64,000 bases of DNA from Dyadobacter sediminis (GTDB lineage: Bacteria; Bacteroidota; Bacteroidia; Cytophagales; Spirosomataceae): positions 310,001 through 374,000 of the forward strand of contig NZ_VCEI01000021.1 in the NCBI RefSeq assembly GCF_005860765.1, in the 5' to 3' direction. The position numbers were made by a program, and so were the translations under genes. Positions 1 to 64,000 of the stretch are shown one piece after another. Positions within the stretch are counted from its first letter, which is position 1. Each line of letters begins with the position of its first letter. Below the pieces are notes generated by a model, which saw only the letters and a list, made by a program, of their open reading frames with translations, made no database searches and was not told the origin of the DNA.

Positions 1-3000
1 CGCCGTTGGTGCCCGCATTCCGCGTGGTCACTGCCGGATTGTCTGTTGCAGTACTGGCATTTGAATACAGGTTGGCAAGACTTGTTGCGCCGTTCAGCGT
101 ATACAGATTCGCCGTTCCGTGATACTGGATCGTTTCATTCACAATTCCTGCGCCGGGGCCGGTTGGGTTTATTTTCAAATACTTGTCCGACAATGATCCG
201 CTTGCAGGTGTAATGCCGAACAGGGAAGCTAACTGGGCATCGGGCTTGAATGCAATCAGCGTGCCGCCTGCATTGGTCCAGTTTGTAAGCGCCGTAACAT
301 TGGCAGCCGAAAGCGCAATTTCTCCCAGAATAATCACATCGTAGCTGTTGATCAGCGTTGGAGTTTGTGTTATATCCGAAATATCTCTGGCAGCAAATGC
401 ATTAAAACCTTCGGCTCTTAGAATCTCTGCCGGATACTGGCTGAACGGATTTTCTGTGGAGCTGATGACCAGAATAGGTCCACCGGGGCCGTCAACAGGT
501 GAAGGCGGCGGCGTACTTTGTGTTGTAAACGTGGAAGTAAAGTTGCTTGCCATGATGTTTCCTGCGGCATCTTTGACACGCGGATCGGTACTTCCGCCTT
601 TTACCTCAATTGTATAGCTTGACGAGTAAATCAGGGCAGTATTCGGATTGAGCGTAGCCGTAAAAGTAGCTGCATTATAGGTTACGGCAGCTGGTATCAC
701 TGTACCTGCACGCAGCAACCTGATCGTAGAAGATGAGATGGAACTGGCGTCTATTTCTTCATTGAAGGTTACTAAAATATTGGACTGAATGTTTATGCCG
801 GTGGCGTTCGGAGCCGGCGAAACGGACGAAACAACAGGCGGTGTTTCGTCTTCGGCACCATCGTCAAATACGACATCCACAAAGTAGTTGCTGGATTGAT
901 AATTATCCGTAGGGAAAGTTGGCGTTGCGGAATATCTGTAAATACCGTTGTTGCCGTCTTCGTTATCGGCCAGCCCTCTCAGCGGACCTTTTACTTTTGC
1001 CAAGCCAAAATAGGGATTGACTGCGGAATAATTTCCCGCGCCGCTATGATAGGAAATGACGTAAGTCGTATTGGGAGTAATGGCTACGGGCGTAGTAAAA
1101 TTTGCCTGCTGCCATCCGGAAGCCGTTTCATTCTGAAAAACAATTTCTGCCAGTTTTACTCCGGCATTGCTGTAAAGTTGTCCGGTATGGGTTCCGGTGT
1201 TTCCTTCCTGTTTATAAAAACGCACGCCTGTAACATTTCCGGCTATTGTAGAACGGAATTTCATACCTAGCTGGATTCCTCCGCTGTTGTCATTGAAGAG
1301 ATTGTTTGACGGCACATCCGTTGGCTGAAACACCGTACACGGACAAGGCTGTGCAGCCGGGGCCGTAATGTTTACATTGACGGTATTTACTGCGCTCAGG
1401 TTTCCTGAATCATCGAATGCCCGGCTCCGGATGGTGGCACTTCCTTGTGTAACGGGTATCCATGAAAAATTCCAGCTGGTGGTACCCGTTGCAAGCCGCC
1501 ACGTTTTGCCTTCATCCGTAGAAACTTCGATTCCGGCAACTGTATTGGCGTCCGAAGCAGTTCCTGAAATGTTCACCGAAGTGCCGCTCGGAATGTTTGC
1601 ACCATTCGACGGAGAAGTAACCGTCAGGGCAGGAGCGACGAAATCTGTGGAAGCAGTGGCTGCAACAAGGTCCGACTGGCGGGTAGCCGGCTGCACACCC
1701 ATATCCGCAAACAGGTTTACAGTTGCCTGCTGCATGGCTTTACTGACCGGGGCATTGCCTCTGTCGTGGTTATCATCCAGGCCCCATGCCCATTGAACTG
1801 TTCCGGCTCCAAACACCAGGGCGCCGCTGCTGTGCTTGTACAAGGTAAGATAATGCGTTTTGCCGTTCAGTACCGTTCTTGACAAGAGGATTCTTCCGGC
1901 AGGATAAGTCGAGCGATAGTCTTCCTGTTCTGGGTCCCATTCGTAGCCCAGTGTATTCTGAGTCAATGTATGCGAACCGCTCTGAAGCGAAGCCACTGCT
2001 GTATTGCGCCAGAACCGCAGGTTTTTATAATCGGCCGGAACCTGAATGGTACCGGTATTCCCGTCCCAGCTTGCCTGTCCGCTAAGTTCATTTTCGGGGT
2101 TGCATCCGTCATGGCCGGCAATATCGCATCCGCTGCGCCATAATCCGGTCCATGTTGTACTTGGGTCGCACTTGCCGTTGCACTGGTTTTCTCCCAGACG
2201 TCCTTCCTTATAGCATACCAGTGTGCGGTAAGTAGTGGAGGTATTGGCAATACTGTTTTCCCAGCGGGTTTTCCAGTAAACTTCATTGCCGCTGAAAAAA
2301 GCGAGGTGCGTACCCGAATTCCGTGCCGCCGTTACGTTGTCACGCATGCCTTTGGACCAGTATTCATCGTGGCCAACAGACATAAAAACCTTATGGTTCT
2401 TAATAAGTCCGCCGCGACGGTCACTGTCAACATTGGTTGTGTAAGTCATGTCATAGCCGTTTTTTTCCAGAAAGCGAATCATCGGGTATTCCGAATTGAA
2501 CAGCCAGTCCTCTTCCGCGCCGCCTCCGCCTCCGCCTGAGCGTGTCAGGAACGGGCGGTTATAGCTTACTTTGGATGCTTTGCCAATGTTATTGACACCT
2601 GCATACAAGCTTCTGCCATTGTTCTCGTCGCCGTATACATTGTACGCCTGCCAGGTGGCATCGGATGTTTGGAAAAGCAAATTGGAATTGCTGTTGTCAT
2701 CCCTTACAACAAAAGCAATATGACTGGATCCGGCTGGATTGGATCGTGTCAGTTTGGCAATATAAATGCCCGAAACTGCATCGGACGGAATTACCCATTG
2801 GGCGGATTCGTCCCAGTTGCCGCAATCCACAAGGCCCGTAGCATCCGTCATGCAGGGTGGCTGCGGCGAAGCGGTACTTTTGTCGAAGCCGGCAATAAAC
2901 CGTGCACCGTTTCCCTGGTAATAGCCCAGCCTGTAGATATCTATTCTGTAACCGGCAGCGCTCGTCTTGATTTTGAACCGGGCGGTTTCCCCTTTGTTAT

Positions 3001-3184
3001 AACTGATATCCGTTGCGAATCCCTGTATACTGAGATCGCCTGCTCCGGTAATATCCCATTGACTGGCGGGACTGCCCGTTTTGGCATTTTCAATAACAAT
3101 AGCATTGCTCTGGGCGACTACCTCAGTAAATCGCAGCATGCTGATCAATAATAAACTAATAGCGAGACGTATTGATCCTGACAT
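1..3184 (-). CDS. Multidomain secreted protein, DMFase beta-like/DUF4082/Ig-like (3' end outside window)
   Basis: The minus-strand frame is open from an ATG at 3182-3184 to the window edge, about 1061 codons, so the C-terminus is missing. A signal peptide is visible (residues 1-25, ending EVVAQ). Residues about 26-500 resemble the C-terminal domain of N,N-dimethylformamidase beta subunit (motifs RLGYYQGNGAR, SVGHDEYWS). Residues about 510-610 look like an Ig fold (SPSNGANIPSGT), 615-765 like DUF4082 (FKSTIAGNVTGVRFYK-type, here FRSTIAGNVTGVRFYK), 780-893 like a bacterial Ig-like domain (SPAPNATGI), and 900 onward like a GATase/ThuA-type fold (YDVIILGEIALS). The family is known mostly from annotation and its substrate is unknown; true amidase activity is not implied. 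It is probably exported, and a T9SS sorting domain may lie in the missing end. There is no clear promoter, and a 0.9-kb gene-poor region lies upstream. Confidence 0.85.
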   Translation of the reverse strand, partial: MSGSIRLAISLLLISMLRFTEVVAQSNAIVIENAKTGSPASQWDITGAGDLSIQGFATDISYNKGETARFKIKTSAAGYRIDIYRLGYYQGNGARFIAGFDKSTASPQPPCMTDATGLVDCGNWDESAQWVIPSDAVSGIYIAKLTRSNPAGSSHIAFVVRDDNSNSNLLFQTSDATWQAYNVYGDENNGRSLYAGVNNIGKASKVSYNRPFLTRSGGGGGGAEEDWLFNSEYPMIRFLEKNGYDMTYTTNVDSDRRGGLIKNHKVFMSVGHDEYWSKGMRDNVTAARNSGTHLAFFSGNEVYWKTRWENSIANTSTTYRTLVCYKEGRLGENQCNGKCDPSTTWTGLWRSGCDIAGHDGCNPENELSGQASWDGNTGTIQVPADYKNLRFWRNTAVASLQSGSHTLTQNTLGYEWDPEQEDYRSTYPAGRILLSRTVLNGKTHYLTLYKHSSGALVFGAGTVQWAWGLDDNHDRGNAPVSKAMQQATVNLFADMGVQPATRQSDLVAATASTDFVAPALTVTSPSNGANIPSGTSVNISGTASDANTVAGIEVSTDEGKTWRLATGTTSWNFSWIPVTQGSATIRSRAFDDSGNLSAVNTVNVNITAPAAQPCPCTVFQPTDVPSNNLFNDNSGGIQLGMKFRSTIAGNVTGVRFYKQEGNTGTHTGQLYSNAGVKLAEIVFQNETASGWQQANFTTPVAITPNTTYVISYHSGAGNYSAVNPYFGLAKVKGPLRGLADNEDGNNGIYRYSATPTFPTDNYQSSNYFVDVVFDDGAEDETPPVVSSVSPAPNATGINIQSNILVTFNEEIDASSISSSTIRLLRAGTVIPAAVTYNAATFTATLNPNTALIYSSSYTIEVKGGSTDPRVKDAAGNIMASNFTSTFTTQSTPPPSPVDGPGGPILVISSTENPFSQYPAEILRAEGFNAFAARDISDITQTPTLINSYDVIILGEIALSAANVTALTNWTNAGGTLIAFKPDAQLASLFGITPASGSLSDKYLKINPTGPGAGIVNETIQYHGTANLYTLNGATSLANLYSNASTATDNPAVTTRNAGTNG

Positions 3185-4086
3185 ATTAATTAATTGATAA
3201 GTGGAACATTGAACAGTTAATTGATAGAATTACTATTGGAAAAAGAACGCGTAATAAGTCCGTATTCCTGATCAGCCGGCAACTGGCAAGCAGGAAATAT
3301 GCAATGGATTAATAAAAAGAAGATTTGCCTGAAGATCAGGTTGTTTGAAAGTACTGGGAAAAATTACTGCTACAGCACAAAGACTAAATACCCGCTGATG
3401 ATAAGTAAGTCCGGATCAGTTTCTATATAAAAGGATAGCTTTACGTGTTAATGGATGATGCTGATTTTAAGGTCATCTTTCACCAAATGTAAAATTAAAA
3501 ATTTAAATCTTGTCATAAAAAAGTAATAAAAAATATAAAAATTTTCATGTAGAATAAATTTTAGTTTTGTTATCCAAGAAGGTCAATTCCTTGTTAGGAG
3601 TAAGTTAATTACCTGCTTATAGCATAAATTGGTAAGTGCCTGAAAAGAAGTTTTTGTAAGATCCATGAATACCTTATTTCTATATACGTTCCTAAAATGG
3701 CTGTCAGGAAGTAGCAGCCATCCTTTTCATACCGGCAGGGTGAGAATATTGCGAAAATAGCACTTCTGGTAAACAGTCTATCCGTATTGATAGGGCTGTT
3801 TAAGACGGCATTACACGCTGTTTTTGCTTGCAGGCATTATTTAATCAGGCTGCAAATTTTCGAATGTTTGAGATTAAAGGGCATTTTCTCTGATTTTACC
3901 GAAAAAGATCATTGAAGCATTGCGGATATTCCGGTTCCAACAAATAAGCCATATTGCAGACAGAATTATCAGTTGCAAATAGAATATTTTTAGCTTCATG
4001 AATGGAAAAATGGGGTATGCCTCATCATAAAAACGAATTCTGCCAGCCTGCTTAAAACAGAGGCTGCTAACTAAGAAAATAAAGCC
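3185..4086. other. Gene-poor AT-rich gap
   Basis: No convincing gene is seen in this roughly 900-base stretch. Bases 3480-3600 are very AT-rich. They contain TAGTTTTG at 3562-3569, which fits the Bacteroidota -7 box, but no TTG lies at the right distance. An imperfect hairpin is at 3771-3801. A 75-codon open frame on the minus strand (3874-4101) has no recognisable features and overlaps the start of the primase remnant, so it is not called. Confidence 0.5.
3771..3801. terminator. Imperfect hairpin in gap
   Basis: AAACAG-T-CTATC (3771-3782) can pair with GATAG-GG-CTGTTT (3789-3801) across a 6-nt loop, with a small internal mismatch. It lies far from any gene end, so its role is uncertain. It may be the remnant of a terminator or of a lost gene. 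Confidence 0.25.
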
Positions 4087-4447
4087 ATGAACATCCAGCA
4101 ATCAAATGAGTTATCAATCATTGATTTCTTAGGCAAAACCGGAATTGAACCCAGCTATAAAGCGTGGGAACCAATGGTATGTATTTCCTGTACGGGAGCC
4201 GGAGTATTCCCTGTCGTTTAAAGTCAATGCAGCCATCAACAGATGGTATGACTACGCGCTCATGCAAGGAAGCAAGTTATTTGACCTGGCTGAGAGGATT
4301 TATCCAAATCAGGATACCGACAGCCTGGTGGAAAAGATAAATCAGGCAATCTCGTCTTCACATGGCAGGTTACAGGCAAGCGCATTGGCGTTAAAAATTG
4401 TACTCAAAATTAAACTTCCTTTAGATTATTTTACCAACTCATTCTAG
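4087..4447 (+). pseudogene. CHC2/toprim-type primase fragment, frameshifted and truncated
   Basis: Translation from the ATG at 4087 gives MNIQQSNELSIIDFLGKTG and reaches IEPSYK near 4161. It then runs into a stop near 4219 in that frame. The homology continues in the next frame from about 4161: RGNQWYVFPVREPEYSLSFKV, then NRWYDYALMQGSKLFDLAERI, ending at TAG 4445-4447. Together the two pieces match the start of Bacteroidota CHC2 zinc-finger/toprim primases carried by mobilizable elements, whose pattern is roughly WY-SPLR-E-SFKVN-NRWYD-GG-DF. The shift fits one extra A in the AAA at 4160-4163. The zinc-binding Cys/His residues are degenerate and the toprim half is missing. A start by TTG at 4145 would give a 100-residue frame, but this omits the conserved N-terminus. 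It is most likely a relic of an integrated element. Confidence 0.7.
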
Positions 4448-4542
4448 CCCTGAAAACTGGTTTGTAGTATTTGCTTTGTTCTTGTAAACTGAAGGATGCA
4501 ATTGCAAGTAAATGCTTGTAGCTTTATTGTTTTACGTTCAGT

Positions 4543-7500
4543 ATGCTCTTTATTAAACTCAGCCCGTTTATGAATTCACATTACTTTAATGAAATATCTT
4601 TTCCAAATCCTGGTCGGATATGCTGCTTTCAGATCATAAAGAAGCAGAAACTGCTTCTTTCAATTGTGTTGTGCTTACTTGCAGCATCCGGTTTGCTGGC
4701 ACAGCCAGCCATTGAATGGGACAAAGCCTATGAACCTGTTCCGGGCCTGGCGCCCAAAATTGTATGTCCTACGGCTGACGGCGGTATCATTGTAGGGCGG
4801 GCACTGTATCCTTCCGACAATGCAGATTACATTGTTGTGAAATACGATGTAAACGGAAATAAAGAATGGGACAAAACATTTTCCGGAAACAAACAGGATA
4901 ATCTGAACGCGATTATTCAGACCTCCGATGGAGGCTATTTACTTGGCGGCTCCTCCAACTCGGATCCTGGCCAGGATAAAACCGATAATGCGTATGCATC
5001 TTCTGTGGATTACTGGATTGTCAAGATCTCGGCCAATGGCAGCAAAGAGTGGGATAAAACCTATGGCGGAAGCCGTGCTGATAATGTAAGATCTCTGAAG
5101 CAGACAAAGGATGGCGGTTATCTGGTTGGCGGTAATTCTCTTTCATCCAGGGATGGCGTCAAGTCTGAATCCAGCAGAGGTGCCCATGATATATGGGTTA
5201 TCAAAACAACTTCGGACGGCACCAAGGAATGGGATAAAACCATCGGAGGAAGCTGGCCGGACAGCCTGGTCTATGTGGATCAGACTGCCAGCGGAAATTA
5301 CATTCTGGGCGGTACCTCACTTTCATACGTAGGCGGGGATAAAACCGCTCCTAACAAAGGCCTTTATGACTTCTGGGTTGTACAATTGGCACCAGACGGT
5401 TCGAAGATATGGGACAAGACGTTTGGTGGCTATATTAGTGATAATTTGAAATTCATGGAGCGTACTTCCGACGGAGGCTACATCATGGGCGGCCAGACCG
5501 GTTCCCCGGTCGGCGAGGATAAATCGGAAAATGGATTCGGTTATCTTGATTACTGGCTGATAAAGATCAATGCAGACGGAGTCAAACAGTGGGACAGAAC
5601 ACTTGGAGGAACAAGGGGAGACCTTCTAACTTCTGTAAAGCAGACCCCTGACGGCGGTTATATTATCGGGGGCAGTTCCAGCTCGGATAAAAGTGGCAAC
5701 AAGACGGAAGCACGTAAAGGATCTACGGATTACTGGATTGTAAAACTAAACGCAGATGGCAGCATAGCCTGGGACAAAACAATTGGCGGAGCAAGGGATA
5801 CAAACAATCAGCTGATTGGTGCTTTTGTTGCACAGGACGGCGGATACCTGTTATGCGGAACTTCGGCAGGGAAAGCTACCGGCAATGACAGAACGGTGGC
5901 TATGTCCAATTCACCCGAATTATGGGTCGTGAAGCTGGTTTCAGAAACCAATACCAAGGCACTGACCTTTTCTTCCGGCTCACTCAAGTTCACCAAAGAG
6001 GGAAACAGCACAATTCCAGCGCAATCCGTTAAGCTTTCGGCAAATACCGGAACGCCTGCTGTAACCCTTAAGAATTCCAAAGTCAGCTGGCTGACGCTTC
6101 CTGCACCTGCACTGGGCTCCTTGCCTTTTACGGTAAATCCCGCAGGCCTTTCTCCGGAGAAATATACCTCACTCGTTGTAGCAACGGCTCCCGGTTATGC
6201 ACGGGCTTTGCTGAAAGTCAATCTGCATGTTAATGATGTAACGACGCCGCCTGTACTGGATCCCATCGGAGACAAGGAATTAACTGCCGGAGATACACTT
6301 GTATTTACAGCAACGGCTACAACAGGAGCCGGTCAAACAAAACAGTTTTCACTGATTGGCGCACCTGAGGGTACAACAATCGGCGAATCCGACGGGGTTT
6401 TCAGCTGGGCTCCTCTGGTTGCGGGCACTTACCGGTTTGTAGTCAGGATCAGCGTTGCTGCTATGCCGGAACTATATGATGAGGAAACGATAACTGTAAA
6501 AGTACTGAAGCCGGCCAATGAAACTTCCGTCCGCATCAATGCAGGCGGCGGTGCTTACAAAACCTCCGACGGGCGCATTTTTGACGCGGACAACTATTAC
6601 AGTGGCATCGACCGCACCAGCACGATTGGTGCTGACGTGGATATTCTGAGCACGACGGACGATGAGCTGTACCGTTCAGGCCGTAGCTCGGATTACTTTA
6701 ATTACAACATTCCGGTCAAGAACGGCATTTTAAAAGTGACACTCCATTTTGCAGAAACCTATTGGGGTGTCTATCCCGGGCGTCCGGGCGACAAGGACAA
6801 GCGTCGGTTCAATGTGAGTGCGGAAGGTGTGGTGAAGCTGGACAATTATAGCATCATCGGCCATGCAGGCCAGCCGTTAAATGCCGTACAGGAAACCTTC
6901 GAAGTGGCCGTTACCGACAGTGTTCTTAATCTGGCTTTCAGCTCAACACAAGAAAAGCGCGACCAGCCGCGGGTATCGGCCATTGAAGTGGAATTTGTCA
7001 ATTCTTTACCAATAATCATCACGCCGGTTGCAGATTCTTACGTAAGTTATGGCGCCAATGCCAATACCAATTACGGAAAGGAGCCCACGTTAGATGTTAA
7101 AGCGACGAGCGTTCCGGAACTGCAGCGGGTATCTTATCTCAAATTCTCGCTGGCCACTGTCAGCGATGTAACCAGCGCGAAGTTCCGCATCTACGGCTAT
7201 AACCATCAGGCCGACACCAGGGTTAATCTGGACTTGATCGGACTAGACAATGACGACTGGACCGAAACCGGCATCACTGCCAATAATGCCCCAACCGGCG
7301 TAATGACTGCGTTGGCTTATTTGAGCGTGACCCGGGAACCAGAGTACTTTGAAGTGGATATTACAGAATTTGCCAAAGCCCAGTTCGCCAGTGACAAAAT
7401 GCTGACCTTGCGGATCGATCAGACCTTCGGCGGCAAAAGGATTATATTCAACAGCAGGGAAAACGCCGCATTCAGGCCGGAGCTGATCATCAATACGAGT

Positions 7501-7827
7501 GAGCCCGTGAATTCTGTTACCAGGCTTGCCGCGGAAGAAGTGGACAACAATACTGCTGAATCCGGCGCGGAAAGTTCTGTCATTTACCCCAATCCGGTGC
7601 GTACGCAATTCACGCTTCAGATCGGAAACCAGCATCAGGAAGCGGTTGCTTTGCAGCTTTTCAATGAAGCCGGAAAAGCTTACAACATCAAAACGCCTGA
7701 GTTGCTGCACGCAGGAACCAAAGCCGAAATCAGCATTGCGGATCTTGCATTGAGTGAAGGAATTTATTTTCTGAAAGTACAGTCCATTTCCAAGTCGGAA
7801 GTGCTGAAAATAGTGGTAATTAAATAA
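4543..7827 (+). CDS. Secreted seven-repeat protein with malectin, CBM96-like and T9SS sorting domains
   Basis: The protein has 1094 residues from ATG 4543; ATG 4570 is an alternative start, and both leave an unusually long n-region before the hydrophobic stretch LLLSIVLCLLAASGLLAQ. Residues about 60-475 hold seven imperfect repeats of about 60 residues with the pattern WDKT-GG-DN-QT-DGGY-GG-DYW-VK-NADG. The count suggests a seven-bladed propeller, which is an inference. Residues 475-570 look like a BACON-type and 575-655 like a putative Ig domain. Residues 662-820 are malectin-like (RINAGGGAY, DDELYRSGR, LHFAETYWG), 824-990 are CBM96/DNRLRE-like (YVSYGANANTNYGK), and 1012-1094 are a T9SS type A sorting domain (YPNPV, GIYFLKV). 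The likely role is a carbohydrate-binding surface or exported matrix protein. The C-terminal half closely resembles that of the next two minus-strand genes, which it faces. Confidence 0.88.
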   Translation: MLFIKLSPFMNSHYFNEISFPNPGRICCFQIIKKQKLLLSIVLCLLAASGLLAQPAIEWDKAYEPVPGLAPKIVCPTADGGIIVGRALYPSDNADYIVVKYDVNGNKEWDKTFSGNKQDNLNAIIQTSDGGYLLGGSSNSDPGQDKTDNAYASSVDYWIVKISANGSKEWDKTYGGSRADNVRSLKQTKDGGYLVGGNSLSSRDGVKSESSRGAHDIWVIKTTSDGTKEWDKTIGGSWPDSLVYVDQTASGNYILGGTSLSYVGGDKTAPNKGLYDFWVVQLAPDGSKIWDKTFGGYISDNLKFMERTSDGGYIMGGQTGSPVGEDKSENGFGYLDYWLIKINADGVKQWDRTLGGTRGDLLTSVKQTPDGGYIIGGSSSSDKSGNKTEARKGSTDYWIVKLNADGSIAWDKTIGGARDTNNQLIGAFVAQDGGYLLCGTSAGKATGNDRTVAMSNSPELWVVKLVSETNTKALTFSSGSLKFTKEGNSTIPAQSVKLSANTGTPAVTLKNSKVSWLTLPAPALGSLPFTVNPAGLSPEKYTSLVVATAPGYARALLKVNLHVNDVTTPPVLDPIGDKELTAGDTLVFTATATTGAGQTKQFSLIGAPEGTTIGESDGVFSWAPLVAGTYRFVVRISVAAMPELYDEETITVKVLKPANETSVRINAGGGAYKTSDGRIFDADNYYSGIDRTSTIGADVDILSTTDDELYRSGRSSDYFNYNIPVKNGILKVTLHFAETYWGVYPGRPGDKDKRRFNVSAEGVVKLDNYSIIGHAGQPLNAVQETFEVAVTDSVLNLAFSSTQEKRDQPRVSAIEVEFVNSLPIIITPVADSYVSYGANANTNYGKEPTLDVKATSVPELQRVSYLKFSLATVSDVTSAKFRIYGYNHQADTRVNLDLIGLDNDDWTETGITANNAPTGVMTALAYLSVTREPEYFEVDITEFAKAQFASDKMLTLRIDQTFGGKRIIFNSRENAAFRPELIINTSEPVNSVTRLAAEEVDNNTAESGAESSVIYPNPVRTQFTLQIGNQHQEAVALQLFNEAGKAYNIKTPELLHAGTKAEISIADLALSEGIYFLKVQSISKSEVLKIVVIK

Positions 7828-7836
7828 AATAGCTTG

Positions 7837-7894
7837 GTACACAAAATCTCAACAGCACCTGGTGAAATCCCGGTGCTGTTGAGATTTTGTGTAC
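7837..7894 (+). terminator. Perfect 23-bp hairpin after the 4543-7827 gene
   Basis: Bases 7837-7859 are the exact reverse complement of 7872-7894, with a 12-nt loop. The hairpin starts 10 nt after the stop codon. No T-run follows on the plus strand, so it may act as a factor-independent terminator of the Bacteroidota type or as a 3'-end stabiliser. Confidence 0.75.
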
Positions 7895-8205
7895 TTACTT
7901 GTTATGTTAGACAAAAAAAGTTAACTCTTGTAAAAAGGACTTTAAAGTTGTAAACAAGAGTAGAGCTATAAATGAAAATTATAAAATAGTACCTTGAATA
8001 ATACCATGGTGTTTTCTCTTGATTTCAGATGTTTAAGAATTATTATTTTTAAATCAATGTAAATGACTTATGTATGTTTTAGTTCATTAAACAAACGTGT
8101 AGGGCGGGGTCAAACGTAATTTTTGCACCACTATTTATTGTACTGTTACTATCAGCTGTTTAGTATTGTTCCGAAAATAAACTGGTAATAAAAAATCATA
8201 TTATT

Positions 8206-8256
8206 CATAAACAGGAAAGCCGTACTTCTCTTGGAAGTACGGCTTTCCTGTTTATG
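8206..8256 (-). terminator. Perfect 23-bp hairpin after the 8272-12135 gene
   Basis: Bases 8206-8228 are the exact reverse complement of 8234-8256, with a 5-nt loop. Read on the minus strand it begins 15 nt after the stop codon, and a T-rich tract (TTTTTT) follows about 10 nt later. Confidence 0.8.
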
Positions 8257-8271
8257 GTACTTTTCAGCTTT

Positions 8272-11200
8272 TTACTCGGTCACCAGCATTTTAATCACTT
8301 CTGTAAATTCGTCCGACTTGATTTTAAGAAGATGGATTCCCGAACTTAGCGAAAGACCGGAAATACTGACCGCTGCTTTTTCGCCCGGCCGGACATTTTC
8401 AGTTCCCGTAATCGCATACCCTTTTCCCGATTCGCTGATCAGCTCAAACGAAACCGGACCGGCATGCTGTCTGGATACGGAAACCGTAAAATGATCTTTG
8501 ACCGGGTTGGGATAAACGTAGGATTCCAGATCAGTTTGTGCTGTTTCCTTGCTGCCTTCCTGACTTAACCGTGTATTCTTATTGGACTCCGGCGCAAGTT
8601 GGATAATGAGCTCAGGCCTGTTAAATGCATTCTCCTTGCTGTTAAAAACCAATCGGGTATTGCGGTTATTCGGATCATTCAAAAACAGGCTTACAAATCC
8701 TTCGTTCATTTCATGCTGGGCTTTTACATAGCCGGTAACATCCACTTCGTAGTACTGATAAACATCGTTGACGCCCGCCAAGCCCAGTGACGGCGTAGAT
8801 GCTGCCGGTGCGTTGTTGCTGGTGATGCCGTCTTCTTTCCAGCTACCCTCATCGACTCCATAGGCATGAAGGTAAATCGTGTTGCTGTTTTCATGGTTAT
8901 GGCCGTAAATCCTAAGTTTGGCCGTAGCAATTTTCTCTTGCGGAAGCTGGAACCTGAGGTACGATGAACGGTTTGGGGAAAGGTCACTGCCGGGCACCCG
9001 CTTGATTTCCAGATCCGGTGAAAAGCCGAAATTCATGTTTTTAAACGTGCTGTCCCGTACAAATGCATCCGCAACCGGACTGAGCGCCAAACTGCCTACA
9101 ACGACTTCAATGGCGGATATTCTGGGCAGGTCGGCTGCACCGCTCAGGAAATCAATGTTGAGCATGCCGTCGGTCACGGCCACGGGAAAGGATTTCTGGA
9201 CAGCGCGCATGGCACCGCCGGCTGCAACGAAAATATCAAAATTGGTCAGCTTGCGTCTGCCTTCCATATCCACATGAAACTGTCTCTTGCCAGCGCCGCC
9301 TGCACCTTTTCCGGGCACACCGTACCAGATTTCAGCAAAGTGCAGAATCACCGTGACTTTGCCATTTGGAACCGGAATGTTGTAGCTGAAAGAAGGCGAG
9401 CAGCGGCCCGAACGGTAAAGCACATCATCGGTGGTATTCAGGATATCGCCTGTCGCAATTAAAGTGGTGCGGTCGGTTCCGGCATAATACTGGTCTTTGC
9501 TGAACTGTCTTTCGCCGGAAGCTGCAAATGCTTCACCGCCCGCATTGATGCGCAGCGTAGCCGAAGGCAGCACTTCCTGGTACTTAAACAGCTCGGCGCC
9601 ATACATGCCGTTATCAGCCGAAATCAAAAGCTGGTTGTTTAAGGCTGCAAGTTCGTAAAACTTCGTAGAACCACCGGGCGTCATATCGTAAGCGAGAACG
9701 GTGGACTCGGCTGTGCCGCGTGATTTCCAGAGTTCGACACCGTGTGTTCCGTCCGATACGGTAAAGTAAAGCGTACTGCCTACGGCTGTCGTGTTGCCTA
9801 AATAGGTGCCTTCATTACGATCTTGGATGTCTTTCAATTGAAAGGTACCTTCTTCGCTGCCATCGCTTCGCCAGAGTTTTTCTCCGCTACAAGGAGGGAT
9901 AAAGTACAACAGGTCACCGGCTGCTGTGAAATTGCGCGTTCCAACCTCAGGAACGTAACCATTGCAGTACGTAAGCGTGATTGTGCCCTGCTCGGTCCCG
10001 TCTGTTCTCCAGAGAAATTCACGATTTAATTTACGATCATACCCATTCTGATTGATGATATAAAAGGTGACTGCCGAAAAATAAACCAGGTTATTGACCG
10101 TCGTCAGTTCCGAGAAAGTAGCATCCGGATCATCGGTATAAATATCCTTGATGACCGTTGTTCCTGCCGAAGTTCCGTCCGTTTTAACCAGCAGATGATG
10201 ATTGTTCACGTCATTGATCACAAAATAAACCTGATTATTGGCTACGGTAATGGACTTATAAAGGTATTGTCCCCGCCGTTGCACCAGCTGCCTGACGATT
10301 ACTGTGCCCGCTGCCGTGCCGTTGCTTTTCCAGAGTTCTACACTGTTTACGCCGTCCCATGCGCCGAAAAATACTTCTCCGTTTAAAGTAACCGGTGAAA
10401 AGGTAGGGGTACGTACAAAAGTCCGGATCAGCTCCGTTCCGGCTGCCGTTCCATTGCTTTTCCAGAGCTGCATGCTGCCTGATCCGTTGACGATGCCAAA
10501 AAACAGGGTGCCATTTACATTGATCAGTCCCTGCAGGGTATCGGCTTTGGTGAAGTCTTTTAATTTGATCGTTGTGGCCGAAGTTCCGCTGCTTTTCCAA
10601 AGACTATGTACCTGTGAACCGTTTCCGGTAACAAAATAAACCGCTCCGTTTACATGGGTGATCTGCTCGGGATTGGAGCTGTTTGCTCCGGTTAATACGT
10701 CACTGACAAGCACCGTGCCGACGTTACTGCCGTCTGTTTTCCAGAGCTCGCGGCCATGGATGCCGTCATCCGCTGAGAAGTAAGAGACATCATTTGCCTG
10801 TGTAAAATTGCGGGGTGTGGATTCGGGTCTGGCGATGTCGGTGAGTGCAACAGTGCCGCCTGTTACCATCGTGCTTTTATAAAGCTCAAGTCCGGACCCC
10901 GGATTGCCATTGAAGTACAACGTGCCGTTCGCATCCAGGAGCTGCGTAGCCCGCGCATCAGCCAGAACTTTGGTGCCATAAACAGTGCCATTGCTTTGCC
11001 ATAACTTATCTCCCGAGCCGTCATTGGCCATAAAAGCAGCCTTGCTGCCAACGGCTTTCAATTGTGATATACCGGAACCTGCACTGCCTGGGCGAATGTC
11101 TTTAACGAGCTCCGTGCTGGAAGCCGAGCCGCTGCTGATCCATAGTTCCTGTCCGCTGGCGCCATTATTTGCGGTAAAATAAAGCTGCCCGTTTATCACA

Positions 11201-12135
11201 GTAAACAGTGAAGGGTCGGAAGAGGCCGCACCCGGATTGATATTTTCAACCAGAACAGTTCCTGCTGCACTGCCGTTTGATTTCCAGAGCTCGTTGCCGC
11301 TTATGCCATCATTGGCCGAGAAATACAACGTGCTGCCTGCAGCGGTCAGGTTTTCAACGCCGGAGGCAAAGGTTTTTACCAAGGTAATTGCAGCAGTATT
11401 GCTGGCTTTATACAGTCCAATGTCTTGCCCGGCAGACCCTTTGAAGAATACTTCATTGCCAACTGCCTCCAGAGAAGAAAATGAACCGGTGCCTATAGTA
11501 TTTGCAACAGCCATTGTTCCGGCAGGAGTGCCATCGGATTGGTAAAGGTAATTAACGCCACTGTTGTCAACGACAATGAAAAACAAGGTTCCGTTAACAT
11601 CGACTATTTCCGGGATCCGAATCGGATCCATGTAAGATCCTTTCTTTATGACTGTTCTGCTATTTCCATTTATTTTTAACAGGCCCTCGAAATAACTGTA
11701 GAAATAAATTGATCCGTCTTCAGTCGTGTAAAATGGAATGCCCGTTCCAAGAAAATCAGGATCAAGTTCGGTGATGTATTTGGTGCCTTCCGGCGTGGCG
11801 TCGCTGCTGTACAATGCATTCCCCAGTTCATAAGAATGAACTACAAACAAGAGACGGCCATTTAATGTGGACAGACCGTTTACATAAGAACCTTCCGGCA
11901 TTTTCATGACGAACTCGGTTCCTTCGGCTGTGCCGTCACTTTTCCATAATCCGTTTTTCTGAAAGCCGTCGTCTGCAATCATGTAAATCAAATCGCCTAG
12001 TTTAACAGACGCCTGAATCTTGAATCCCTTTTCTGTTCTGGACACGTTGATGTCTTTGACAAGGGAGCCTTCCTGGGCCAGCAACGGCTGTATACTGATC
12101 AGCAGCAAGGCTAAAAACGGTAATAATTTTTTCAT
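8272..12135 (-). CDS. Secreted ELWxxDGT-repeat protein with malectin, CBM96-like and T9SS domains (copy A)
   Basis: The protein has 1287 residues. A signal peptide is clear (KKLLPFLALLLISIQPLLAQ). Residues about 25-855 carry roughly 16 ELWxxDGTxxGT repeats (ELWKSNGTAAGT, FLWRTDGTEQGT and similar), spaced 45-60 residues apart. Residues about 860-1013 are malectin-like (RINAGGEAF, DDVLYRSGR, LHFAEIWYG), 1017-1180 are CBM96/DNRLRE-like (RIYGHNHEN, RLVFNSKEN), and 1203-1287 are a T9SS type A sorting domain (VYPNPVKD, GIHLLKI). The repeat family is known from annotation and its ligand is unknown; beta-propeller or solenoid folding is inferred. It is a tandem paralogue of the gene at 12259-16107, in the same orientation, 123 bp apart with a hairpin between, so each is probably transcribed on its own. 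It is likely a surface adhesin or matrix protein. Confidence 0.88.
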   Translation of the reverse strand: MKKLLPFLALLLISIQPLLAQEGSLVKDINVSRTEKGFKIQASVKLGDLIYMIADDGFQKNGLWKSDGTAEGTEFVMKMPEGSYVNGLSTLNGRLLFVVHSYELGNALYSSDATPEGTKYITELDPDFLGTGIPFYTTEDGSIYFYSYFEGLLKINGNSRTVIKKGSYMDPIRIPEIVDVNGTLFFIVVDNSGVNYLYQSDGTPAGTMAVANTIGTGSFSSLEAVGNEVFFKGSAGQDIGLYKASNTAAITLVKTFASGVENLTAAGSTLYFSANDGISGNELWKSNGSAAGTVLVENINPGAASSDPSLFTVINGQLYFTANNGASGQELWISSGSASSTELVKDIRPGSAGSGISQLKAVGSKAAFMANDGSGDKLWQSNGTVYGTKVLADARATQLLDANGTLYFNGNPGSGLELYKSTMVTGGTVALTDIARPESTPRNFTQANDVSYFSADDGIHGRELWKTDGSNVGTVLVSDVLTGANSSNPEQITHVNGAVYFVTGNGSQVHSLWKSSGTSATTIKLKDFTKADTLQGLINVNGTLFFGIVNGSGSMQLWKSNGTAAGTELIRTFVRTPTFSPVTLNGEVFFGAWDGVNSVELWKSNGTAAGTVIVRQLVQRRGQYLYKSITVANNQVYFVINDVNNHHLLVKTDGTSAGTTVIKDIYTDDPDATFSELTTVNNLVYFSAVTFYIINQNGYDRKLNREFLWRTDGTEQGTITLTYCNGYVPEVGTRNFTAAGDLLYFIPPCSGEKLWRSDGSEEGTFQLKDIQDRNEGTYLGNTTAVGSTLYFTVSDGTHGVELWKSRGTAESTVLAYDMTPGGSTKFYELAALNNQLLISADNGMYGAELFKYQEVLPSATLRINAGGEAFAASGERQFSKDQYYAGTDRTTLIATGDILNTTDDVLYRSGRCSPSFSYNIPVPNGKVTVILHFAEIWYGVPGKGAGGAGKRQFHVDMEGRRKLTNFDIFVAAGGAMRAVQKSFPVAVTDGMLNIDFLSGAADLPRISAIEVVVGSLALSPVADAFVRDSTFKNMNFGFSPDLEIKRVPGSDLSPNRSSYLRFQLPQEKIATAKLRIYGHNHENSNTIYLHAYGVDEGSWKEDGITSNNAPAASTPSLGLAGVNDVYQYYEVDVTGYVKAQHEMNEGFVSLFLNDPNNRNTRLVFNSKENAFNRPELIIQLAPESNKNTRLSQEGSKETAQTDLESYVYPNPVKDHFTVSVSRQHAGPVSFELISESGKGYAITGTENVRPGEKAAVSISGLSLSSGIHLLKIKSDEFTEVIKMLVTE

Positions 12136-12187
12136 AAACCGGAAATTGAAAGTTGAGTTAAGGATTAAAGTTTGTTGTAATTTGAAG

Positions 12188-12227
12188 AATGAAAGCCGTC
12201 CTTGAAATCTTTCGGACGGCTTTCATT
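12188..12227 (-). terminator. Hairpin after the 12259-16107 gene
   Basis: Bases 12188-12201 are the exact reverse complement of 12214-12227 (14 bp, 12-nt loop). Its GAAAGCCGT core also occurs in the hairpin after the paralogous gene (8214-8224), which suggests the terminator was duplicated with the gene. Confidence 0.75.
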
Positions 12228-12258
12228 TGTTTATGCTTGCTAACTTGTAAGCTTAATC

Positions 12259-15200
12259 CTACTCAGTGACCAGCATTTTGATTACTTCTGTAAATGCATT
12301 CGATTGTATTTTCAGCATGTAAATGCCTGTGCTGAGTGTTAAACTAGAAATATTCACCTCCGCCTTTTCTCCCGGCCTGGCGCTTTCAGCTGTGCGCACT
12401 GCATAACTTTTTCCTGCCTGGCTGATTAGCTCAAAAGAAACCGGACCTACATGCTGCATGGAAAGGGAAACGGTAAACTGTTCTTTTACCGGATTCGGGT
12501 AAATGACGGATTCCTGTTCAGCTTGTACGTTTTCAGCAATGTTTTCCTGATTTAACCGTGCCGAACTATTGCTTACAGATGCAGGCTGAATGACTAACTG
12601 AGGAGGGTTAGCGCTATTTTCCTTGCTGTTGAAGACAAGCCTTGTATTCCGGTTATTCGGATCTGCCAAAAGCAAAGTCAGCAAATCGTTGCCGGATTCC
12701 TGTTGTGCTTTCACATAACTGGTTACATCAATTTCATAGTACTTGTATTGGTCATTGACAGCTACGTAGCCCAGCGAAGCCGTAGAAGCAGCGGGCGCAT
12801 TGTTTTTGCTGATGCCGTTTTCAGTCCAGCTATCGTCATCCACGCCATAGGCATGCAGGTAAATATCCTTGCTGTTTTCATGGTTGTGGCCATAGATGCG
12901 CAATTTGGCAGAACCTACATCAAACGTTTGTGGCAACTGAAAACGAACGTAAGAAGAACGTTTTGTGGAAGCATCACTTTCGGCTACATTCTTAACCTCC
13001 AGATCCGGGAAATACCCGTAGTTGGCCGCGCTGTAACCGCCATCACGTATGTAGGAATCCGCAACGACTTTGTAGGTTTGGCTGGCTACTACGACTTCAA
13101 TGGCTGAAATTCTTGGCAGATCGGCTGCGCCGCTTGTAAAGTCAATGTTGAGCATGCCGTCTGTAACGGTGACCGGAATGGATTTCTGAACCGCACGCAT
13201 CGCTCCGCCCGCAGCGGCAAAGATGTCAAAGTTGGTCAGTTTGCGGCTGTTTTCGATGGTGACGTTGAACTGCCGGCTGCCTGCGCCGCCCTTTTTGCCC
13301 GCAGTGCCGAAGTACGTTTCAGCAAAGTGCAGGATCACATTTACCTTGCCATTGGCAATCGGGATATTGTAGCTGAATGAAGGCGAGCAGCGGCCTGAGC
13401 GGTAAAGTACATCGTCGGTCGTGTTGAGAATATCACCTGTTGCAATGGAACTCGTGCGGTCAATGCCGGCATAGTAGCGGTCTGCATCAAACTGTCTGGA
13501 ACCGGAAGCGGCAAAAGCCTGTCCGCCTGCATTGATCCGGACGGTGTTGACCGTATTTATTTCCTGGTACCTGAACAGCTCGGCGCCGTACATGCCGTTA
13601 TCGGCAGAAATCAGAAGCTGGTTGTTCAAGGCTCCCATATCATAGAACCGTGTGGAGCCATTCGGGTTCATGTCATAGGCCAGACTGGTTGTTTCGGTAG
13701 CGCTATCGGTTTTCCAGATTTCACGGCCGCTGTTTCTGTCTGTGGCAATAAAGTACAGGGTTTTTCCGATGACAGTTACATGATCGATCGTTGTCCTGTC
13801 TGCTCTTGAACCGAAGTTGGTGACCCGCTGCGTACCTTCTGCAGTACCGTCACTTCTCCATATCTCTTCTTCAAAACCATGTACAAAGTATAAAAGACCG
13901 TTTACAGCCACCATGTCATGTACATAAATGTATGGATCGCCCTGGATAGTTTCCAGCTTTGCTATGGTATAAGTGCCCTGTTCAGTACCATCGGTTCTGT
14001 ATAGAATCTCACCGGAGTAATCATCAAAGGCTGCACCGTCAACGCCTACAAAAAATACCAGATCGTTCACTGCAACGAGTTTGGAAAGGTATTCCAGCCG
14101 AATATTTGAGACGACTGTTGTTCCTTCAGTAGTGCCATCGCTCTTCACCAGCGCGTTTTTGTAGTTACCAGACACGACAATGTAGTAAATAAAGTTACCG
14201 GCTACGGTGATGGAAGTGTACATGCTTTCACCCCAGGTAGGAGCTACATCCTTGACGAGTACAGTCCCTTCGGCGGTGCCGTTGCTTTTCCAAAGATCCA
14301 CGCTGTTGATGCCGTCATAAGCACCAAAGTACACCTGTCCGTTCAGGGTGACAGGTGAAAAAGTATCTGTTTGGGGGAAGGTTTTAACCAGCTGTGTTCC
14401 GGCCGTGCTGCCGTCACTTTTCCAGAGCTGCATACTGCCGCTGCTGTTGATAATCCCGAAAAACAGGGTTCCGTTTACATTGATGAGTCCCTGCAGCGTG
14501 TCTGCTTTGGTAAAATCTTTGACCTTGAACGTTGTCGCAGTTGTTCCACTCGTTTTCCATAAGCTATGCACCTGTGAATCGTTACCGGTAACAAAGAAGA
14601 CAGTTCCGTTCACGTTGGTGATCTGCTCGGGGTTGGAGCTGCTTGCACCGCTTTGTATGTTCGTGACCAGCATGGTTCCGGCCGTACTGCCGTCTGTTTT
14701 CCAGAGCTTGCGGCCATAGATGCCGTCGTCGGCAGTAAAGTAGGACACACCGTTTATTTCTGTAAAATCAAGAGGTATAGAGCTGGGTTTGGCAATATTG
14801 GTCACCGCGCTGGTGCCACCCGTGACCATTGTACTTTTAAAAAGCTCCATGCCTTTGCCTGCATTGCCATTGAAGTACAAGGTTCCACTGACATTCAGCA
14901 GCTTTGAAGCCATTACATCGGCCAGAATTTTAGTGCTGTATACATCCCCGTTACTCTGCCATAACTTTTCACCGGAGCCGTCATTGGCAACAAAAGCAGC
15001 CTTGCTGCCGACAGTCACCAGCTCTTTAATATCAGAGCCCGAATCACCAGTCCGAATGTCTCTGACCAATTTTGTGGAAGAAGCTGTTCCGCCCGTTTTC
15101 CATAGTTCCCGGCCATGCGTGCCGTCGTTTGCCACAAAGAAAAGCTGTCCGTCAGCAGTCCGGAACATGGAAGGGTCCGATGAAGCTGCACCCGGATTAA

Positions 15201-16107
15201 TGTTTTTGACCAGCACCGTGCCGGCCGTACTGCCATCCGTTTTCCAAAGCTCATTGCCGTTTACACCATCATTGGCCGAAAAGTATAGTTCATTTCCCGC
15301 ACTGACGAGGTTACTCAAACCGGATGTAAATTGCCTGACAAGCGTGACCGGAGTAGTATTGTTCGCTTTGAACAAGGCAGTACCTGAAGGCAGAACCTGC
15401 TTGAAGTATACGTTATCTCCAAGAGCTACCAGTGGAGCAGAAGGATTTGAGCCTGTTGTATTGGTAACTGCAACCGTACCTTCCGTGGTGCCATCGCTTT
15501 TATAAAGTATTATTTTTTCAAAGTTATTCAGTACTAAAAAGTACAACATGCCATTCAGGCTGACTCCATAGTTGACAGGCGAACCATACGATTCATAAAA
15601 CGGTTTCACCAGGACGGTTCCGGCTACGGTTCCGTCCGTTTTCATCAATCCCTTACTTGTTCCAAAATACAATGTTCCGTTTACATTGACAAATACTTCG
15701 TCGGCATAGTCCAATTGGAACAGTTGCAGCGAGGAAGTTGTGCTTGTCTGGCCAACATCCAGTTTATACAAATATTTCAGACCACTTTCCAATTCCACTA
15801 CAAAGTAGATTTTTCCGCCTGAATAGGTGAGGTGTCTTACATAATTCCTATAAAGGGGTACTTCAGTAATTTCTTTTATCAGGACAGTTCCGCCGGCAGT
15901 TCCATCACTTTTCCAGATTCCTTTCTTTTCTAAACCGTTGTCAGCAATCATATAGATTATATTATCTACCGCAATCGATTCATAAATACGCAGTCCGTTG
16001 ACCGCAGAGCCTGTGACATTAATGTCTTTTAATAGTGAGCCTTCCTGCGCCAGCAAAAGTTGCATGCTCATCAGAAACAAGGCTAAATACAGTACAATTC
16101 TTTTCAT
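12259..16107 (-). CDS. Secreted ELWxxDGT-repeat protein with malectin, CBM96-like and T9SS domains (copy B)
   Basis: The protein has 1282 residues, with signal peptide KRIVLYLALFLMSMQLLLAQ. The layout is the same as copy A: about 16 ELWxxDGT repeats over residues 25-850, a malectin-like domain at about 854-1008 (RINAGGQAF, DDVLYRSGR), a CBM96/DNRLRE-like domain at 1010-1180, and a T9SS type A sorting domain at 1197-1282 (YPNPVKEQF, GIYMLKI). The middle repeats (SNPEQIT, ADTLQGLINVNGTLFFG) and C-terminal domains are much more alike between the copies than the first 200 residues. This fits a tandem duplication followed by divergence or domain exchange at the N-terminal end. About 460 bp of upstream DNA has no clear promoter. 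Function is unknown beyond probable export and carbohydrate contact. Confidence 0.88.
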   Translation of the reverse strand: MKRIVLYLALFLMSMQLLLAQEGSLLKDINVTGSAVNGLRIYESIAVDNIIYMIADNGLEKKGIWKSDGTAGGTVLIKEITEVPLYRNYVRHLTYSGGKIYFVVELESGLKYLYKLDVGQTSTTSSLQLFQLDYADEVFVNVNGTLYFGTSKGLMKTDGTVAGTVLVKPFYESYGSPVNYGVSLNGMLYFLVLNNFEKIILYKSDGTTEGTVAVTNTTGSNPSAPLVALGDNVYFKQVLPSGTALFKANNTTPVTLVRQFTSGLSNLVSAGNELYFSANDGVNGNELWKTDGSTAGTVLVKNINPGAASSDPSMFRTADGQLFFVANDGTHGRELWKTGGTASSTKLVRDIRTGDSGSDIKELVTVGSKAAFVANDGSGEKLWQSNGDVYSTKILADVMASKLLNVSGTLYFNGNAGKGMELFKSTMVTGGTSAVTNIAKPSSIPLDFTEINGVSYFTADDGIYGRKLWKTDGSTAGTMLVTNIQSGASSSNPEQITNVNGTVFFVTGNDSQVHSLWKTSGTTATTFKVKDFTKADTLQGLINVNGTLFFGIINSSGSMQLWKSDGSTAGTQLVKTFPQTDTFSPVTLNGQVYFGAYDGINSVDLWKSNGTAEGTVLVKDVAPTWGESMYTSITVAGNFIYYIVVSGNYKNALVKSDGTTEGTTVVSNIRLEYLSKLVAVNDLVFFVGVDGAAFDDYSGEILYRTDGTEQGTYTIAKLETIQGDPYIYVHDMVAVNGLLYFVHGFEEEIWRSDGTAEGTQRVTNFGSRADRTTIDHVTVIGKTLYFIATDRNSGREIWKTDSATETTSLAYDMNPNGSTRFYDMGALNNQLLISADNGMYGAELFRYQEINTVNTVRINAGGQAFAASGSRQFDADRYYAGIDRTSSIATGDILNTTDDVLYRSGRCSPSFSYNIPIANGKVNVILHFAETYFGTAGKKGGAGSRQFNVTIENSRKLTNFDIFAAAGGAMRAVQKSIPVTVTDGMLNIDFTSGAADLPRISAIEVVVASQTYKVVADSYIRDGGYSAANYGYFPDLEVKNVAESDASTKRSSYVRFQLPQTFDVGSAKLRIYGHNHENSKDIYLHAYGVDDDSWTENGISKNNAPAASTASLGYVAVNDQYKYYEIDVTSYVKAQQESGNDLLTLLLADPNNRNTRLVFNSKENSANPPQLVIQPASVSNSSARLNQENIAENVQAEQESVIYPNPVKEQFTVSLSMQHVGPVSFELISQAGKSYAVRTAESARPGEKAEVNISSLTLSTGIYMLKIQSNAFTEVIKMLVTE

Positions 16108-16567
16108 GGTTTGTTGATTGTCAGGTAAGTTAATTGTTCAATTTTCATGTTTGATAAAGGTGTTAACCGGTAAAAGATCCTGCTGGCCACTTGTCTGGTT
16201 TTATCCGGTATATTTTGTTGTACAGTCCGGAAGGCGGCATGATTTAATATATATGTAAAAGCCAGTAATTTACAGCTATTTACTTGTATTGATATCCTCC
16301 ATCCTTTCAGGATGTTGTAATTACTACAAAGTGTTTTGCATCTATCGGAATAGTTACTAGACCTTCATCAACTTCTTTGCAGTTAATAAAGATTTAATAA
16401 CATGTTGTAAGAGTGACAAGGAGAAGATCATACAAAACCAAAAAACTTTCAATGGCAACAGAAAGGTGTAAAGCTTAGTTTGGCATTTGCCTGAGTTCTC
16501 CTTATTATGATCAAGGAGATTGTCGCGAAACTTCAGAGCTTAGATTGAAATCAGGACTATTGACCTC
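16108..16567. other. Intergenic region upstream of copy B
   Basis: About 460 bases with no gene recognised. The region is AT-rich and presumably holds the promoter of the minus-strand repeat-protein gene. I could not find a full TTG/TAnnTTTG pair. Confidence 0.4.
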
Positions 16568-16863
16568 TGACCTCCCCCTGCAAAACTGGGCGATTGATAA
16601 CTAGAGAAAATCGGGCAATTTTGATGACTTAACCATCAGAAAAAACCGCTTATGAAAACAACGAAATTTACAGAAGCACAGCCGGGTGGCAGATGCCGTC
16701 ATTTTTACGCTTCGGCAGGCGGACACCGGAGTGCCTGTTTTAGAGTTATGCCGTAAAATAGGATCAGTGAGGCGGCCTGTTATAATTGAAAACCGCGGCG
16801 ACGGACCGCAAGAAGTATGCTGGTTTAGGTGTGCCGGAACTACGTAAATTCCGGCAATTCGAA
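16568..16863 (+). mobile_element. Decayed IS3-family insertion sequence, left end and orfA remnant
   Basis: TGACCTCCCCCTGCAAAACTG from 16568 resembles an IS3-family left terminal repeat (many begin TGACCTGCCCCC) and follows a TGACCTC direct repeat at 16561. An ATG at 16652 starts MKTTKFTEAQ. After a frame change it continues as VIFTLRQADTGVPVLELCRK, and after a second gap as KKYAGLGVPELRKFRQFE (to 16863). These are the helix-turn-helix blocks of IS3 orfA transposase. orfB and a right end are not found before the next gene. The element is clearly dead: it has at least two frameshifts and large deletions. Confidence 0.75.
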
Positions 16864-17016
16864 CCAGCCCGCCAGGCGGGCCAGCCCGGATGATGACTAT
16901 CATGCGTGCATGTTCAGTCGTTTGCTAACTATGATCCTGTTGCCGGCCGGCCGGTGCCGTACTATAAACCGCACCGGCGCGTCGAATCAACTATTCGATG
17001 TCGGATTAAAGAAAAG

Positions 17017-17910
17017 TCAGGGCATATTTTTCTTTTCAAATGTCCAGTTTTCGTTGGATGACAGTCCCGGCGGATTACCGGTGAATAGTTTGCCTGCCTC
17101 TTTATCACCTTTCAACTGCCATTTGTACCATGCCGTGGCAACCTGGGCAAACTCGCCGCCGTGCGGCTGGCTGTACGTGCCGCCGTGTCCGACATTCATG
17201 TTGGCTACGAATACTGGTACATGATTGATCTGCCGGTAATCGTCCATCCCGTTTCCATAGGCAATATCCTTTTCGCCGCCCAGCAGATAGAGAGTTGGAG
17301 TATGAATTTTTTTGAGATTTTCCTTGGTCAGGTTTGGCATATTGCTGATGCCGTTCCCAGGCGTTTTGAAAATACCGCTGTTGCAAACAACCACCGTACT
17401 GATGCGCGGATCCGAGGAAACTTCCAGCGTCTGCAAACCGCCGCACGACATACCACTGACAGCAATTTTTTCAACATCTATTTTCTGGTAGAACGGACTG
17501 TTCTTATTGTCATTCTGTTTAATAGCCCATTCAACGGCATCCAGCAACTGCAACGACTTTGAACGATCTTTTGTCTGTTCACCCGTTTCATTAGGCATTA
17601 CGCCGATGGCAACCACCAAAAAACCATGAGAAGCGACCTCGCTTAAAAAGTTAACGTGCTCCCAGGGTGAGTTATAGCAGGCTCCATTGCCCCATGCAAT
17701 GACTGGCAACTTGTTCTTGTTGTCAAATTGACTTAGATCTTTTGGCCTGAACACCGTGTGCATTGGTAACGAGGCCTGTGTTGTCATTATTGCGCTGTAC
17801 TTTCCTGTGCCGCCGTCTTCCACTATACGCGAAGCAATTTCCTGCGCCATCAATGGTTGGATCAACAAAAAAGAACCTATTATTAGTCGAAAGATTTTCT
17901 TACTTACCAT
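17017..17910 (-). CDS. Secreted alpha/beta hydrolase
   Basis: The protein has 297 residues with signal peptide IFRLIIGSFLLIQPLMAQ. It has the nucleophile elbow SGMSCGG (G-x-S-x-G, near residue 152), a probable acid in LGGEKDIAYGN and a probable catalytic histidine in NVGHGGTYSQPHGGE. Loops resemble chlorophyllase-, PAF-acetylhydrolase- and polyester hydrolase-like esterases (WGNGACYNSPWEH). The likely role is periplasmic or extracellular ester hydrolysis, and the substrate cannot be read from the sequence. It stands alone, with the IS3 remnant downstream and the tRNA upstream. Confidence 0.82.
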   Translation of the reverse strand: MVSKKIFRLIIGSFLLIQPLMAQEIASRIVEDGGTGKYSAIMTTQASLPMHTVFRPKDLSQFDNKNKLPVIAWGNGACYNSPWEHVNFLSEVASHGFLVVAIGVMPNETGEQTKDRSKSLQLLDAVEWAIKQNDNKNSPFYQKIDVEKIAVSGMSCGGLQTLEVSSDPRISTVVVCNSGIFKTPGNGISNMPNLTKENLKKIHTPTLYLLGGEKDIAYGNGMDDYRQINHVPVFVANMNVGHGGTYSQPHGGEFAQVATAWYKWQLKGDKEAGKLFTGNPPGLSSNENWTFEKKNMP

Positions 17911-18502
17911 TGCTTGCTTGATCTGTTTGTTTATAACCTAAAACTGCTGATAACGCCTTTTTACTGATCTCAAGATAAAAATATGCGCCCTGATGCGCCG
18001 CATTGCTGCAAGGCAATCGAAACACAGTTTGCTATAGGCAGCAGTTGGCAGCAGGATCAAGAAAATGTTCCTCATAATGATAAAGGCATTGATTACATGG
18101 TCAGTATTGCTTTGCTTAATCTGGCGAAGTAAATAAGCATAATCAAGCATGTCCCTATCTGAACATTCAATAACTGACTTACTTATTTTGCCTGTCATAA
18201 ACATGAAAGGCCGGAGGGCTTTATAGGAAATACTATTTGGCTACTTCCCGATTTTGAAGCAAGCCCGGCTCTTTGCCGCCAGTTTGTTTTTGACAATGGA
18301 CGTTTCTTTCTGGCTCTGAACCATTTGAAACGATCTTTGTGAAAATTGGAAGAAAAAATAGTGTAGTTAGGGACAAATCCCACTATTTCGCGTCAAACTT
18401 TCTGCTAGCGGGACAAAGATTTGCAACGGGATATAGATATATGGAATGCTTTTCGGACTGATCCAAAAAAACGATTGCTACTTTTATTGCAACCCAACAA
18501 AA
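17911..18502. other. Gap between hydrolase and tRNA
   Basis: About 590 bases without a supported gene. Two minus-strand open frames (17938-18204 and 18195-18383) have no domain, no good leader and odd composition, so they are not called. Confidence 0.45.
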
Positions 18503-18531
18503 AAGGACTTGGCTAAAAAAGCCAAGTCCTT
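18503..18531 (-). terminator. tRNA terminator
   Basis: On the minus strand, a 12-bp perfect stem (18520-18531 with 18503-18514, 5-nt loop) lies 10 nt after the tRNA 3' end and is followed by TTTT. This is a classic intrinsic terminator. Confidence 0.85.
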
Positions 18532-18541
18532 GATTTTTAAG

Positions 18542-18615
18542 TGGGCCCACCTGGGATCGAACCAGGCACCTACTGATTATGAGTCAGTTGCTCTAACCGA
18601 ATGAGCTATAGGCCC
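18542..18615 (-). tRNA. tRNA with anticodon CAU (probably elongator Met)
   Basis: The minus strand folds as a standard 74-nt cloverleaf: acceptor GGGCCTA with TGGGCCC (one G-U pair), D arm AGCTCATTCGGTTAGAGC, anticodon arm CTGACTCATAATCAG, and T arm CCTGG-TTCGATC-CCAGG, with discriminator A. The CCA end is not encoded. The anticodon CAU could serve elongator methionine or, if the C is modified to lysidine by TilS, isoleucine AUA. Initiator tRNA is unlikely because the T and anticodon stems lack the GGG/CCC pairs. Confidence 0.9.
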
Positions 18616-18706
18616 GAAATTTTATCCGGTTGTCCACTTTTAGCTGGATCGGAGTGCAAAATTAGCGAAACGAATCAAATCTCCAAACGATTATGATAAG
18701 AATAAG

Positions 18707-18714
18707 TACTTTTG
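18707..18714 (+). promoter_or_regulatory. Possible -7 element before HD hydrolase
   Basis: TACTTTTG matches the Bacteroidota -7 box TAnnTTTG and lies 36 nt before the TTG start. No TTG is seen at the expected -33 position. Confidence 0.3.
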
Positions 18715-18750
18715 TCCGTTGCTACATAACTAATCTGCCTAAAATTAATT

Positions 18751-19983
18751 TTGAATAAAAGGAAAATTATAAACGATCCGGTTTACGGATTTATATCCAT
18801 CTATTCTGATTTGCTTTATGACCTTGTTGAACATCCTTATTTTCAACGGTTAAGAAGAATCAAGCAATTGGGATTGGCCGATATGGTGTACCCGGGAGCA
18901 CTTCACACGCGCTTTCACCACGCACTCGGTGCCATGCATCTGATGGGACAGGCTCTGAAAGTACTGCAGGAAAAAGGGCATCTCATCTGGGAACCCGAAC
19001 TGGAAGCCGCGCAAATTGCTATTCTTCTGCACGACCTTGGCCACGGCCCGTTTTCGCATGTGCTGGAAAGTGTTATGCTGCCCGGCGTACCGCACGAATC
19101 CATTACGCTGGTGATGATGAAAGAACTGAACCGACAAATGAACGGCCGGCTGGATATGGCCATCCAGATGTTTGAAGGAACTTATCCCAGGAGGTTTTTT
19201 CATCAGATGATTTCAAGCCAGCTGGATATGGACCGAATGGATTACCTGAACCGGGACAGCTTTTACACCGGGGTTATTGAAGGCTCTATCGGTGCCGACC
19301 GGCTTATTAAAATGCTCGACATCAGCAAGGATCAGCTGGTTGTGGAAGAAAAGGGGCTACTCAGCATTGAAAATTTCCTGCATGCTAGACGGCTGATGTA
19401 CTGGCAGGTTTATTTACACAAAACATTGCTGAGTGCACAGGCCATGCTTACGCAGATTCTTTACCGCGCCAGAGAACTGACCGAGAACGGGGAAAAGCTC
19501 TTTGCTACACCGGACTTTGCCCGATTCCTGAAAAACAGGTTTTCCCTTACGGATTTTGATGCCAGTACCGATTTGCTGGAATCATTCAACGGTCTGGACG
19601 ATAACGACGTATGGGCTTCCGTAAAAGGATGGAGAACACACAGCGATCCGGTTTTGTCAAAGCTGTCCGAAATGTTGCTGAACAGAAACCTGTTTAAAAT
19701 CAATTTTTACGACAGTCCGCCGGAGCCGGAATTGCTTGATCAGCTGCGGGAGCAACTTTTACATTCCGGAATTTCTGAAAGCGAAGTGCCTTATTTTCTT
19801 ATCACCGGAGAAACGACCAACTGGGCTTACGCCAAGGAACAGGATCCGATCCGTGTTAAAATGAAGAACGGCGACTTGCTCGATATCGCAGATGCATCCG
19901 ACATTCCAACCATTGAGGCGCTTACTAAGATTGTGCGCAAGTACTATGTATGTTGGGGTAAAAATGTATCTTTGCGTGGTTAG
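18751..19983 (+). CDS. HD-domain phosphohydrolase
   Basis: The protein has 410 residues and starts at TTG 18751. The reading MNKRKIINDPVYGFI is the usual start of this family (HD superfamily phosphohydrolases, COG1078-like, related to dNTPases). The metal-binding H and HD residues are visible in HTRFHHALG and LLHDLGHGPFSH, with a further D in SSQLDMDRMDYL. The substrate is not known; dNTP triphosphatase activity is possible. It is followed by lpxD 81 bp later on the same strand, an order often seen in Bacteroidota, but a -7 box near its end suggests lpxD can also be transcribed separately. Confidence 0.88.
   Translation: MNKRKIINDPVYGFISIYSDLLYDLVEHPYFQRLRRIKQLGLADMVYPGALHTRFHHALGAMHLMGQALKVLQEKGHLIWEPELEAAQIAILLHDLGHGPFSHVLESVMLPGVPHESITLVMMKELNRQMNGRLDMAIQMFEGTYPRRFFHQMISSQLDMDRMDYLNRDSFYTGVIEGSIGADRLIKMLDISKDQLVVEEKGLLSIENFLHARRLMYWQVYLHKTLLSAQAMLTQILYRARELTENGEKLFATPDFARFLKNRFSLTDFDASTDLLESFNGLDDNDVWASVKGWRTHSDPVLSKLSEMLLNRNLFKINFYDSPPEPELLDQLREQLLHSGISESEVPYFLITGETTNWAYAKEQDPIRVKMKNGDLLDIADASDIPTIEALTKIVRKYYVCWGKNVSLRG
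19967..19974 (+). promoter_or_regulatory. Possible -7 element for the lpx genes
   Basis: TATCTTTG matches TAnnTTTG. It lies inside the last codons of the HD gene, 91 nt before the lpxD start. A good -33 TTG is not at the usual spacing. Confidence 0.35.
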
Positions 19984-20064
19984 TCAGGATCATTACAAGG
20001 AGGAGACTTTATAACAGATTTTATTACATACTCGAAATACGTTACCCGAAATTAGCCGAAAAAT

Positions 20065-21114
20065 ATGAAATTTACTGTCAGCGAGATTGCTCAGATGCTT
20101 GATGGAACCATTGTTGGAGATGATAAAATTACAATTGATTCGGCTGCTAAAATTGAAGAAGGGCGTCCGGGATGTATTTCATTTTTGGCCAATAGTAAAT
20201 ACGAGTCTTATATATATTCCACTCAGTCTTCGGCAGTCATTGTAAACAGGGACTTTACGCCAAAGAAAGACATTGCAGCAACGCTCATTTATGTTGATAA
20301 TGCTTATACGGCATTTACGATCCTTCTGGAAGAATACCAGAAGCGCATCGGCAAGCAAAAGTATGGTGTGGAACAGCCCAGTTTTATCGGTGAAAACAGC
20401 ACAACTGGTGAAGGCTGTTACCGCGGTGCCTTCTCTTACATAGGAAAAAACTGCGTCATCGGAAACAGTGTCAAAATCTATCCGAACACTTATATCGGAG
20501 ATAATATCGAAATAGGGGACAACTCGGTCGTTCATCCTGGCGTAAAAATTTATGACAATACCGTAATCGGTAAAAACTGCACCATTTTTGCAAATTGTGT
20601 AATCGGCGGTGACGGTTTCGGATTTGCTCCGCAGGCAGACGGAACTTACAAGGCAATTCCGCAGCTTGGCAATGTAATTATCGAAGATGACGTAAGTATC
20701 GGTTCCAATACCACGATCGATTGTGCGACAATGGGTTCCACGATTATCAGAAAAGGAGTCAAAATTGATAATCTGGTTCAGATTGCACATAATGTCGAAA
20801 TTGGAAAAAATACCGTAATTGCAGCTCAGGCCGGTATTTCAGGTTCTACGACCATTGGTGAACAATGCGTAATTGCGGGTCAGGTCGGAATTGTGGGACA
20901 TATTACGGTTGCCAACAATACCAAAGTCGGAGCGCAGAGCGGGCTGGGTAAATCCATTAAAAAAGAAGGGCTTTCCTTATCCGGATCGCCGGCCAGAGAT
21001 TTGAATGAACATTTGAGATCAATGGCTCTGGTAAGAAGACTTCCTGAAATGGAAGAAAGACTGAAAGATCTGGAAAGTAACCGTGAAACATCTGATTTCC
21101 AGGAAAGAGACTAA
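20065..21114 (+). CDS. lpxD: UDP-3-O-acylglucosamine N-acyltransferase LpxD
   Basis: The protein has 349 residues. It adds the N-linked hydroxyacyl chain from acyl-ACP to UDP-3-O-acyl-glucosamine in lipid A synthesis, in the cytoplasm. The N-terminal uridine-binding domain (residues 1-100) is followed by a left-handed beta-helix of hexapeptide repeats (about 105-320, for example [16 protein letters not shown]). The catalytic histidine is His242 in [12 protein letters not shown]-terminal helix ([18 protein letters not shown]) is as expected for the trimer. Length matches the family. lpxC/fabZ begins 38 bp later, so the genes form an operon. Confidence 0.97.
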
Positions 21115-21152
21115 ATTCCAACGCGCCTTTAAGTAGAAAAGGATATTATATA

Positions 21153-22544
21153 ATGAACGAAAAACAACAAACCATTTCTAAGTCTGTATCCGTTACAGGA
21201 GTAGGTTTACATACAGGTGTCGTCGCAACCATGACTTTTGTTCCTGCACCGGCCAATCACGGATACAAGTTTCAGCGTGTTGACTTACCCGGCCAGCCCA
21301 TTGTAGATGCAGATGTTGATAATGTAGTAGACTTGTCCCGCGGCACAACCATTGAACAGAACGGCGCCCGGATACATACCGTGGAGCATACGCTTGCTGC
21401 ACTTGTAGGCTTGCAGATTGATAACGTGCTGATCCAGCTTGACGGCCCCGAGCCACCGATTATGGACGGCAGTTCCATCAAGTTTGTGGATGCGCTGGAA
21501 GATGCTGGCATTGAAGAACAGAATGCTTACCGCAATTACTTTGAAGTTCCTGAATACGTACATTATATCAATAAGGAAAATGATACCGAGCTTGTAGCAT
21601 TGCCGTTGTCGGATTACAGGCTTACGGTTATGGTGGATTACAATTCAACCGTCATCAGCAGCCAGCATGCTTCGTTGAACGATATTACCTTGTTTAAAGA
21701 TGATATTGCAGAATGCCGGACGTTTGTTTTTCTTCATGAACTGGAAGCATTATACCGTCAGAACCTGATCAAAGGCGGCGACCTTACCAATGCCATTGTC
21801 ATTGTGGACCGCGAAGTACAGGACGGTGAACTGGATCATTTGTCGCAGCTTCTGAGCAAGCCGAAAGTCAGTGTCAACAAATCAAAAGGTATTCTGAATA
21901 ACGTTGAGCTGCATTATCCCAATGAGATGGCGAGGCATAAGCTGCTGGACCTGATCGGAGATCTTGCCCTTGTCGGCCGGCCGATCAAAGCACAGATTCT
22001 GGCTGCGCGTCCCGGACATGCGGCCAATGTGGCGCTGGCCAAAAAAATCAAGAAGCTGATCAAATCCGGTAAAGGAGATATTCCGCAGTACGATCCGAAC
22101 AAAGCACCCATATTCGATATTAACCAGATTGGGCAATTGCTTGCGCACCGTTACCCGTTCCAGATGATCGACAAGATCATTGCACTGGATGAAAACAGTG
22201 TAGTCGGCGTCAAGAATGTCACAATTAATGAGCAATTTTTTCTTGGACATTTTCCGGGAAATCCTGTCATGCCGGGCGTACTGCAGCTGGAAGCCATGGC
22301 GCAGACCGGCGGGATACTTGTGTTAACGAGCGTACCCGATCCGGATAATTACTGGCCTTATCTGATCGGAATTGATGCATGCCGCTTCCGCCGTAATGTG
22401 TTTCCGGGCGACACGGTAATTTTTAAGTGTGAATTTACTTCTCCGATGAAGCGCGGGATCGTAAAAATGAGTGGCCGGGGATACGTAGCCGGACAACTGG
22501 TGTGTGAAGCAGATATGATAGCAAGCCTGGTAAAGAAAAAATGA
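21153..22544 (+). CDS. lpxC/fabZ: Bifunctional LpxC deacetylase / FabZ dehydratase
   Basis: The protein has 463 residues, a natural fusion typical of Bacteroidota. Residues 1-305 are LpxC, the zinc deacetylase that commits UDP-3-O-acyl-GlcNAc to lipid A. Zinc ligands are His79 (HTVEH), His262 and Asp266 (ARHKLLDLIGD). Residues about 320-463 are FabZ, the beta-hydroxyacyl-ACP dehydratase of fatty acid synthesis, with catalytic His366 (GHFPGNPVMPG) and Glu380 (LQLEAMAQ). The fusion joins two enzymes that compete for or supply hydroxyacyl-ACP. The stop overlaps the lpxA start by 4 nt (ATGA), so translation is probably coupled. Confidence 0.97.
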   Translation: MNEKQQTISKSVSVTGVGLHTGVVATMTFVPAPANHGYKFQRVDLPGQPIVDADVDNVVDLSRGTTIEQNGARIHTVEHTLAALVGLQIDNVLIQLDGPEPPIMDGSSIKFVDALEDAGIEEQNAYRNYFEVPEYVHYINKENDTELVALPLSDYRLTVMVDYNSTVISSQHASLNDITLFKDDIAECRTFVFLHELEALYRQNLIKGGDLTNAIVIVDREVQDGELDHLSQLLSKPKVSVNKSKGILNNVELHYPNEMARHKLLDLIGDLALVGRPIKAQILAARPGHAANVALAKKIKKLIKSGKGDIPQYDPNKAPIFDINQIGQLLAHRYPFQMIDKIIALDENSVVGVKNVTINEQFFLGHFPGNPVMPGVLQLEAMAQTGGILVLTSVPDPDNYWPYLIGIDACRFRRNVFPGDTVIFKCEFTSPMKRGIVKMSGRGYVAGQLVCEADMIASLVKKK

Positions 22545-23353
22545 CTCAATCATTAGCATATATTCATCCTGGCGCGAAGATCGGTCAGAATGTAGAAATA
22601 GAACCGTTCGCGATGATCCATCCCGATGTTGAAATCGGTGAAGGTACTTGGATCGGTTCACACGCCGTAATCAATTCAGGCGCAAGAATTGGAAAGAACT
22701 GCCGGATTTTTCCCGGCGCTGTAATTTCTGCAACGCCGCAGGATCTTAAGTATAACAATGAATATACTTTAACCATCATCGGCGATAATACAACAATCCG
22801 CGAATACGCAACCATCAGCAGAGGAACGGAAGAACACTGGAAAACAGTAGTTGGCTCCGACTGTCTGATCATGGCCTACGCACATGTGGCGCACGACTGC
22901 CGGGTAGGAAATAATTGCATTATAGGAAACAATGTGCAAATGGCCGGCCACGTACATGTCGGCGACTGGGCGATTGTAAGCGCATTGAGTGCGGTGCATC
23001 AGTTTGTCAAAATCGGTTCGCATGCGTTTGTATCCGGTGCTACGCTGGTCCGCAAAGATGTTCCGCCTTTTACGAAAGCTGCCCGCGAGCCTATTTCCTA
23101 TGCCGGTATCAACTCGGTGGGTTTGCGCAGAAGGGGTTACAGCAATGAAAAAATTGTTGAAATCCAGAACATTTACCGTTATATATACATGCGCGGGCTG
23201 AACAATGCGGAAGCTCTGCAGAAAATAGAACTGGAACTGCCGCCATCCAACGAACGCGATGTAGTTATCAATTTTATCCGCAATTCGGAAAGGGGGATTA
23301 TGAAAAGCCCGTTTCAGACAAACGGTACAAGCGAAGCAGAAGCACAGTCCTGA
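22541..23353 (+). CDS. lpxA: UDP-GlcNAc O-acyltransferase LpxA
   Basis: The protein has 270 residues. It catalyses the first step of lipid A synthesis, moving a hydroxyacyl chain from ACP to the 3-OH of UDP-GlcNAc. A left-handed beta-helix fills residues 5-190, with the catalytic histidine His118 in AHVAHDCRVGNN and a helical C-terminus (NEKIVEIQNIYRYIY). It is the last gene of the lpxD-lpxC/fabZ-lpxA operon and is followed by a strong hairpin shared with the convergent MOSC gene. Confidence 0.97.
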   Translation: MTQSLAYIHPGAKIGQNVEIEPFAMIHPDVEIGEGTWIGSHAVINSGARIGKNCRIFPGAVISATPQDLKYNNEYTLTIIGDNTTIREYATISRGTEEHWKTVVGSDCLIMAYAHVAHDCRVGNNCIIGNNVQMAGHVHVGDWAIVSALSAVHQFVKIGSHAFVSGATLVRKDVPPFTKAAREPISYAGINSVGLRRRGYSNEKIVEIQNIYRYIYMRGLNNAEALQKIELELPPSNERDVVINFIRNSERGIMKSPFQTNGTSEAEAQS

Positions 23354-23367
23354 AAATATGTTAAATG

Positions 23368-23403
23368 TCAAAAAGAGCTTTCGGAAACGGAAGCTCTTTT
23401 TGA
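23368..23403. terminator. Bidirectional terminator, lpxA / MOSC
   Basis: TCAAAAAGAGCTT (23368-23380) pairs perfectly with 23391-23403 across a 10-nt loop, between two convergent stop codons. A-runs and T-runs flank both sides, so it can serve both strands. Confidence 0.85.
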
Positions 23404-23404
23404 T

Positions 23405-24202
23405 TTACTGCGTTACTGTAACTTCGTCTCCTGCCTTTACAATCCCGAAAGCGGCTGCAACGACATTCTGTCCGAACAATATCTTGTTATTGATCTTGCG
23501 GTAAGTTGCGAGTGTTTTAAGCGGTTCCACGCCTTTTTCGGCTGTTGCCGGATTGATCGTCGTCATAATACATCTGGCGCAGGGTTTTACAATTTCAAAA
23601 GTGGCGTTACCGATTGTAATGCTTTTCCATTCATCTTCGGCAAAAGGTTTTGTTCCGGTAATGACAAAATTAGGCCGGAATCTCGCCATGCTGACAGGTT
23701 CCGGAAGTCTGGAATTTAAATCGTCCAGAGAAGCCTGTGAAATGACCAGAAATGGAAAACCGTCGGCGAAACTTACATTTTCATCATGCATTGCATAACG
23801 TGGATCGGCTTTACGCTGCGTATTTTCGGGCATCATAACCAGTCTTACTGTTTTGCCAAGTTCAGCACTCAGCCATTGATCCACGGCATCACTGACGGTC
23901 ACAGCATCCACAACATCATTCCATACTTTTACGGAAATTGTTTCTTTTGAAACCGGTTCAAAAGGAACAAGCGTGTAGTTTTCCGGATTATTGCGGCTGA
24001 AAATTTTCAATCCGCCTGCTTGCAGCGCCACATCGATCAAAGCCATTTCAGGTGAAAAACGCTGCGTCTGAAACAGGCCGTTTTCATCCACAATCATCCA
24101 GCGGCGGTCGTATCGCAAGCCTTTTTCTTCTGTTAATGCTTCGGTGAGCCGTATGCCGCCCAGTGATTTGACAGGATAAATCCAGATTTCGGATAAGATC
24201 AT
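23405..24202 (-). CDS. MOSC domain protein (YcbX/mARC-like)
   Basis: The protein has 265 residues. Residues 1-120 form the N-terminal MOSC beta-barrel (SEIWIYPVKSLGGI, GLRYDRRWMIVDENG), and 125-262 the MOSC domain with the conserved cysteine in VKPCARCIMTTINP. Family members bind molybdenum cofactor and reduce N-hydroxylated compounds or act as sulfur carriers; the exact substrate here is unknown. It is 29 bp downstream of tsaD on the same strand, so the two are probably co-transcribed. Confidence 0.88.
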   Translation of the reverse strand: MILSEIWIYPVKSLGGIRLTEALTEEKGLRYDRRWMIVDENGLFQTQRFSPEMALIDVALQAGGLKIFSRNNPENYTLVPFEPVSKETISVKVWNDVVDAVTVSDAVDQWLSAELGKTVRLVMMPENTQRKADPRYAMHDENVSFADGFPFLVISQASLDDLNSRLPEPVSMARFRPNFVITGTKPFAEDEWKSITIGNATFEIVKPCARCIMTTINPATAEKGVEPLKTLATYRKINNKILFGQNVVAAAFGIVKAGDEVTVTQ

Positions 24203-24231
24203 TTTAATAAATTGTAAGATGCTGCTTTGCT

Positions 24232-25230
24232 TTAAAAATCCATTCGGGCCATCGGACTGACGGTCTGATCGCTGAAATCGTTTTCCAAAAATTTATAATG
24301 TGCCGCCACGGCAATCATGGCGGCATTGTCCGTACAATATTCAAATGCCGGAACGAAAACTTTCCAGTTCATTTTTTCACCCAGTTCCTGTAAGGATTTC
24401 CGCAGGCCGGAATTCGCGGAAACGCCGCCGGCAACGGCAATCTCGGCAATGCCTGTTTCCTTTGCAGCTTTTTTAAGTTTCTTTAAAAGAATATCAATCA
24501 ATGTAAACTGAATGCTTGCACAAATATCCGGCAAGTTCTGCTGGATAAAATCAGGATTTTCCCGTACGCGCTTCTGAAGGAAATACATAAATGAAGTCTT
24601 GATGCCGCTGAATGAAAAATCCAGCCCCGGCATTTCCGGAAGCGGAAAGGGAAATGCATGCGGGTTTCCGGTAGCAGCATACTTATCGATCAACGGCCCG
24701 CCGGGATAAGGAAGGTCCAGCAATTTGGCCGTTTTGTCAAAAGCCTCGCCAACGGCATCATCTTTGGTTTCTCCGATAATCTCCATTTGCAAAGGCGCAG
24801 TAATTTTTACAATTTGAGTATGTCCGCCGCTTACGGTAAGGCACAAAAAAGGAAAGGAAGGTTTCGGCTCATCAATAAAATGCGCCATAACGTGCGCCTG
24901 CATGTGATTTACGGCAATCAGCGGAATGTTGAGCCCGAGCGCCATGGATTTTGCAAAGGAAGTTCCGACCAGTAAAGCACCCAATAAACCCGGTCCCTTT
25001 GTAAAAGCAATGGCATCCAGGTCTTTTTTTGTTACTTTTGCATCATTCAATGCTTTATCCACAACCGGTAAAATATGTTGTTGATGAGCCCGCGAAGCCA
25101 GTTCAGGGACAACACCGCCATATTGTGTGTGAATGAGTTGCGTGGCAACAACATTGGAGCAGATTTTCCCGTTAGTTATTACGGCTGCGGACGTTTCGTC
25201 GCAAGACGATTCAATGGCGAGGATGTTCAT
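24232..25230 (-). CDS. tsaD: tRNA threonylcarbamoyladenosine synthase subunit TsaD
   Basis: The protein has 332 residues and transfers threonylcarbamoyl to A37 of ANN-decoding tRNAs. I chose ATG at 25228-25230, since MNILAIESSCDETSAAV is the canonical start; an upstream in-frame ATG at 25260 would add ten residues not seen in the family. Iron ligands lie in HMQAHVMAH, and nucleotide-binding segments are SGGHTQIVK and GGVSANSGLR. It is divergent from the TamB gene. Confidence 0.97.
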   Translation of the reverse strand: MNILAIESSCDETSAAVITNGKICSNVVATQLIHTQYGGVVPELASRAHQQHILPVVDKALNDAKVTKKDLDAIAFTKGPGLLGALLVGTSFAKSMALGLNIPLIAVNHMQAHVMAHFIDEPKPSFPFLCLTVSGGHTQIVKITAPLQMEIIGETKDDAVGEAFDKTAKLLDLPYPGGPLIDKYAATGNPHAFPFPLPEMPGLDFSFSGIKTSFMYFLQKRVRENPDFIQQNLPDICASIQFTLIDILLKKLKKAAKETGIAEIAVAGGVSANSGLRKSLQELGEKMNWKVFVPAFEYCTDNAAMIAVAAHYKFLENDFSDQTVSPMARMDF

Positions 25231-25247
25231 ACGAATGAAAATATTCC

Positions 25248-25255
25248 CAAATTTA
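25248..25255 (-). promoter_or_regulatory. Possible -7 element for tsaD
   Basis: On the minus strand this reads TAAATTTG, matching TAnnTTTG, 17 nt before the chosen ATG. The -33 box is not clear. Confidence 0.3.
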
Positions 25256-25300
25256 AGCAATTAACAATAAGATAAGCAGTTTCCTGCTGCGAAGCCGTAT

Positions 25301-28300
25301 ATGTTGAAATTCCTGAAGGCTTTTGGCAATGGTTTGATCGTCGTAATCATCTTCGCGCTGCTCGCGCTGGGAATTGCTACCATTGCCCTTCAGCTGCCTT
25401 CTGTTCAGACCTGGGCAGTTCAGACTGCCGCCAGCAACATTTCCCGGAAACTCGGTTATCCGATAACAATCCAGAAGGTCAATATCAAGTGGTTTGATGT
25501 GGTTTCGCTGGAAGGGATTTCGGTCAAAGACTCCAGTCAGGCGCAAATGATCGATGTCGGCAGGATTGACGTTAACCTGGATATTAATACTATCATCGAC
25601 AATGCTTCCAGACAGATTTATCTGGATGAAGTTAATTTGTTTCAGCCGAATGTTCATCTTGCGGTCGTTCCGGAAACGGGTTCGCTGAATATGGACGGAT
25701 TTATTGCCAGCATCAACCGGCTTACCGCACCTGCCGTCCCCAAACCGGCCAACGCTCCGGAAAACAACATTCCCTTTATTATCGGAAAATCAAAAATCAT
25801 TGACGGTACTTTTCACTACAACGATCCGCGCAAGAAGCGTGACCGGAATGCCAGAAGTTTTGATTATTCCCATTTTGAGCTGAACAAGCTGAACGGCGAG
25901 CTGAAAAATTTCCTGCTTCAGGGTGACACCATTGTGTTTTCTGCAAGAAACCTGAAAGCAATTGACAGGCAAACCAAACTGGAAATTCACAATCTGGATA
26001 CGCGTTTCCTCTTTTGCCAGAAAAAAATGGAGCTTAAAGAACTGGAAGCGAACATCGGGAATTCCTTGCTGAAAGACGAGATTATCTTTTATTACAACCG
26101 CTCCGGCGAACTGGGCGATTTCAATCATAAAGTGCGGATGAAAGGTCATCTGACAGGAAGCCGCATCAGTTCCAGAGATCTGGGTTTATTTTCGGGTTAT
26201 GTGGACCGGCTTCACGAAACGTGGCACATATCCGGAAATTTTAACGGGAAAGTGGATGATTTCATGCTTTCCAATACGGATCTGTATTTTGGAAAAGGAA
26301 GCCGTATTGTCGGCGACCTTGGCTTTAAAGGGCTTCCTGAAATCGAAGGTGTGAAAATGGATATCCGTTTGTCACTTTCCAAAATCAATCCGCTGGATCT
26401 GGTTCAGTATTATCCGGAATGGAAAGAACATCAGACCTTGCAGAAATTTGGTCTTACTTTGCTGGACGGCACTTTCAAGGGAACACTGGACGATTTCGTG
26501 ATCAATGCCAATTCTTCTTCTAGCCTCGGCAAGCTTTCCGGAAACCTGGATTTTCATATCGCAGATGCCCGGACCACGACTTACTCAGGCGAAGTGAAAA
26601 CGGCCGGTTTTGAGCTCGGAACATTGCTGGATCAGAAAGAAACATGGCAGGAACTGGACTTTGAAGGAAAGGTTTCAGGCAAGGGCCTTGAACTGCAGTT
26701 TGCTTCCGCTGATATGAATGCGCTTGTACGGCGTGTCGGCTTCAGAAATTACGATTATACCAGCATCCGGCTGGACGGCAATCTTCAGAATCAGTATTTT
26801 AACGGACAGGTCAATGTGAAGGACAGTAACTTTGTCGTAAATCTGGAAGGAGAATTTGACTTGTCCAAACCCCGGAATTCATTTGATGTTCAGGGTGTAA
26901 TTGAAAGAGCAAATCTGAAAGAACTGGGTTTTGTGAAAGAGCAGGTTACGTTAAGAACCCAGCTGAACATAAATCTTTCCGGCAATACAGTGGATGAACT
27001 TACCGGAGACGCCAAATTGCTGAATACTTACCTTTTAATGACCAATCAGGAAAGAAACCTGGTTATGGACACGCTGGTTTTTTCCTCCATTCAGCAGCTT
27101 GACAAGCGTACGCTTCAGCTTGAAAGCGAGTTCCTTACTGCAAAGGCCGAAGGAAATTTTCTGCCGACAGAAGCCTGGAAAGATATAAGCCGCGTGCTGG
27201 AAGAATATAAACTTTACTTCTTTGAAAATGAGGCAAACAGGAATGAATATTACGCACGCAAACCCGTTGAATCTGTCAAGCGCTATCAGATAGATTATGA
27301 AGTGGAATCCAGAAATCTTTCCAGGTTCCTGGCGTTTCTCAGTCCGGATATTTATGTTTCCAGAGGTGCGAAAGCGGAAGGGACTTTCAAGATGGATAAT
27401 ACGGCTTTCCTGACATTCAATGCCGTATCCGATACTTTGCAGTATGGGACAAACCAGTTTGTAAAATCGGAAGTGGATGTGACGACTTCCAAATTTGTAA
27501 ACAGTGCCGAAGTTCTGGCGTCTGTTCTTGTCACTTCGGAGCAGCAGCAGATCAGCGTGCTGGTGCCTACGGAAAAGCTGGAACTGGAAGGAACCTGGGA
27601 CGTTGACCATATTGATTTTAACGGCGCCATTCATCAGGCTAAAAGTACGAATCTGGCGAATCTGGCAGGAGAAATCCGGTTTTTGCCGGCCGGGCTTGAT
27701 ATCGGATTTACGAATTCAAAGCTTAATCTGCTGGATGAAGTATGGAATGTGCCTGCTGAAAGTCTTATTTCCATTGTCGGAAAAAGCGTTACGTTTTCAA
27801 ATGTCGGTTTTGTCAGCGGCAAACAAAGGATTTTCCTGAGCGGAACAGCTTCCGACGATCCTGAAAAAAGCCTGACGCTGGACGTGAAAAACTTCAGACT
27901 CGGGAGCCTCAATCCGGTTTTCAATACGCAGCTTGCGGGAATCATGGACGGAACGGCCAGGATCAGAGATATTTACAACAGCGCCATGCTGGATGCGGGT
28001 TTCAACATAGAAAGTCTTGGCTACGGCCAGTACGAATTCGGGAATTTGTCGGGAACGAGCGACTGGGACCCTGTAACCAGCGAGCTGCAGATTGACGCTC
28101 AGTTGAGCAAAAATGCAAGGAGGGTTTTTAACCTGACCGGCGCTTACCGCCCCAAGCTGGCTGCCAATACGCTGAACCTCAAAGCTATTTTTAACCATAT
28201 TGATTTCAAGTCGCTCGAACCTTTTACCGAAGGTCTGGTGTCCGATATCAGCGGAAGCGCGCAGGGAACGGTTCTGATCAAAGGCATTGTGAATGCGCCG

Positions 28301-29893
28301 GTTCTGGAAGGATCTTTGATGGTGGAAAACGGCCGGATGAAGTTCGATTATCTTCAGTCTGTTTTTACATTCAGTGACAAAATCAATTTTACGGAAAGTG
28401 AAATTACGGCCAGTAACATTTTACTGACCGATGCGGACGGAAATACGGCAACGGTCCGGGGCGGTGTTTATCATGACGGTTTCAAATATTTTTCGCTTGG
28501 TTTCAGTGCGGATCTTCAGAACTTTAAAATCCTGAATACAACAGCGCAGGATAACGATACTTTTTACGGAACGGCCTATGTAACAGGGCCAGTTAGTGTT
28601 TTCGGGCCGATTGACAACCTGAACATTGAAGCAAACGTTACAAGCAACAAGAATACGAGAATTTACATTCCGCTCGACGGAGCCACTGAAGTAGCTACGC
28701 AGGATTATATACAATTCGTAAGCAAAATGCCGGTTCGGGACAGCACAGGCATGAGTGCGGGCGATTCTGTGTTTCGCGAGCAGGTTTCCGGCGGGATCAA
28801 AATGGATTTCAACTTCAATCTTACGCCGGATGCAACCTGCGAAATCATATTTGACCGGCAGACGGGCGATATCATCCGCGGCAACGGAAGCGGAAGGCTC
28901 AACCTGAACATTGATACCGAAGGCGATTTCACCATGGCCGGAACGTATGAAATTGAAAAAGGAGAGTACAACTTTACGCTTCAGAATGTGATCAGCAAGA
29001 AGTTCAGCATCAAGCCGGGAAGCAGGATCGTGTGGTCCGGCGATCCTTACGGTGCCCAGCTGGATGTAAAGGCAGGTTACACGCAACTCGTTTCTCTGGT
29101 CGGCGTTCTTCCGAATACCGGTTCCGTAAATACAACTGGAAATGATGTACTATCGAGGCGTTATCCTGTGGAAGTAACCATCGGCTTGTCAGAAGGCCTG
29201 ATGTCGCCGTCCATACATTATGATCTCAGAATTCTTGATAATCCATCACTTAGCAATTACCGCGGACAACTCGAGGCATTTCAGAACAAACTGAAATCGG
29301 ATGAGCAGGAATTAAGCCGTCAGGTCAGCAGCTTGCTGGTGGTTAATCAGCTGCTTCCGGAAAGCAGTCTGGCTACGATCGGCGGGCAAAGTTTTCTGGG
29401 AAGCAGCATCAGCGAGCTTGTTTCCAATCAGATCAGCCGCTGGGCTTCGGGAATCAATGAAAATCTGGAAGTCGGCGTTTCCGGGCTTTCGCTGGATCAG
29501 AATGCATTGACGAATCTTCAGCTGCGTTTTTCCTATCGTTTTCTGAATGACCGTTTCAGGGTAACAAGGGACGGGCGTTTTGCATCGGGAACGCAGGCCG
29601 GAACCACGCAGTACGACGCGGCCAGTCTGCTCGGCGAATGGACGCTGGAATACTGGCTGAACCGCAACGGGTCTGTGCGTGTAAAAGCATACAACCGCAA
29701 TATTCAGAATCCGTTTTCACTTAATAACACAGTGACTACAGGCGGTGTAAGCATGCAGTTTACGCACAGTTTCAACCGCTTTACACCGATGCCGAAGCCA
29801 GAGGTGAAAATACCATACACGGTTACGCCGGATTCTGTTCGTCAGGATACGTCCGGGAAGAAGCTGCTGACTACTAAAGGGGCAATGCGTTAG
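25301..29893 (+). CDS. tamB: TamB-like translocation/assembly protein
   Basis: The protein has 1530 residues. A single N-terminal membrane helix (FGNGLIVVIIFALLALGIATIAL) anchors it in the inner membrane. The long middle has AsmA/TamB-type beta-rich repeats (PSVQTWAVQTAASNISRKLG, then many short strands), and the C-terminal roughly 400 residues form the TamB (DUF490) domain (GEYNFTLQNVISKKFSI, QVSSLLVVNQLLPE). Family members span the periplasm and move phospholipids or assist outer-membrane protein assembly. No TamA-type BamA paralogue is next to it in this window. Confidence 0.92.
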   Translation: MLKFLKAFGNGLIVVIIFALLALGIATIALQLPSVQTWAVQTAASNISRKLGYPITIQKVNIKWFDVVSLEGISVKDSSQAQMIDVGRIDVNLDINTIIDNASRQIYLDEVNLFQPNVHLAVVPETGSLNMDGFIASINRLTAPAVPKPANAPENNIPFIIGKSKIIDGTFHYNDPRKKRDRNARSFDYSHFELNKLNGELKNFLLQGDTIVFSARNLKAIDRQTKLEIHNLDTRFLFCQKKMELKELEANIGNSLLKDEIIFYYNRSGELGDFNHKVRMKGHLTGSRISSRDLGLFSGYVDRLHETWHISGNFNGKVDDFMLSNTDLYFGKGSRIVGDLGFKGLPEIEGVKMDIRLSLSKINPLDLVQYYPEWKEHQTLQKFGLTLLDGTFKGTLDDFVINANSSSSLGKLSGNLDFHIADARTTTYSGEVKTAGFELGTLLDQKETWQELDFEGKVSGKGLELQFASADMNALVRRVGFRNYDYTSIRLDGNLQNQYFNGQVNVKDSNFVVNLEGEFDLSKPRNSFDVQGVIERANLKELGFVKEQVTLRTQLNINLSGNTVDELTGDAKLLNTYLLMTNQERNLVMDTLVFSSIQQLDKRTLQLESEFLTAKAEGNFLPTEAWKDISRVLEEYKLYFFENEANRNEYYARKPVESVKRYQIDYEVESRNLSRFLAFLSPDIYVSRGAKAEGTFKMDNTAFLTFNAVSDTLQYGTNQFVKSEVDVTTSKFVNSAEVLASVLVTSEQQQISVLVPTEKLELEGTWDVDHIDFNGAIHQAKSTNLANLAGEIRFLPAGLDIGFTNSKLNLLDEVWNVPAESLISIVGKSVTFSNVGFVSGKQRIFLSGTASDDPEKSLTLDVKNFRLGSLNPVFNTQLAGIMDGTARIRDIYNSAMLDAGFNIESLGYGQYEFGNLSGTSDWDPVTSELQIDAQLSKNARRVFNLTGAYRPKLAANTLNLKAIFNHIDFKSLEPFTEGLVSDISGSAQGTVLIKGIVNAPVLEGSLMVENGRMKFDYLQSVFTFSDKINFTESEITASNILLTDADGNTATVRGGVYHDGFKYFSLGFSADLQNFKILNTTAQDNDTFYGTAYVTGPVSVFGPIDNLNIEANVTSNKNTRIYIPLDGATEVATQDYIQFVSKMPVRDSTGMSAGDSVFREQVSGGIKMDFNFNLTPDATCEIIFDRQTGDIIRGNGSGRLNLNIDTEGDFTMAGTYEIEKGEYNFTLQNVISKKFSIKPGSRIVWSGDPYGAQLDVKAGYTQLVSLVGVLPNTGSVNTTGNDVLSRRYPVEVTIGLSEGLMSPSIHYDLRILDNPSLSNYRGQLEAFQNKLKSDEQELSRQVSSLLVVNQLLPESSLATIGGQSFLGSSISELVSNQISRWASGINENLEVGVSGLSLDQNALTNLQLRFSYRFLNDRFRVTRDGRFASGTQAGTTQYDAASLLGEWTLEYWLNRNGSVRVKAYNRNIQNPFSLNNTVTTGGVSMQFTHSFNRFTPMPKPEVKIPYTVTPDSVRQDTSGKKLLTTKGAMR

Positions 29894-29921
29894 AAGTAAA
29901 AAGCAGCATGTAAAAAGTAAT

Positions 29922-30335
29922 TTATTCGCCCCGATATCTGACGGCAAGGCCGCTCAGGACGTAGCCTTCATTTTTCACACTTGTATAATACTTGTATTTG
30001 ACATTAATGATGGCGTCCGCTCCGATTTTTTGTGCTTTGATAACCAGCCGGGCCGTCAGCAGTTCTTTGGTTTTTGCGTCATTTCCTCTGTACATCATTC
30101 TTTTATCCTGTGTCTGACGATTCGTCAGCGAGTCCTCACTGCTTATTTCCACGATCCCGATTTCTGAATACGGCCTTTCCAACGGCTGGTTGTCATACAG
30201 CAGTTCTATGGGATATTTGGTGTTGGTGGAAATAGGAATACCGCCGCCTGCGCAGCCGAAAAGCATACATCCGGCAAGTAGTGCAAAAAACAGGCCTGAA
30301 ATTTTACCTGAAAAAATCATCTTTACTGAAGTCAT
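29922..30335 (-). CDS. Small lipoprotein, YbjQ-like
   Basis: The protein has 137 residues. The lipobox is LFGC in LLAGCMLFGCAGGG, so it is a predicted lipoprotein. The mature part includes the segment AQKIGADAIINVKY, which resembles the YbjQ/heavy-metal-binding fold; the assignment is tentative. A start at ATG 30320 is also possible. It is convergent with the TamB gene and divergent from the M16 peptidase. Confidence 0.75.
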   Translation of the reverse strand: MTSVKMIFSGKISGLFFALLAGCMLFGCAGGGIPISTNTKYPIELLYDNQPLERPYSEIGIVEISSEDSLTNRQTQDKRMMYRGNDAKTKELLTARLVIKAQKIGADAIINVKYKYYTSVKNEGYVLSGLAVRYRGE

Positions 30336-30528
30336 AATAGATTGAACTGTGATACTGATTTAAGAATTCCTGCTGATCTGAAAATTTCTGCTGCCCGTAA
30401 CCCGTACGAAGCGGAGCCTCGGGAATGTTGCGCTTCCATTTATTTTGCCATTTATCATGAAGTTATTGTTAAATGAGCTAAACAACGCTATTTTCATGAG
30501 CTTAATATGTAAACAAATTCATTGTGAT

Positions 30529-33339
30529 ATGGTCATAAGTTTTAAAAGTATCAAAGCGGTTCAGCGATCGGCAACGGTTGGTATGCTGTTCACGTCTCTT
30601 TTGGTAACGCCTTTGTTTTCGCAGGATTTGCCGAAAGGTGTGAAAAAAAACACTTCCGTAGAAGGAATTACCGAGTACAGCCTTGAAAACGGTTTGAAAG
30701 TGCTGATGTTTCCTGATCCTTCCAAACCGACCATTACCGTAAATGTAACCTATCTGGTTGGTTCGCGGCACGAAGGATACGGGGAAACCGGAATGGCGCA
30801 TTTGCTGGAACACATGGTTTTCAAAGGCTCGCCCAAGCACCCGAACATTCCGCAGGAACTCACCGAGCACGGTGCCCGCCCGAACGGCACGACATGGTAT
30901 GACCGTACCAACTATTTTGAAACTTTTTCGGCAACGGAAGAGAACCTCAAATGGGCGCTTGACCTGGAATCCGACCGGATGGTGAATTCCTTTATTGCCA
31001 AGAAAGATCTGGAGAGCGAATTCAGCGTGGTACGCAATGAATTTGAATCCGGCGAAAACAGTCCTTTCCGCGTATTGATGGAACGCGTAATTTCCGGCGC
31101 TTACTTGTGGCATAACTACGGGAAATCAACCATCGGGAACCGTTCCGACATTGAAAAAGTGCCTATCGAAAATTTACAGGCTTTTTACAGGAAATTTTAC
31201 CAGCCCGACAACGCGGTACTGACCGTTGCAGGAAAGATCGACGAGCCGAAAACGCTGGCCATGATCAATGAATATTTTGGCAAAATCGCCAGACCTGCGC
31301 GCGTGCTGCCCACATCGTACACGAAGGAGCCAACCCAGGACGGCGAACGTTTTGTGGAACTGAAAAGAACCGGCGACGTACAGATGCTCATGGCTTTGTA
31401 TCATATTATGCCGGGTTCTCACGCGGATTATCCTGCGATGGAAGTGCTCACAGAATTGCTCAGTACGGAGCCGAACGGGAAACTTTACAAAAATCTGGTC
31501 AATACCAAAAAGGCATCTTCCGAATTCGGGTACAGCTTTCAGTTGTATGATCCGGGGTTTGTGCTGTTTGGTGCAGAAGTGCTGAAAGAAAAATCAATTG
31601 ACGAGGCAAGGCAGGCATTCGTGGCAACACTCGATTCTGCGGCTTTGGTAAAGCCCTCTGCAGAAGATGTGGAAAGGGCCAAAACCACAATCCTTAAAAA
31701 CTGGGATCTGGAATTCCGGAACTCGGAACGTGTGGGACTCAGCATCAGCGAAGCCATTGCGACCGGCGACTGGCGTCTGGCTTTTCTTTTCCGCGACAAC
31801 ATCCGCAAAGTAACTGCCGATGACGTTTACAGGGTGGCACAATATTATTTCAAACCGTCCAACCGTACGCTCGGAACATTTGTTCCGGAAGCTACGCCGG
31901 TAAGAGCCGAAATCCCGGACGCGCCGAAAATTGAAGAGCTTGTGAAAAATTACAAAGGGGAAGCCGTTGTAGCCGAAGGCGAAGCGTTTGATCCTTCGCC
32001 CATGAACGTGGAAAGCCGGACTACGCGCACCGAAAAACCGAATGCCATTGAGACGGCATTGCTGCCTAAGAAAACGCGCGGCAATGTGGTCGCGGCGAGG
32101 ATTACGCTCCGTTATGGCGATGAAAAAAGCCTGATGAACAAAGCGGCCATATCGGACCTTACGGGTTCCATGCTGGACAAAGGAACAAAAACCAAAACCC
32201 GCCAGCAACTGAAAGACGAGTTTGACAAACTGAAAGCGCGGGTCAGCTTTTTCGGAGCCGGCAATCAGGCCGGAGCCAATATTGAAACGACCAAAGAGAA
32301 CCTTCCGGCCGTTATGAAACTGGTGGCCGAAGTACTGAAAACGCCTGCGTTCGATGAAAGTGAATTTGAAAAACTGAAACAGGAAGAACTGGCCGGCATC
32401 GAATCGCAAAGAAGCGAGCCGCAAGCGATTGCGATCAATCAATACCGCCGCATTGTTTCGCCTTACCCGAAAAGCGATGTCCGTTATGTCGGTACGTTTG
32501 ATGAAGATGTGGAAAATATCAAATTAGCGACCATTGATCAGATCCGTCAGTTTCACAAGGATTTTTACGGAGCCAACAATGCCTCGGCAACCGTAGTCGG
32601 TGATTTTGACAAAGCTGCAATCCAGAAAATCATTACAGATGAATTCGGCAGCTGGAAAAGTGCCAAGCCGTTTACCCGCATTGCGTCGCCGTATCAGCCT
32701 GTAAAAGCAGAAAACAAGGCAGTGGAAACGCCGGACAAGGCCAATGCCATGTTCGTAGCCGGTTTCAATATGCCGCTGCAAGATACGGACCCGGAATATC
32801 CGGCTTTGGTTATGGCCAATTATATGCTCGGAGGCGGATTCCTTAACTCACGTCTCGCAACACGGATCAGGCAGAAAGAAGGGCTTAGTTATGGCGTAGG
32901 CTCGCAGTTTTCGGCAAGTTCACTGGATAAGAACGGCTCGTTTATGTCGTATGCAATCTATGCGCCGGAAAATGCCGAGAAACTGGAAGCGGCTTTTAAA
33001 GAAGAAATAGAAAAAACGCTGAAAGAAGGTTTTACCGCAGAAGAGCTGAAAGCGGCACGATCGGGTTATCTGCAGTCCCGCCAGGTTGCAAGGTCGCAGG
33101 ATGCTTCGCTGACCAATACGCTGACCAATAACCTGTACCTGAACCGGACAATGCAATGGGATGCAGATTTTGAAAAGAAAATAGAAGCTTTAACGCCTGA
33201 GCAAATCAAATCTGCGGTTAACAAATACATTGATTACAGTAAATTCGTCATCATCAAGGCGGGAGATTTCGCAAAAACCAAAAAAGGTGCTCCGGCTGCT
33301 ACTGCACCGGCACCTTTGGGTGGAAGCGAGAAAAAATAA
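30529..33339 (+). CDS. M16 family zinc metallopeptidase, two-lobed
   Basis: The protein has about 936 residues from the chosen ATG 30529, which directly precedes a signal peptide (AVQRSATVGMLFTSLLVTPLFSQ). ATG 30445 would add 28 unlikely residues. The N-terminal half carries the inverted zinc motif HLLEH (MAHLLEHMVFKGS) and a downstream glutamate region (EFSVVRNEFE). The C-terminal half is a second M16 lobe without HxxEH, as in pitrilysin-type proteins. The RY-type substrate loop is seen as GLSYGVGSQF. It is likely a periplasmic peptidase for small peptides. A hairpin terminator follows. Confidence 0.92.
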   Translation: MVISFKSIKAVQRSATVGMLFTSLLVTPLFSQDLPKGVKKNTSVEGITEYSLENGLKVLMFPDPSKPTITVNVTYLVGSRHEGYGETGMAHLLEHMVFKGSPKHPNIPQELTEHGARPNGTTWYDRTNYFETFSATEENLKWALDLESDRMVNSFIAKKDLESEFSVVRNEFESGENSPFRVLMERVISGAYLWHNYGKSTIGNRSDIEKVPIENLQAFYRKFYQPDNAVLTVAGKIDEPKTLAMINEYFGKIARPARVLPTSYTKEPTQDGERFVELKRTGDVQMLMALYHIMPGSHADYPAMEVLTELLSTEPNGKLYKNLVNTKKASSEFGYSFQLYDPGFVLFGAEVLKEKSIDEARQAFVATLDSAALVKPSAEDVERAKTTILKNWDLEFRNSERVGLSISEAIATGDWRLAFLFRDNIRKVTADDVYRVAQYYFKPSNRTLGTFVPEATPVRAEIPDAPKIEELVKNYKGEAVVAEGEAFDPSPMNVESRTTRTEKPNAIETALLPKKTRGNVVAARITLRYGDEKSLMNKAAISDLTGSMLDKGTKTKTRQQLKDEFDKLKARVSFFGAGNQAGANIETTKENLPAVMKLVAEVLKTPAFDESEFEKLKQEELAGIESQRSEPQAIAINQYRRIVSPYPKSDVRYVGTFDEDVENIKLATIDQIRQFHKDFYGANNASATVVGDFDKAAIQKIITDEFGSWKSAKPFTRIASPYQPVKAENKAVETPDKANAMFVAGFNMPLQDTDPEYPALVMANYMLGGGFLNSRLATRIRQKEGLSYGVGSQFSASSLDKNGSFMSYAIYAPENAEKLEAAFKEEIEKTLKEGFTAEELKAARSGYLQSRQVARSQDASLTNTLTNNLYLNRTMQWDADFEKKIEALTPEQIKSAVNKYIDYSKFVIIKAGDFAKTKKGAPAATAPAPLGGSEKK

Positions 33340-33360
33340 TAGTAGCATAAAATCAATCAG

Positions 33361-33392
33361 GAAAACCGGATGCAAATTGCAGTCCGGTTTTC
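33361..33392 (+). terminator. Terminator after M16 peptidase
   Basis: GAAAACCGGA (33361-33370) pairs with 33383-33392, and an inner TGCA-AAT-TGCA extends the stem with one bulged G. It lies 21 nt after the stop. Confidence 0.7.
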
Positions 33393-33416
33393 TGCTGTTA
33401 TAAGGTAGCACATCTT

Positions 33417-33424
33417 TATATTTG
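33417..33424 (+). promoter_or_regulatory. Possible -7 element for the phosphatase pair
   Basis: TATATTTG matches TAnnTTTG, 43 nt before the chosen ATG. The base triplet at the -33 spacing is CTG (33395-33397) rather than TTG. Confidence 0.35.
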
Positions 33425-33466
33425 CCCATTATTCCTGATGAATCCTTTTCCTGTAAATTATCAAAA

Positions 33467-35137
33467 ATGAAATTCATACCGAACCTGTTTTTAAAATTAC
33501 TGGCTGCCGGGATGCTTCTAAGCTATTCCGCGTACAGTCAGTCCAGATTAAAAACCGCCGAAACCTCCAGACTGGCCCGCCCGAAACTGGTGGTAGGCAT
33601 TGTAGTGGACCAAATGCGCTACGATTACCTTTACCGCTATTACGACAAGTACAGGGAAGGCGGTCTGAAAAGGCTCATGAATGAAGGTTTTAACTGCCGG
33701 AACAATCATTATCATTATGCACTGACCGTAACGGCTGCCGGACATTCGGCCGTGTATACCGGTTCCCTTCCGGCCATTAACGGCATTATCGGAAACGACT
33801 GGTACGACAGAAAAGCAGGAAAAAATGTGTACTGCACGGAAGACAGCACCGTAGCCACGGTCGGAAGCAATAACGTAACGGTTGGGAAAATGTCGCCGCG
33901 CAATCTGTTGACGAGCACCGTTACGGATCAGCTTCGGATTGCGACCAATTTCCGCTCCAAAACAGTAGGCGTTGCAATTAAGGACCGTGCTTCCATTCTG
34001 CCGGCAGGACATGCGGCGAACGGCGCATACTGGTTTGATTCCCGTACCGGAAACTTTGTGACAAGTACGTATTACATGGAGTCACTGCCTGCGTGGGCAA
34101 CAGAATACAACAATAAAAAAATGCCTGCCGAATACCTCAGACGCGGCTGGAATCTGCTTTTGCCCATTGATCAATACACACAAAGTACGCCGGACGATGT
34201 GGCCTGGGAAGGAACGCTATCGGGCGCTGCAAAGCCTGTGTTCCCGCATGAACTGATCGGGACGGCCGGTGATGCTTATGGTGTGATTACTACTTCGCCA
34301 TGGGGAAACACGCTGACGAAAGAAATGGCCATTGCTGCGATCAAGGGTGAAAATCTGGGCAAAGGAGCGGATACGGATTTTCTGGCCATCAGTTTTTCAA
34401 CACCGGACCGGATCGGACATGCATTCGGCCCTAATTCCATTGAACAGGAGGATAATTATCTGAAACTGGATATGGAGTTTGCCGATTTGTTCACTTTTCT
34501 TGACAGCTGGACCGGAAAAGGAAACTATACCGTTTTCCTCACTGCCGACCATGGTGCGATGGACGTTCCGGCATTCTGGCAGGAACATAAGCTGCCGGCA
34601 GGATTAATGAATTCGACTACGCTGACGAGAGCCGTTGTAAAATCGCTGAACGACGCATTCGGCGAAGGCGAATATGTTTCAGCTTTTGAAAATTATCAGA
34701 TTTACCTGAATAAAAAACTGCTTGCCGAAAAGAAAGTCAGTGTGGACGAGGCCTGGCAGGTTTTGCGGAAAGCACTGCTTCCGATGAACGGTGTTGCGGA
34801 TATTATCAATCTCAATAACATCGGAAACGCACCGCTGAATACGTATCAGCTTGAAATGTACAAAAACAACATCAATGCCAAACGAAGCGGCGACCTGCAG
34901 ATGATCGTTCAGCCGGGCTGGTTTGCAGGTTCTTACGGAACCGGAACAGATCATGGCACGCCTTACAACTACGATACGCACGTTCCTTTTCTGCTCTATG
35001 GCTGGGGCGTGAAAAAAGGTGAAACACTCCGCAGAACTACAATTGCGGACATTGCGCCAACGGTTTCGTCCTTGCTGCATATACTGCCACCCAGCGGAAA
35101 CGTAGGCAATGCCGTGGAAGAAGCTTTAAGTAAATAA
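33467..35137 (+). CDS. PafA-like alkaline phosphatase (copy 1)
   Basis: The protein has 556 residues from ATG 33467, chosen because it precedes the signal peptide NLFLKLLAAGMLLSYSAYSQ. It is an alkaline phosphatase superfamily member with metal ligands in VVDQMRYDY, STPDRIGHAFG, TADHGAMD and GTDHGTPYNYD. Lys172 and Arg174 in AIKDRASIL match the K-x-R pair that marks PafA-type phosphomonoesterases. A threonine nucleophile is expected in ALTVTAAGH. It is probably periplasmic phosphate release from organic monoesters. It is followed 67 bp later by a close paralogue on the same strand. Confidence 0.9.
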   Translation: MKFIPNLFLKLLAAGMLLSYSAYSQSRLKTAETSRLARPKLVVGIVVDQMRYDYLYRYYDKYREGGLKRLMNEGFNCRNNHYHYALTVTAAGHSAVYTGSLPAINGIIGNDWYDRKAGKNVYCTEDSTVATVGSNNVTVGKMSPRNLLTSTVTDQLRIATNFRSKTVGVAIKDRASILPAGHAANGAYWFDSRTGNFVTSTYYMESLPAWATEYNNKKMPAEYLRRGWNLLLPIDQYTQSTPDDVAWEGTLSGAAKPVFPHELIGTAGDAYGVITTSPWGNTLTKEMAIAAIKGENLGKGADTDFLAISFSTPDRIGHAFGPNSIEQEDNYLKLDMEFADLFTFLDSWTGKGNYTVFLTADHGAMDVPAFWQEHKLPAGLMNSTTLTRAVVKSLNDAFGEGEYVSAFENYQIYLNKKLLAEKKVSVDEAWQVLRKALLPMNGVADIINLNNIGNAPLNTYQLEMYKNNINAKRSGDLQMIVQPGWFAGSYGTGTDHGTPYNYDTHVPFLLYGWGVKKGETLRRTTIADIAPTVSSLLHILPPSGNVGNAVEEALSK

Positions 35138-35204
35138 CTGAATTTCCCCTTGCGAACCGGTTTTCAGCCAATGCAAGGTTTTGTTTTATTAAAATTCCTG
35201 AACA

Positions 35205-36860
35205 GTGAGAAAAATCTCTTTAAGCGTACTTTGTCTGTTACTGACTGCTTTCGGCCATGCGCAGACAGCCAAAAAAGGCACACCGAAAAGTACCGTACTT
35301 GCCCGTCCCAAACTGGTTGTCGGCATCGTGGTCGATCAGATGCGCTATGATTATCTGTACCGTTATTATGACCAGTACGGAGAAGGCGGTTTCAAGCGGC
35401 TGATGAACGAAGGATTCAATTGCCGGAACAATCATTACAGCTATGCACTTACGGTTACAGCTGCCGGGCATGCCAGCGTCTATACCGGATCCATTCCGGC
35501 CGTTAACGGAATTATCGGAAACGAATGGTTTGATCCGATAACCAAAAAAGAAGTTTACTGCGTGGAAGATAGTACGGTGACAACAGTTGGCAGCAATAAT
35601 TCCAGCGTAGGGAAAATGTCGCCGAAAAATATGCTGACAAGCACTGTAACGGACCAGCTCAGGATTGCTACCAACTTCCGTTCCAAAACAATCGGTGTTG
35701 CGATCAAGGACAGAGGTTCTATTCTGCCTGCCGGGCATTCCGCGAATGCCGCTTACTGGTTTGATTCCAAAACCGGAAACTGGGTAAGCAGTACTTATTA
35801 TATGAACGAGCTTCCCAAATGGGCAAAAGACTATAATGCCAAAAAGATGCCTTCGGCCTATTTACAGAAAGGCTGGCAGCTGCTATTAAGTGCCGATGCC
35901 TATACACAAAGTTCGCAGGATGATGTTGCCTGGGAAGGAAAGCTGCCGGGTTCTTCCAAACCTGTTTTCCCTTATGAACTGGCCGGTTTGTCGGGAGATG
36001 CTTTCGGTGTGGTTACGGAAACGCCGTGGGGAAATACGATTACAAAGGAAATGGCCATTGAAGCGGTAAAAGGGGAGAATCTGGGTAAAGGAAAAGAAAC
36101 GGATTTTCTGGCTATCAGTTTTTCTTCCACGGATAAAATCGGGCACCGTTCCGGACCGAACTCCATAGAACAGCAGGACGATTTCATCCGGCTTGACCGC
36201 GAATTTGCCGACCTGTTCAGTTTTCTGGACGGCTGGGTTGGAAAAGGCGAATACACCGTTTTTCTTACGGCCGATCATGGCGTTGTGGATGTGCCGGGCT
36301 TTGCAGCCGAGCACAAGCTTCCGTCCGGCATCGTAAACAGAAAGGTTGTCAATGCTGCTGTAAACGAAGCGTTGAGCAAAGCTTTTGGCAAAGAATCCTA
36401 CATTTTAGCAACGGATAACAATCAGCTTTACTTTGATCATGAACTGATGAAAAAGAAGAAGATTACAATTAGTGCGGCAGTAGAAGTTATTCGAGAGGCT
36501 GTGCTGCAAATTCCCGGAATGGCTGATATTATTGATCTGACCGATATGGGAAAAGCACCGCTGAATACGTATCAGCTCGAATTGTACAAGAATAACGTGA
36601 ATGCAAAACGCAGCGGTGACATTCAGATTATTACGCAGCCGGGATGGTTTTATGGCACCTCTACAGGAACTTCGCACGGAACGCCGTACAATTACGATAC
36701 GCAGGTGCCGTTTGTACTTTATGGCTGGGGAATAAACAAAGGTGAGACGCTGCGCCGTACTTCGGTTTCCGACATTGCGCCTACAATTTCTTCACTGCTG
36801 CATATTCTTCCCGGAAGCGGCAACATCGGAAATGCTGTGGAAGAAGCATTGAAAAAGTAG
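35205..36860 (+). CDS. PafA-like alkaline phosphatase (copy 2)
   Basis: The protein has 551 residues and starts at GTG 35205, just before the signal peptide KISLSVLCLLLTAFGHAQ. It has the same active-site set as copy 1: VVDQMRYDY, ALTVTAAGH, AIKDRGSIL, SSTDKIGHRSG, TADHGVVD and GTSHGTPYNYD. Both copies are intact at all recognisable catalytic positions, so loss of function is not suggested. The pair arose by tandem duplication and is probably one transcript ending at the hairpin 36884-36928. Confidence 0.9.
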   Translation: MRKISLSVLCLLLTAFGHAQTAKKGTPKSTVLARPKLVVGIVVDQMRYDYLYRYYDQYGEGGFKRLMNEGFNCRNNHYSYALTVTAAGHASVYTGSIPAVNGIIGNEWFDPITKKEVYCVEDSTVTTVGSNNSSVGKMSPKNMLTSTVTDQLRIATNFRSKTIGVAIKDRGSILPAGHSANAAYWFDSKTGNWVSSTYYMNELPKWAKDYNAKKMPSAYLQKGWQLLLSADAYTQSSQDDVAWEGKLPGSSKPVFPYELAGLSGDAFGVVTETPWGNTITKEMAIEAVKGENLGKGKETDFLAISFSSTDKIGHRSGPNSIEQQDDFIRLDREFADLFSFLDGWVGKGEYTVFLTADHGVVDVPGFAAEHKLPSGIVNRKVVNAAVNEALSKAFGKESYILATDNNQLYFDHELMKKKKITISAAVEVIREAVLQIPGMADIIDLTDMGKAPLNTYQLELYKNNVNAKRSGDIQIITQPGWFYGTSTGTSHGTPYNYDTQVPFVLYGWGINKGETLRRTSVSDIAPTISSLLHILPGSGNIGNAVEEALKK

Positions 36861-36883
36861 TATTCGGATAACTTTCGAAAAAG

Positions 36884-36928
36884 AAATACGCTGCATTGCC
36901 GGAATGGTTCCGGCAATGCAGCGTATTT
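36884..36928. terminator. Perfect 21-bp bidirectional terminator
   Basis: Bases 36884-36904 are the exact reverse complement of 36908-36928, with a 3-nt loop. It lies 23 nt after the phosphatase stop and 14 nt before the end of the convergent NfeD gene. Confidence 0.85.
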
Positions 36929-36942
36929 TGTTATAGCTTGTT

Positions 36943-37377
36943 TCAGGATTCTTCCACGATGAGGATAATGCCGTTTGTCCGCATGATAACGACTTTGCTT
37001 CCGGCAGAAATGGAGCTGTGGTTAAAAGCAGTTGCTTTCCATTCGGCGCCGCGGTAATAAATTTTTCCTTCGCCGTTCACAGGAATGTCCTTGATGACCA
37101 GTGCCGTTTCGCCTACAAATTCGCTGTATTCAGGACTTGATCTTCTATCGAGCAGCCTGCGGGCATGTTTTCGCAAAAGCAGCAGGGAACTCAGCGAAAT
37201 CAGTGAAAATGCAATGATCTGGCTTTCAATGTCGGGAAACAGGCCGATTGCCGTCAATAATGATGTGAGCAATGCGCCGGATGCAAAAAATACAAACACC
37301 AGCATTACGCTTACCAATTCTGCTACGAGCATAATCAGTCCCACAATGAGCCATATTTGCGGCAAAGACAAGTCCAT
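36943..37377 (-). CDS. NfeD-like membrane protein
   Basis: The protein has 144 residues: two to three membrane helices (IWLIVGLIMLVAELVSVMLVFVF) and a C-terminal OB-fold (ETALVIKDIPVNGEGKIYYRG). It lies 1 bp after the SPFH gene on the same strand, the conserved NfeD/stomatin pairing, which points to a joint role in membrane microdomain organisation or quality control. It is the short form without the ClpP-like protease domain. Confidence 0.88.
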   Translation of the reverse strand: MDLSLPQIWLIVGLIMLVAELVSVMLVFVFFASGALLTSLLTAIGLFPDIESQIIAFSLISLSSLLLLRKHARRLLDRRSSPEYSEFVGETALVIKDIPVNGEGKIYYRGAEWKATAFNHSSISAGSKVVIMRTNGIILIVEES

Positions 37378-37378
37378 A

Positions 37379-38311
37379 CTATTTCTTTCTTTCGGGGTTA
37401 ATAACTGGCCGGTCCGATTTGACCACTGTTAATGCCGTAGCAATAAGTGAGCCGATATCGGTTAGATTGGCCGGTAAAATCAATGTATTTCCGGTTTTTG
37501 CCAATTTACCAAATTGTTCCACATAATTTTCCGCTACTTTCAGCTGCACTGCTTCCAGACCGCCGTCTTTCTGTATCGCTTCCGCCACGAGCCGGATGCT
37601 GTCTGCTGTTGCTTCGGCAACCGAACGCAGAGCGGCGGCTTCACCTTCCGCTTCATTGATCTGCCTTAACCGCAAACCTTCCGATTCCAGCACGACCTTC
37701 TGTTTTTGTCCTTCGGCAACGTTAATTGCAGCCTGTTTTTCTCCGTCGGATTGCAGAATTACCGCACGCCGTTCCCGTTCGGCCTGCATCTGTTTTTCCA
37801 TGGCGTTCAGTACGCTTTGCGGCGGTGTGATGTTTTTGATTTCGTAACGTAAAACTTTCACGCCCCAGCCGATGGCCGCTTCATCAATGGATTCCACAAC
37901 GGCTCGGTTAATCGTCATCCGTTCCTCAAAAGTTTTGTCAAGATCCAGTTTTCCGATTTCACTCCGCATGGTTGTCTGGGCAAGCTGGATAACGGCAAAA
38001 GTATAATCGGCAATGCCGTAGGCAGCTTTTTTCGGATCAATAACCTGAATAAAAATAACGCCGTCCATACGCACTTGAACATTGTCGCGTGTAATGCAAA
38101 TCTGTTCGGGAATGTCAATCGCAATTTCTTTGAGTGTGTATTTGTAAGCGATTCTGTCAAAAAAAGGAATAATGAAATTGATACCGGGCTGCAATACGGC
38201 GTAAAATTTTCCAAGACGTTCCAGTATATATGCATTTTGTTGCGGAACGACTTTAACGGTCATTAAAATGGTGAGAACGACAAGAACAAGCAGTATTATA
38301 AGTGGTGTCAT
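37379..38311 (-). CDS. SPFH/Band 7 protein (paraslipin, QmcA-like)
   Basis: The protein has 310 residues. An N-terminal membrane helix (PLIILLVLVVLTILMTVKVV) precedes the SPFH domain (residues 25-190, ERLGKFYAVLQPGINFIIPF) and a charged, alanine-rich coiled coil (about 175-260, MEKQMQAERERRAVIL). Family members form large membrane-bound oligomers. Its partner NfeD follows directly. A promoter candidate lies upstream. Confidence 0.92.
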   Translation of the reverse strand: MTPLIILLVLVVLTILMTVKVVPQQNAYILERLGKFYAVLQPGINFIIPFFDRIAYKYTLKEIAIDIPEQICITRDNVQVRMDGVIFIQVIDPKKAAYGIADYTFAVIQLAQTTMRSEIGKLDLDKTFEERMTINRAVVESIDEAAIGWGVKVLRYEIKNITPPQSVLNAMEKQMQAERERRAVILQSDGEKQAAINVAEGQKQKVVLESEGLRLRQINEAEGEAAALRSVAEATADSIRLVAEAIQKDGGLEAVQLKVAENYVEQFGKLAKTGNTLILPANLTDIGSLIATALTVVKSDRPVINPERKK

Positions 38312-38335
38312 AGCAAGTAAGTTTGATGTACAGGA

Positions 38336-38366
38336 CGAAAGTAACCATACAAGAACTTGCTTCCAA
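38336..38366 (-). promoter_or_regulatory. Candidate promoter for SPFH-nfeD operon
   Basis: On the minus strand, TTG (38366-38364) is followed after 20 nt by TACTTTCG (38343-38336), one base off TAnnTTTG. It lies 25 nt upstream of the ATG. Confidence 0.4.
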
Positions 38367-38434
38367 TAACTCTTTTATCAGCGTGAGGTTAAACTTGCCT
38401 GCCGGTTTATGAAGGGGATGAATGGAAAAAGATA

Positions 38435-39601
38435 TCAATCTTTTAATATTTCTTTTGAAATAACCATTTTTTGAATCTCGCTGGTGCCTTCTCCGATGGT
38501 GCAGAGCTTGCTGTCACGATAAAATTTTTCAACCGGATAATCTTTTACAAAACCATATCCGCCAAAAATCTGAACGGCTTCATTGGCAACTCTTACGGCT
38601 GTTTCGGATGCATGATACTTGGCCACGGAACTGGAAAGCGTTACTTTTTTGCCTGCATCTTTCAGTTCAGCAGCATGAAAAGTCAGCAAAGTGGAAGCCT
38701 GAATATCCGTATACATGTCCGCCAGCTTGAATGCAATGGCCTGAAAATCACAAATGGATTTACCAAACTGCTTTCTTTCCCTGGAGTATGCAAGTGCCGC
38801 CTCATAAGCGCCCAGTGCCGTTCCGACGCTCAGTGCAGCAATGGAGATCCGGCCGCCGTCAAGAACTTTTAAAGACTCGATAAAACCGTCGCCCACTTGC
38901 CCGATCCGGTGCGTATCCGGAACAATGCAATCCTGAAAAATAAGTTCCACCGTTTCGGAAGCCCGCATGCCCAGTTTGTCTTCCTTCCTGCCGCATGTAA
39001 ATCCCGGTGTACCCTGCGGAATGATAAAAGCAGTGGCGCCATGTTTGTCGCCGGGCTCGCCGGTTCTGGCTATGACCACAGTAATCCCGGCACTTTTTCC
39101 ATTGGTAATAAAGTTTTTGGAGCCGTTAATAACCCAGTTGTCGCCCTCTTTAACGGCAACGGTACGCATGTTTCCGGCATCCGATCCGGTATTGGGTTCG
39201 GTAAGTCCCCATGCACCGAGCGAGCGGCCGCTGGCAAGTTGCGGAAGATACATGCGTTTCTGTTCCGCGTTGCCGAACATGTAGATGTGATTTGTACACA
39301 AGGAATTATGTGCAGCCATCGACAAGCCTGCGGAGGGATCTGTTTTTGCCAGTTCAATAATTGCCGTTACATATTCCTTGTATCCTAGGCCCGCTCCGCC
39401 AAATTCTTCGGGAACGAGCATGCCCATCAGGCCAAGTTCGCCCAGCTGATGAAACAGTTCTTTTGGAAACTGCTGTTCTTCATCCCACTTCCGGATATTG
39501 GGTTTTAGGTTAAGGGCAGCAAACTGGCGTATGGTCTCTTTGATCAGCGTACAGGTTTCTTCCCGCTCACTTTGTGCTGAATCCGGATTTACTGTTTCCA
39601 T
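38435..39601 (-). CDS. Acyl-CoA dehydrogenase
   Basis: The protein has 388 residues, a full-length FAD-dependent acyl-CoA dehydrogenase of the short/medium-chain or branched-chain type. Signatures are GAWGLTEPNTGSDAG, the flavin-binding region ITNGKSA, and QIFGGYGFVKDYPVEKFYRD. The catalytic base is the glutamate in GEGTSEIQK. It forms a trans-2,3 double bond in acyl-CoA. Chain specificity cannot be set from the sequence alone. It stands alone on its strand. Confidence 0.92.
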   Translation of the reverse strand: METVNPDSAQSEREETCTLIKETIRQFAALNLKPNIRKWDEEQQFPKELFHQLGELGLMGMLVPEEFGGAGLGYKEYVTAIIELAKTDPSAGLSMAAHNSLCTNHIYMFGNAEQKRMYLPQLASGRSLGAWGLTEPNTGSDAGNMRTVAVKEGDNWVINGSKNFITNGKSAGITVVIARTGEPGDKHGATAFIIPQGTPGFTCGRKEDKLGMRASETVELIFQDCIVPDTHRIGQVGDGFIESLKVLDGGRISIAALSVGTALGAYEAALAYSRERKQFGKSICDFQAIAFKLADMYTDIQASTLLTFHAAELKDAGKKVTLSSSVAKYHASETAVRVANEAVQIFGGYGFVKDYPVEKFYRDSKLCTIGEGTSEIQKMVISKEILKD

Positions 39602-39713
39602 AATTCCCGGTGTTTACATTTAATTTACTTAATGTTAGCAAAAAATCAAGATATTTCTCTTATCAGTAACGAACAAATACGAGGCGGAGCGGTGAAGATT
39701 CGTATAAAAAAAT

Positions 39714-39721
39714 TACATTTG
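39714..39721 (+). promoter_or_regulatory. Possible -7 element for UDP-glucose dehydrogenase
   Basis: TACATTTG matches TAnnTTTG, 92 nt before the ATG. A -33 TTG is not present at the usual spacing. Confidence 0.3.
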
Positions 39722-39812
39722 CTGATGTCTTAACACACGGGACTTGGTTAAATACAATTCTTTAACCTGAACGATGAAGTTCCGTAACAACTATATTATA
39801 ATTATCACATTT

Positions 39813-41150
39813 ATGAAAATTGCAGTTGTAGGAACAGGTTATGTTGGTTTGGTTACAGGCACCTGTTTTGCCGAAACGGGCAATCAGGTAACCTGCGTTG
39901 ACATTGATGTCAGAAAAATCGAACGTTTGCAAAAGGGCGAAATCCCTATTTATGAGCCGGGCCTTGATGTGCTTTTTCACCGGAACGTGGAAGAAGGCCG
40001 TTTGCTGTTTACGACGAATCTGGCTGAGGGCATTAAAGATGCGGAAGTCATTTTCCTTGCGTTGCCGACGCCTCCGGGCGAGGACGGTTCAGCGGATCTG
40101 AAGTACATTCTGAAAGTAGCGGATGATCTTGGCCATATCCTGGACAAATACGCGGTTGTAATTGATAAAAGCACCGTTCCGGTTGGCACAGCTGAAAAAG
40201 TACGTGCTGCCATTGCAAAAAACGCCAAAGTTGAATTTGACGTAGTTTCCAATCCTGAATTTTTGAGAGAAGGCGTCGCGGTTGAGGATTTCATGAAGCC
40301 GGACCGGGTTGTAGTCGGAACTACTTCTGAAAAGGCAAAAAAGGTGATGGAAAAGCTTTATGCTCCGCTGGTCAGACAAGGAAATCCGGTGATTTTCATG
40401 GACGAGCGTTCTGCCGAGATGACCAAATACGCAGCCAATTCATTCCTGGCAATGAAAATTACGTTCATGAATGAAATTGCGAATCTTTGTGAAAAAGTAG
40501 GTGCCAATGTAGATGATATCCGCCGCGGTATTGGTACGGACAGCCGGATCGGCAAGCGTTTTCTTTTTGCAGGAATCGGTTATGGCGGAAGCTGTTTTCC
40601 GAAAGATGTTCAGGCCCTAGCAAAAACATCCAACGATTTCAACTATGATTTCCGCATCCTGAAATCCGTTATGGATGTAAACTATGATCAGAAGAAAAAA
40701 CTTCTGCCGATGGTCGAAAACTACTTTGAAGGAAGTCTGAAAGATAAAACCATAGCGGTCTGGGGACTGGCGTTCAAGCCGTATACCGATGATATCCGCG
40801 AAGCTCCGGCGCTTGAAAATATTGAAGCATTGCTGGAAGCCGGTGCCAAAGTAACCGTTTATGATCCAGAAGCCATGAATAATGTAAAAGGCATTCTTGG
40901 TGATAAAGTAACATTCTGTCATACGCCGTATGCCGCGCTGGACGACGCAGACGCACTGATGATATTTACCGAATGGCCTCAATTCCGCACACCTGAATTT
41001 GAAAAGATGGGTAAACTGTTGAAGAACAAAGTAATTTTTGACGGAAGAAACCTGTATGAACTGGATCAGATGCGTGAAATAGGCTATACCTATTACAGCA
41101 TCGGACGGGAAAAGGTGGTTCCGGCTGGTGAAAATCAACATTCAATCTAA
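39813..41150 (+). CDS. ugd: UDP-glucose 6-dehydrogenase
   Basis: The protein has 445 residues from ATG 39813, chosen because the Rossmann motif KIAVVGTGYVGLVTG starts at once; an ATG at 39774 would add 13 residues. It oxidises UDP-glucose to UDP-glucuronate with two NAD. The catalytic cysteine is in GYGGSCFPKDVQAL, and other signatures are NPEFLREG and AFKPYTDDIREAP. The next gene, 12 bp on, uses its product. Confidence 0.95.
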   Translation: MKIAVVGTGYVGLVTGTCFAETGNQVTCVDIDVRKIERLQKGEIPIYEPGLDVLFHRNVEEGRLLFTTNLAEGIKDAEVIFLALPTPPGEDGSADLKYILKVADDLGHILDKYAVVIDKSTVPVGTAEKVRAAIAKNAKVEFDVVSNPEFLREGVAVEDFMKPDRVVVGTTSEKAKKVMEKLYAPLVRQGNPVIFMDERSAEMTKYAANSFLAMKITFMNEIANLCEKVGANVDDIRRGIGTDSRIGKRFLFAGIGYGGSCFPKDVQALAKTSNDFNYDFRILKSVMDVNYDQKKKLLPMVENYFEGSLKDKTIAVWGLAFKPYTDDIREAPALENIEALLEAGAKVTVYDPEAMNNVKGILGDKVTFCHTPYAALDDADALMIFTEWPQFRTPEFEKMGKLLKNKVIFDGRNLYELDQMREIGYTYYSIGREKVVPAGENQHSI

Positions 41151-41162
41151 TCTATCTTATTC

Positions 41163-42155
41163 ATGAAACGTGTACTTATAACCGGGGCAGCAGGATTTTT
41201 GGGTTCGCACCTTTGCGAACGGTTTTTAAAGGAAGGCATGTATGTGATCGCAATGGATAACCTGATTACAGGTGATATGCGGAACATTGAACATCTGATG
41301 CCTAATCCCAATTTTGAATTTAACCATCATGATGTAACCAAATACGTGCATGTTCCGGGCGAACTGGATTACATCATGCACTTTGCATCTCCGGCCAGCC
41401 CGATCGATTACCTTAAAATCCCGATTCAGACGCTGAAAGTAGGAGCGATGGGAACGCATAACCTGCTTGGACTTGCGCGCGTCAAAAAAGCACGTTTTAT
41501 CATTGCTTCCACATCCGAAGTGTATGGCGATCCGCTTGTGCATCCGCAAACCGAAGATTACTGGGGACACGTGAATCCGATCGGGCCGCGCGGCTGCTAT
41601 GACGAGGCAAAACGTTATCAGGAAGCCATTACCATGGCTTATCACCGGTATCACGATCTGGAAACACGCATTGTACGGATTTTTAATACATATGGTCCCA
41701 GAATGCGCCTCAATGACGGACGTGTATTGCCGGCATTCATCGGACAAGCTTTGCGCGGTGAAGATATTACGGTATTCGGCGACGGTTCGCAAACACGTTC
41801 ATTCTGCTATGTTGACGATCTTGTTGAAGGAATTTACCGCCTGCTTTTAAGCGATTATGCATTGCCTGTGAACATCGGAAATCCTTCCGAAATCACAATC
41901 GGGGAATTTGCCGAAGAAATTATCAAACTGACCGGAACAGACCAGAAAGTGGTTTACAAGCCGCTTCCGCAGGATGATCCCAAGCAAAGACAACCGGATA
42001 TCACCAAAGCAAAGGAAATTCTGGGCTGGGAACCGAAAGTTTCCCGTCAGGAAGGTTTACAGATAACTTACGATTATTTCCGCAACTTGCCGAAAGACAG
42101 GTTGTATGAAGAAACCAATCACCGGGGCTTCGAAGGATTCAGCCATGTGAAATAA
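41163..42155 (+). CDS. uxs: UDP-glucuronate decarboxylase (UDP-xylose synthase)
   Basis: The protein has 330 residues, an extended SDR enzyme with NAD motif [10 protein letters not shown] and the YxxxK pair in [10 protein letters not shown]. Signatures [22 protein letters not shown] and [16 protein letters not shown] are typical of UXS. It converts UDP-glucuronate to UDP-xylose. Together with the upstream dehydrogenase it supplies UDP-glucuronate or UDP-xylose for polysaccharide. No glycosyltransferase is adjacent. Confidence 0.93.
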
Positions 42156-42168
42156 ATCATAGCATTAT

Positions 42169-42204
42169 CAATAAAAAAACCCGCAGATGCGGGTTTTTTT
42201 ATTG
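42169..42204. terminator. Bidirectional terminator, uxs / frr
   Basis: A perfect 16-bp stem (42169-42184 with 42189-42204), 4-nt loop, has A7 and T7 runs at the base. It lies between the convergent uxs and frr genes. Confidence 0.92.
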
Positions 42205-42220
42205 AAAGAAAATCTGAAAG

Positions 42221-42781
42221 TTAAACTTCCATAATCTCTTTTTCCTTTGCAGAAAAAATCTGTTCTACTTTGGAAATAAAACCGTCGGTCAGTTTCTGAA
42301 CACGGTCTTCACTTACTTTTACCAGATCTTCCGCAACGCCTTCTTTGGTCAGCTTGCGCAGCGAATTATTGGCATCCTGACGAATGTTACGGATGTTGAT
42401 CTTGGCCGTTTCAATTTCGTTTTTTGCACGTTTTACAAGCTCTCTGCGCCGTTCTTCGTTCAGCGGCGGAACAGAAATCCGGATCATTTCACCATCATTG
42501 GAAGGTGCAAAACCCAGGTTGCCATTGCGAATGGCTTTTTCTATATCATTAATGATTTTTCTTTCGAAAGGCTTGATGGCAATCGTCCTTGCGTCCGGCG
42601 TATTGATGGTGGCCACGTTCTGCAAAGGCGTCATGGAGCCGTAATATTCAATCTGAAGACCTTCCAGCATCTGGGGCGAAGCTTTTCCTGCCCGAATTTT
42701 TCCCAGTTCTATAATAAGGTGTTTGATGGCACCTTCCATAGTATCTTTGGCATCTTCAAGATATAATTCTATTTCTTCCAT
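42221..42781 (-). CDS. frr: Ribosome recycling factor
   Basis: The protein has 186 residues, full length. With EF-G it splits post-termination ribosomes. Signatures: KIRAGKASPQMLEGL, IRISVPPLNEERRRELVK, and the C-terminal helix RVQKLTDGFISKVEQI. It lies 26 bp after pyrH on the same strand, the widespread pyrH-frr order. Confidence 0.97.
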   Translation of the reverse strand: MEEIELYLEDAKDTMEGAIKHLIIELGKIRAGKASPQMLEGLQIEYYGSMTPLQNVATINTPDARTIAIKPFERKIINDIEKAIRNGNLGFAPSNDGEMIRISVPPLNEERRRELVKRAKNEIETAKINIRNIRQDANNSLRKLTKEGVAEDLVKVSEDRVQKLTDGFISKVEQIFSAKEKEIMEV

Positions 42782-42807
42782 TGTTTATAAAAGATAGTAT
42801 ATTTCCG

Positions 42808-43527
42808 TTAATTCGATATCAGCGTTCCGACTTCTTCTCCCATCACCAGATCATACAGATTGCCGGGTTTGTTCATATCGAAAACAATGATCGGGACATT
42901 ATTTTCCTTGCAAAGCGTGAAAGCAGTCAGGTCCATAATCTTGAGATTTCTGGACAGCGCCTCATCGAAAGTCAGTTGGCTGTATTTGGTTGCGAGCGGA
43001 TCTTTTTCCGGATCTGCCGTATAAACTCCGTCCACGCGCGTTCCTTTTAGAACCACTTCCGACTCGGATTCAATGGCGCGAAGGCCGGCGGTTGTATCCG
43101 TTGTAAAATAAGGATTTCCCGTTCCTGCGCCGAAAATAACAACACGTCCTTTTTCAAGGTGGCGGATTGCACGGCGGCGAATCAGCGGCTCGCAAACCTG
43201 CTCCATTTTGATGGCCGACATCAGCCTTGTGTTCATGCCGTGCTTTTCAAGCGAACTCTGGATTGCCATTCCGTTGATGACCGTGGCCAGCATGCCCATA
43301 TGATCGCCCTGAACTCTGTCAATCCCGGATTTTTCTACAGATGCGCCGCGAAAAATATTTCCCCCACCGATTACAATGGCAACCTGAACGCCGACTTCTG
43401 TAATTCTTTTGATTTCCCGGGCATAGTTATCGAGAATGTTGAAATCAATAACCTGGGCTTTATCGCCGCCATTAAGAGCTTCTCCGCTGAGTTTGAGTAA
43501 TAAACGTTTGTATACTGGTTCGGGCAT
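42808..43527 (-). CDS. pyrH: UMP kinase
   Basis: The protein has 239 residues of the amino acid kinase fold. It phosphorylates UMP to UDP for pyrimidine nucleotide synthesis. Signatures: [33 protein letters not shown] and [16 protein letters not shown]. It is the upstream partner of frr. Confidence 0.97.
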
Positions 43528-43591
43528 GATTATAGATATAGGTGTTTTCGTCCGTAAAAATAAGCGTAGGAAGTCAAGATAAACAAGTTAT

Positions 43592-44125
43592 TTATTGAAA
43601 CTCGAGCAATACCTGATTTTTTTCAACCGTTTCGCCTGCCGCTACTTTCAATGTTTTTACCGTTCCGCTTCCGGAGGAGCGGATTGCGTTTTCCATTTTC
43701 ATCGCCACCAGCACCAGCAGCGTATCGCCTTTGCTGATTATATCGCCTTCAGAAACCGCAACGGACTGGATCAATCCGGGCATGGGCGCCTTGATGTTGT
43801 TCAGTTTCTGGGCTGTACTGTTCTGAAGTCCCATTCCTTCCAGAAGCAAATCCAGCTGATTTTTCGTTTTGGTATAATAATGCTGGCCGTTGATCAGCAA
43901 ATGGACCGATTTCTCCTGCGCGTTGACTTCAAGTACTTCCACGCTATACGATTTGTTATTTCGGATAACGTGAAATTTGTTCCGGCCCAGCTCAGCAATG
44001 TCCCCGTCGAACTGCTCGCTTCCGACAAACCATTTGTCTTTCCGGTTGCTTATTTCAAAGGAATTTTCGGAGGAAAGTTCGCTGTTTTCCTGGAACGGAC
44101 TTTCGGAGACATTGATTTTCAGCAT
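43592..44125 (-). CDS. Biotin/lipoyl attachment carrier protein
   Basis: The protein has 177 residues. The C-terminal roughly 75 residues are a biotinyl domain with the biotinylation site in VAMKMENAI, preceded by the APMPGLI strand. The N-terminal half is a linker with a beta-rich segment, as in carboxylase carrier subunits of Bacteroidota. It probably serves acetyl- or propionyl-CoA carboxylase or a related decarboxylase, though no carboxylase subunit is present here. Its ATG overlaps the dusB stop by 7 nt (ATGCTGA), implying coupled translation. Confidence 0.88.
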   Translation of the reverse strand: MLKINVSESPFQENSELSSENSFEISNRKDKWFVGSEQFDGDIAELGRNKFHVIRNNKSYSVEVLEVNAQEKSVHLLINGQHYYTKTKNQLDLLLEGMGLQNSTAQKLNNIKAPMPGLIQSVAVSEGDIISKGDTLLVLVAMKMENAIRSSGSGTVKTLKVAAGETVEKNQVLLEFQ

Positions 44126-45108
44126 ACGGCTTCACTGTATTCATGAATAATTTCGTTCAGTATGCCGTCCAGTTCTTCAAATGTCATTCCTTCCACCAGA
44201 CGCATGCGGAACGGCTTGAAGTGTTCCAGCCCTTTAAAATAATTGGTATAATGCCTGCGCATTTCAAAAACGCCGGCAACGGGCCCTTTCCAGCGAATTG
44301 AAAATTCCAGATGTTTCCTGCACACTTCCACACGCTGCTGCATGGTTGGCGGCGCAAGTTTTTCACCGGTTTTCATAAAATGCTTGATTTCGTTAAAAAT
44401 CCACGGGTTTCCGATCGTAGCACGGCCGATCATGATGCCGTCCACGCCAAAGCGGTTTTTATATTCCAGTGCCTTTTCCGGCGTATCCACATCGCCATTC
44501 CCGAAAATCGGGATCGTTATGCGCGGGTTGTCCTTGATTTTTGCAATCAGAGTCCAGTCTGCCGAGCCTTTGTACATTTGCACGCGGGTTCTGCCATGAA
44601 TGGAAAGTGCCTTGATGCCGATATCCTGCAAACGTTCGGCAACTTCCTGCACATTCTTTGTATTTTCATCCCAGCCAAGCCGGGTTTTTACCGTTACGGG
44701 CAAATGCGTGGATTTTATAACGGCTTCGGTCATTTTCACCATTTTCGGGACATCCTGCAGCAACGCAGCGCCGGCTCCGCGGCAGGCCACATTCTTGACC
44801 GGGCAGCCATAATTGATATCGATAAGATCCGGGTTTACGCGGGATGCAATTTCTGCACACGAGCCCATTGTTTCAACATCACTGCCGAACAGCTGAATGC
44901 CGACGGGTCTTTCGTATTCAAAAATATCCAGTTTCTGCACACTCTTTGCCGCATCCCGGATAAGCCCTTCGGATGACACGAATTCGGTATACATCAGATC
45001 GGCCCCGTTTTCCTTGCATACAGCGCGGAAAGGCGGATCGCTTACGTCTTCCATCGGTGCCAGAAGCAGCGGAAAGTCGCTCAGTTCTATATTTCCTATT
45101 TTAACCAT
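44119..45108 (-). CDS. dusB: tRNA-dihydrouridine synthase B
   Basis: The protein has 329 residues, a TIM-barrel flavoprotein that reduces uridine to dihydrouridine in tRNA. Signatures: LLAPMEDVSDPPFR, DINYGCPVKN, the catalytic cysteine in ACRGAGAAL, VKTRLGW and IFGNGDV. It heads a minus-strand group with the biotin carrier and is divergent from the CPBP protease gene. Confidence 0.93.
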   Translation of the reverse strand: MVKIGNIELSDFPLLLAPMEDVSDPPFRAVCKENGADLMYTEFVSSEGLIRDAAKSVQKLDIFEYERPVGIQLFGSDVETMGSCAEIASRVNPDLIDINYGCPVKNVACRGAGAALLQDVPKMVKMTEAVIKSTHLPVTVKTRLGWDENTKNVQEVAERLQDIGIKALSIHGRTRVQMYKGSADWTLIAKIKDNPRITIPIFGNGDVDTPEKALEYKNRFGVDGIMIGRATIGNPWIFNEIKHFMKTGEKLAPPTMQQRVEVCRKHLEFSIRWKGPVAGVFEMRRHYTNYFKGLEHFKPFRMRLVEGMTFEELDGILNEIIHEYSEAVC

Positions 45109-45225
45109 TTCGGCAAGACTAATGTCGGTTAAACTTCCAAACGTGGGTTTAAACCCTTTATAATACGTTCTACTTGTTCACTCCGTATTTTTAAATTGAT
45201 AATAAACCGTAAATTTACACCAATT

Positions 45226-46188
45226 ATGCAAAATAGTAATCCAGTCCCGGCAGTTTCCCGTGTGCCCGGCACCATGGGCAGTTTATTGGTTTTAATCGGT
45301 TTTGTGCTGATCGGAATGGCTGTGGGAAACATGCTGGCGGTGATGTTGCTGGCCGTTTACAAGTCGGCCGGTGTGGAAAGCATTGCCGTGCTGCTGAACA
45401 AACTGATTTCTGACCCTGCGAATGTTTCCAACGGATGGAATGCATTGATGATCCTGCAGGGAACCGTTCACTTTTTCTCCTATCTTTTGCCTTCGCTGGT
45501 TTACTGGTTTTATATCGAACGCAGAACGCTTCGTCAGTTTGATTTCAGGGAAAAGCCGGCTGCCGGAGTCTGGCTTCTGGCATTTCTGCTTGTGCTGGTT
45601 TTTATTCCGGTCAACAGCAAGTTTATTGAATGGAATGCCGCCATGAAACTGCCCGATACGTTCTCCGGACTGGAACTGTGGATGCGTGAGAAAGAAGATC
45701 AGCTGGCAGTGATGACGGGTTTTCTGACCAATTTCAAACAGTTCGGTCAGTTGCTGATTGCCTTGTTCGTGGTCGTGCTGCTGCCGGCAGTAGGCGAGGA
45801 AGTGCTTTTTCGCGGAATCATTCAGACCAAGCTTTTTCAGCACTGGGGAAATATACATCTTGCCATTTGGACGGCAGCTGCCATTTTCAGCGCCATCCAT
45901 TTTCAGTTTTACGGATTCCTTCCGCGCATGATGCTCGGCGCATTGTTCGGGTATTTGTATTTCTGGACCGGAAATTTAAGGATCGCCGTACTGGCGCATT
46001 TTGTGAACAACGGGTTTGTACTGGTCATGGTGTATCTGCACAATATCGGCATTGTCAAAACGAACATTGAAGAAACCAAATCAATGCCTGCCATGCTGGT
46101 GCTGGTTTCATTGATTCTTTCTGCTGGTATACTTCTGTTAATAAAAAAATCGGGTGTTGCCGGAGATATCCGCCGTGCAAGCCTTTAA
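45226..46188 (+). CDS. CPBP intramembrane metalloprotease
   Basis: The protein has 320 residues from ATG 45226; a TTG at 45196 could add ten. It has about seven to eight hydrophobic segments. The conserved catalytic set is GEEVLFRG (near residue 190), FSAIHFQFYG and HFVNNGF. Family members (CAAX protease and bacteriocin-processing type) cleave within membranes. The substrate is unknown, and no lantibiotic or prenylation genes are nearby. Confidence 0.9.
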   Translation: MQNSNPVPAVSRVPGTMGSLLVLIGFVLIGMAVGNMLAVMLLAVYKSAGVESIAVLLNKLISDPANVSNGWNALMILQGTVHFFSYLLPSLVYWFYIERRTLRQFDFREKPAAGVWLLAFLLVLVFIPVNSKFIEWNAAMKLPDTFSGLELWMREKEDQLAVMTGFLTNFKQFGQLLIALFVVVLLPAVGEEVLFRGIIQTKLFQHWGNIHLAIWTAAAIFSAIHFQFYGFLPRMMLGALFGYLYFWTGNLRIAVLAHFVNNGFVLVMVYLHNIGIVKTNIEETKSMPAMLVLVSLILSAGILLLIKKSGVAGDIRRASL

Positions 46189-46210
46189 TTAAAATCAAGC
46201 AAAAAACTTT

Positions 46211-46432
46211 ATGGCTGAAAACTGGGTAAAGGCATTTCAGAGCGGACGAATGATCCGCGCGGAAATTGCCCGTGAAATACTGGAACAAAATGAGATACCT
46301 GCTGTGATCGTGAACCGAAAAGACAGCAGTTACCCGATTTTCGGAACATGTGAGGTTCATGTGCCGGCAAGTGACCTTTTGAAGGCCCAAACAATACTGA
46401 CGAATGAAGACGCGCTTAGAGAAACTGAGTAA
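46211..46432 (+). CDS. DUF2007 small protein
   Basis: The protein has 73 residues and matches the DUF2007 (putative signal transducing protein) pattern: VKAFQSGRMIRAEIAREILEQ, then IPAVIVNRKDSS and VHVPASDLLKAQTIL. The fold resembles PII-like/ferredoxin sheets. Its role is unknown. Its end overlaps the cdsA start by 29 nt, and it follows the CPBP gene by 22 bp, so all three are likely one operon. Confidence 0.82.
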   Translation: MAENWVKAFQSGRMIRAEIAREILEQNEIPAVIVNRKDSSYPIFGTCEVHVPASDLLKAQTILTNEDALRETE

Positions 46433-47237
46433 TTTACAGCAACGGGCAATTACCGCGCTGGCAGGAGTATTTGTAATTATCAGTTGTATACTTTACAGTG
46501 AATTAACCTTTTTACTGCTTTTTTGTACCATCAGTTCATTGACCCAGCTGGAATTTTACAGATTGCTCGGGCTGGACGGAAATCAGCCGCTAACTTATTA
46601 TGGTACTTTCTGTGGCACAGTAATGATGTTTCTTGCGTACTTGATAGAACAGGACATTGTACCATTCTCAAATTATTTCATTATCAGTCCGCTGCTGTCC
46701 ATGATATTTTTTATCAAGCTGTATAAAAAGAATGACCTTAAACCTTTTACAAACATCGGGTTTACATTTCTGGGCATTATTTATGTAGCATTGCCTTTTG
46801 CTCTGATCATTGTGATGGCGCTGCGGGGCGGAAAATACAATTATGAAATCGTTCTGGGAAGCCTGCTTTTACTCTGGGCGTCGGACATAGGCGGTTATTT
46901 TGCCGGTACCAAGTTTGGAAAAAGAAAGTTGTTTGAGCGTATTTCTCCCAAAAAATCGTGGGAAGGCGCCATGGGAAGCGCTGCTTTTGCAGCAGTCATT
47001 GCATTTGTACTGGGGTTTTATTTCCGTACCTTCGAACCCTGGAAATGGTACTGCATCGGTGCTATTATTGTGGTGGTCGGGACGTACGGCGACCTTGTCG
47101 AGTCACTTTTCAAGCGGAGTATTGCCATTAAGGATTCCGGGACAAGCATACCCGGGCACGGCGGTTTTCTGGACAGGTTTGACGGCCTGCTGCTTTCCGC
47201 CCCGTTTATTGTTACCTTTTTAAAGTTATTTTCCTGA
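46404..47237 (+). CDS. cdsA: Phosphatidate cytidylyltransferase
   Basis: The protein has 277 residues with about seven to eight membrane helices. It makes CDP-diacylglycerol from phosphatidate and CTP for phospholipid synthesis. The signature is SIAIKDSGTSIPGHGGFLDR with D-x3-D type residues, plus SDIGGYFAGTKFGKRKL and SPKKSWEGA. The start overlaps DUF2007 by 29 nt; no later in-frame ATG keeps the usual N-terminus. Confidence 0.95.
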   Translation: MKTRLEKLSNLQQRAITALAGVFVIISCILYSELTFLLLFCTISSLTQLEFYRLLGLDGNQPLTYYGTFCGTVMMFLAYLIEQDIVPFSNYFIISPLLSMIFFIKLYKKNDLKPFTNIGFTFLGIIYVALPFALIIVMALRGGKYNYEIVLGSLLLLWASDIGGYFAGTKFGKRKLFERISPKKSWEGAMGSAAFAAVIAFVLGFYFRTFEPWKWYCIGAIIVVVGTYGDLVESLFKRSIAIKDSGTSIPGHGGFLDRFDGLLLSAPFIVTFLKLFS

Positions 47238-47409
47238 CAGAAATTGCTTTTTAATCCATACAGGCAATGCATATGCTGCCGGGTCGTTGATTAACCAAGG
47301 AACAATTTTTACATACTTTTTTCAACATAGCAGCTGAGAGAAAGTATAATGACAACAACGTTCGAAAGCCGGGGCCTTTATCCGGTTCTCAATTCATAAC
47401 CCGAAACGA

Positions 47410-48156
47410 ATGAAACGCAGTCTTTTAATATTTTTGGTGCTGGCAGGAATCATGTCTTTTCATGATTTGTATGCGCAGGGTGAACAGAAAGCAATCATAT
47501 TCTCCGGCGTCGTCGTAGGCGGGAAAACAACCGAGCGGCTGCCGGGTGCCACCATATTTATAGTAAATGCCGGAAGAGGTACGCTGGCCAAAAGTGACGG
47601 ATCGTTTACAATTCCCGTATTTCCCGGCGACAGCATCATTTTCAGTTATGTCGGTTTCAAAAAGCAGTACCACGTTGTTCCGCGCAGTTACAACTCGGAT
47701 ATTTATTCGGCCATTGTTGCTTTGCGTGAAGATGTTGTAACACTTTCAGGCGTGACCATTTATCCTTATTCTACAGAAGAAGAATTCAAGAAAGCATTCC
47801 TTGCGCTGAAACTTCCCGATCAGGCGGATCGGGATGCGCTTGCAAGAAGCACCGATCCGGATTATATCAACAGAATGGCGGCGCAGGTTCCCAACAATGC
47901 GCAGACCAACTATCGTTACTCTATGGATCAGCTGATGTTCGGGCGTGAATCGGCGGCGAACAAAGGATTTGCAACCACATTCCCGTTTCTAAACCCTTTT
48001 GCATGGGCCAGCTTTATCAAATCGGTTAAAAACGGTGACCTTAAGCAAAAAGAATGGCGCAAAGAGCTGAATGCCGCACCACGTGAAAATATTACCAAAC
48101 AGGATTTTATTCCGCCGACTCCCGAAAACGATATCAAACGAAACGGCAGCAATTAA
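47410..48156 (+). CDS. Carboxypeptidase regulatory-like domain protein
   Basis: The protein has 248 residues with signal peptide SLLIFLVLAGIMSFHDLYAQ. Residues about 30-115 form a carboxypeptidase D regulatory-like beta-sandwich (FSGVVVGGKTTERLPGATIF, YVGFKKQY), as at the N-terminus of SusC/TonB receptors but without a barrel. The rest (EEEFKKAFLALKLP, FLNPFAWASF) is a conserved Bacteroidota extension of unknown role. The stop overlaps the end of the convergent LpxH-like gene by 3 nt. Confidence 0.85.
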   Translation: MKRSLLIFLVLAGIMSFHDLYAQGEQKAIIFSGVVVGGKTTERLPGATIFIVNAGRGTLAKSDGSFTIPVFPGDSIIFSYVGFKKQYHVVPRSYNSDIYSAIVALREDVVTLSGVTIYPYSTEEEFKKAFLALKLPDQADRDALARSTDPDYINRMAAQVPNNAQTNYRYSMDQLMFGRESAANKGFATTFPFLNPFAWASFIKSVKNGDLKQKEWRKELNAAPRENITKQDFIPPTPENDIKRNGSN

Positions 48157-48977
48157 TTTTTAGTTGCTGCAGCAGAACCTGGATCGAATTTTTCCAGACT
48201 CAGGTTTTCTCCGTCAAAAACGGCAAAATGCTGCTGATTGAGCCATTCTCCGAGATTAACATACCTTGAAACGGCATTTACTTTCATGTCCAGCGGAAGA
48301 TGCCGGTGTCCGAAAATGTAATAATCATGATGCTGTTTCTTTTCCACAGCAAGGCAATACTGAAAAAGCCATTCATGATCTTCACCCAGAAAATACTCTT
48401 CTCCTTTATGGTCGTTGGCGCGCCGGCTTCTTTTCGACCATTCCATCGCAATCCAGATTCCGACATCCGGATGCATAAGCCGGAACATGAGCTGGAAAAA
48501 GGAATTTTCGAATATTCTTTTCAGAACCTTGTAAGTATTATCGCCAGGCCCGAGCCCGTCGCCGTGGCCAACCAGAATTGTCTTGGTGCTTTTTCCTGAA
48601 ACAAACGTGTAAGTCACAGGATTACGGAAAATGGTTGCGCCAATTTCATCCGTCAGATAACCGGACATCCACATATCGTGATTGCCGGTGAAAATGACAA
48701 GTTCAATGCCTTTGTCGTTCAATTCAGCCAGTTTTCCAAGCAACCGCACAAATCCTTTCGGAACGGCTTTATTGTATTCAAACCAGAAATCAAAAATATC
48801 CCCGACCAGAAAAATCATTTGTGCATTGTGCTCGATGGATTCCAGCCATGTAATGATCAGCCTTTCTCTTTCACGGCTTTTGGGCAAAGACGGAACGCCA
48901 AGATGGAAATCGGATGAGAAATACACGCAGCGGCCTTCGTGTAATGAAACGGTTCTTTTTTCTGATTTAAAATTCAT
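48153..48977 (-). CDS. lpxH: LpxH-like UDP-2,3-diacylglucosamine diphosphatase
   Basis: The protein has 274 residues, a calcineurin-like phosphoesterase. The metal-binding motifs SSDFHLG, VGDIFDFW, TGNHDMW, VGHGDG and FGHRHLP are all present. The family splits UDP-2,3-diacylglucosamine to lipid X, the next step after LpxA, C and D at 20-23 kb. Orthology is probable but other diphosphatases share the motifs. There is no terminator between it and the convergent gene. Confidence 0.85.
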   Translation of the reverse strand: MNFKSEKRTVSLHEGRCVYFSSDFHLGVPSLPKSRERERLIITWLESIEHNAQMIFLVGDIFDFWFEYNKAVPKGFVRLLGKLAELNDKGIELVIFTGNHDMWMSGYLTDEIGATIFRNPVTYTFVSGKSTKTILVGHGDGLGPGDNTYKVLKRIFENSFFQLMFRLMHPDVGIWIAMEWSKRSRRANDHKGEEYFLGEDHEWLFQYCLAVEKKQHHDYYIFGHRHLPLDMKVNAVSRYVNLGEWLNQQHFAVFDGENLSLEKFDPGSAAATKN

Positions 48978-49107
48978 GCGTTAGTTGCAAATGCCATGCA
49001 ATTTACAACCTTCCGGTAAATAGCCGTTACAGGCTGAAAGATTGATCGTCGGAATCATGCTAATTAAACCTGCTTTTTCTAGATTGCGCCTTCAAACTAG
49101 TTTAACT

Positions 49108-49845
49108 ATGAAAGCAAATTTATTATACTTTTTGTTGTTCCTTATTCCGTTATTACATCAAAAGCAGGTGTTTGCGCAGCCTGCCAAGAAGATTCCTGCC
49201 GACAAGCAGCGTTCAGTGCAGTGGAAACCGGAAAAAGGACAATATTATTTCAGCCATTCACTTGTATTTGACTTTGATAACAAGACTGCAAGGACAAAGG
49301 GAAAAATCAGGATTTATCTCGATCCGGTCAGCGGGGCCATGTGTTTTCTGAAAGACAGCAGTTTTACACAGAAAGGAAAATCGTTCGATCTGATCATTGG
49401 TTTCCCGAATGGAAAATACATGTTTTATAAAACGGATGAGGCCGGGAAAAAAACAAGAACTTCTGAAACCGTAAATGAAATGAAACCGGATGCTGAAACA
49501 GTTCTGCAGCGAAAAGAAGATTTTGCAACGTACTGCCTGCCAACGGCTAACAAACGAACCGAATTTGGTCTGGAAAGCATTGAGTATGATCTGGGTTACA
49601 CAACTTCCGACACGAAGGACAAGATATGGCTTGCCAAAACGCCGTTCAGCATCTATGCGCTTTACGGACTGGAATTTGTAGAAAACGCTGTAAGTATGCC
49701 CGTTTCGTTTGATTACATGCATTTGCTGGACGCTGACCGGCTGATAACGGAGTTTAGTTCAAAAGATACTTCTTTCAAACTGATCCGCTTTGGACGTGAT
49801 CCGTATACTGCAATTACAAAAAGTTATCAGGAGTTAAAAGATTGA
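49108..49845 (+). CDS. Hypothetical secreted protein
   Basis: The protein has 245 residues from ATG 49108, chosen because the signal peptide LLYFLLFLIPLLHQKQVFAQ starts there; an ATG at 49042 would add 22 residues. The mature part is lysine- and aromatic-rich with predicted beta segments (QYYFSHSLVFDFDNKT, GKIRIYLDPVSGAM). I do not recognise a domain. It may be a small periplasmic protein of the DUF4412 type, but this is weak. A hairpin terminator follows at once. Confidence 0.7.
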   Translation: MKANLLYFLLFLIPLLHQKQVFAQPAKKIPADKQRSVQWKPEKGQYYFSHSLVFDFDNKTARTKGKIRIYLDPVSGAMCFLKDSSFTQKGKSFDLIIGFPNGKYMFYKTDEAGKKTRTSETVNEMKPDAETVLQRKEDFATYCLPTANKRTEFGLESIEYDLGYTTSDTKDKIWLAKTPFSIYALYGLEFVENAVSMPVSFDYMHLLDADRLITEFSSKDTSFKLIRFGRDPYTAITKSYQELKD

Positions 49846-49848
49846 AAA

Positions 49849-49880
49849 TCCGTTTTCAGAATGAAAATCCTGAAAACGGA
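49849..49880. terminator. Terminator between convergent genes
   Basis: TCCGTTTTCAG (49849-49859) pairs perfectly with 49870-49880 across a 10-nt loop, between the plus gene stop at 49845 and the minus gene stop at 49891. Confidence 0.75.
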
Positions 49881-49890
49881 CTGGATTATC

Positions 49891-50400
49891 TTACACGCTT
49901 TCGGATTCTGCGCGTTCTGCCATCACTTCGGAAAGCGGGCGCAGATTGGCCGGAATTTCTTCTTCCTGATCTTCTTCGGAAGTATACGGGAATACATCCA
50001 GAATCGGCGTAAGCGTAATGTCTGTAACTTCATACGGGATCAGAAAATTGCGCATGCTTTCATTGATCCGGTCCAGTGCCTGCTGGATGCCGTCCGAATT
50101 CACAAGCATGTAATTGACGATTTTCTTTTCTTTTCCGCTTTTTTCATCCACTGAAAAGTAAATGACTTTTGCTTTAAACCATTGTTCACCTTCTTCGTAA
50201 GCAAAAAGATCTGCAAGGCGCATCCGCGAAATACTGGACACACTGAAATCGCTGGCATCGGTAACAATCTGTTTGTAAAGCCTCGCCTCGGACTCCGTGT
50301 AGGAAACGGCATCCACAAGATAAACTTCATTGATTGTTTTCAGACTTCCCGACTCATTCTCCTTTTGATACCGAATTTTCCCTAAATACCAGCTCGCCAT
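49891..50400 (-). CDS. DUF4494 family protein
   Basis: The protein has 169 residues and matches the DUF4494 pattern: ASWYLGKIRYQKENE, then INEVYLVDAVSYTESEAR and ADLFAYEEGEQWFKAKVIY. The family is limited to Bacteroidota and its function is unknown. A good promoter candidate lies 31 nt upstream of its ATG. Confidence 0.85.
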   Translation of the reverse strand: MASWYLGKIRYQKENESGSLKTINEVYLVDAVSYTESEARLYKQIVTDASDFSVSSISRMRLADLFAYEEGEQWFKAKVIYFSVDEKSGKEKKIVNYMLVNSDGIQQALDRINESMRNFLIPYEVTDITLTPILDVFPYTSEEDQEEEIPANLRPLSEVMAERAESESV

Positions 50401-50431
50401 ATTTATATTTTATTTACAACTGAAAAGTCTG

Positions 50432-50462
50432 CAAATGTAGATGCTTGCGTCAAAGCCTGCAA
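50432..50462 (-). promoter_or_regulatory. Candidate promoter for DUF4494 gene
   Basis: On the minus strand, TTG (50462-50460) precedes TACATTTG (50439-50432) by 20 nt, matching the Bacteroidota consensus. The expected transcript starts about 25 nt before the ATG. Confidence 0.45.
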
Positions 50463-50545
50463 AAAATATAGCGACAAAGTAATAATCCGTCAACCGTATA
50501 TGCGTTCTGATACCTACTGTTTAACTTGCCAAAAAAATTAGGTAA

Positions 50546-51178
50546 ATGAAAAAGAACATCTGGATTTTCGTAATACTGCTTGTAACGGGAACAATGACAG
50601 GCTGCGGAGTAGGCCGTCAGGTTTCGGAAGCAAAAACGTTTGGTGAATGCAAATACGACATTGCGTCTGTGGATAGCGTTTATCTCGCCGGAATTGACAT
50701 CCGGGAATTCCGTAATCTGAAAAGCTTCAACGACTTTGACCTTGCCAGGTATCCCGGACTGGCCATGGGATTGCTCAGGAAAAATTTGCCGCTCGATCTG
50801 AGGGTAAATCTGGATATTACCAATCCGACAAACCGCCGCGCCGCCATTAACCAGCTTGAATACAAAGTGCTGTTATCCGACAGCGAGTTGTTTAACGGCT
50901 TTTTGAGCCAGCTTATCGAAGTAATGCCCGGAACCGGCAAAACAAGAGTGCCGATAAGACTGAACGCAAACGCATATCAACTGATTTCCGATGATCAGAC
51001 GCGGGATAAATTCATTAATATGGTTCTGGCGCTGACTGGAAAATCAGATGCAAAGCCGACGAAGTTTACTGTAAAAGTAAAACCGACGCTGGATCTTGCC
51101 GGAAAGCAGATCAACTATCCGGGTTATATTACCTTCGAAAAAGAAGTGACCAGCCAGATGCTGACCGGCACACGTTGA
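50546..51178 (+). CDS. Lipoprotein, possibly LEA14-like
   Basis: The protein has 210 residues. The signal and lipobox are visible (LLVTGTMTGCGVGRQ, cysteine 20). The segment LDLRVNLDITNPTNRRAAINQ followed by YKVLLSDSELFNG resembles the LEA14/WHy beta-sandwich found in bacterial lipoproteins, but this is only suggestive. No partner gene is clear. No typical terminator follows before xth. Confidence 0.7.
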   Translation: MKKNIWIFVILLVTGTMTGCGVGRQVSEAKTFGECKYDIASVDSVYLAGIDIREFRNLKSFNDFDLARYPGLAMGLLRKNLPLDLRVNLDITNPTNRRAAINQLEYKVLLSDSELFNGFLSQLIEVMPGTGKTRVPIRLNANAYQLISDDQTRDKFINMVLALTGKSDAKPTKFTVKVKPTLDLAGKQINYPGYITFEKEVTSQMLTGTR

Positions 51179-51357
51179 TACCTGATGCACAGACATGCAC
51201 TATTTTGAAATTTCTTGCGGATGATTCCTGTCTGTTTCAATCCTTTGCAACGGTAATTTTCCTGTAAATTGCCGGATGCCTTCATTTTTCTTTACAAACC
51301 TGCGGATTTTAAAACAGGATTGATTAGCAGGAAAAACAAGCCCCCTTATATCAAAAA

Positions 51358-52122
51358 ATGCAGATACTTACCTATAACCTCAACGGAATCCGGGCGGCAC
51401 TAAAAAACGGACTGATCGATTGGTTAAGAACCATGCCGGCTGATATTTTATGTTTTCAGGAAGTGAAAGCGACTCCGGACGTTGTAGACCTTGCCGGATT
51501 TACGGAACTTGGCTACGAGCTGATCGGATGGCATGCAGCTGAAAAAAAGGGATATAGCGGCGTGGCCATATTTTCCAAAATGGTGCCGGATTACGTTTTT
51601 CACGGATGTTCCATTCCTGTTTACGATCAGGAAGGAAGGATTTTAAGGGCCGATTTTGGAGACATTACCATTCTGAACTGCTATTTTCCTTCCGGAACGA
51701 GCGGTGAGATCCGTCAGGGCGTAAAGATGGAGTTTTTGCGTGATTTTTACGAATGGGTTTATGAATTGCGCAAGGAACGGCCCAATCTTGTTATTTGCGG
51801 TGATTATAACATTGCGCATACGGAAATTGACATTCATGATCCGGTAAGAAATAAGAAAATGTCAGGTTTTTTGCCTGAGGAAAGAGAATGGCTGACAAAA
51901 TGGTTTGACAACGGATATACCGATGCATTCCGGTTCAAAAATCCGGATCGGAGGGAATATTCCTGGTGGACTTACCGTGCCGGCGCAAGGGCCAATAACA
52001 AAGGCTGGCGAATTGATTACATTTCGGTTGCCGATACGATCAAAGACCGTATAGTAGCCAGCAGGCTTTATAATGACGCCGTACATTCGGATCATTGTCC
52101 GGTTTGGCTGGAACTGGATTAA
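51358..52122 (+). CDS. xth: Exodeoxyribonuclease III
   Basis: The protein has 254 residues of the exo/endonuclease/phosphatase fold, acting in base excision repair at abasic sites. Signatures: YNLNGIRAALKNG, FQEVKA (Mg-binding Glu), CGDYNIAHTEIDIH, and HSDHCPVW at the end. Full length for the family. Confidence 0.95.
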   Translation: MQILTYNLNGIRAALKNGLIDWLRTMPADILCFQEVKATPDVVDLAGFTELGYELIGWHAAEKKGYSGVAIFSKMVPDYVFHGCSIPVYDQEGRILRADFGDITILNCYFPSGTSGEIRQGVKMEFLRDFYEWVYELRKERPNLVICGDYNIAHTEIDIHDPVRNKKMSGFLPEEREWLTKWFDNGYTDAFRFKNPDRREYSWWTYRAGARANNKGWRIDYISVADTIKDRIVASRLYNDAVHSDHCPVWLELD

Positions 52123-52185
52123 ACGGCTTTTATTCATTGGTATAGTTTTGTAAATTGGATCAGAAACAGACTAAACAACCGAGTT

Positions 52186-52770
52186 ATGGACATTCAAATG
52201 CCGGTGACACTGAAAATGGGCGATCTGATGAGTGAAGAGGAATTCTTTCAGTTTTGCCAGATGAACGACACACTAGAGTTCGAAAGGGACTCGCATGGAA
52301 ATATTATACTTATGTCACCCACAGGAGCTTTTACAGGCGGATTTAACTTAGAAATTGCAGCTGAATTGGTATTTTGGAACAAAAAAAATAGATCAGGGAA
52401 AGTTTTTGATTCTTCCACTGGTTTCACATTGCCAAACGGAGCCGTGCGTTCGCCGGATGTTTCATGGATCCGGAACGAGCGCTGGAATGCAATTTCCAAA
52501 GAACAGCAGGAAGTTTTTGCGCCGCTATGTCCCGATTTCGTGATTGAAATACGTTCGAAATCCGATGGATTAAAGTATCTTAAAGATAAAATGAAAGAAT
52601 ACATTGCAAATGGAACTTCACTGGGCTGGCTGATCGACCGCTTTGACAACAAAGTTTACATTTACCGTTTGGACAAAAGCGTAGAAGTTCACAATTCACT
52701 TCACATCGTGCTTTCGGGCGAAACTGTGCTTCCCGGATTTACGCTTGATCTTGCTTCACATCTAAATTAG
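52186..52770 (+). CDS. Uma2 family endonuclease-like protein (copy 1)
   Basis: The protein has 194 residues, Uma2-type PD-(D/E)xK fold: SPDVSWIRNERW, CPDFVIEIRSKSD, and YIANGTSLGWLIDR. The family is spread widely in Cytophagales and cyanobacteria; in vivo substrates are unknown. The second copy starts 51 bp after this stop and is nearly identical outside one short segment. Confidence 0.87.
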   Translation: MDIQMPVTLKMGDLMSEEEFFQFCQMNDTLEFERDSHGNIILMSPTGAFTGGFNLEIAAELVFWNKKNRSGKVFDSSTGFTLPNGAVRSPDVSWIRNERWNAISKEQQEVFAPLCPDFVIEIRSKSDGLKYLKDKMKEYIANGTSLGWLIDRFDNKVYIYRLDKSVEVHNSLHIVLSGETVLPGFTLDLASHLN

Positions 52771-52821
52771 CATAAGCATTGTTTTACAAATTTGATCAGA
52801 CAAAAATCAAATAACCAAATT

Positions 52822-53406
52822 ATGGAAATTTCAATGCCGGTGACACTGAAAATGGGCGATCTGATGAGTGAAGAGGAATTCTTTCAGTTTTGCCAGATGA
52901 ACGACACACTAGAGTTCGAAAGGGACTCACATGGAAATATTATACTTATGTCACCCACAGGAGCTTTTACGGGCAACTTTAATTTACGCATTTCGGGTTT
53001 TTTGTTCATGTGGAATGAATCCCACAAGCTTGGGAAAGTTTTTGATTCTTCCACCGGTTTTACTTTGCCAAACGGAGCAGTACGTTCGCCGGATGTTTCG
53101 TGGATACGGAACGAGCGCTGGAATGCAATTTCCAAAGAACAGCAGGAAGTTTTTGCGCCGCTATGTCCCGATTTCGTGATTGAAATCCGTTCGAAATCCG
53201 ACGATCCGAAGTATCTTCAGGATAAAATGAAAGAATACCTTGCTAACGGAACTTCACTGGGCTGGCTGATCGACCGCTTTGACAATAAAGTTTACATTTA
53301 CCGTTCGGACAAAAGCGTAGAAGTTCACAATTCACTTCACATCGTGCTTTCGGGCGAAACTGTGCTTCCCGGATTTACGCTGGACCTTGCTTCACTCATC
53401 AAATAA
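52822..53406 (+). CDS. Uma2 family endonuclease-like protein (copy 2)
   Basis: The protein has 194 residues from ATG 52822, chosen to match copy 1 in length and start (EISMPVTLKMGD); a TTG at 52792 would add ten. The same PD-(D/E)xK motifs are intact. Against copy 1 the DNA is nearly identical from 52834 to 52972 and again from about 53032 to the end, but residues 51-70 differ (NFNLRISGFLFMWNESHK here, GFNLEIAAELVFWNKKNR there). Confidence 0.87.
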   Translation: MEISMPVTLKMGDLMSEEEFFQFCQMNDTLEFERDSHGNIILMSPTGAFTGNFNLRISGFLFMWNESHKLGKVFDSSTGFTLPNGAVRSPDVSWIRNERWNAISKEQQEVFAPLCPDFVIEIRSKSDDPKYLQDKMKEYLANGTSLGWLIDRFDNKVYIYRSDKSVEVHNSLHIVLSGETVLPGFTLDLASLIK

Positions 53407-53448
53407 CGGAAGTACAAAAACTTCTGTTCACTAATACTCATTAAAGAC

Positions 53449-54045
53449 TTGTTCCGGTATTTTCTAATTTACAAACCATTTGGAATGCTTTCCCAGTTCA
53501 GTCGTGAAGGCGAACAGCCAACGCTGGCAGATCTGGATTTTAAGTTTCCGAAAGATATTTATCCGGTCGGACGGCTCGATGCCGATAGTGAGGGCCTGCT
53601 GTTGCTCACTAATGACAACTATTTGAAGACCAGACTTCTGGAACCAAAATACCGACACGAAAGAACATATTACGTACAGGTCGAAGGAATAATAACCCAA
53701 GAAGCCTGCACTTCTCTTGCAGAAGGGGTTTTTGTTTCGATAAACGGAAAGCAGTATCGTACGCTTCCCGCACGTGCAGTTCCGATGGGCGAGCCTGCGC
53801 TTCCTGACCGGAATCCGCCGATTCGGTTCCGTAAAAATATTCCTGTTTCCTGGCTTGCGATTACTTTGCATGAAGGCAAAAACCGTCAGGTAAGGCGTAT
53901 GACAGCAGCTGTTGGCTTTCCTACGCTCCGGTTGGTGCGGTGGTCAATCGGGAAAATTTCACTGGCTGATAAAAAAGAAAATTTTCCTAAACCCGGGGAC
54001 GTATGGGAAGTTACGGCAAAAGAAGCGCGGGACTTTCTCAAATGA
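53449..54045 (+). CDS. rluE: 23S rRNA pseudouridine synthase, RluE type
   Basis: The protein has 198 residues and starts at TTG 53449 (FRYFLIYKPFGMLSQFS). It lacks an S4 domain, as RluE does. The catalytic aspartate is in GRLDADSEGLLLLTND, with EGKNRQVRRMTAAVGFPTLRL later. It should modify one uridine in large-subunit rRNA; the exact position is inferred from family likeness only. Confidence 0.9.
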   Translation: MFRYFLIYKPFGMLSQFSREGEQPTLADLDFKFPKDIYPVGRLDADSEGLLLLTNDNYLKTRLLEPKYRHERTYYVQVEGIITQEACTSLAEGVFVSINGKQYRTLPARAVPMGEPALPDRNPPIRFRKNIPVSWLAITLHEGKNRQVRRMTAAVGFPTLRLVRWSIGKISLADKKENFPKPGDVWEVTAKEARDFLK

Positions 54046-54080
54046 CCGCGGACAGGAATGGATAAAACCGCCTGATGCAC

Positions 54081-54110
54081 TTGCCAAACCGGAGAGAAGG
54101 GTTAATTTTG
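54081..54110 (+). promoter_or_regulatory. Promoter for mutS
   Basis: TTG at 54081-54083 and TAATTTTG at 54103-54110 are separated by 19 nt, an exact match to the Bacteroidota -33/-7 consensus. The expected transcript start is near 54117, about 26 nt before the TTG start codon. Confidence 0.55.
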
Positions 54111-54142
54111 TACATATCCTTTTTTTTAAATAAGGCTGATAA

Positions 54143-56806
54143 TTGGCAAAGGCACAAAAAGAAACCCCGCTTAACAAACAATATAATCAGATCAAGGCCA
54201 AGTACCCGGGTGCACTTCTGCTGTTCAGAGTAGGCGATTTTTACGAAACATTTGGTGAAGATGCCATCCGTACTTCCAAAATCCTCGGAATTGTACTGAC
54301 ACGGCGTAATAACGGCGGTTCGCATGAGGAACTTGCCGGCTTTCCGCACCATTCGCTTGATAATTACTTGCCCAAACTGGTCCGTGCAGGCGAGCGCGTT
54401 GCCATTTGTGATCAGCTGGAAGATCCTGCGGCTGCCAAGGGAATCGTAAAACGCGGTGTGACTGAATTGGTGACGCCGGGCGTTTCTTTCAACGACAATG
54501 TGCTGGATATCCGTAAAAACAATTATCTGGCTGCCGTTCACGTTGGCACGGACGACTTGTACGGAGTGGCTTTTCTGGATATTTCTACGGGCGAGTTCAT
54601 GACTTCGCAAGGCAATGCCGCTTACATTGACAAAGTGCTTCAGGGATTTTCTCCTGCCGAAGTTTTATTTTGTAAAAAACACAAACAGGAATTTCATCAG
54701 CTTTTCGGAGGCAAATACCATACTTTTCAGCTGGAAGACTGGTGCTTTGGTTATGATTACGGCTACGAACAGCTGATTACTCATTTTCAGACTACAACTT
54801 TAAAGGGTTTTGGCATTGAAACGCTTCCGATGGGCGTTATTGCCGCCGGCGTATTGCTGCATTACTTGCGGGAAACGGAGCATAAGGATGTTGCCCATAT
54901 CGGCCGGATCACGAGGCTGGAAGAAGAAAAGTACGTATGGCTTGACCGTTTTACCGTTCGTAATCTTGAACTGGTCCATCCGCAACAGGAAGGCGGCGTT
55001 CCTTTGATTCAGGTGCTGGATCAGACGGTAACGCCGATGGGGGCAAGGTTGCTGCGCAAGTGGGTTGTGCTGCCGTTAAAGGAAAAACTGCCGATCGAAG
55101 AGCGCCTGAATACAGTTTCGCATTTTCTGGAAAATGAGGAGCTGCATGAGTCCGTCATGCAGTATCTGAAGCAGATTGGCGATCTGGAAAGGCTTATTTC
55201 AAAAGTTGCCGTCAGGAGGATCAACCCGCGCGAACTGGTGCAGCTTAAAAAATCACTGAAACAGATCGGGCCGGTGAAAGAGTTGCTTTCCGGTTTGATA
55301 CAGAAAGAAGAAGACAGGTCCGCAGCGCAGGACGATAAGAGGAAAGTTACAGACCCGGCTATTGAAATACTCAGGAAATATGCGGATCAGCTGAATCCGT
55401 GCAGTTTTCTGATGGATAAAATTGAAAACGAATTGCGGGAAGACGCGCCGGTTCTTTCCAATCAGGGAAGGATGATCAAAAGCGGGGTGGATGCCGAACT
55501 GGACGAACTGCATGCCATTTCGTACGAAGGAAAGGATTTTCTGCTCAAACTTCAGAACCGTGAAATTGAACGGACCGGAATCGGATCGCTGAAAATCGCT
55601 TACAACAAGGTTTTCGGTTACTATCTGGAAGTGACGCACGCACATCAGAACAAAGTTCCTGCCGACTGGATCAGAAAGCAGACGCTGGTGAACGCGGAAC
55701 GTTACATAACGCCGGAATTAAAAGAGTACGAGGAAAAAATCCTGAATGCGGAAGATAAAATCGCAGCTATCGAATTCCGGATTTACAATGAAATCATTCT
55801 TATTGCCGCAGAATACGTCAGCACGATCCAGCAGAATGCATTTATCGTCTCCACTTTGGATGTACTGAGTTCATTTGCGACAATTGCCAGGAAGAACAAT
55901 TATGTAAGGCCAGTCATCAGCGAAGGAAAAGAACTGGATATCAAAGACGGCCGCCATCCGGTCATTGAGCAGCAACTGCCGTTGGGTGAAAGTTACGTTC
56001 CGAACGATCTGTATCTGGATGATGCCACGCAGCAGATCATCATCATTACCGGTCCGAACATGGCCGGAAAGTCCGCCCTTTTACGTCAGACTGCGTTGAT
56101 TGTTCTCATGGCTCAGATGGGTTGCTATGTTCCGGCAAAAGCAGCTTGCATCGGACTTGTGGACAAGGTTTTCACGAGGGTAGGAGCCAGCGATAACCTC
56201 AGCCGAGGCGAAAGTACCTTTATGGTGGAAATGACGGAAACGGCCAGTATTCTGAACAACCTGAGCGACCGAAGTCTTGTGCTGATGGATGAAATCGGCA
56301 GAGGAACAAGTACTTACGACGGCGTTTCCATTGCATGGGCCATTGCCGAATACCTGCACAATCAGACGGATTGCCGGCCTAAAACGCTCTTTGCAACGCA
56401 TTATCATGAACTTAACCAGCTTACCGAAGACTTCCCGCGCATCAAAAACTTCAATGTGGCCGTAAAGGAAGTGGACAATAAAGTAATTTTTCTGCGCAAG
56501 CTGAAACCCGGCGGTAGCGCGCACAGTTTCGGGATTCATGTCGCCCAGATTGCGGGTATGCCGCAGCGCATTGTAGTAAGGGCCAGTGAAATCATGCAGC
56601 ATCTTGAAAAAGACCATGTAGCGCATGAACACAAAAAGCGGGTAAAGGAAATCCCGAAAAACAATTTTCAGCTCAGCATTTTTGAGCCTGCCGATCCGCG
56701 CCTGGAAGAGCTGAAAGAAAAACTGGCGCTTGTGGATGTGAACACGCTTTCACCTATTGAAGCATTGCTGAAACTGAATGAATTTCAGAAAATCGTAAAG
56801 AAATGA
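54143..56806 (+). CDS. mutS: DNA mismatch repair protein MutS
   Basis: The protein has 887 residues, MutS1 type, and starts at TTG 54143. The mismatch-reading Phe-x-Glu is in RVGDFYETFGEDA near residue 35. The ATPase has Walker A GPNMAGKS (about 637), Walker B LMDEIGRGTSTYDG (about 714), and the trans-acting HYHEL histidine region. It detects mispairs and recruits MutL, which is not in this window. Confidence 0.97.
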   Translation: MAKAQKETPLNKQYNQIKAKYPGALLLFRVGDFYETFGEDAIRTSKILGIVLTRRNNGGSHEELAGFPHHSLDNYLPKLVRAGERVAICDQLEDPAAAKGIVKRGVTELVTPGVSFNDNVLDIRKNNYLAAVHVGTDDLYGVAFLDISTGEFMTSQGNAAYIDKVLQGFSPAEVLFCKKHKQEFHQLFGGKYHTFQLEDWCFGYDYGYEQLITHFQTTTLKGFGIETLPMGVIAAGVLLHYLRETEHKDVAHIGRITRLEEEKYVWLDRFTVRNLELVHPQQEGGVPLIQVLDQTVTPMGARLLRKWVVLPLKEKLPIEERLNTVSHFLENEELHESVMQYLKQIGDLERLISKVAVRRINPRELVQLKKSLKQIGPVKELLSGLIQKEEDRSAAQDDKRKVTDPAIEILRKYADQLNPCSFLMDKIENELREDAPVLSNQGRMIKSGVDAELDELHAISYEGKDFLLKLQNREIERTGIGSLKIAYNKVFGYYLEVTHAHQNKVPADWIRKQTLVNAERYITPELKEYEEKILNAEDKIAAIEFRIYNEIILIAAEYVSTIQQNAFIVSTLDVLSSFATIARKNNYVRPVISEGKELDIKDGRHPVIEQQLPLGESYVPNDLYLDDATQQIIIITGPNMAGKSALLRQTALIVLMAQMGCYVPAKAACIGLVDKVFTRVGASDNLSRGESTFMVEMTETASILNNLSDRSLVLMDEIGRGTSTYDGVSIAWAIAEYLHNQTDCRPKTLFATHYHELNQLTEDFPRIKNFNVAVKEVDNKVIFLRKLKPGGSAHSFGIHVAQIAGMPQRIVVRASEIMQHLEKDHVAHEHKKRVKEIPKNNFQLSIFEPADPRLEELKEKLALVDVNTLSPIEALLKLNEFQKIVKK

Positions 56807-56852
56807 TGTCTAACCTGTTAAAATTTACTATTCAATCTCCTATTCCTTTTTT

Positions 56853-58043
56853 ATGAAAAATTCGACGCGTTTTCAGCTGATGGCCATGATGTTTCTCCTC
56901 TATTTTATCTGGGGGTCGTGGTATGGGCAAATGAGTAAATACATGTTTACGCAGCTTGGGGCTACAGGTGTGCAGGTGGGAAATGCCTATGCTGCCTTTT
57001 CTATTGCTATGATTATCGCCCCGTTTTTCGTTGGTATGATTGCCGACCGCTACTTTGCCGCACAAAAGGTGCTCGGAATTTTAAGTCTTGCCGGTGCAGC
57101 AATCCTTTACTTCCTGACCGGCGTTAAAGATCCGGATACTTTTTTCTGGGTTATTCTGCTTTATTGCATCACATTTGCCCCGACCATGGCGCTCACCACT
57201 TCCATTGCCATGCAGCAGGTGACCAATTCTGAAAAAGATTTTCCCGGCATACGCGTAATGGGAACGGTAGCCTGGATTGTCGTTTCCAACATCATTGGTT
57301 ATTATGGCTTTGGCGACAGCGTCATGATTTTCAAGATTTCAATGGTTTCTGCCGCGATTCTGGGTGTATACTCCTTTTTTCTGCCCAATACGCCTCCGAA
57401 GCCGAGTACGAGCACATCATTTTCAGCCATTTTAGGGTTGGATGCCTTTAAGCTTTTCAAGGACCGTTCTTTTGCCATTTTCTTCATTTCGTCCTTGCTG
57501 ATCTGTATTCCGCTTTCGTTTTATTATGCCATGGCCAATCCGTCACTCACCGATTCAGGCATGACAAATGTGGAAAATAAAATGTCTCTGGGCCAGGCTT
57601 CGGAAGTGGTTTTCATGCTGCTTATTCCATTGGCGTTTGCACGTCTGGGTGTTAAATGGATGCTGATTGTAGGACTTATCGCATGGATTATCCGTTTCAT
57701 CGGCTTTGGCTACGGCGACGCTTCCAGCGAATGGCTGTTGTATCTTGCTATTGTCCTGCATGGAGTTTGCTACGATTTCTTTTTTGTAACCGGTCAGATT
57801 TATACAGACAGCAAAGCGGGGGAAAAATACCGTTCTTCTGCGCAGGGGCTGATCGCCATTGCTACTTACGGGATCGGAATGGGAATCGGTTCGTGGGTTT
57901 CCGGCGTCGTTGCCGATATGTACACGGTTAACGGCGTTAAAGACTGGACGAGCGTATGGATGGTTCCTGCCGGCATTGCAGCAGTGGTTCTTGTGCTTTT
58001 TGTGCTGTTCTTTAAAGACAACAAGATTAAAGCGGCGCAGTAA
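56853..58043 (+). CDS. MFS transporter, nucleoside:H+ symporter type
   Basis: The protein has 396 residues with twelve predicted membrane helices. It resembles NupG/XapB-type nucleoside symporters: IWGSWYGQMSKYMFTQLG at the start, FFVGMIADRYFAAQKVL after helix 2, and FPGIRVMGTVAWIV. The substrate is inferred and could be another small solute. It follows mutS by 46 bp on the same strand, but mutS cotranscription is not certain. Confidence 0.88.
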   Translation: MKNSTRFQLMAMMFLLYFIWGSWYGQMSKYMFTQLGATGVQVGNAYAAFSIAMIIAPFFVGMIADRYFAAQKVLGILSLAGAAILYFLTGVKDPDTFFWVILLYCITFAPTMALTTSIAMQQVTNSEKDFPGIRVMGTVAWIVVSNIIGYYGFGDSVMIFKISMVSAAILGVYSFFLPNTPPKPSTSTSFSAILGLDAFKLFKDRSFAIFFISSLLICIPLSFYYAMANPSLTDSGMTNVENKMSLGQASEVVFMLLIPLAFARLGVKWMLIVGLIAWIIRFIGFGYGDASSEWLLYLAIVLHGVCYDFFFVTGQIYTDSKAGEKYRSSAQGLIAIATYGIGMGIGSWVSGVVADMYTVNGVKDWTSVWMVPAGIAAVVLVLFVLFFKDNKIKAAQ

Positions 58044-58104
58044 ACGGGTTTGTTTGTCAGACTGTTGATTACAGTTTCCTGCTTTTGAAAGAATATAACA
58101 AATC

Positions 58105-58147
58105 AATAAAAAAACCTGTATAACTGACGTTTACAGGTTTTTTTATT
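58105..58147. terminator. Bidirectional terminator, MFS / RRM
   Basis: A perfect 16-bp stem (58105-58120 with 58132-58147), 11-nt loop, with A7 and T7 runs. It lies 62 nt after the MFS stop and 20 nt before the end of the convergent RRM gene. Confidence 0.9.
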
Positions 58148-58166
58148 ATACCATGGATTTATAATC

Positions 58167-58865
58167 TCACCAGCCATCATCATCGTCCTCATCACGGCTT
58201 CTGATATAGTTTTTGGAACCGCCGCCTCCTTTTTTAGATTCTCCTCCTTTTCCGAAACGGTCTTCTGACCTTGATCTTCCGCCAAATCCGCCTCTGTCGC
58301 CTCCGTATCCGCCTTTATCGCTGCTGTATCCGCGGTCGTTGTTTCCTCTGTATCGGTCGCTGCTGCCGGAGTTTGAGCTTTTATCACTTCCATATCCACC
58401 GCCAAATCCTGCGCCGGAGCTGCTTCCGCCATCGGTACTGCTGCTTCTGTCAGATCGGTAAGTGTTGCTGCTTCTATCGGTTTCTGCGTTGCTGCTTCTG
58501 TCACTTCCGGCATTGCTGCTTCTGTCGTTTCCTGCACTGCTGCCTTCTCCGCCAGCCGGCCGTGGCCTGTTAAAACCTTCTCTTTTGAATTCTCCTCTGG
58601 GAGCGCCCGCATCACCTCTTGCTTCTTTTTTCTGTGATTCGTTTACTACCAACGGCCTTCCATACATTTCTGCTCCGTTCAATTCACTAATAGCCAACTT
58701 TGCCTCACTTTCGTCAGGCATTTCTACAAACCCGAAACCTTTGCTTTGACGTGTAATCTTGTCAATGATAATTTTCGCGGAGCTCACTTTACCAAATTTC
58801 TCGAAAGCTTCACGCAGTTCGCTTTCCTTTAACTTAAAAGAAAGACTCCCAACAAAAATGTCCAT
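58167..58865 (-). CDS. RRM RNA-binding protein with Gly/Ser-rich tail
   Basis: The protein has 232 residues. Residues 1-80 are one RNA recognition motif with RNP2 (DIFVGSL) and RNP1 (KGFGFVEM). The rest is a low-complexity tail with eight-residue repeats of the type DRSSNAGS and later GGYGGDRGGFGG. The C-terminus is acidic (DEDDDDGW). Bacterial relatives bind RNA and often respond to cold; that is known for cyanobacterial Rbp proteins and not shown here. Confidence 0.9.
   Translation of the reverse strand: MDIFVGSLSFKLKESELREAFEKFGKVSSAKIIIDKITRQSKGFGFVEMPDESEAKLAISELNGAEMYGRPLVVNESQKKEARGDAGAPRGEFKREGFNRPRPAGGEGSSAGNDRSSNAGSDRSSNAETDRSSNTYRSDRSSSTDGGSSSGAGFGGGYGSDKSSNSGSSDRYRGNNDRGYSSDKGGYGGDRGGFGGRSRSEDRFGKGGESKKGGGGSKNYIRSRDEDDDDGW
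58420..58550. repeat. In-gene tandem repeat encoding DRSSNAxx units
   Basis: About four or five imperfect copies of a 24-30 bp unit encode DRSSNAGS, DRSSNAET and DRSSNTYRS in the RRM gene tail. Replication slippage could change the copy number. Confidence 0.65.
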
Positions 58866-58908
58866 GGAAACGCCTGTTTTTTGTTTAATTTTTAGGTTAT
58901 AAATATAT

Positions 58909-59745
58909 TTATTTTAGTTGATATGCTACAACACTGTTTTTCATGAATGTGGGAACATAAACAATTTTTTTCACGCTGTCGTAGCCGATGTCCGCAGAGT
59001 TAATGCTGTCTGCGCTGGTATCCAGCAGCTTTTCGGTTGTTCCGTCCGATTTTACGTAATAAACCACACCTGCCCAGCAGGAAACAATATATTCACCCGG
59101 CTTAACCTGCTCGATTCCGTCTGTACTTTTATCCATTCCTTCCGCAACGACCGTCACCTGCTTAGACGCACTCAGCTTTTTCAAAGTTCCGCTGTCTGCA
59201 ATTAATAAATCGGACCCAACTGCCAGCAACCCGTTCGGGCGTGTCAGGTCTTCAAAATAAGTGGAAATCTTTCCGTCTTTGATCAGATGCACTTTTTTGG
59301 TTTCCGTATCGGAGACATAGATATTTCCTTTGGAGTCAATCGTTACATCATTCAGGAATTTGGCGCCTTCCACTTCATGCTTTTTTGAAATCTTACCCGC
59401 TTTGATATCTATTTCAACCAATTCTGAAACATCCGCAACAAAAAGCTTATTTCCCAGCCGGGCCATGCCTTTCGGCGCATTAAGGCCGGTTACCCAGTCC
59501 TGAGCAATGATTTTACCATCCAGGCCTACTTTGGCAATACCGCCTTTTCCATCTTTTTCGCCGGGTTTACCGTCAATTTGCGCTACAAACAACAGTTTGT
59601 CCTGCGCATTGTAAAATACCGATTCAGGAATGGGCAGTGTGGCTTCTGTTGACCATATTTTAGCAAGTGTATGTTGTGCCTGCAAATTGCTGCCGCAGAA
59701 CGCTGAAATCAATAATGCAGTTAGTGCAATGTAATTTGTTTTCAT
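58909..59745 (-). CDS. Exported SMP-30/gluconolactonase-like beta-propeller protein
   Basis: The protein has 278 residues from ATG at 59743-59745, which directly precedes signal peptide NYIALTALLISAFCGSNLQAQ; an ATG at 59784 would add 13 residues. It has repeated propeller blades (GLNAPKGMARLGNKLFVADV, FLNDVTIDSKGNIYVSDTET, RPNGLLAVGSDLLIADSG), as in SMP-30 and NHL proteins. Whether it is a lactonase or a binding protein cannot be told. It is on the same strand as the DUF1080 gene but separated by a terminator. Confidence 0.82.
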   Translation of the reverse strand: MKTNYIALTALLISAFCGSNLQAQHTLAKIWSTEATLPIPESVFYNAQDKLLFVAQIDGKPGEKDGKGGIAKVGLDGKIIAQDWVTGLNAPKGMARLGNKLFVADVSELVEIDIKAGKISKKHEVEGAKFLNDVTIDSKGNIYVSDTETKKVHLIKDGKISTYFEDLTRPNGLLAVGSDLLIADSGTLKKLSASKQVTVVAEGMDKSTDGIEQVKPGEYIVSCWAGVVYYVKSDGTTEKLLDTSADSINSADIGYDSVKKIVYVPTFMKNSVVAYQLK

Positions 59746-59907
59746 AAATGATCTGTTAGTTCCTTTTGGTTTGCTGTTATTCATACCAAAGGTTAAATCG
59801 GGCCAATTTACTTTCTATATTAGAAATTTCTGATGAATAAATCAAAGCTAAATAAAAATGGCCATAGTGACCGGCCCGTATATTTTAAATTTTTGCTAAA
59901 TTCCAAC

Positions 59908-59942
59908 AAAAAAGCCTTGCCGGATATCGACAAGGCTTTTTT
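59908..59942 (-). terminator. Terminator after DUF1080 gene
   Basis: On the minus strand, AAAAAAGCCTTG (59931-59942) pairs with 59908-59919 and ends in TTTTTTG. It lies 18 nt after the stop. Confidence 0.88.
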
Positions 59943-59959
59943 CTGTTTGTAGCCACAGG

Positions 59960-62900
59960 TTATTTCTTCTTCTTCTTTTTGGAAGAAGCAACCGGCGCTC
60001 CGATGTTTTTTGAAAGGTCATTGATCCGGATATTCCTGAATTTCAGCGGCGAGCCGTGTCCAAGAAAACCGAGATAACCGCTTGTACGGCTCAGTCCCGG
60101 ATGTTCTTTGTGATCCACAGTTCCGTTTTTACTGGCTTCCGCCAGATCGCCGTCCAGTATAACCGTGCCGTTCAGGGTAACTCTGATTTTTGATCCCTGC
60201 ACGCGAACTTCTTCATAGTTCCATTCGCCGAGCGGTTTCAGAAATCCTCTTTTTGCAGGAATAATGCCGTATGCCGAGCCATGGTACTGATATTCATGCA
60301 GATCCTTGTAAATATCCGCATCGTTGTCCAGAATCTGGATTTCAGTTCCTACGTAAGCCGCGTCCCCTTCCATCGGTGTTCTGATTCCCAAGCCGTTATT
60401 GGCTCCGGGTGTAAGCTGGAATTCAAACCGGAAATCAAAATCGCTGTATTCGTCTTTGGTGTACAGATTTCCTTTTCCGCCTTTTTTCGGATCCACGACG
60501 AGTTCGCCGTTCTGGATAAAATAGTCGGTTTTGTTACCAACCCAGTTGAATAAATTCGTTCCGTCAAAAAGTACTTTAAAACCTTCTTTTTTCTCTGTCT
60601 CCGACAGTTCAAACGGTTCCGGACGAGGGATTTCGCGAACATAAATATCGCGGTAATTGATCTGGTTGCCATGTGCCTGTAACTCGATCTGTTCTTTTGC
60701 GAAAATTGGCAGCTTGCGGTCCCAGTAATTTTCCAGCACCACATTGTCCACTACATTTTCACCATTCAGATCCACAGAAACACGGTCACCGATCATGGTA
60801 ATATGGAAAGTGTTCCATTCGCCAATGGCATTGTCTGCTACTTTGGAAGGCTTGCTCGGGTTTGTCTGATTGTTGTATAACCCGCCGGAACCCACCTGCG
60901 CGCCTACGCTTACCCGCGAGGTATCCCAGATCTGCACCTGAGGCGTTCCGCGCAGGTAAATGCCCGCATCGCCGTCTTTCTGGATTTTCCAGTCCACATA
61001 CATTTCAAAATCTCCGTATTGTTTTACGGTACAAAGATTATCGCCGTGGCCTGAAAACACGAGTTCGCCGTCTTTTGCAAACCAGTCTTTATGAGCAGCT
61101 TCATCGGCTTTCTTTTGTTTGGCGGCCAAAGTATCCGGGCTCATTTTGCTGCGGGCAATCGGGTTTTCAACCAATCCTTTCCAGCCCGAAAGGTCTTTGC
61201 CGCTGAACAATGAAACAAATCCTTCGTCGGTCGGCAGCTCGGCCAGATGCTTGCGGATGGATTCCCGCTGGTATTCACTGTCCTGTCCTTTCAACAAAGA
61301 AGCTGCTTTGGTAAGCAGATTACGTATTTCCGCATTGTAGAAATCCTTGTTGGAAAGTCCGATGTTCATAACGGCTTGTGCCGCTGCCTGCTGTGTAGCC
61401 GGATTGTCAAGGTATTTTCCTGCAAACAGCAATGCATTGAACGTTCTGTATCTCGAAAGTTCTTTCAGGATCATTTCCTTTTGTGCATCCGTTTTGGTAA
61501 GGTCCATTGCTTCACGCAGCATAATCACTTTATTGGCCGGCGTTTTGGTCGATTTGGTAGCAGCAGCCACATAGCCCGACAAAGCGGCATTGAAGTCATC
61601 CGAATTGGAGGTTTGCTTCGCTATTTTCAAAAGTTCATTTGCCGCGCTCGCGTCCGTCCATGCCGACAAGGCATTGATAGCTGCTTTTTTAGAAACGGCG
61701 TCTCCGCTGTTGTAAGCTGACACCACGGAATTCAAAGCTTTGTTTCCGCCGATTCCGGCAAGTACCGCCAGATAATTGGATTGTTTGTCAGCCGGAGAAG
61801 CCTGCATTTGTTTCAGGATCATGTCGCTTTGTGCATTCGCATCGCCCGAACCTTTAATGCCTGCGCTTACTGCTTTCTGAACAGCCGTAATTTCTTCAGG
61901 ACTGCTGCCTGCATTCAGCAATGTAAACATTTGCGGAAGATCACTGCTTGTTACCAATGAACTTAGTGCATTGTAAGCAGCTGTTTTAACCTCCGCATTC
62001 TGACTTTTGAGCAGTGCCGAAACGACATTCAGTTTGGAGCCTGCGCCTCTTGCCGCAAGTACCTCGATGGCCGCGGGCTGCGCAGTAGCCGGCAAGCCGG
62101 GCAAAGCCGCTGCAAGCTGATCCACAACGCCATTGCCTTTTATGGTAAGCAAACTGCTTTTTACCGCTTTGATTTCTTCTGCATTGCCATTTTTCAAGAC
62201 CGGGATCAGGCTTGCCAGACTGCTTTCCTGCCCGATTTTTCCTGCTGCCCAAATAGCCGCCAGTTTTACTTTGCTGTCTTTTGAACTTAACGATTTCAGA
62301 ATAACCGGCAAAGCATCTTTGGATTCCGCACGTCCGAGCATTGTAATGATTTCCGCCTGAACTTCTGGTTTTGCTTTTTTCATGGCGTTCAGCCAAGGCG
62401 TTGTGCCGTCGGCCATCGTATATTTCTGGCCCAGTTTCAATGCGGCTGCGCGGTACTCCGGATCGGTACTTTGCAATGCAGTTACCAAAACCGGAACGGA
62501 TTCGCGTTTTTTGATATCCGAATAGATTTTAAGCGCCGAGGAACGGGTTGCGTTTTGCTTTGCATCGGGCGTATTTTTAATCAGTGCCAAAGCTGCTTTT
62601 TCGGCAGCAGGTGCATTGCCGTTTTCCGCAAGTCTGGCCAGATATTTCAGGTAAACCGCGGTGGCATCCGCTTCATCATAACCGTAAGCCGCTTTCTGTG
62701 CAGCGCCGGCCAGAATCGCTTCCGACGAAGGAGCGCCGATTTCTGAAAGCGCGTACAAGCTTACTTTGCGAAGGTTTACATCCGTGCTTGCTGCCGTTTT
62801 TTCTATGGCTGTTGCCGCTTCTTTGTAACGACTGCCGCCAAGTGCCTCGATAATGGAAATTTGTGCTGAACCGGACGCATTGCTCAATGCCTGCATCAAA

Positions 62901-63394
62901 GCTGCACCCGCAGCTGGCGAACCGATGCGCGCCAATGCTCTGGAAGCCGGGCCGGAAAGTCTCTCATCCGATAAATAGGTTTTCAGTACCTCAACGGATT
63001 CATCTTTTCCGACGGTCTGAATTTGGTAAATCAGGAAATTTTTGCTGTCCGGATCATTGACTTTGGACAATGCTTCGCCGTAAGCTTCGGCGGCATTTTT
63101 GCGTAAGGCTTCCTTTCCGGCCTGCGAGGCATAATAGGTAAATCCGCCCAGCGCATACTGGATTTTGGTATTGTCGCCTTTGCCAAGAGGTGTAAGCATG
63201 GAGGCAATCTGCACCAATCCGGGCTTTCCGAGGCCGGCCAGCTCTTCCATGTTTTTATTTAATGCCGTTTGATCTTCGGAAGGAAATCTGGAAAGCAGCG
63301 CATTCACTTTCGTCTGCAGTGCATTGTCGGTTTGTGCCCATGCCTGTGACATCATCAGGCATAAGGCCAGGAAAGTATAAATCGTTTTTTTCAT
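59960..63394 (-). CDS. Secreted HEAT-repeat protein with two DUF1080 domains
   Basis: The protein has 1144 residues with signal peptide KKTIYTFLALCLMMSQAWAQ. Residues about 25-720 are a long alpha-helical solenoid of HEAT-like repeats (SGPASRALARIGSPAAGAAL, DSKVKLAAIWAAGKIGQESS). Two DUF1080 (3-keto-disaccharide hydrolase) domains follow: about 722-925 (FVSLFSGKDLSGWKG) and 937-1135 (FKVLFDGTNLFNWVG). Members of this family cleave 3-keto-glycosides. The fusion of one HEAT scaffold with two hydrolase domains suggests a large periplasmic enzyme. The tail is a run of six lysines. The upstream gene is a Gfo/Idh/MocA oxidoreductase on the same strand, a family that includes 3-keto sugar-forming dehydrogenases. 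Confidence 0.88.
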   Translation of the reverse strand: MKKTIYTFLALCLMMSQAWAQTDNALQTKVNALLSRFPSEDQTALNKNMEELAGLGKPGLVQIASMLTPLGKGDNTKIQYALGGFTYYASQAGKEALRKNAAEAYGEALSKVNDPDSKNFLIYQIQTVGKDESVEVLKTYLSDERLSGPASRALARIGSPAAGAALMQALSNASGSAQISIIEALGGSRYKEAATAIEKTAASTDVNLRKVSLYALSEIGAPSSEAILAGAAQKAAYGYDEADATAVYLKYLARLAENGNAPAAEKAALALIKNTPDAKQNATRSSALKIYSDIKKRESVPVLVTALQSTDPEYRAAALKLGQKYTMADGTTPWLNAMKKAKPEVQAEIITMLGRAESKDALPVILKSLSSKDSKVKLAAIWAAGKIGQESSLASLIPVLKNGNAEEIKAVKSSLLTIKGNGVVDQLAAALPGLPATAQPAAIEVLAARGAGSKLNVVSALLKSQNAEVKTAAYNALSSLVTSSDLPQMFTLLNAGSSPEEITAVQKAVSAGIKGSGDANAQSDMILKQMQASPADKQSNYLAVLAGIGGNKALNSVVSAYNSGDAVSKKAAINALSAWTDASAANELLKIAKQTSNSDDFNAALSGYVAAATKSTKTPANKVIMLREAMDLTKTDAQKEMILKELSRYRTFNALLFAGKYLDNPATQQAAAQAVMNIGLSNKDFYNAEIRNLLTKAASLLKGQDSEYQRESIRKHLAELPTDEGFVSLFSGKDLSGWKGLVENPIARSKMSPDTLAAKQKKADEAAHKDWFAKDGELVFSGHGDNLCTVKQYGDFEMYVDWKIQKDGDAGIYLRGTPQVQIWDTSRVSVGAQVGSGGLYNNQTNPSKPSKVADNAIGEWNTFHITMIGDRVSVDLNGENVVDNVVLENYWDRKLPIFAKEQIELQAHGNQINYRDIYVREIPRPEPFELSETEKKEGFKVLFDGTNLFNWVGNKTDYFIQNGELVVDPKKGGKGNLYTKDEYSDFDFRFEFQLTPGANNGLGIRTPMEGDAAYVGTEIQILDNDADIYKDLHEYQYHGSAYGIIPAKRGFLKPLGEWNYEEVRVQGSKIRVTLNGTVILDGDLAEASKNGTVDHKEHPGLSRTSGYLGFLGHGSPLKFRNIRINDLSKNIGAPVASSKKKKKK

Positions 63395-63414
63395 TTTTAT
63401 TACTGGTTGGCACT

Positions 63415-63446
63415 GGCTATTAGCTGTTAGCTATTAGCATTTAGCT
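63415..63446. repeat. Short TTAGC-type repeat
   Basis: GGCTATTAGCTGTTAGCTATTAGC continues into ATTTAGC, four to five copies of a TTAGC-type unit with internal near-palindromes. It lies between the oxidoreductase and DUF1080 genes. Its role is unknown; it may be a dispersed intergenic repeat. Confidence 0.5.
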
Positions 63447-63505
63447 TTTTTAAATTTAATTTTTTAACTGAGTGACAGGCATGCTGATGAATCGGCATTG
63501 TTCTG

Positions 63506-64000
63506 TTAAATAGTCCACGGCCCGCGCATAGGCTGATTAATCAGACGATTTGCACCTTCATCATCAATAAACTCCTGTTTTTCAGGATCAAATTTAAGCG
63601 AGCGGCCCAGCCTTAAGGCAGCCAGTCCCATATTCACGATTGTACAGGAACGGTGCCCGTTTTCTTCATTGAGCGCAAACTTTTTACGGTTTTTAACGGC
63701 ATCCACAAAGTCGGTAACCTGCGGTTCGGGATCAGGAAATGCAGCCAGCTTTTTTTCAAGGTCCGGAATGTCCGATTTGAAATTCGGGTAAAGCTTTCCT
63801 TTTGGGCCTTCAATGTAGGCTACGTTTTCGTCTTTTGCCTCGCCGTCGAGCACGATCTGACAGCCGTCTGCATATGTGTAAGTAATTCTCCGCCAAGTAC
63901 CTACGGCTTCGGTATGCTGCTGCGGTGCATCAATTTCAACGCTCACCGGACTGGTATCGTCTTTTCCCAGGAAATACTGGATCGGGTCAATGTAATGCTG
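63506..64000 (-). CDS. Gfo/Idh/MocA family oxidoreductase (5' end outside window)
   Basis: The frame is open from the window edge (64000) to the stop at 63506, 164 codons. It reads as the C-terminal part of a GFO_IDH_MocA oxidoreductase: QHYIDPIQYFLGKDD, YADGCQIVLDGEAKDENVAY, FVDAVKNRKK and the end motif GLAALRLGRSLKFDPEKQEF. Such proteins use NAD(P) on sugars, often exported in Bacteroidota with a Tat signal. The cofactor-binding N-terminus lies outside. It lies 111 bp upstream of the HEAT/DUF1080 gene, which suggests a shared pathway for keto-glycosides. Confidence 0.88.
   Translation of the reverse strand, partial: QHYIDPIQYFLGKDDTSPVSVEIDAPQQHTEAVGTWRRITYTYADGCQIVLDGEAKDENVAYIEGPKGKLYPNFKSDIPDLEKKLAAFPDPEPQVTDFVDAVKNRKKFALNEENGHRSCTIVNMGLAALRLGRSLKFDPEKQEFIDDEGANRLINQPMRGPWTI

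Follow-up and report, generated by a model that had tools for sequence, protein, structure and literature searches.

Variation of the cell surface in Bacteroidota, within and between species, has been discussed mostly for capsules, SusCD systems and gingipains. The nearest published parallel to the Dyadobacter proteins described here comes from Porphyromonas gingivalis, in which gingipain-type T9SS proteins have undergone domain rearrangements. The gingipains and HagA of this species are type A cargo of the T9SS and have adhesin domains in common (PMC5266723). Like the Dyadobacter proteins, for which export is predicted, they are T9SS-exported surface proteins with common C-terminal modules, domain rearrangement and genetic exchange (PMC5266723). 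They differ in that they comprise few loci, are proteases with cleaved-adhesin domains and are compared across strains (PMC5266723). In contrast, the Dyadobacter family numbers about 30 members in each genome, its tail is malectin-CBM96-CTD, and no enzyme family was found in the scanned heads. A literature search found no paper on this malectin-CBM96-sorting cassette family.

The analysed window is a stretch of 64,000 nucleotides from Dyadobacter sediminis. A sequence-only reading had proposed that it encodes three large T9SS proteins with one C-terminal cassette and unlike N-terminal modules, and this proposal was borne out by Pfam, NCBIfam and pairwise alignment. Gene 1 (4543..7827, plus strand) is an open frame at these ends and encodes a WDKT-head protein of 1094 aa. 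Genes 2 (8272..12135) and 3 (12259..16107) are open frames on the minus strand, which encode ELW-head proteins of 1287 and 1282 aa. The cassette, about 430 residues long, consists of malectin, CBM96 and a type A T9SS sorting domain. By Pfam, the malectin domain (PF11721) lies at 6526..6984, 9109..9558 and 13099..13542 in genes 1, 2 and 3 (E 1.9e-22, 2.3e-27 and 8.6e-29), and CBM96 (PF24517) lies at 7018..7497, where a structure match agrees, 8599..9084 and 12586..13080 (E 7.7e-40, 1e-37 and 1.8e-41). The sorting domain (Por_Secre_tail, PF18962; E 1e-9, 1.4e-6 and 4.2e-10) lies at 7582..7818, 8287..8517 and 12274..12504, located in each gene by both Pfam and NCBIfam; the order malectin, CBM96, sorting domain is identical in the three genes. 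In NCBIfam, a DNRLRE domain and TIGR04183 match all three. The curated cut-offs of PF18962 and TIGR04183 are exceeded by every gene, slightly so for PF18962 in gene 2 (28.9 bits; cut-off 27). Thus, malectin, CBM96 and TIGR04183, the models by which the earlier proposal could be checked, each matched 3/3 genes. Aligned over 464-518 residues, the C-terminal part of gene 1 shares 40-44% identity with those of genes 2 and 3 (E <= 9e-90). Because of these identities and E-values, chance is excluded, and the view that the C-terminal parts are unrelated does not hold.

The head of gene 1 (aa 55-465; 4705..5937, plus strand) is a seven-blade WDKT/DGGY beta-propeller. In a confident AlphaFold model it forms a closed ring of seven four-strand blades (residues 57-465), with blocks mostly at pLDDT 77-95, in agreement with the seven WDKT repeats counted before. 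This head resembles the C-terminal beta-propeller of CylK (7ron, 7fh6; sequence E 1e-16, fold E 1e-18). Gene 1 lacks the catalytic N-terminal half of CylK and enzyme activity is not expected. A linker of two Ig-like sandwiches follows (5950..6507, plus strand; model and Pfam), the second of which resembles He_PIG (aa 569-640) at 22.3 bits, slightly below the 24-bit cut-off. The heads of genes 2 (9562..12072, minus strand) and 3 (13549..16044, minus strand) share ELWxxDGT repeats with TIGR04534 proteins (454-469 bits); among the window genes, this model matches only these two, in 13 and 15 stretches. TIGR04534 describes the repeat only, and the fused malectin-CBM96-CTD tail lies outside the model. 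The earlier count of about 16 ELW repeats has to be corrected: spacing gives 18 in two blocks of nine for gene 3, a number taken from the motif list plus one weak repeat near residue 156 that was added by eye. The ELW head model has a mean pLDDT of 71 and a pTM of 0.50, and Foldseek returned propellers at probability 1.0 yet with query TM-scores of 0.16-0.30.

Genes 2 and 3 are neighbouring paralogues, 58% identical along their full length. As described before, they had been called tandem copies. Adjacency and paralogy stand; a recent tandem duplication is ruled out, because four other ELW heads of the genome share 58-67% identity with the head of gene 3, and that of gene 2 shares just 55%. 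The nearest relative of the gene 2 cassette is the gene 3 cassette (69%). Therefore, an old duplication is possible.

The window genes match the malectin profile, the CBM96 profile and the CBM96 beta-sandwich fold. The malectin domains resemble Xenopus malectin (2jwp/2k46) at Pfam E 2e-22 to 9e-29. When pocket positions were mapped via a phmmer alignment over 128 cassettes, the equivalents of Y116 and F117 were aromatic in 128/128 each and that of D186 was Asp in 113/128. Unlike Xenopus malectin, gene 3 lacks the sugar-pocket residues Y67 and Y89, so that 3/5 pocket positions are kept, and the setting is a predicted secreted bacterial protein. The reference for CBM96 is the alginate-binding TM6-N4 (7vbo; PMC9971899). 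The window domains match the Pfam CBM96 profile (E <=1e-37), and the model matches 7vbo and the chondroitin-sulfate-binding 8wab with a target TM-score of about 0.8. However, the basic groove of TM6-N4 (K10, K22, K25, K27, K31, R36) is not present as a full set in gene 3: only the equivalents of K25 and R36 are kept and 4/6 residues are not conserved. Across the 128 cassettes, the K25 equivalent is K in 119 and the R36 equivalent is R in 116. In the YPNP motif of the sorting domain, P, N and P occur in 128/128, and the genome encodes a PorU-type sortase (NF033707, 1245 bits). A crude AxA-Q-like pattern, which is not a signal-peptide predictor, was found near the N-terminus of 108/124 heads. 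We infer that the cassette proteins are probably located at the surface and may bind sugars.

Thirty intact genes of this genome terminate in the complete cassette; one more gene lacks malectin, and the window holds 3 of these 31 members. The complete cassette was found in five of 48 Dyadobacter genomes, each species being represented by a single genome, with 128 complete cassettes, a set that excludes incomplete or stop-bearing ones (for example, one in G005 and two in G012, which has 26 complete cassettes). In other genera, the complete cassette was not found among 222 genomes of the family. In a TamB tree, G012 is separate from the other four genomes, which group on one branch (SH-aLRT 94); a wholly patchy distribution over any species is thus rejected. 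The heads fall into at least six sequence families: WDKT seven-blade propeller, ELWxxDGT repeats, receptor-L/LRR, FG-GAP, Kelch and Calx-beta. Head types were assigned from counts of motifs, supplemented by Pfam scans of some heads at first and later of 125/128; the working label U829 contained one head (L238) that properly belongs to the Calx-beta set. Fusions with the order WDKT-malectin-LRR-full cassette are also present.

We compared the relationships of cassettes and heads. In a tree of 30 cassettes, one branch (support 95/98) groups five WDKT, five ELW and two LRR heads. AU tests reject a single clade for ELW (p=0.001), WDKT (p=7.6e-6) and LRR (p=0.035); a further AU test (p=0.003), restricted to five ELW rows that were picked after the tree was seen, was kept out of the evidence. 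In the 128-row tree, well-supported branches require at least 7 WDKT, 4 ELW and 4 LRR label changes. D. flavalbus is the sister species (TamB 97% identical to the window strain) and its set comprises at least 33 cassettes. We compared 29/30 genes with this set, skipping heads with a more than twofold length difference. C22_756071 matches its counterpart at 94% in the head and 58% in the cassette, and DNA identity falls from 78-98% to about 50% within malectin. For C30_183420, the cassette is 93% and the head 42% identical, and neither flank is related. These results indicate that heads and cassettes have been re-paired by recombination between gene copies.

DNA comparisons gave a related signal. 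Exact shared tracts reach 241 nt between window gene 1 and C22_720357, and tracts of 62, 59, 43 and 41 nt join ELW with WDKT genes. In a synonymous-site segment test (p<0.01), patches of excess identity were found in 35/435, 29/527 and 28/496 pairs within G000, G001 and G005 (5.5-8.0%), versus 11/780, 10/832 and 9/960 pairs between distant genomes (0.9-1.4%). G012 had no conversion excess (5/325 pairs, 1.5%). Thus, exchange between copies within a genome is seen for G000, G001 and G005, not for G012. PHI was significant on all cassette sites (p=0.002), not on third positions alone (p=0.24). The earlier idea of exchangeable heads on one export and carbohydrate-type cassette is therefore strengthened by the tree tests, the sister-species swaps and the synonymous-site test with its between-genome controls.

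We observed the architecture, the copy number, the mosaic pairings and a statistical sign of within-genome recombination. Our main reading, to which we assign a probability of about 0.6, is a large paralogue family with a near-constant export and anchor cassette and a variable head, whose pairings arise by cassette recombination. The cassette would export the protein and probably tether it to the outer membrane and glycan. The head, mostly of beta-propeller type and otherwise an LRR-like receptor-L module, would make the specific contact. New pairings would form when cassettes of different copies recombine: because malectin/CBM96 DNA common to the copies would serve as homology, gene conversion and crossover could join a head to a new cassette or transfer segments of a cassette to a new head.

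Under neutral concerted evolution, the family would have grown by duplication, with conversion as a by-product that has no diversity function. We consider this a serious account, at somewhat below even odds. Head type is strongly clustered on the 128-cassette tree (20 changes versus a shuffled mean of 57), two heads are broken (C1_370175 and C1_417472) and G012 has the family without the conversion excess; however, sequence-unrelated heads were re-paired repeatedly, also among close species, and frames are intact in most copies. That the proteins are polysaccharide-utilisation accessories delivering substrate to SusCD systems is unlikely. Although malectin and CBM96 are carbohydrate-type modules and SusC/SusD-like genes lie beside some copies, only 6/20 gene clusters were within 10 kb of SusD versus 4.9 expected (p=0.37), no better than chance, and linkage to SusCD or PULs is rejected. 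This test used 46/54 SusD matches. The other 8 were dropped because they were fragmentary, duplicated or located on other contigs; among them, C22:605913 (E 6e-5) would fall near a cluster. Moreover, no enzyme family was above the Pfam cut-off in the 125/128 heads scanned. Among neighbours of cassette genes, nothing beyond broad families recurs.

Because the assembly of the window genome comprises 33 contigs and that of D. flavalbus is a draft, the mosaics might be assembly chimeras from short reads. We regard this as very improbable, because G005, a single contig of 6,071,216 bases, has the same excess (28/496) and a WDKT/LRR double-head gene, and G000 and G001 have the signal in common (65/990). 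Slightly less credible still are independent fusions of common domains without a common cassette. Malectin, CBM96 and CTD are each widespread in Bacteroidota, and malectin plus CTD without CBM96 occurs at several of 41 non-Dyadobacter loci. However, the full malectin-CBM96-CTD unit occurs at 0/41 of these loci, and in Dyadobacter the cassettes align end to end, with up to 81% identity beneath unlike heads.

Returning to the family with a near-constant cassette and recombining heads, we infer that it functions as a surface glycan-binding or adhesin repertoire and that selection acts to maintain the diversity as such. A bolder and rather doubtful extension is a constant-plus-variable recognition repertoire in a free-living bacterium: the cassette would be both export/anchor unit and homology arm, and at least six head families would be swapped among about 30 loci, so that close strains would differ in the binding faces they present to glycans, neighbours or phages. 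In this extension, copies truncated at the 5' end could serve as donors. One secretion and anchor tail on about 30 unlike heads, together with a recombination signal and a between-genome control, makes this a concrete system. Tail, head and junction can each be tested separately in the Dyadobacter cassette family, and the family opens the question of whether head exchange generates secreted-protein diversity.

Three open frames fill the interval 4543-16107, as the sequence-only reading had claimed in placing three giant genes there: gene 1 (4543-7827, + strand), gene 2 (8272-12135, - strand) and gene 3 (12259-16107, - strand). In all three, C-terminal malectin, CBM96 and type A T9SS sorting (CTD) domains, together termed the cassette, exceed the Pfam cut-offs, and TIGR04183 exceeds its own. 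The head of gene 1 consists of seven WDKT/DGGY blades (AlphaFold mean pLDDT 80.6), which match the CylK propeller by sequence and by fold, followed by two Ig-like domains. ELWxxDGT repeats make up the heads of genes 2 and 3, and counting by motif spacing gave 18 repeats (nine plus nine). The ELW head model was middling (pLDDT 71, pTM 0.50); Foldseek matched it to propellers with low TM-scores. In two genes of the sister species D. flavalbus, the ELW head retains the signal region but only about the last nine repeats. Gene 1 adjoins a gene for a 2768-aa giant T9SS protein (window 1-3184, - strand; C12:304878-313184) with DMFA2_C, DUF4082, Ig repeats, two cassette-like malectin domains and a sorting domain, without CBM96. 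An adjacent pair of Uma2-family genes (window 52186-52770 and 52792-53406, + strand) look near-identical.

The window corresponds to C12:310001-374000 in its 6.2 Mb genome (the window genome), which contains 103 sorting-domain matches. When it was searched with a profile built from the three window cassettes, 30 complete cassettes in intact frames and one ELW gene without malectin were found; seven of its cassette genes bear ELW repeats. The cassette was present in 5 of 48 Dyadobacter genomes (E<=1e-60), and the same five were the only ones among 222 family genomes at 1e-80 (seven candidates scored per genome). Among 390 sampled genomes of the order, matches outside Dyadobacter occurred in three genomes only and comprised malectin alone (four scored per genome); the full malectin-CBM96-CTD unit was found in none of the 41 named non-Dyadobacter loci checked. 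From selected stretches of the five genomes we drew 128 complete cassettes: 30 from the window genome (G000), 33 from D. flavalbus NS28 (G001), 32 and 26 from two further Dyadobacter genomes (G005 and G012) and 7 from D. bucti (G041). A TamB tree groups four of these genomes together (SH-aLRT 94), with G012 placed elsewhere, and rejects the monophyly of all five (p=1.5e-7, fast model). The TamB gene of another Dyadobacter relative (G059:C1:4105890-4110477) has stops, perhaps from sequencing error. In the uncultured Cytophagales AVDCRST_MAG56, 13 loci have C-terminal malectin domains, mostly as tandem pairs, behind long, varied N-terminal parts (L137-L140, L143-L149, L152, L155); these are perhaps a parallel constant-tail family.

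By motif and Pfam, the heads of the 128 cassettes were WDKT (66), ELW (30), receptor-L/LRR (13), Calx-beta (5), FG-GAP (3), Kelch (2), Ig only (2), WDKT-malectin-LRR double heads (2; the LRR part in G005 assigned from motif counts), giant-protein parts (4) and none (1). Among the families listed (25/26 and 9/9), no enzyme family exceeded the cut-off in the 125 of 128 heads scanned with Pfam, three being omitted because of length; the enzyme model NANM, which includes Kelch blades, matched one head below cut-off. In one genome, four cassette genes that bear Calx-beta heads lie in tandem (L236, G012:C2:1863500-1880500). At L090 (C26), WDKT heads at 9510-12992 (+) and 16339-19716 (-) are joined to a different tail, in which a sorting domain and a weak F5/8-type-C match replace malectin-CBM96. 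Stops split cassette genes from WDKT heads at L074 (C1:369057-371671) and L075 (C1:417472-420504); the D. flavalbus counterpart of L075 is an intact gene. WDKT and ELW genes lie tail to tail at C1:337886-346249, C1:884716-891586 and window 4543-12135.

Heads and tails have been re-paired. In the tree of the 30 window-genome cassettes, WDKT, ELW and LRR heads are mixed on one branch (95/98; bootstrap not fully settled), and AU tests reject a single clade for ELW (p=0.001) and WDKT (p=7.6e-6); the rejection for LRR is weak (p=0.035). The cassette of ELW gene C1_342395 shares 81% identity with the cassette of C22_756071, a WDKT gene, versus 71% with the best ELW cassette. TamB is 97% identical between the window genome and D. 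flavalbus. The nearest D. flavalbus partner differs for head versus cassette in 16 of 29 compared genes, one a tie. C22_756071 and its counterpart share 94% in the head versus 58% in the cassette; DNA identity is 78-98% and drops near 50% from about 400 nt into malectin. C30_183420 shows the reverse pattern (head 42%, cassette 93%, both DNA flanks unrelated), and in D. flavalbus the cassettes of two ELW genes whose flanks are unrelated are 98% identical. The order head-malectin-second head-full cassette, found at D. flavalbus L104 and G005 L211, is what unequal crossover at malectin would leave. Head types cluster much more strongly than expected at random (20 versus 57 changes); therefore, exchange is occasional.

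Between different copies in the window genome there are 51 exact tracts of at least 40 nt, the longest (241 nt) shared by gene 1 and C22_720357; four link ELW to WDKT genes (62, 59, 43 and 41 nt). WDKT gene C26_33302 had significant segments with gene 2 (p=0.004) and gene 3 (p=0.001). In a segment test on synonymous sites, with pairs counted at p<0.01, significant within-genome pairs numbered 35/435 in G000, 29/527 in G001 and 28/496 in G005, including 12/209, 17/275 and 15/265 pairs of unlike head types; G012 gave no excess (5/325), which counts against exchange. The permutation null disregards regional synonymous constraint, and between-genome pairs served as the guard: G000-G012 11/780, G005-G012 10/832 and G000-G005 9/960. 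The sister pair G000-G001 gave 65/990, as expected because of shared history. PHI was positive on all sites (p=0.002) and for ELW heads, and negative on cassette third positions (p=0.24), the latter again counting against exchange. G005, which gives the segment signal, is a single contig, and this argues against assembly chimeras. Re-pairing of heads and cassettes has its nearest likeness in the domain rearrangement of P. gingivalis gingipain/HagA (PMC5266723). Searches of open-access PMC found no papers on the malectin-CBM96-CTD family and none for 'ELWxxDGT'. T9SS work on Dyadobacter concerns algal association, and the relevant passages do not mention malectin (PMC9606717, PMC9430724).

A PorU-type sortase was found in the window genome, and 108 of 124 heads have a likely Q-type signal cleavage site by a crude pattern. 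Together with the CTD, these features predict that cassette proteins are secreted by T9SS and attached to the surface; type A T9SS cargo is anchored to A-LPS according to the abstract of PMC9143113. In malectin, equivalents of Y116 and F117 are aromatic in 128/128 cassettes and that of D186 is Asp in 113/128; those of Y67 and Y89 are not kept in gene 3. In CBM96, the equivalent of K25 is kept in 119/128 and that of R36 in 116/128. Those of K10, K22, K27 and K31 are not kept in gene 3; therefore, alginate is unsupported as ligand. SusD loci are not enriched near cassette genes. We therefore infer that the family is probably a repertoire of surface proteins with a constant tail, acting as putative binders.
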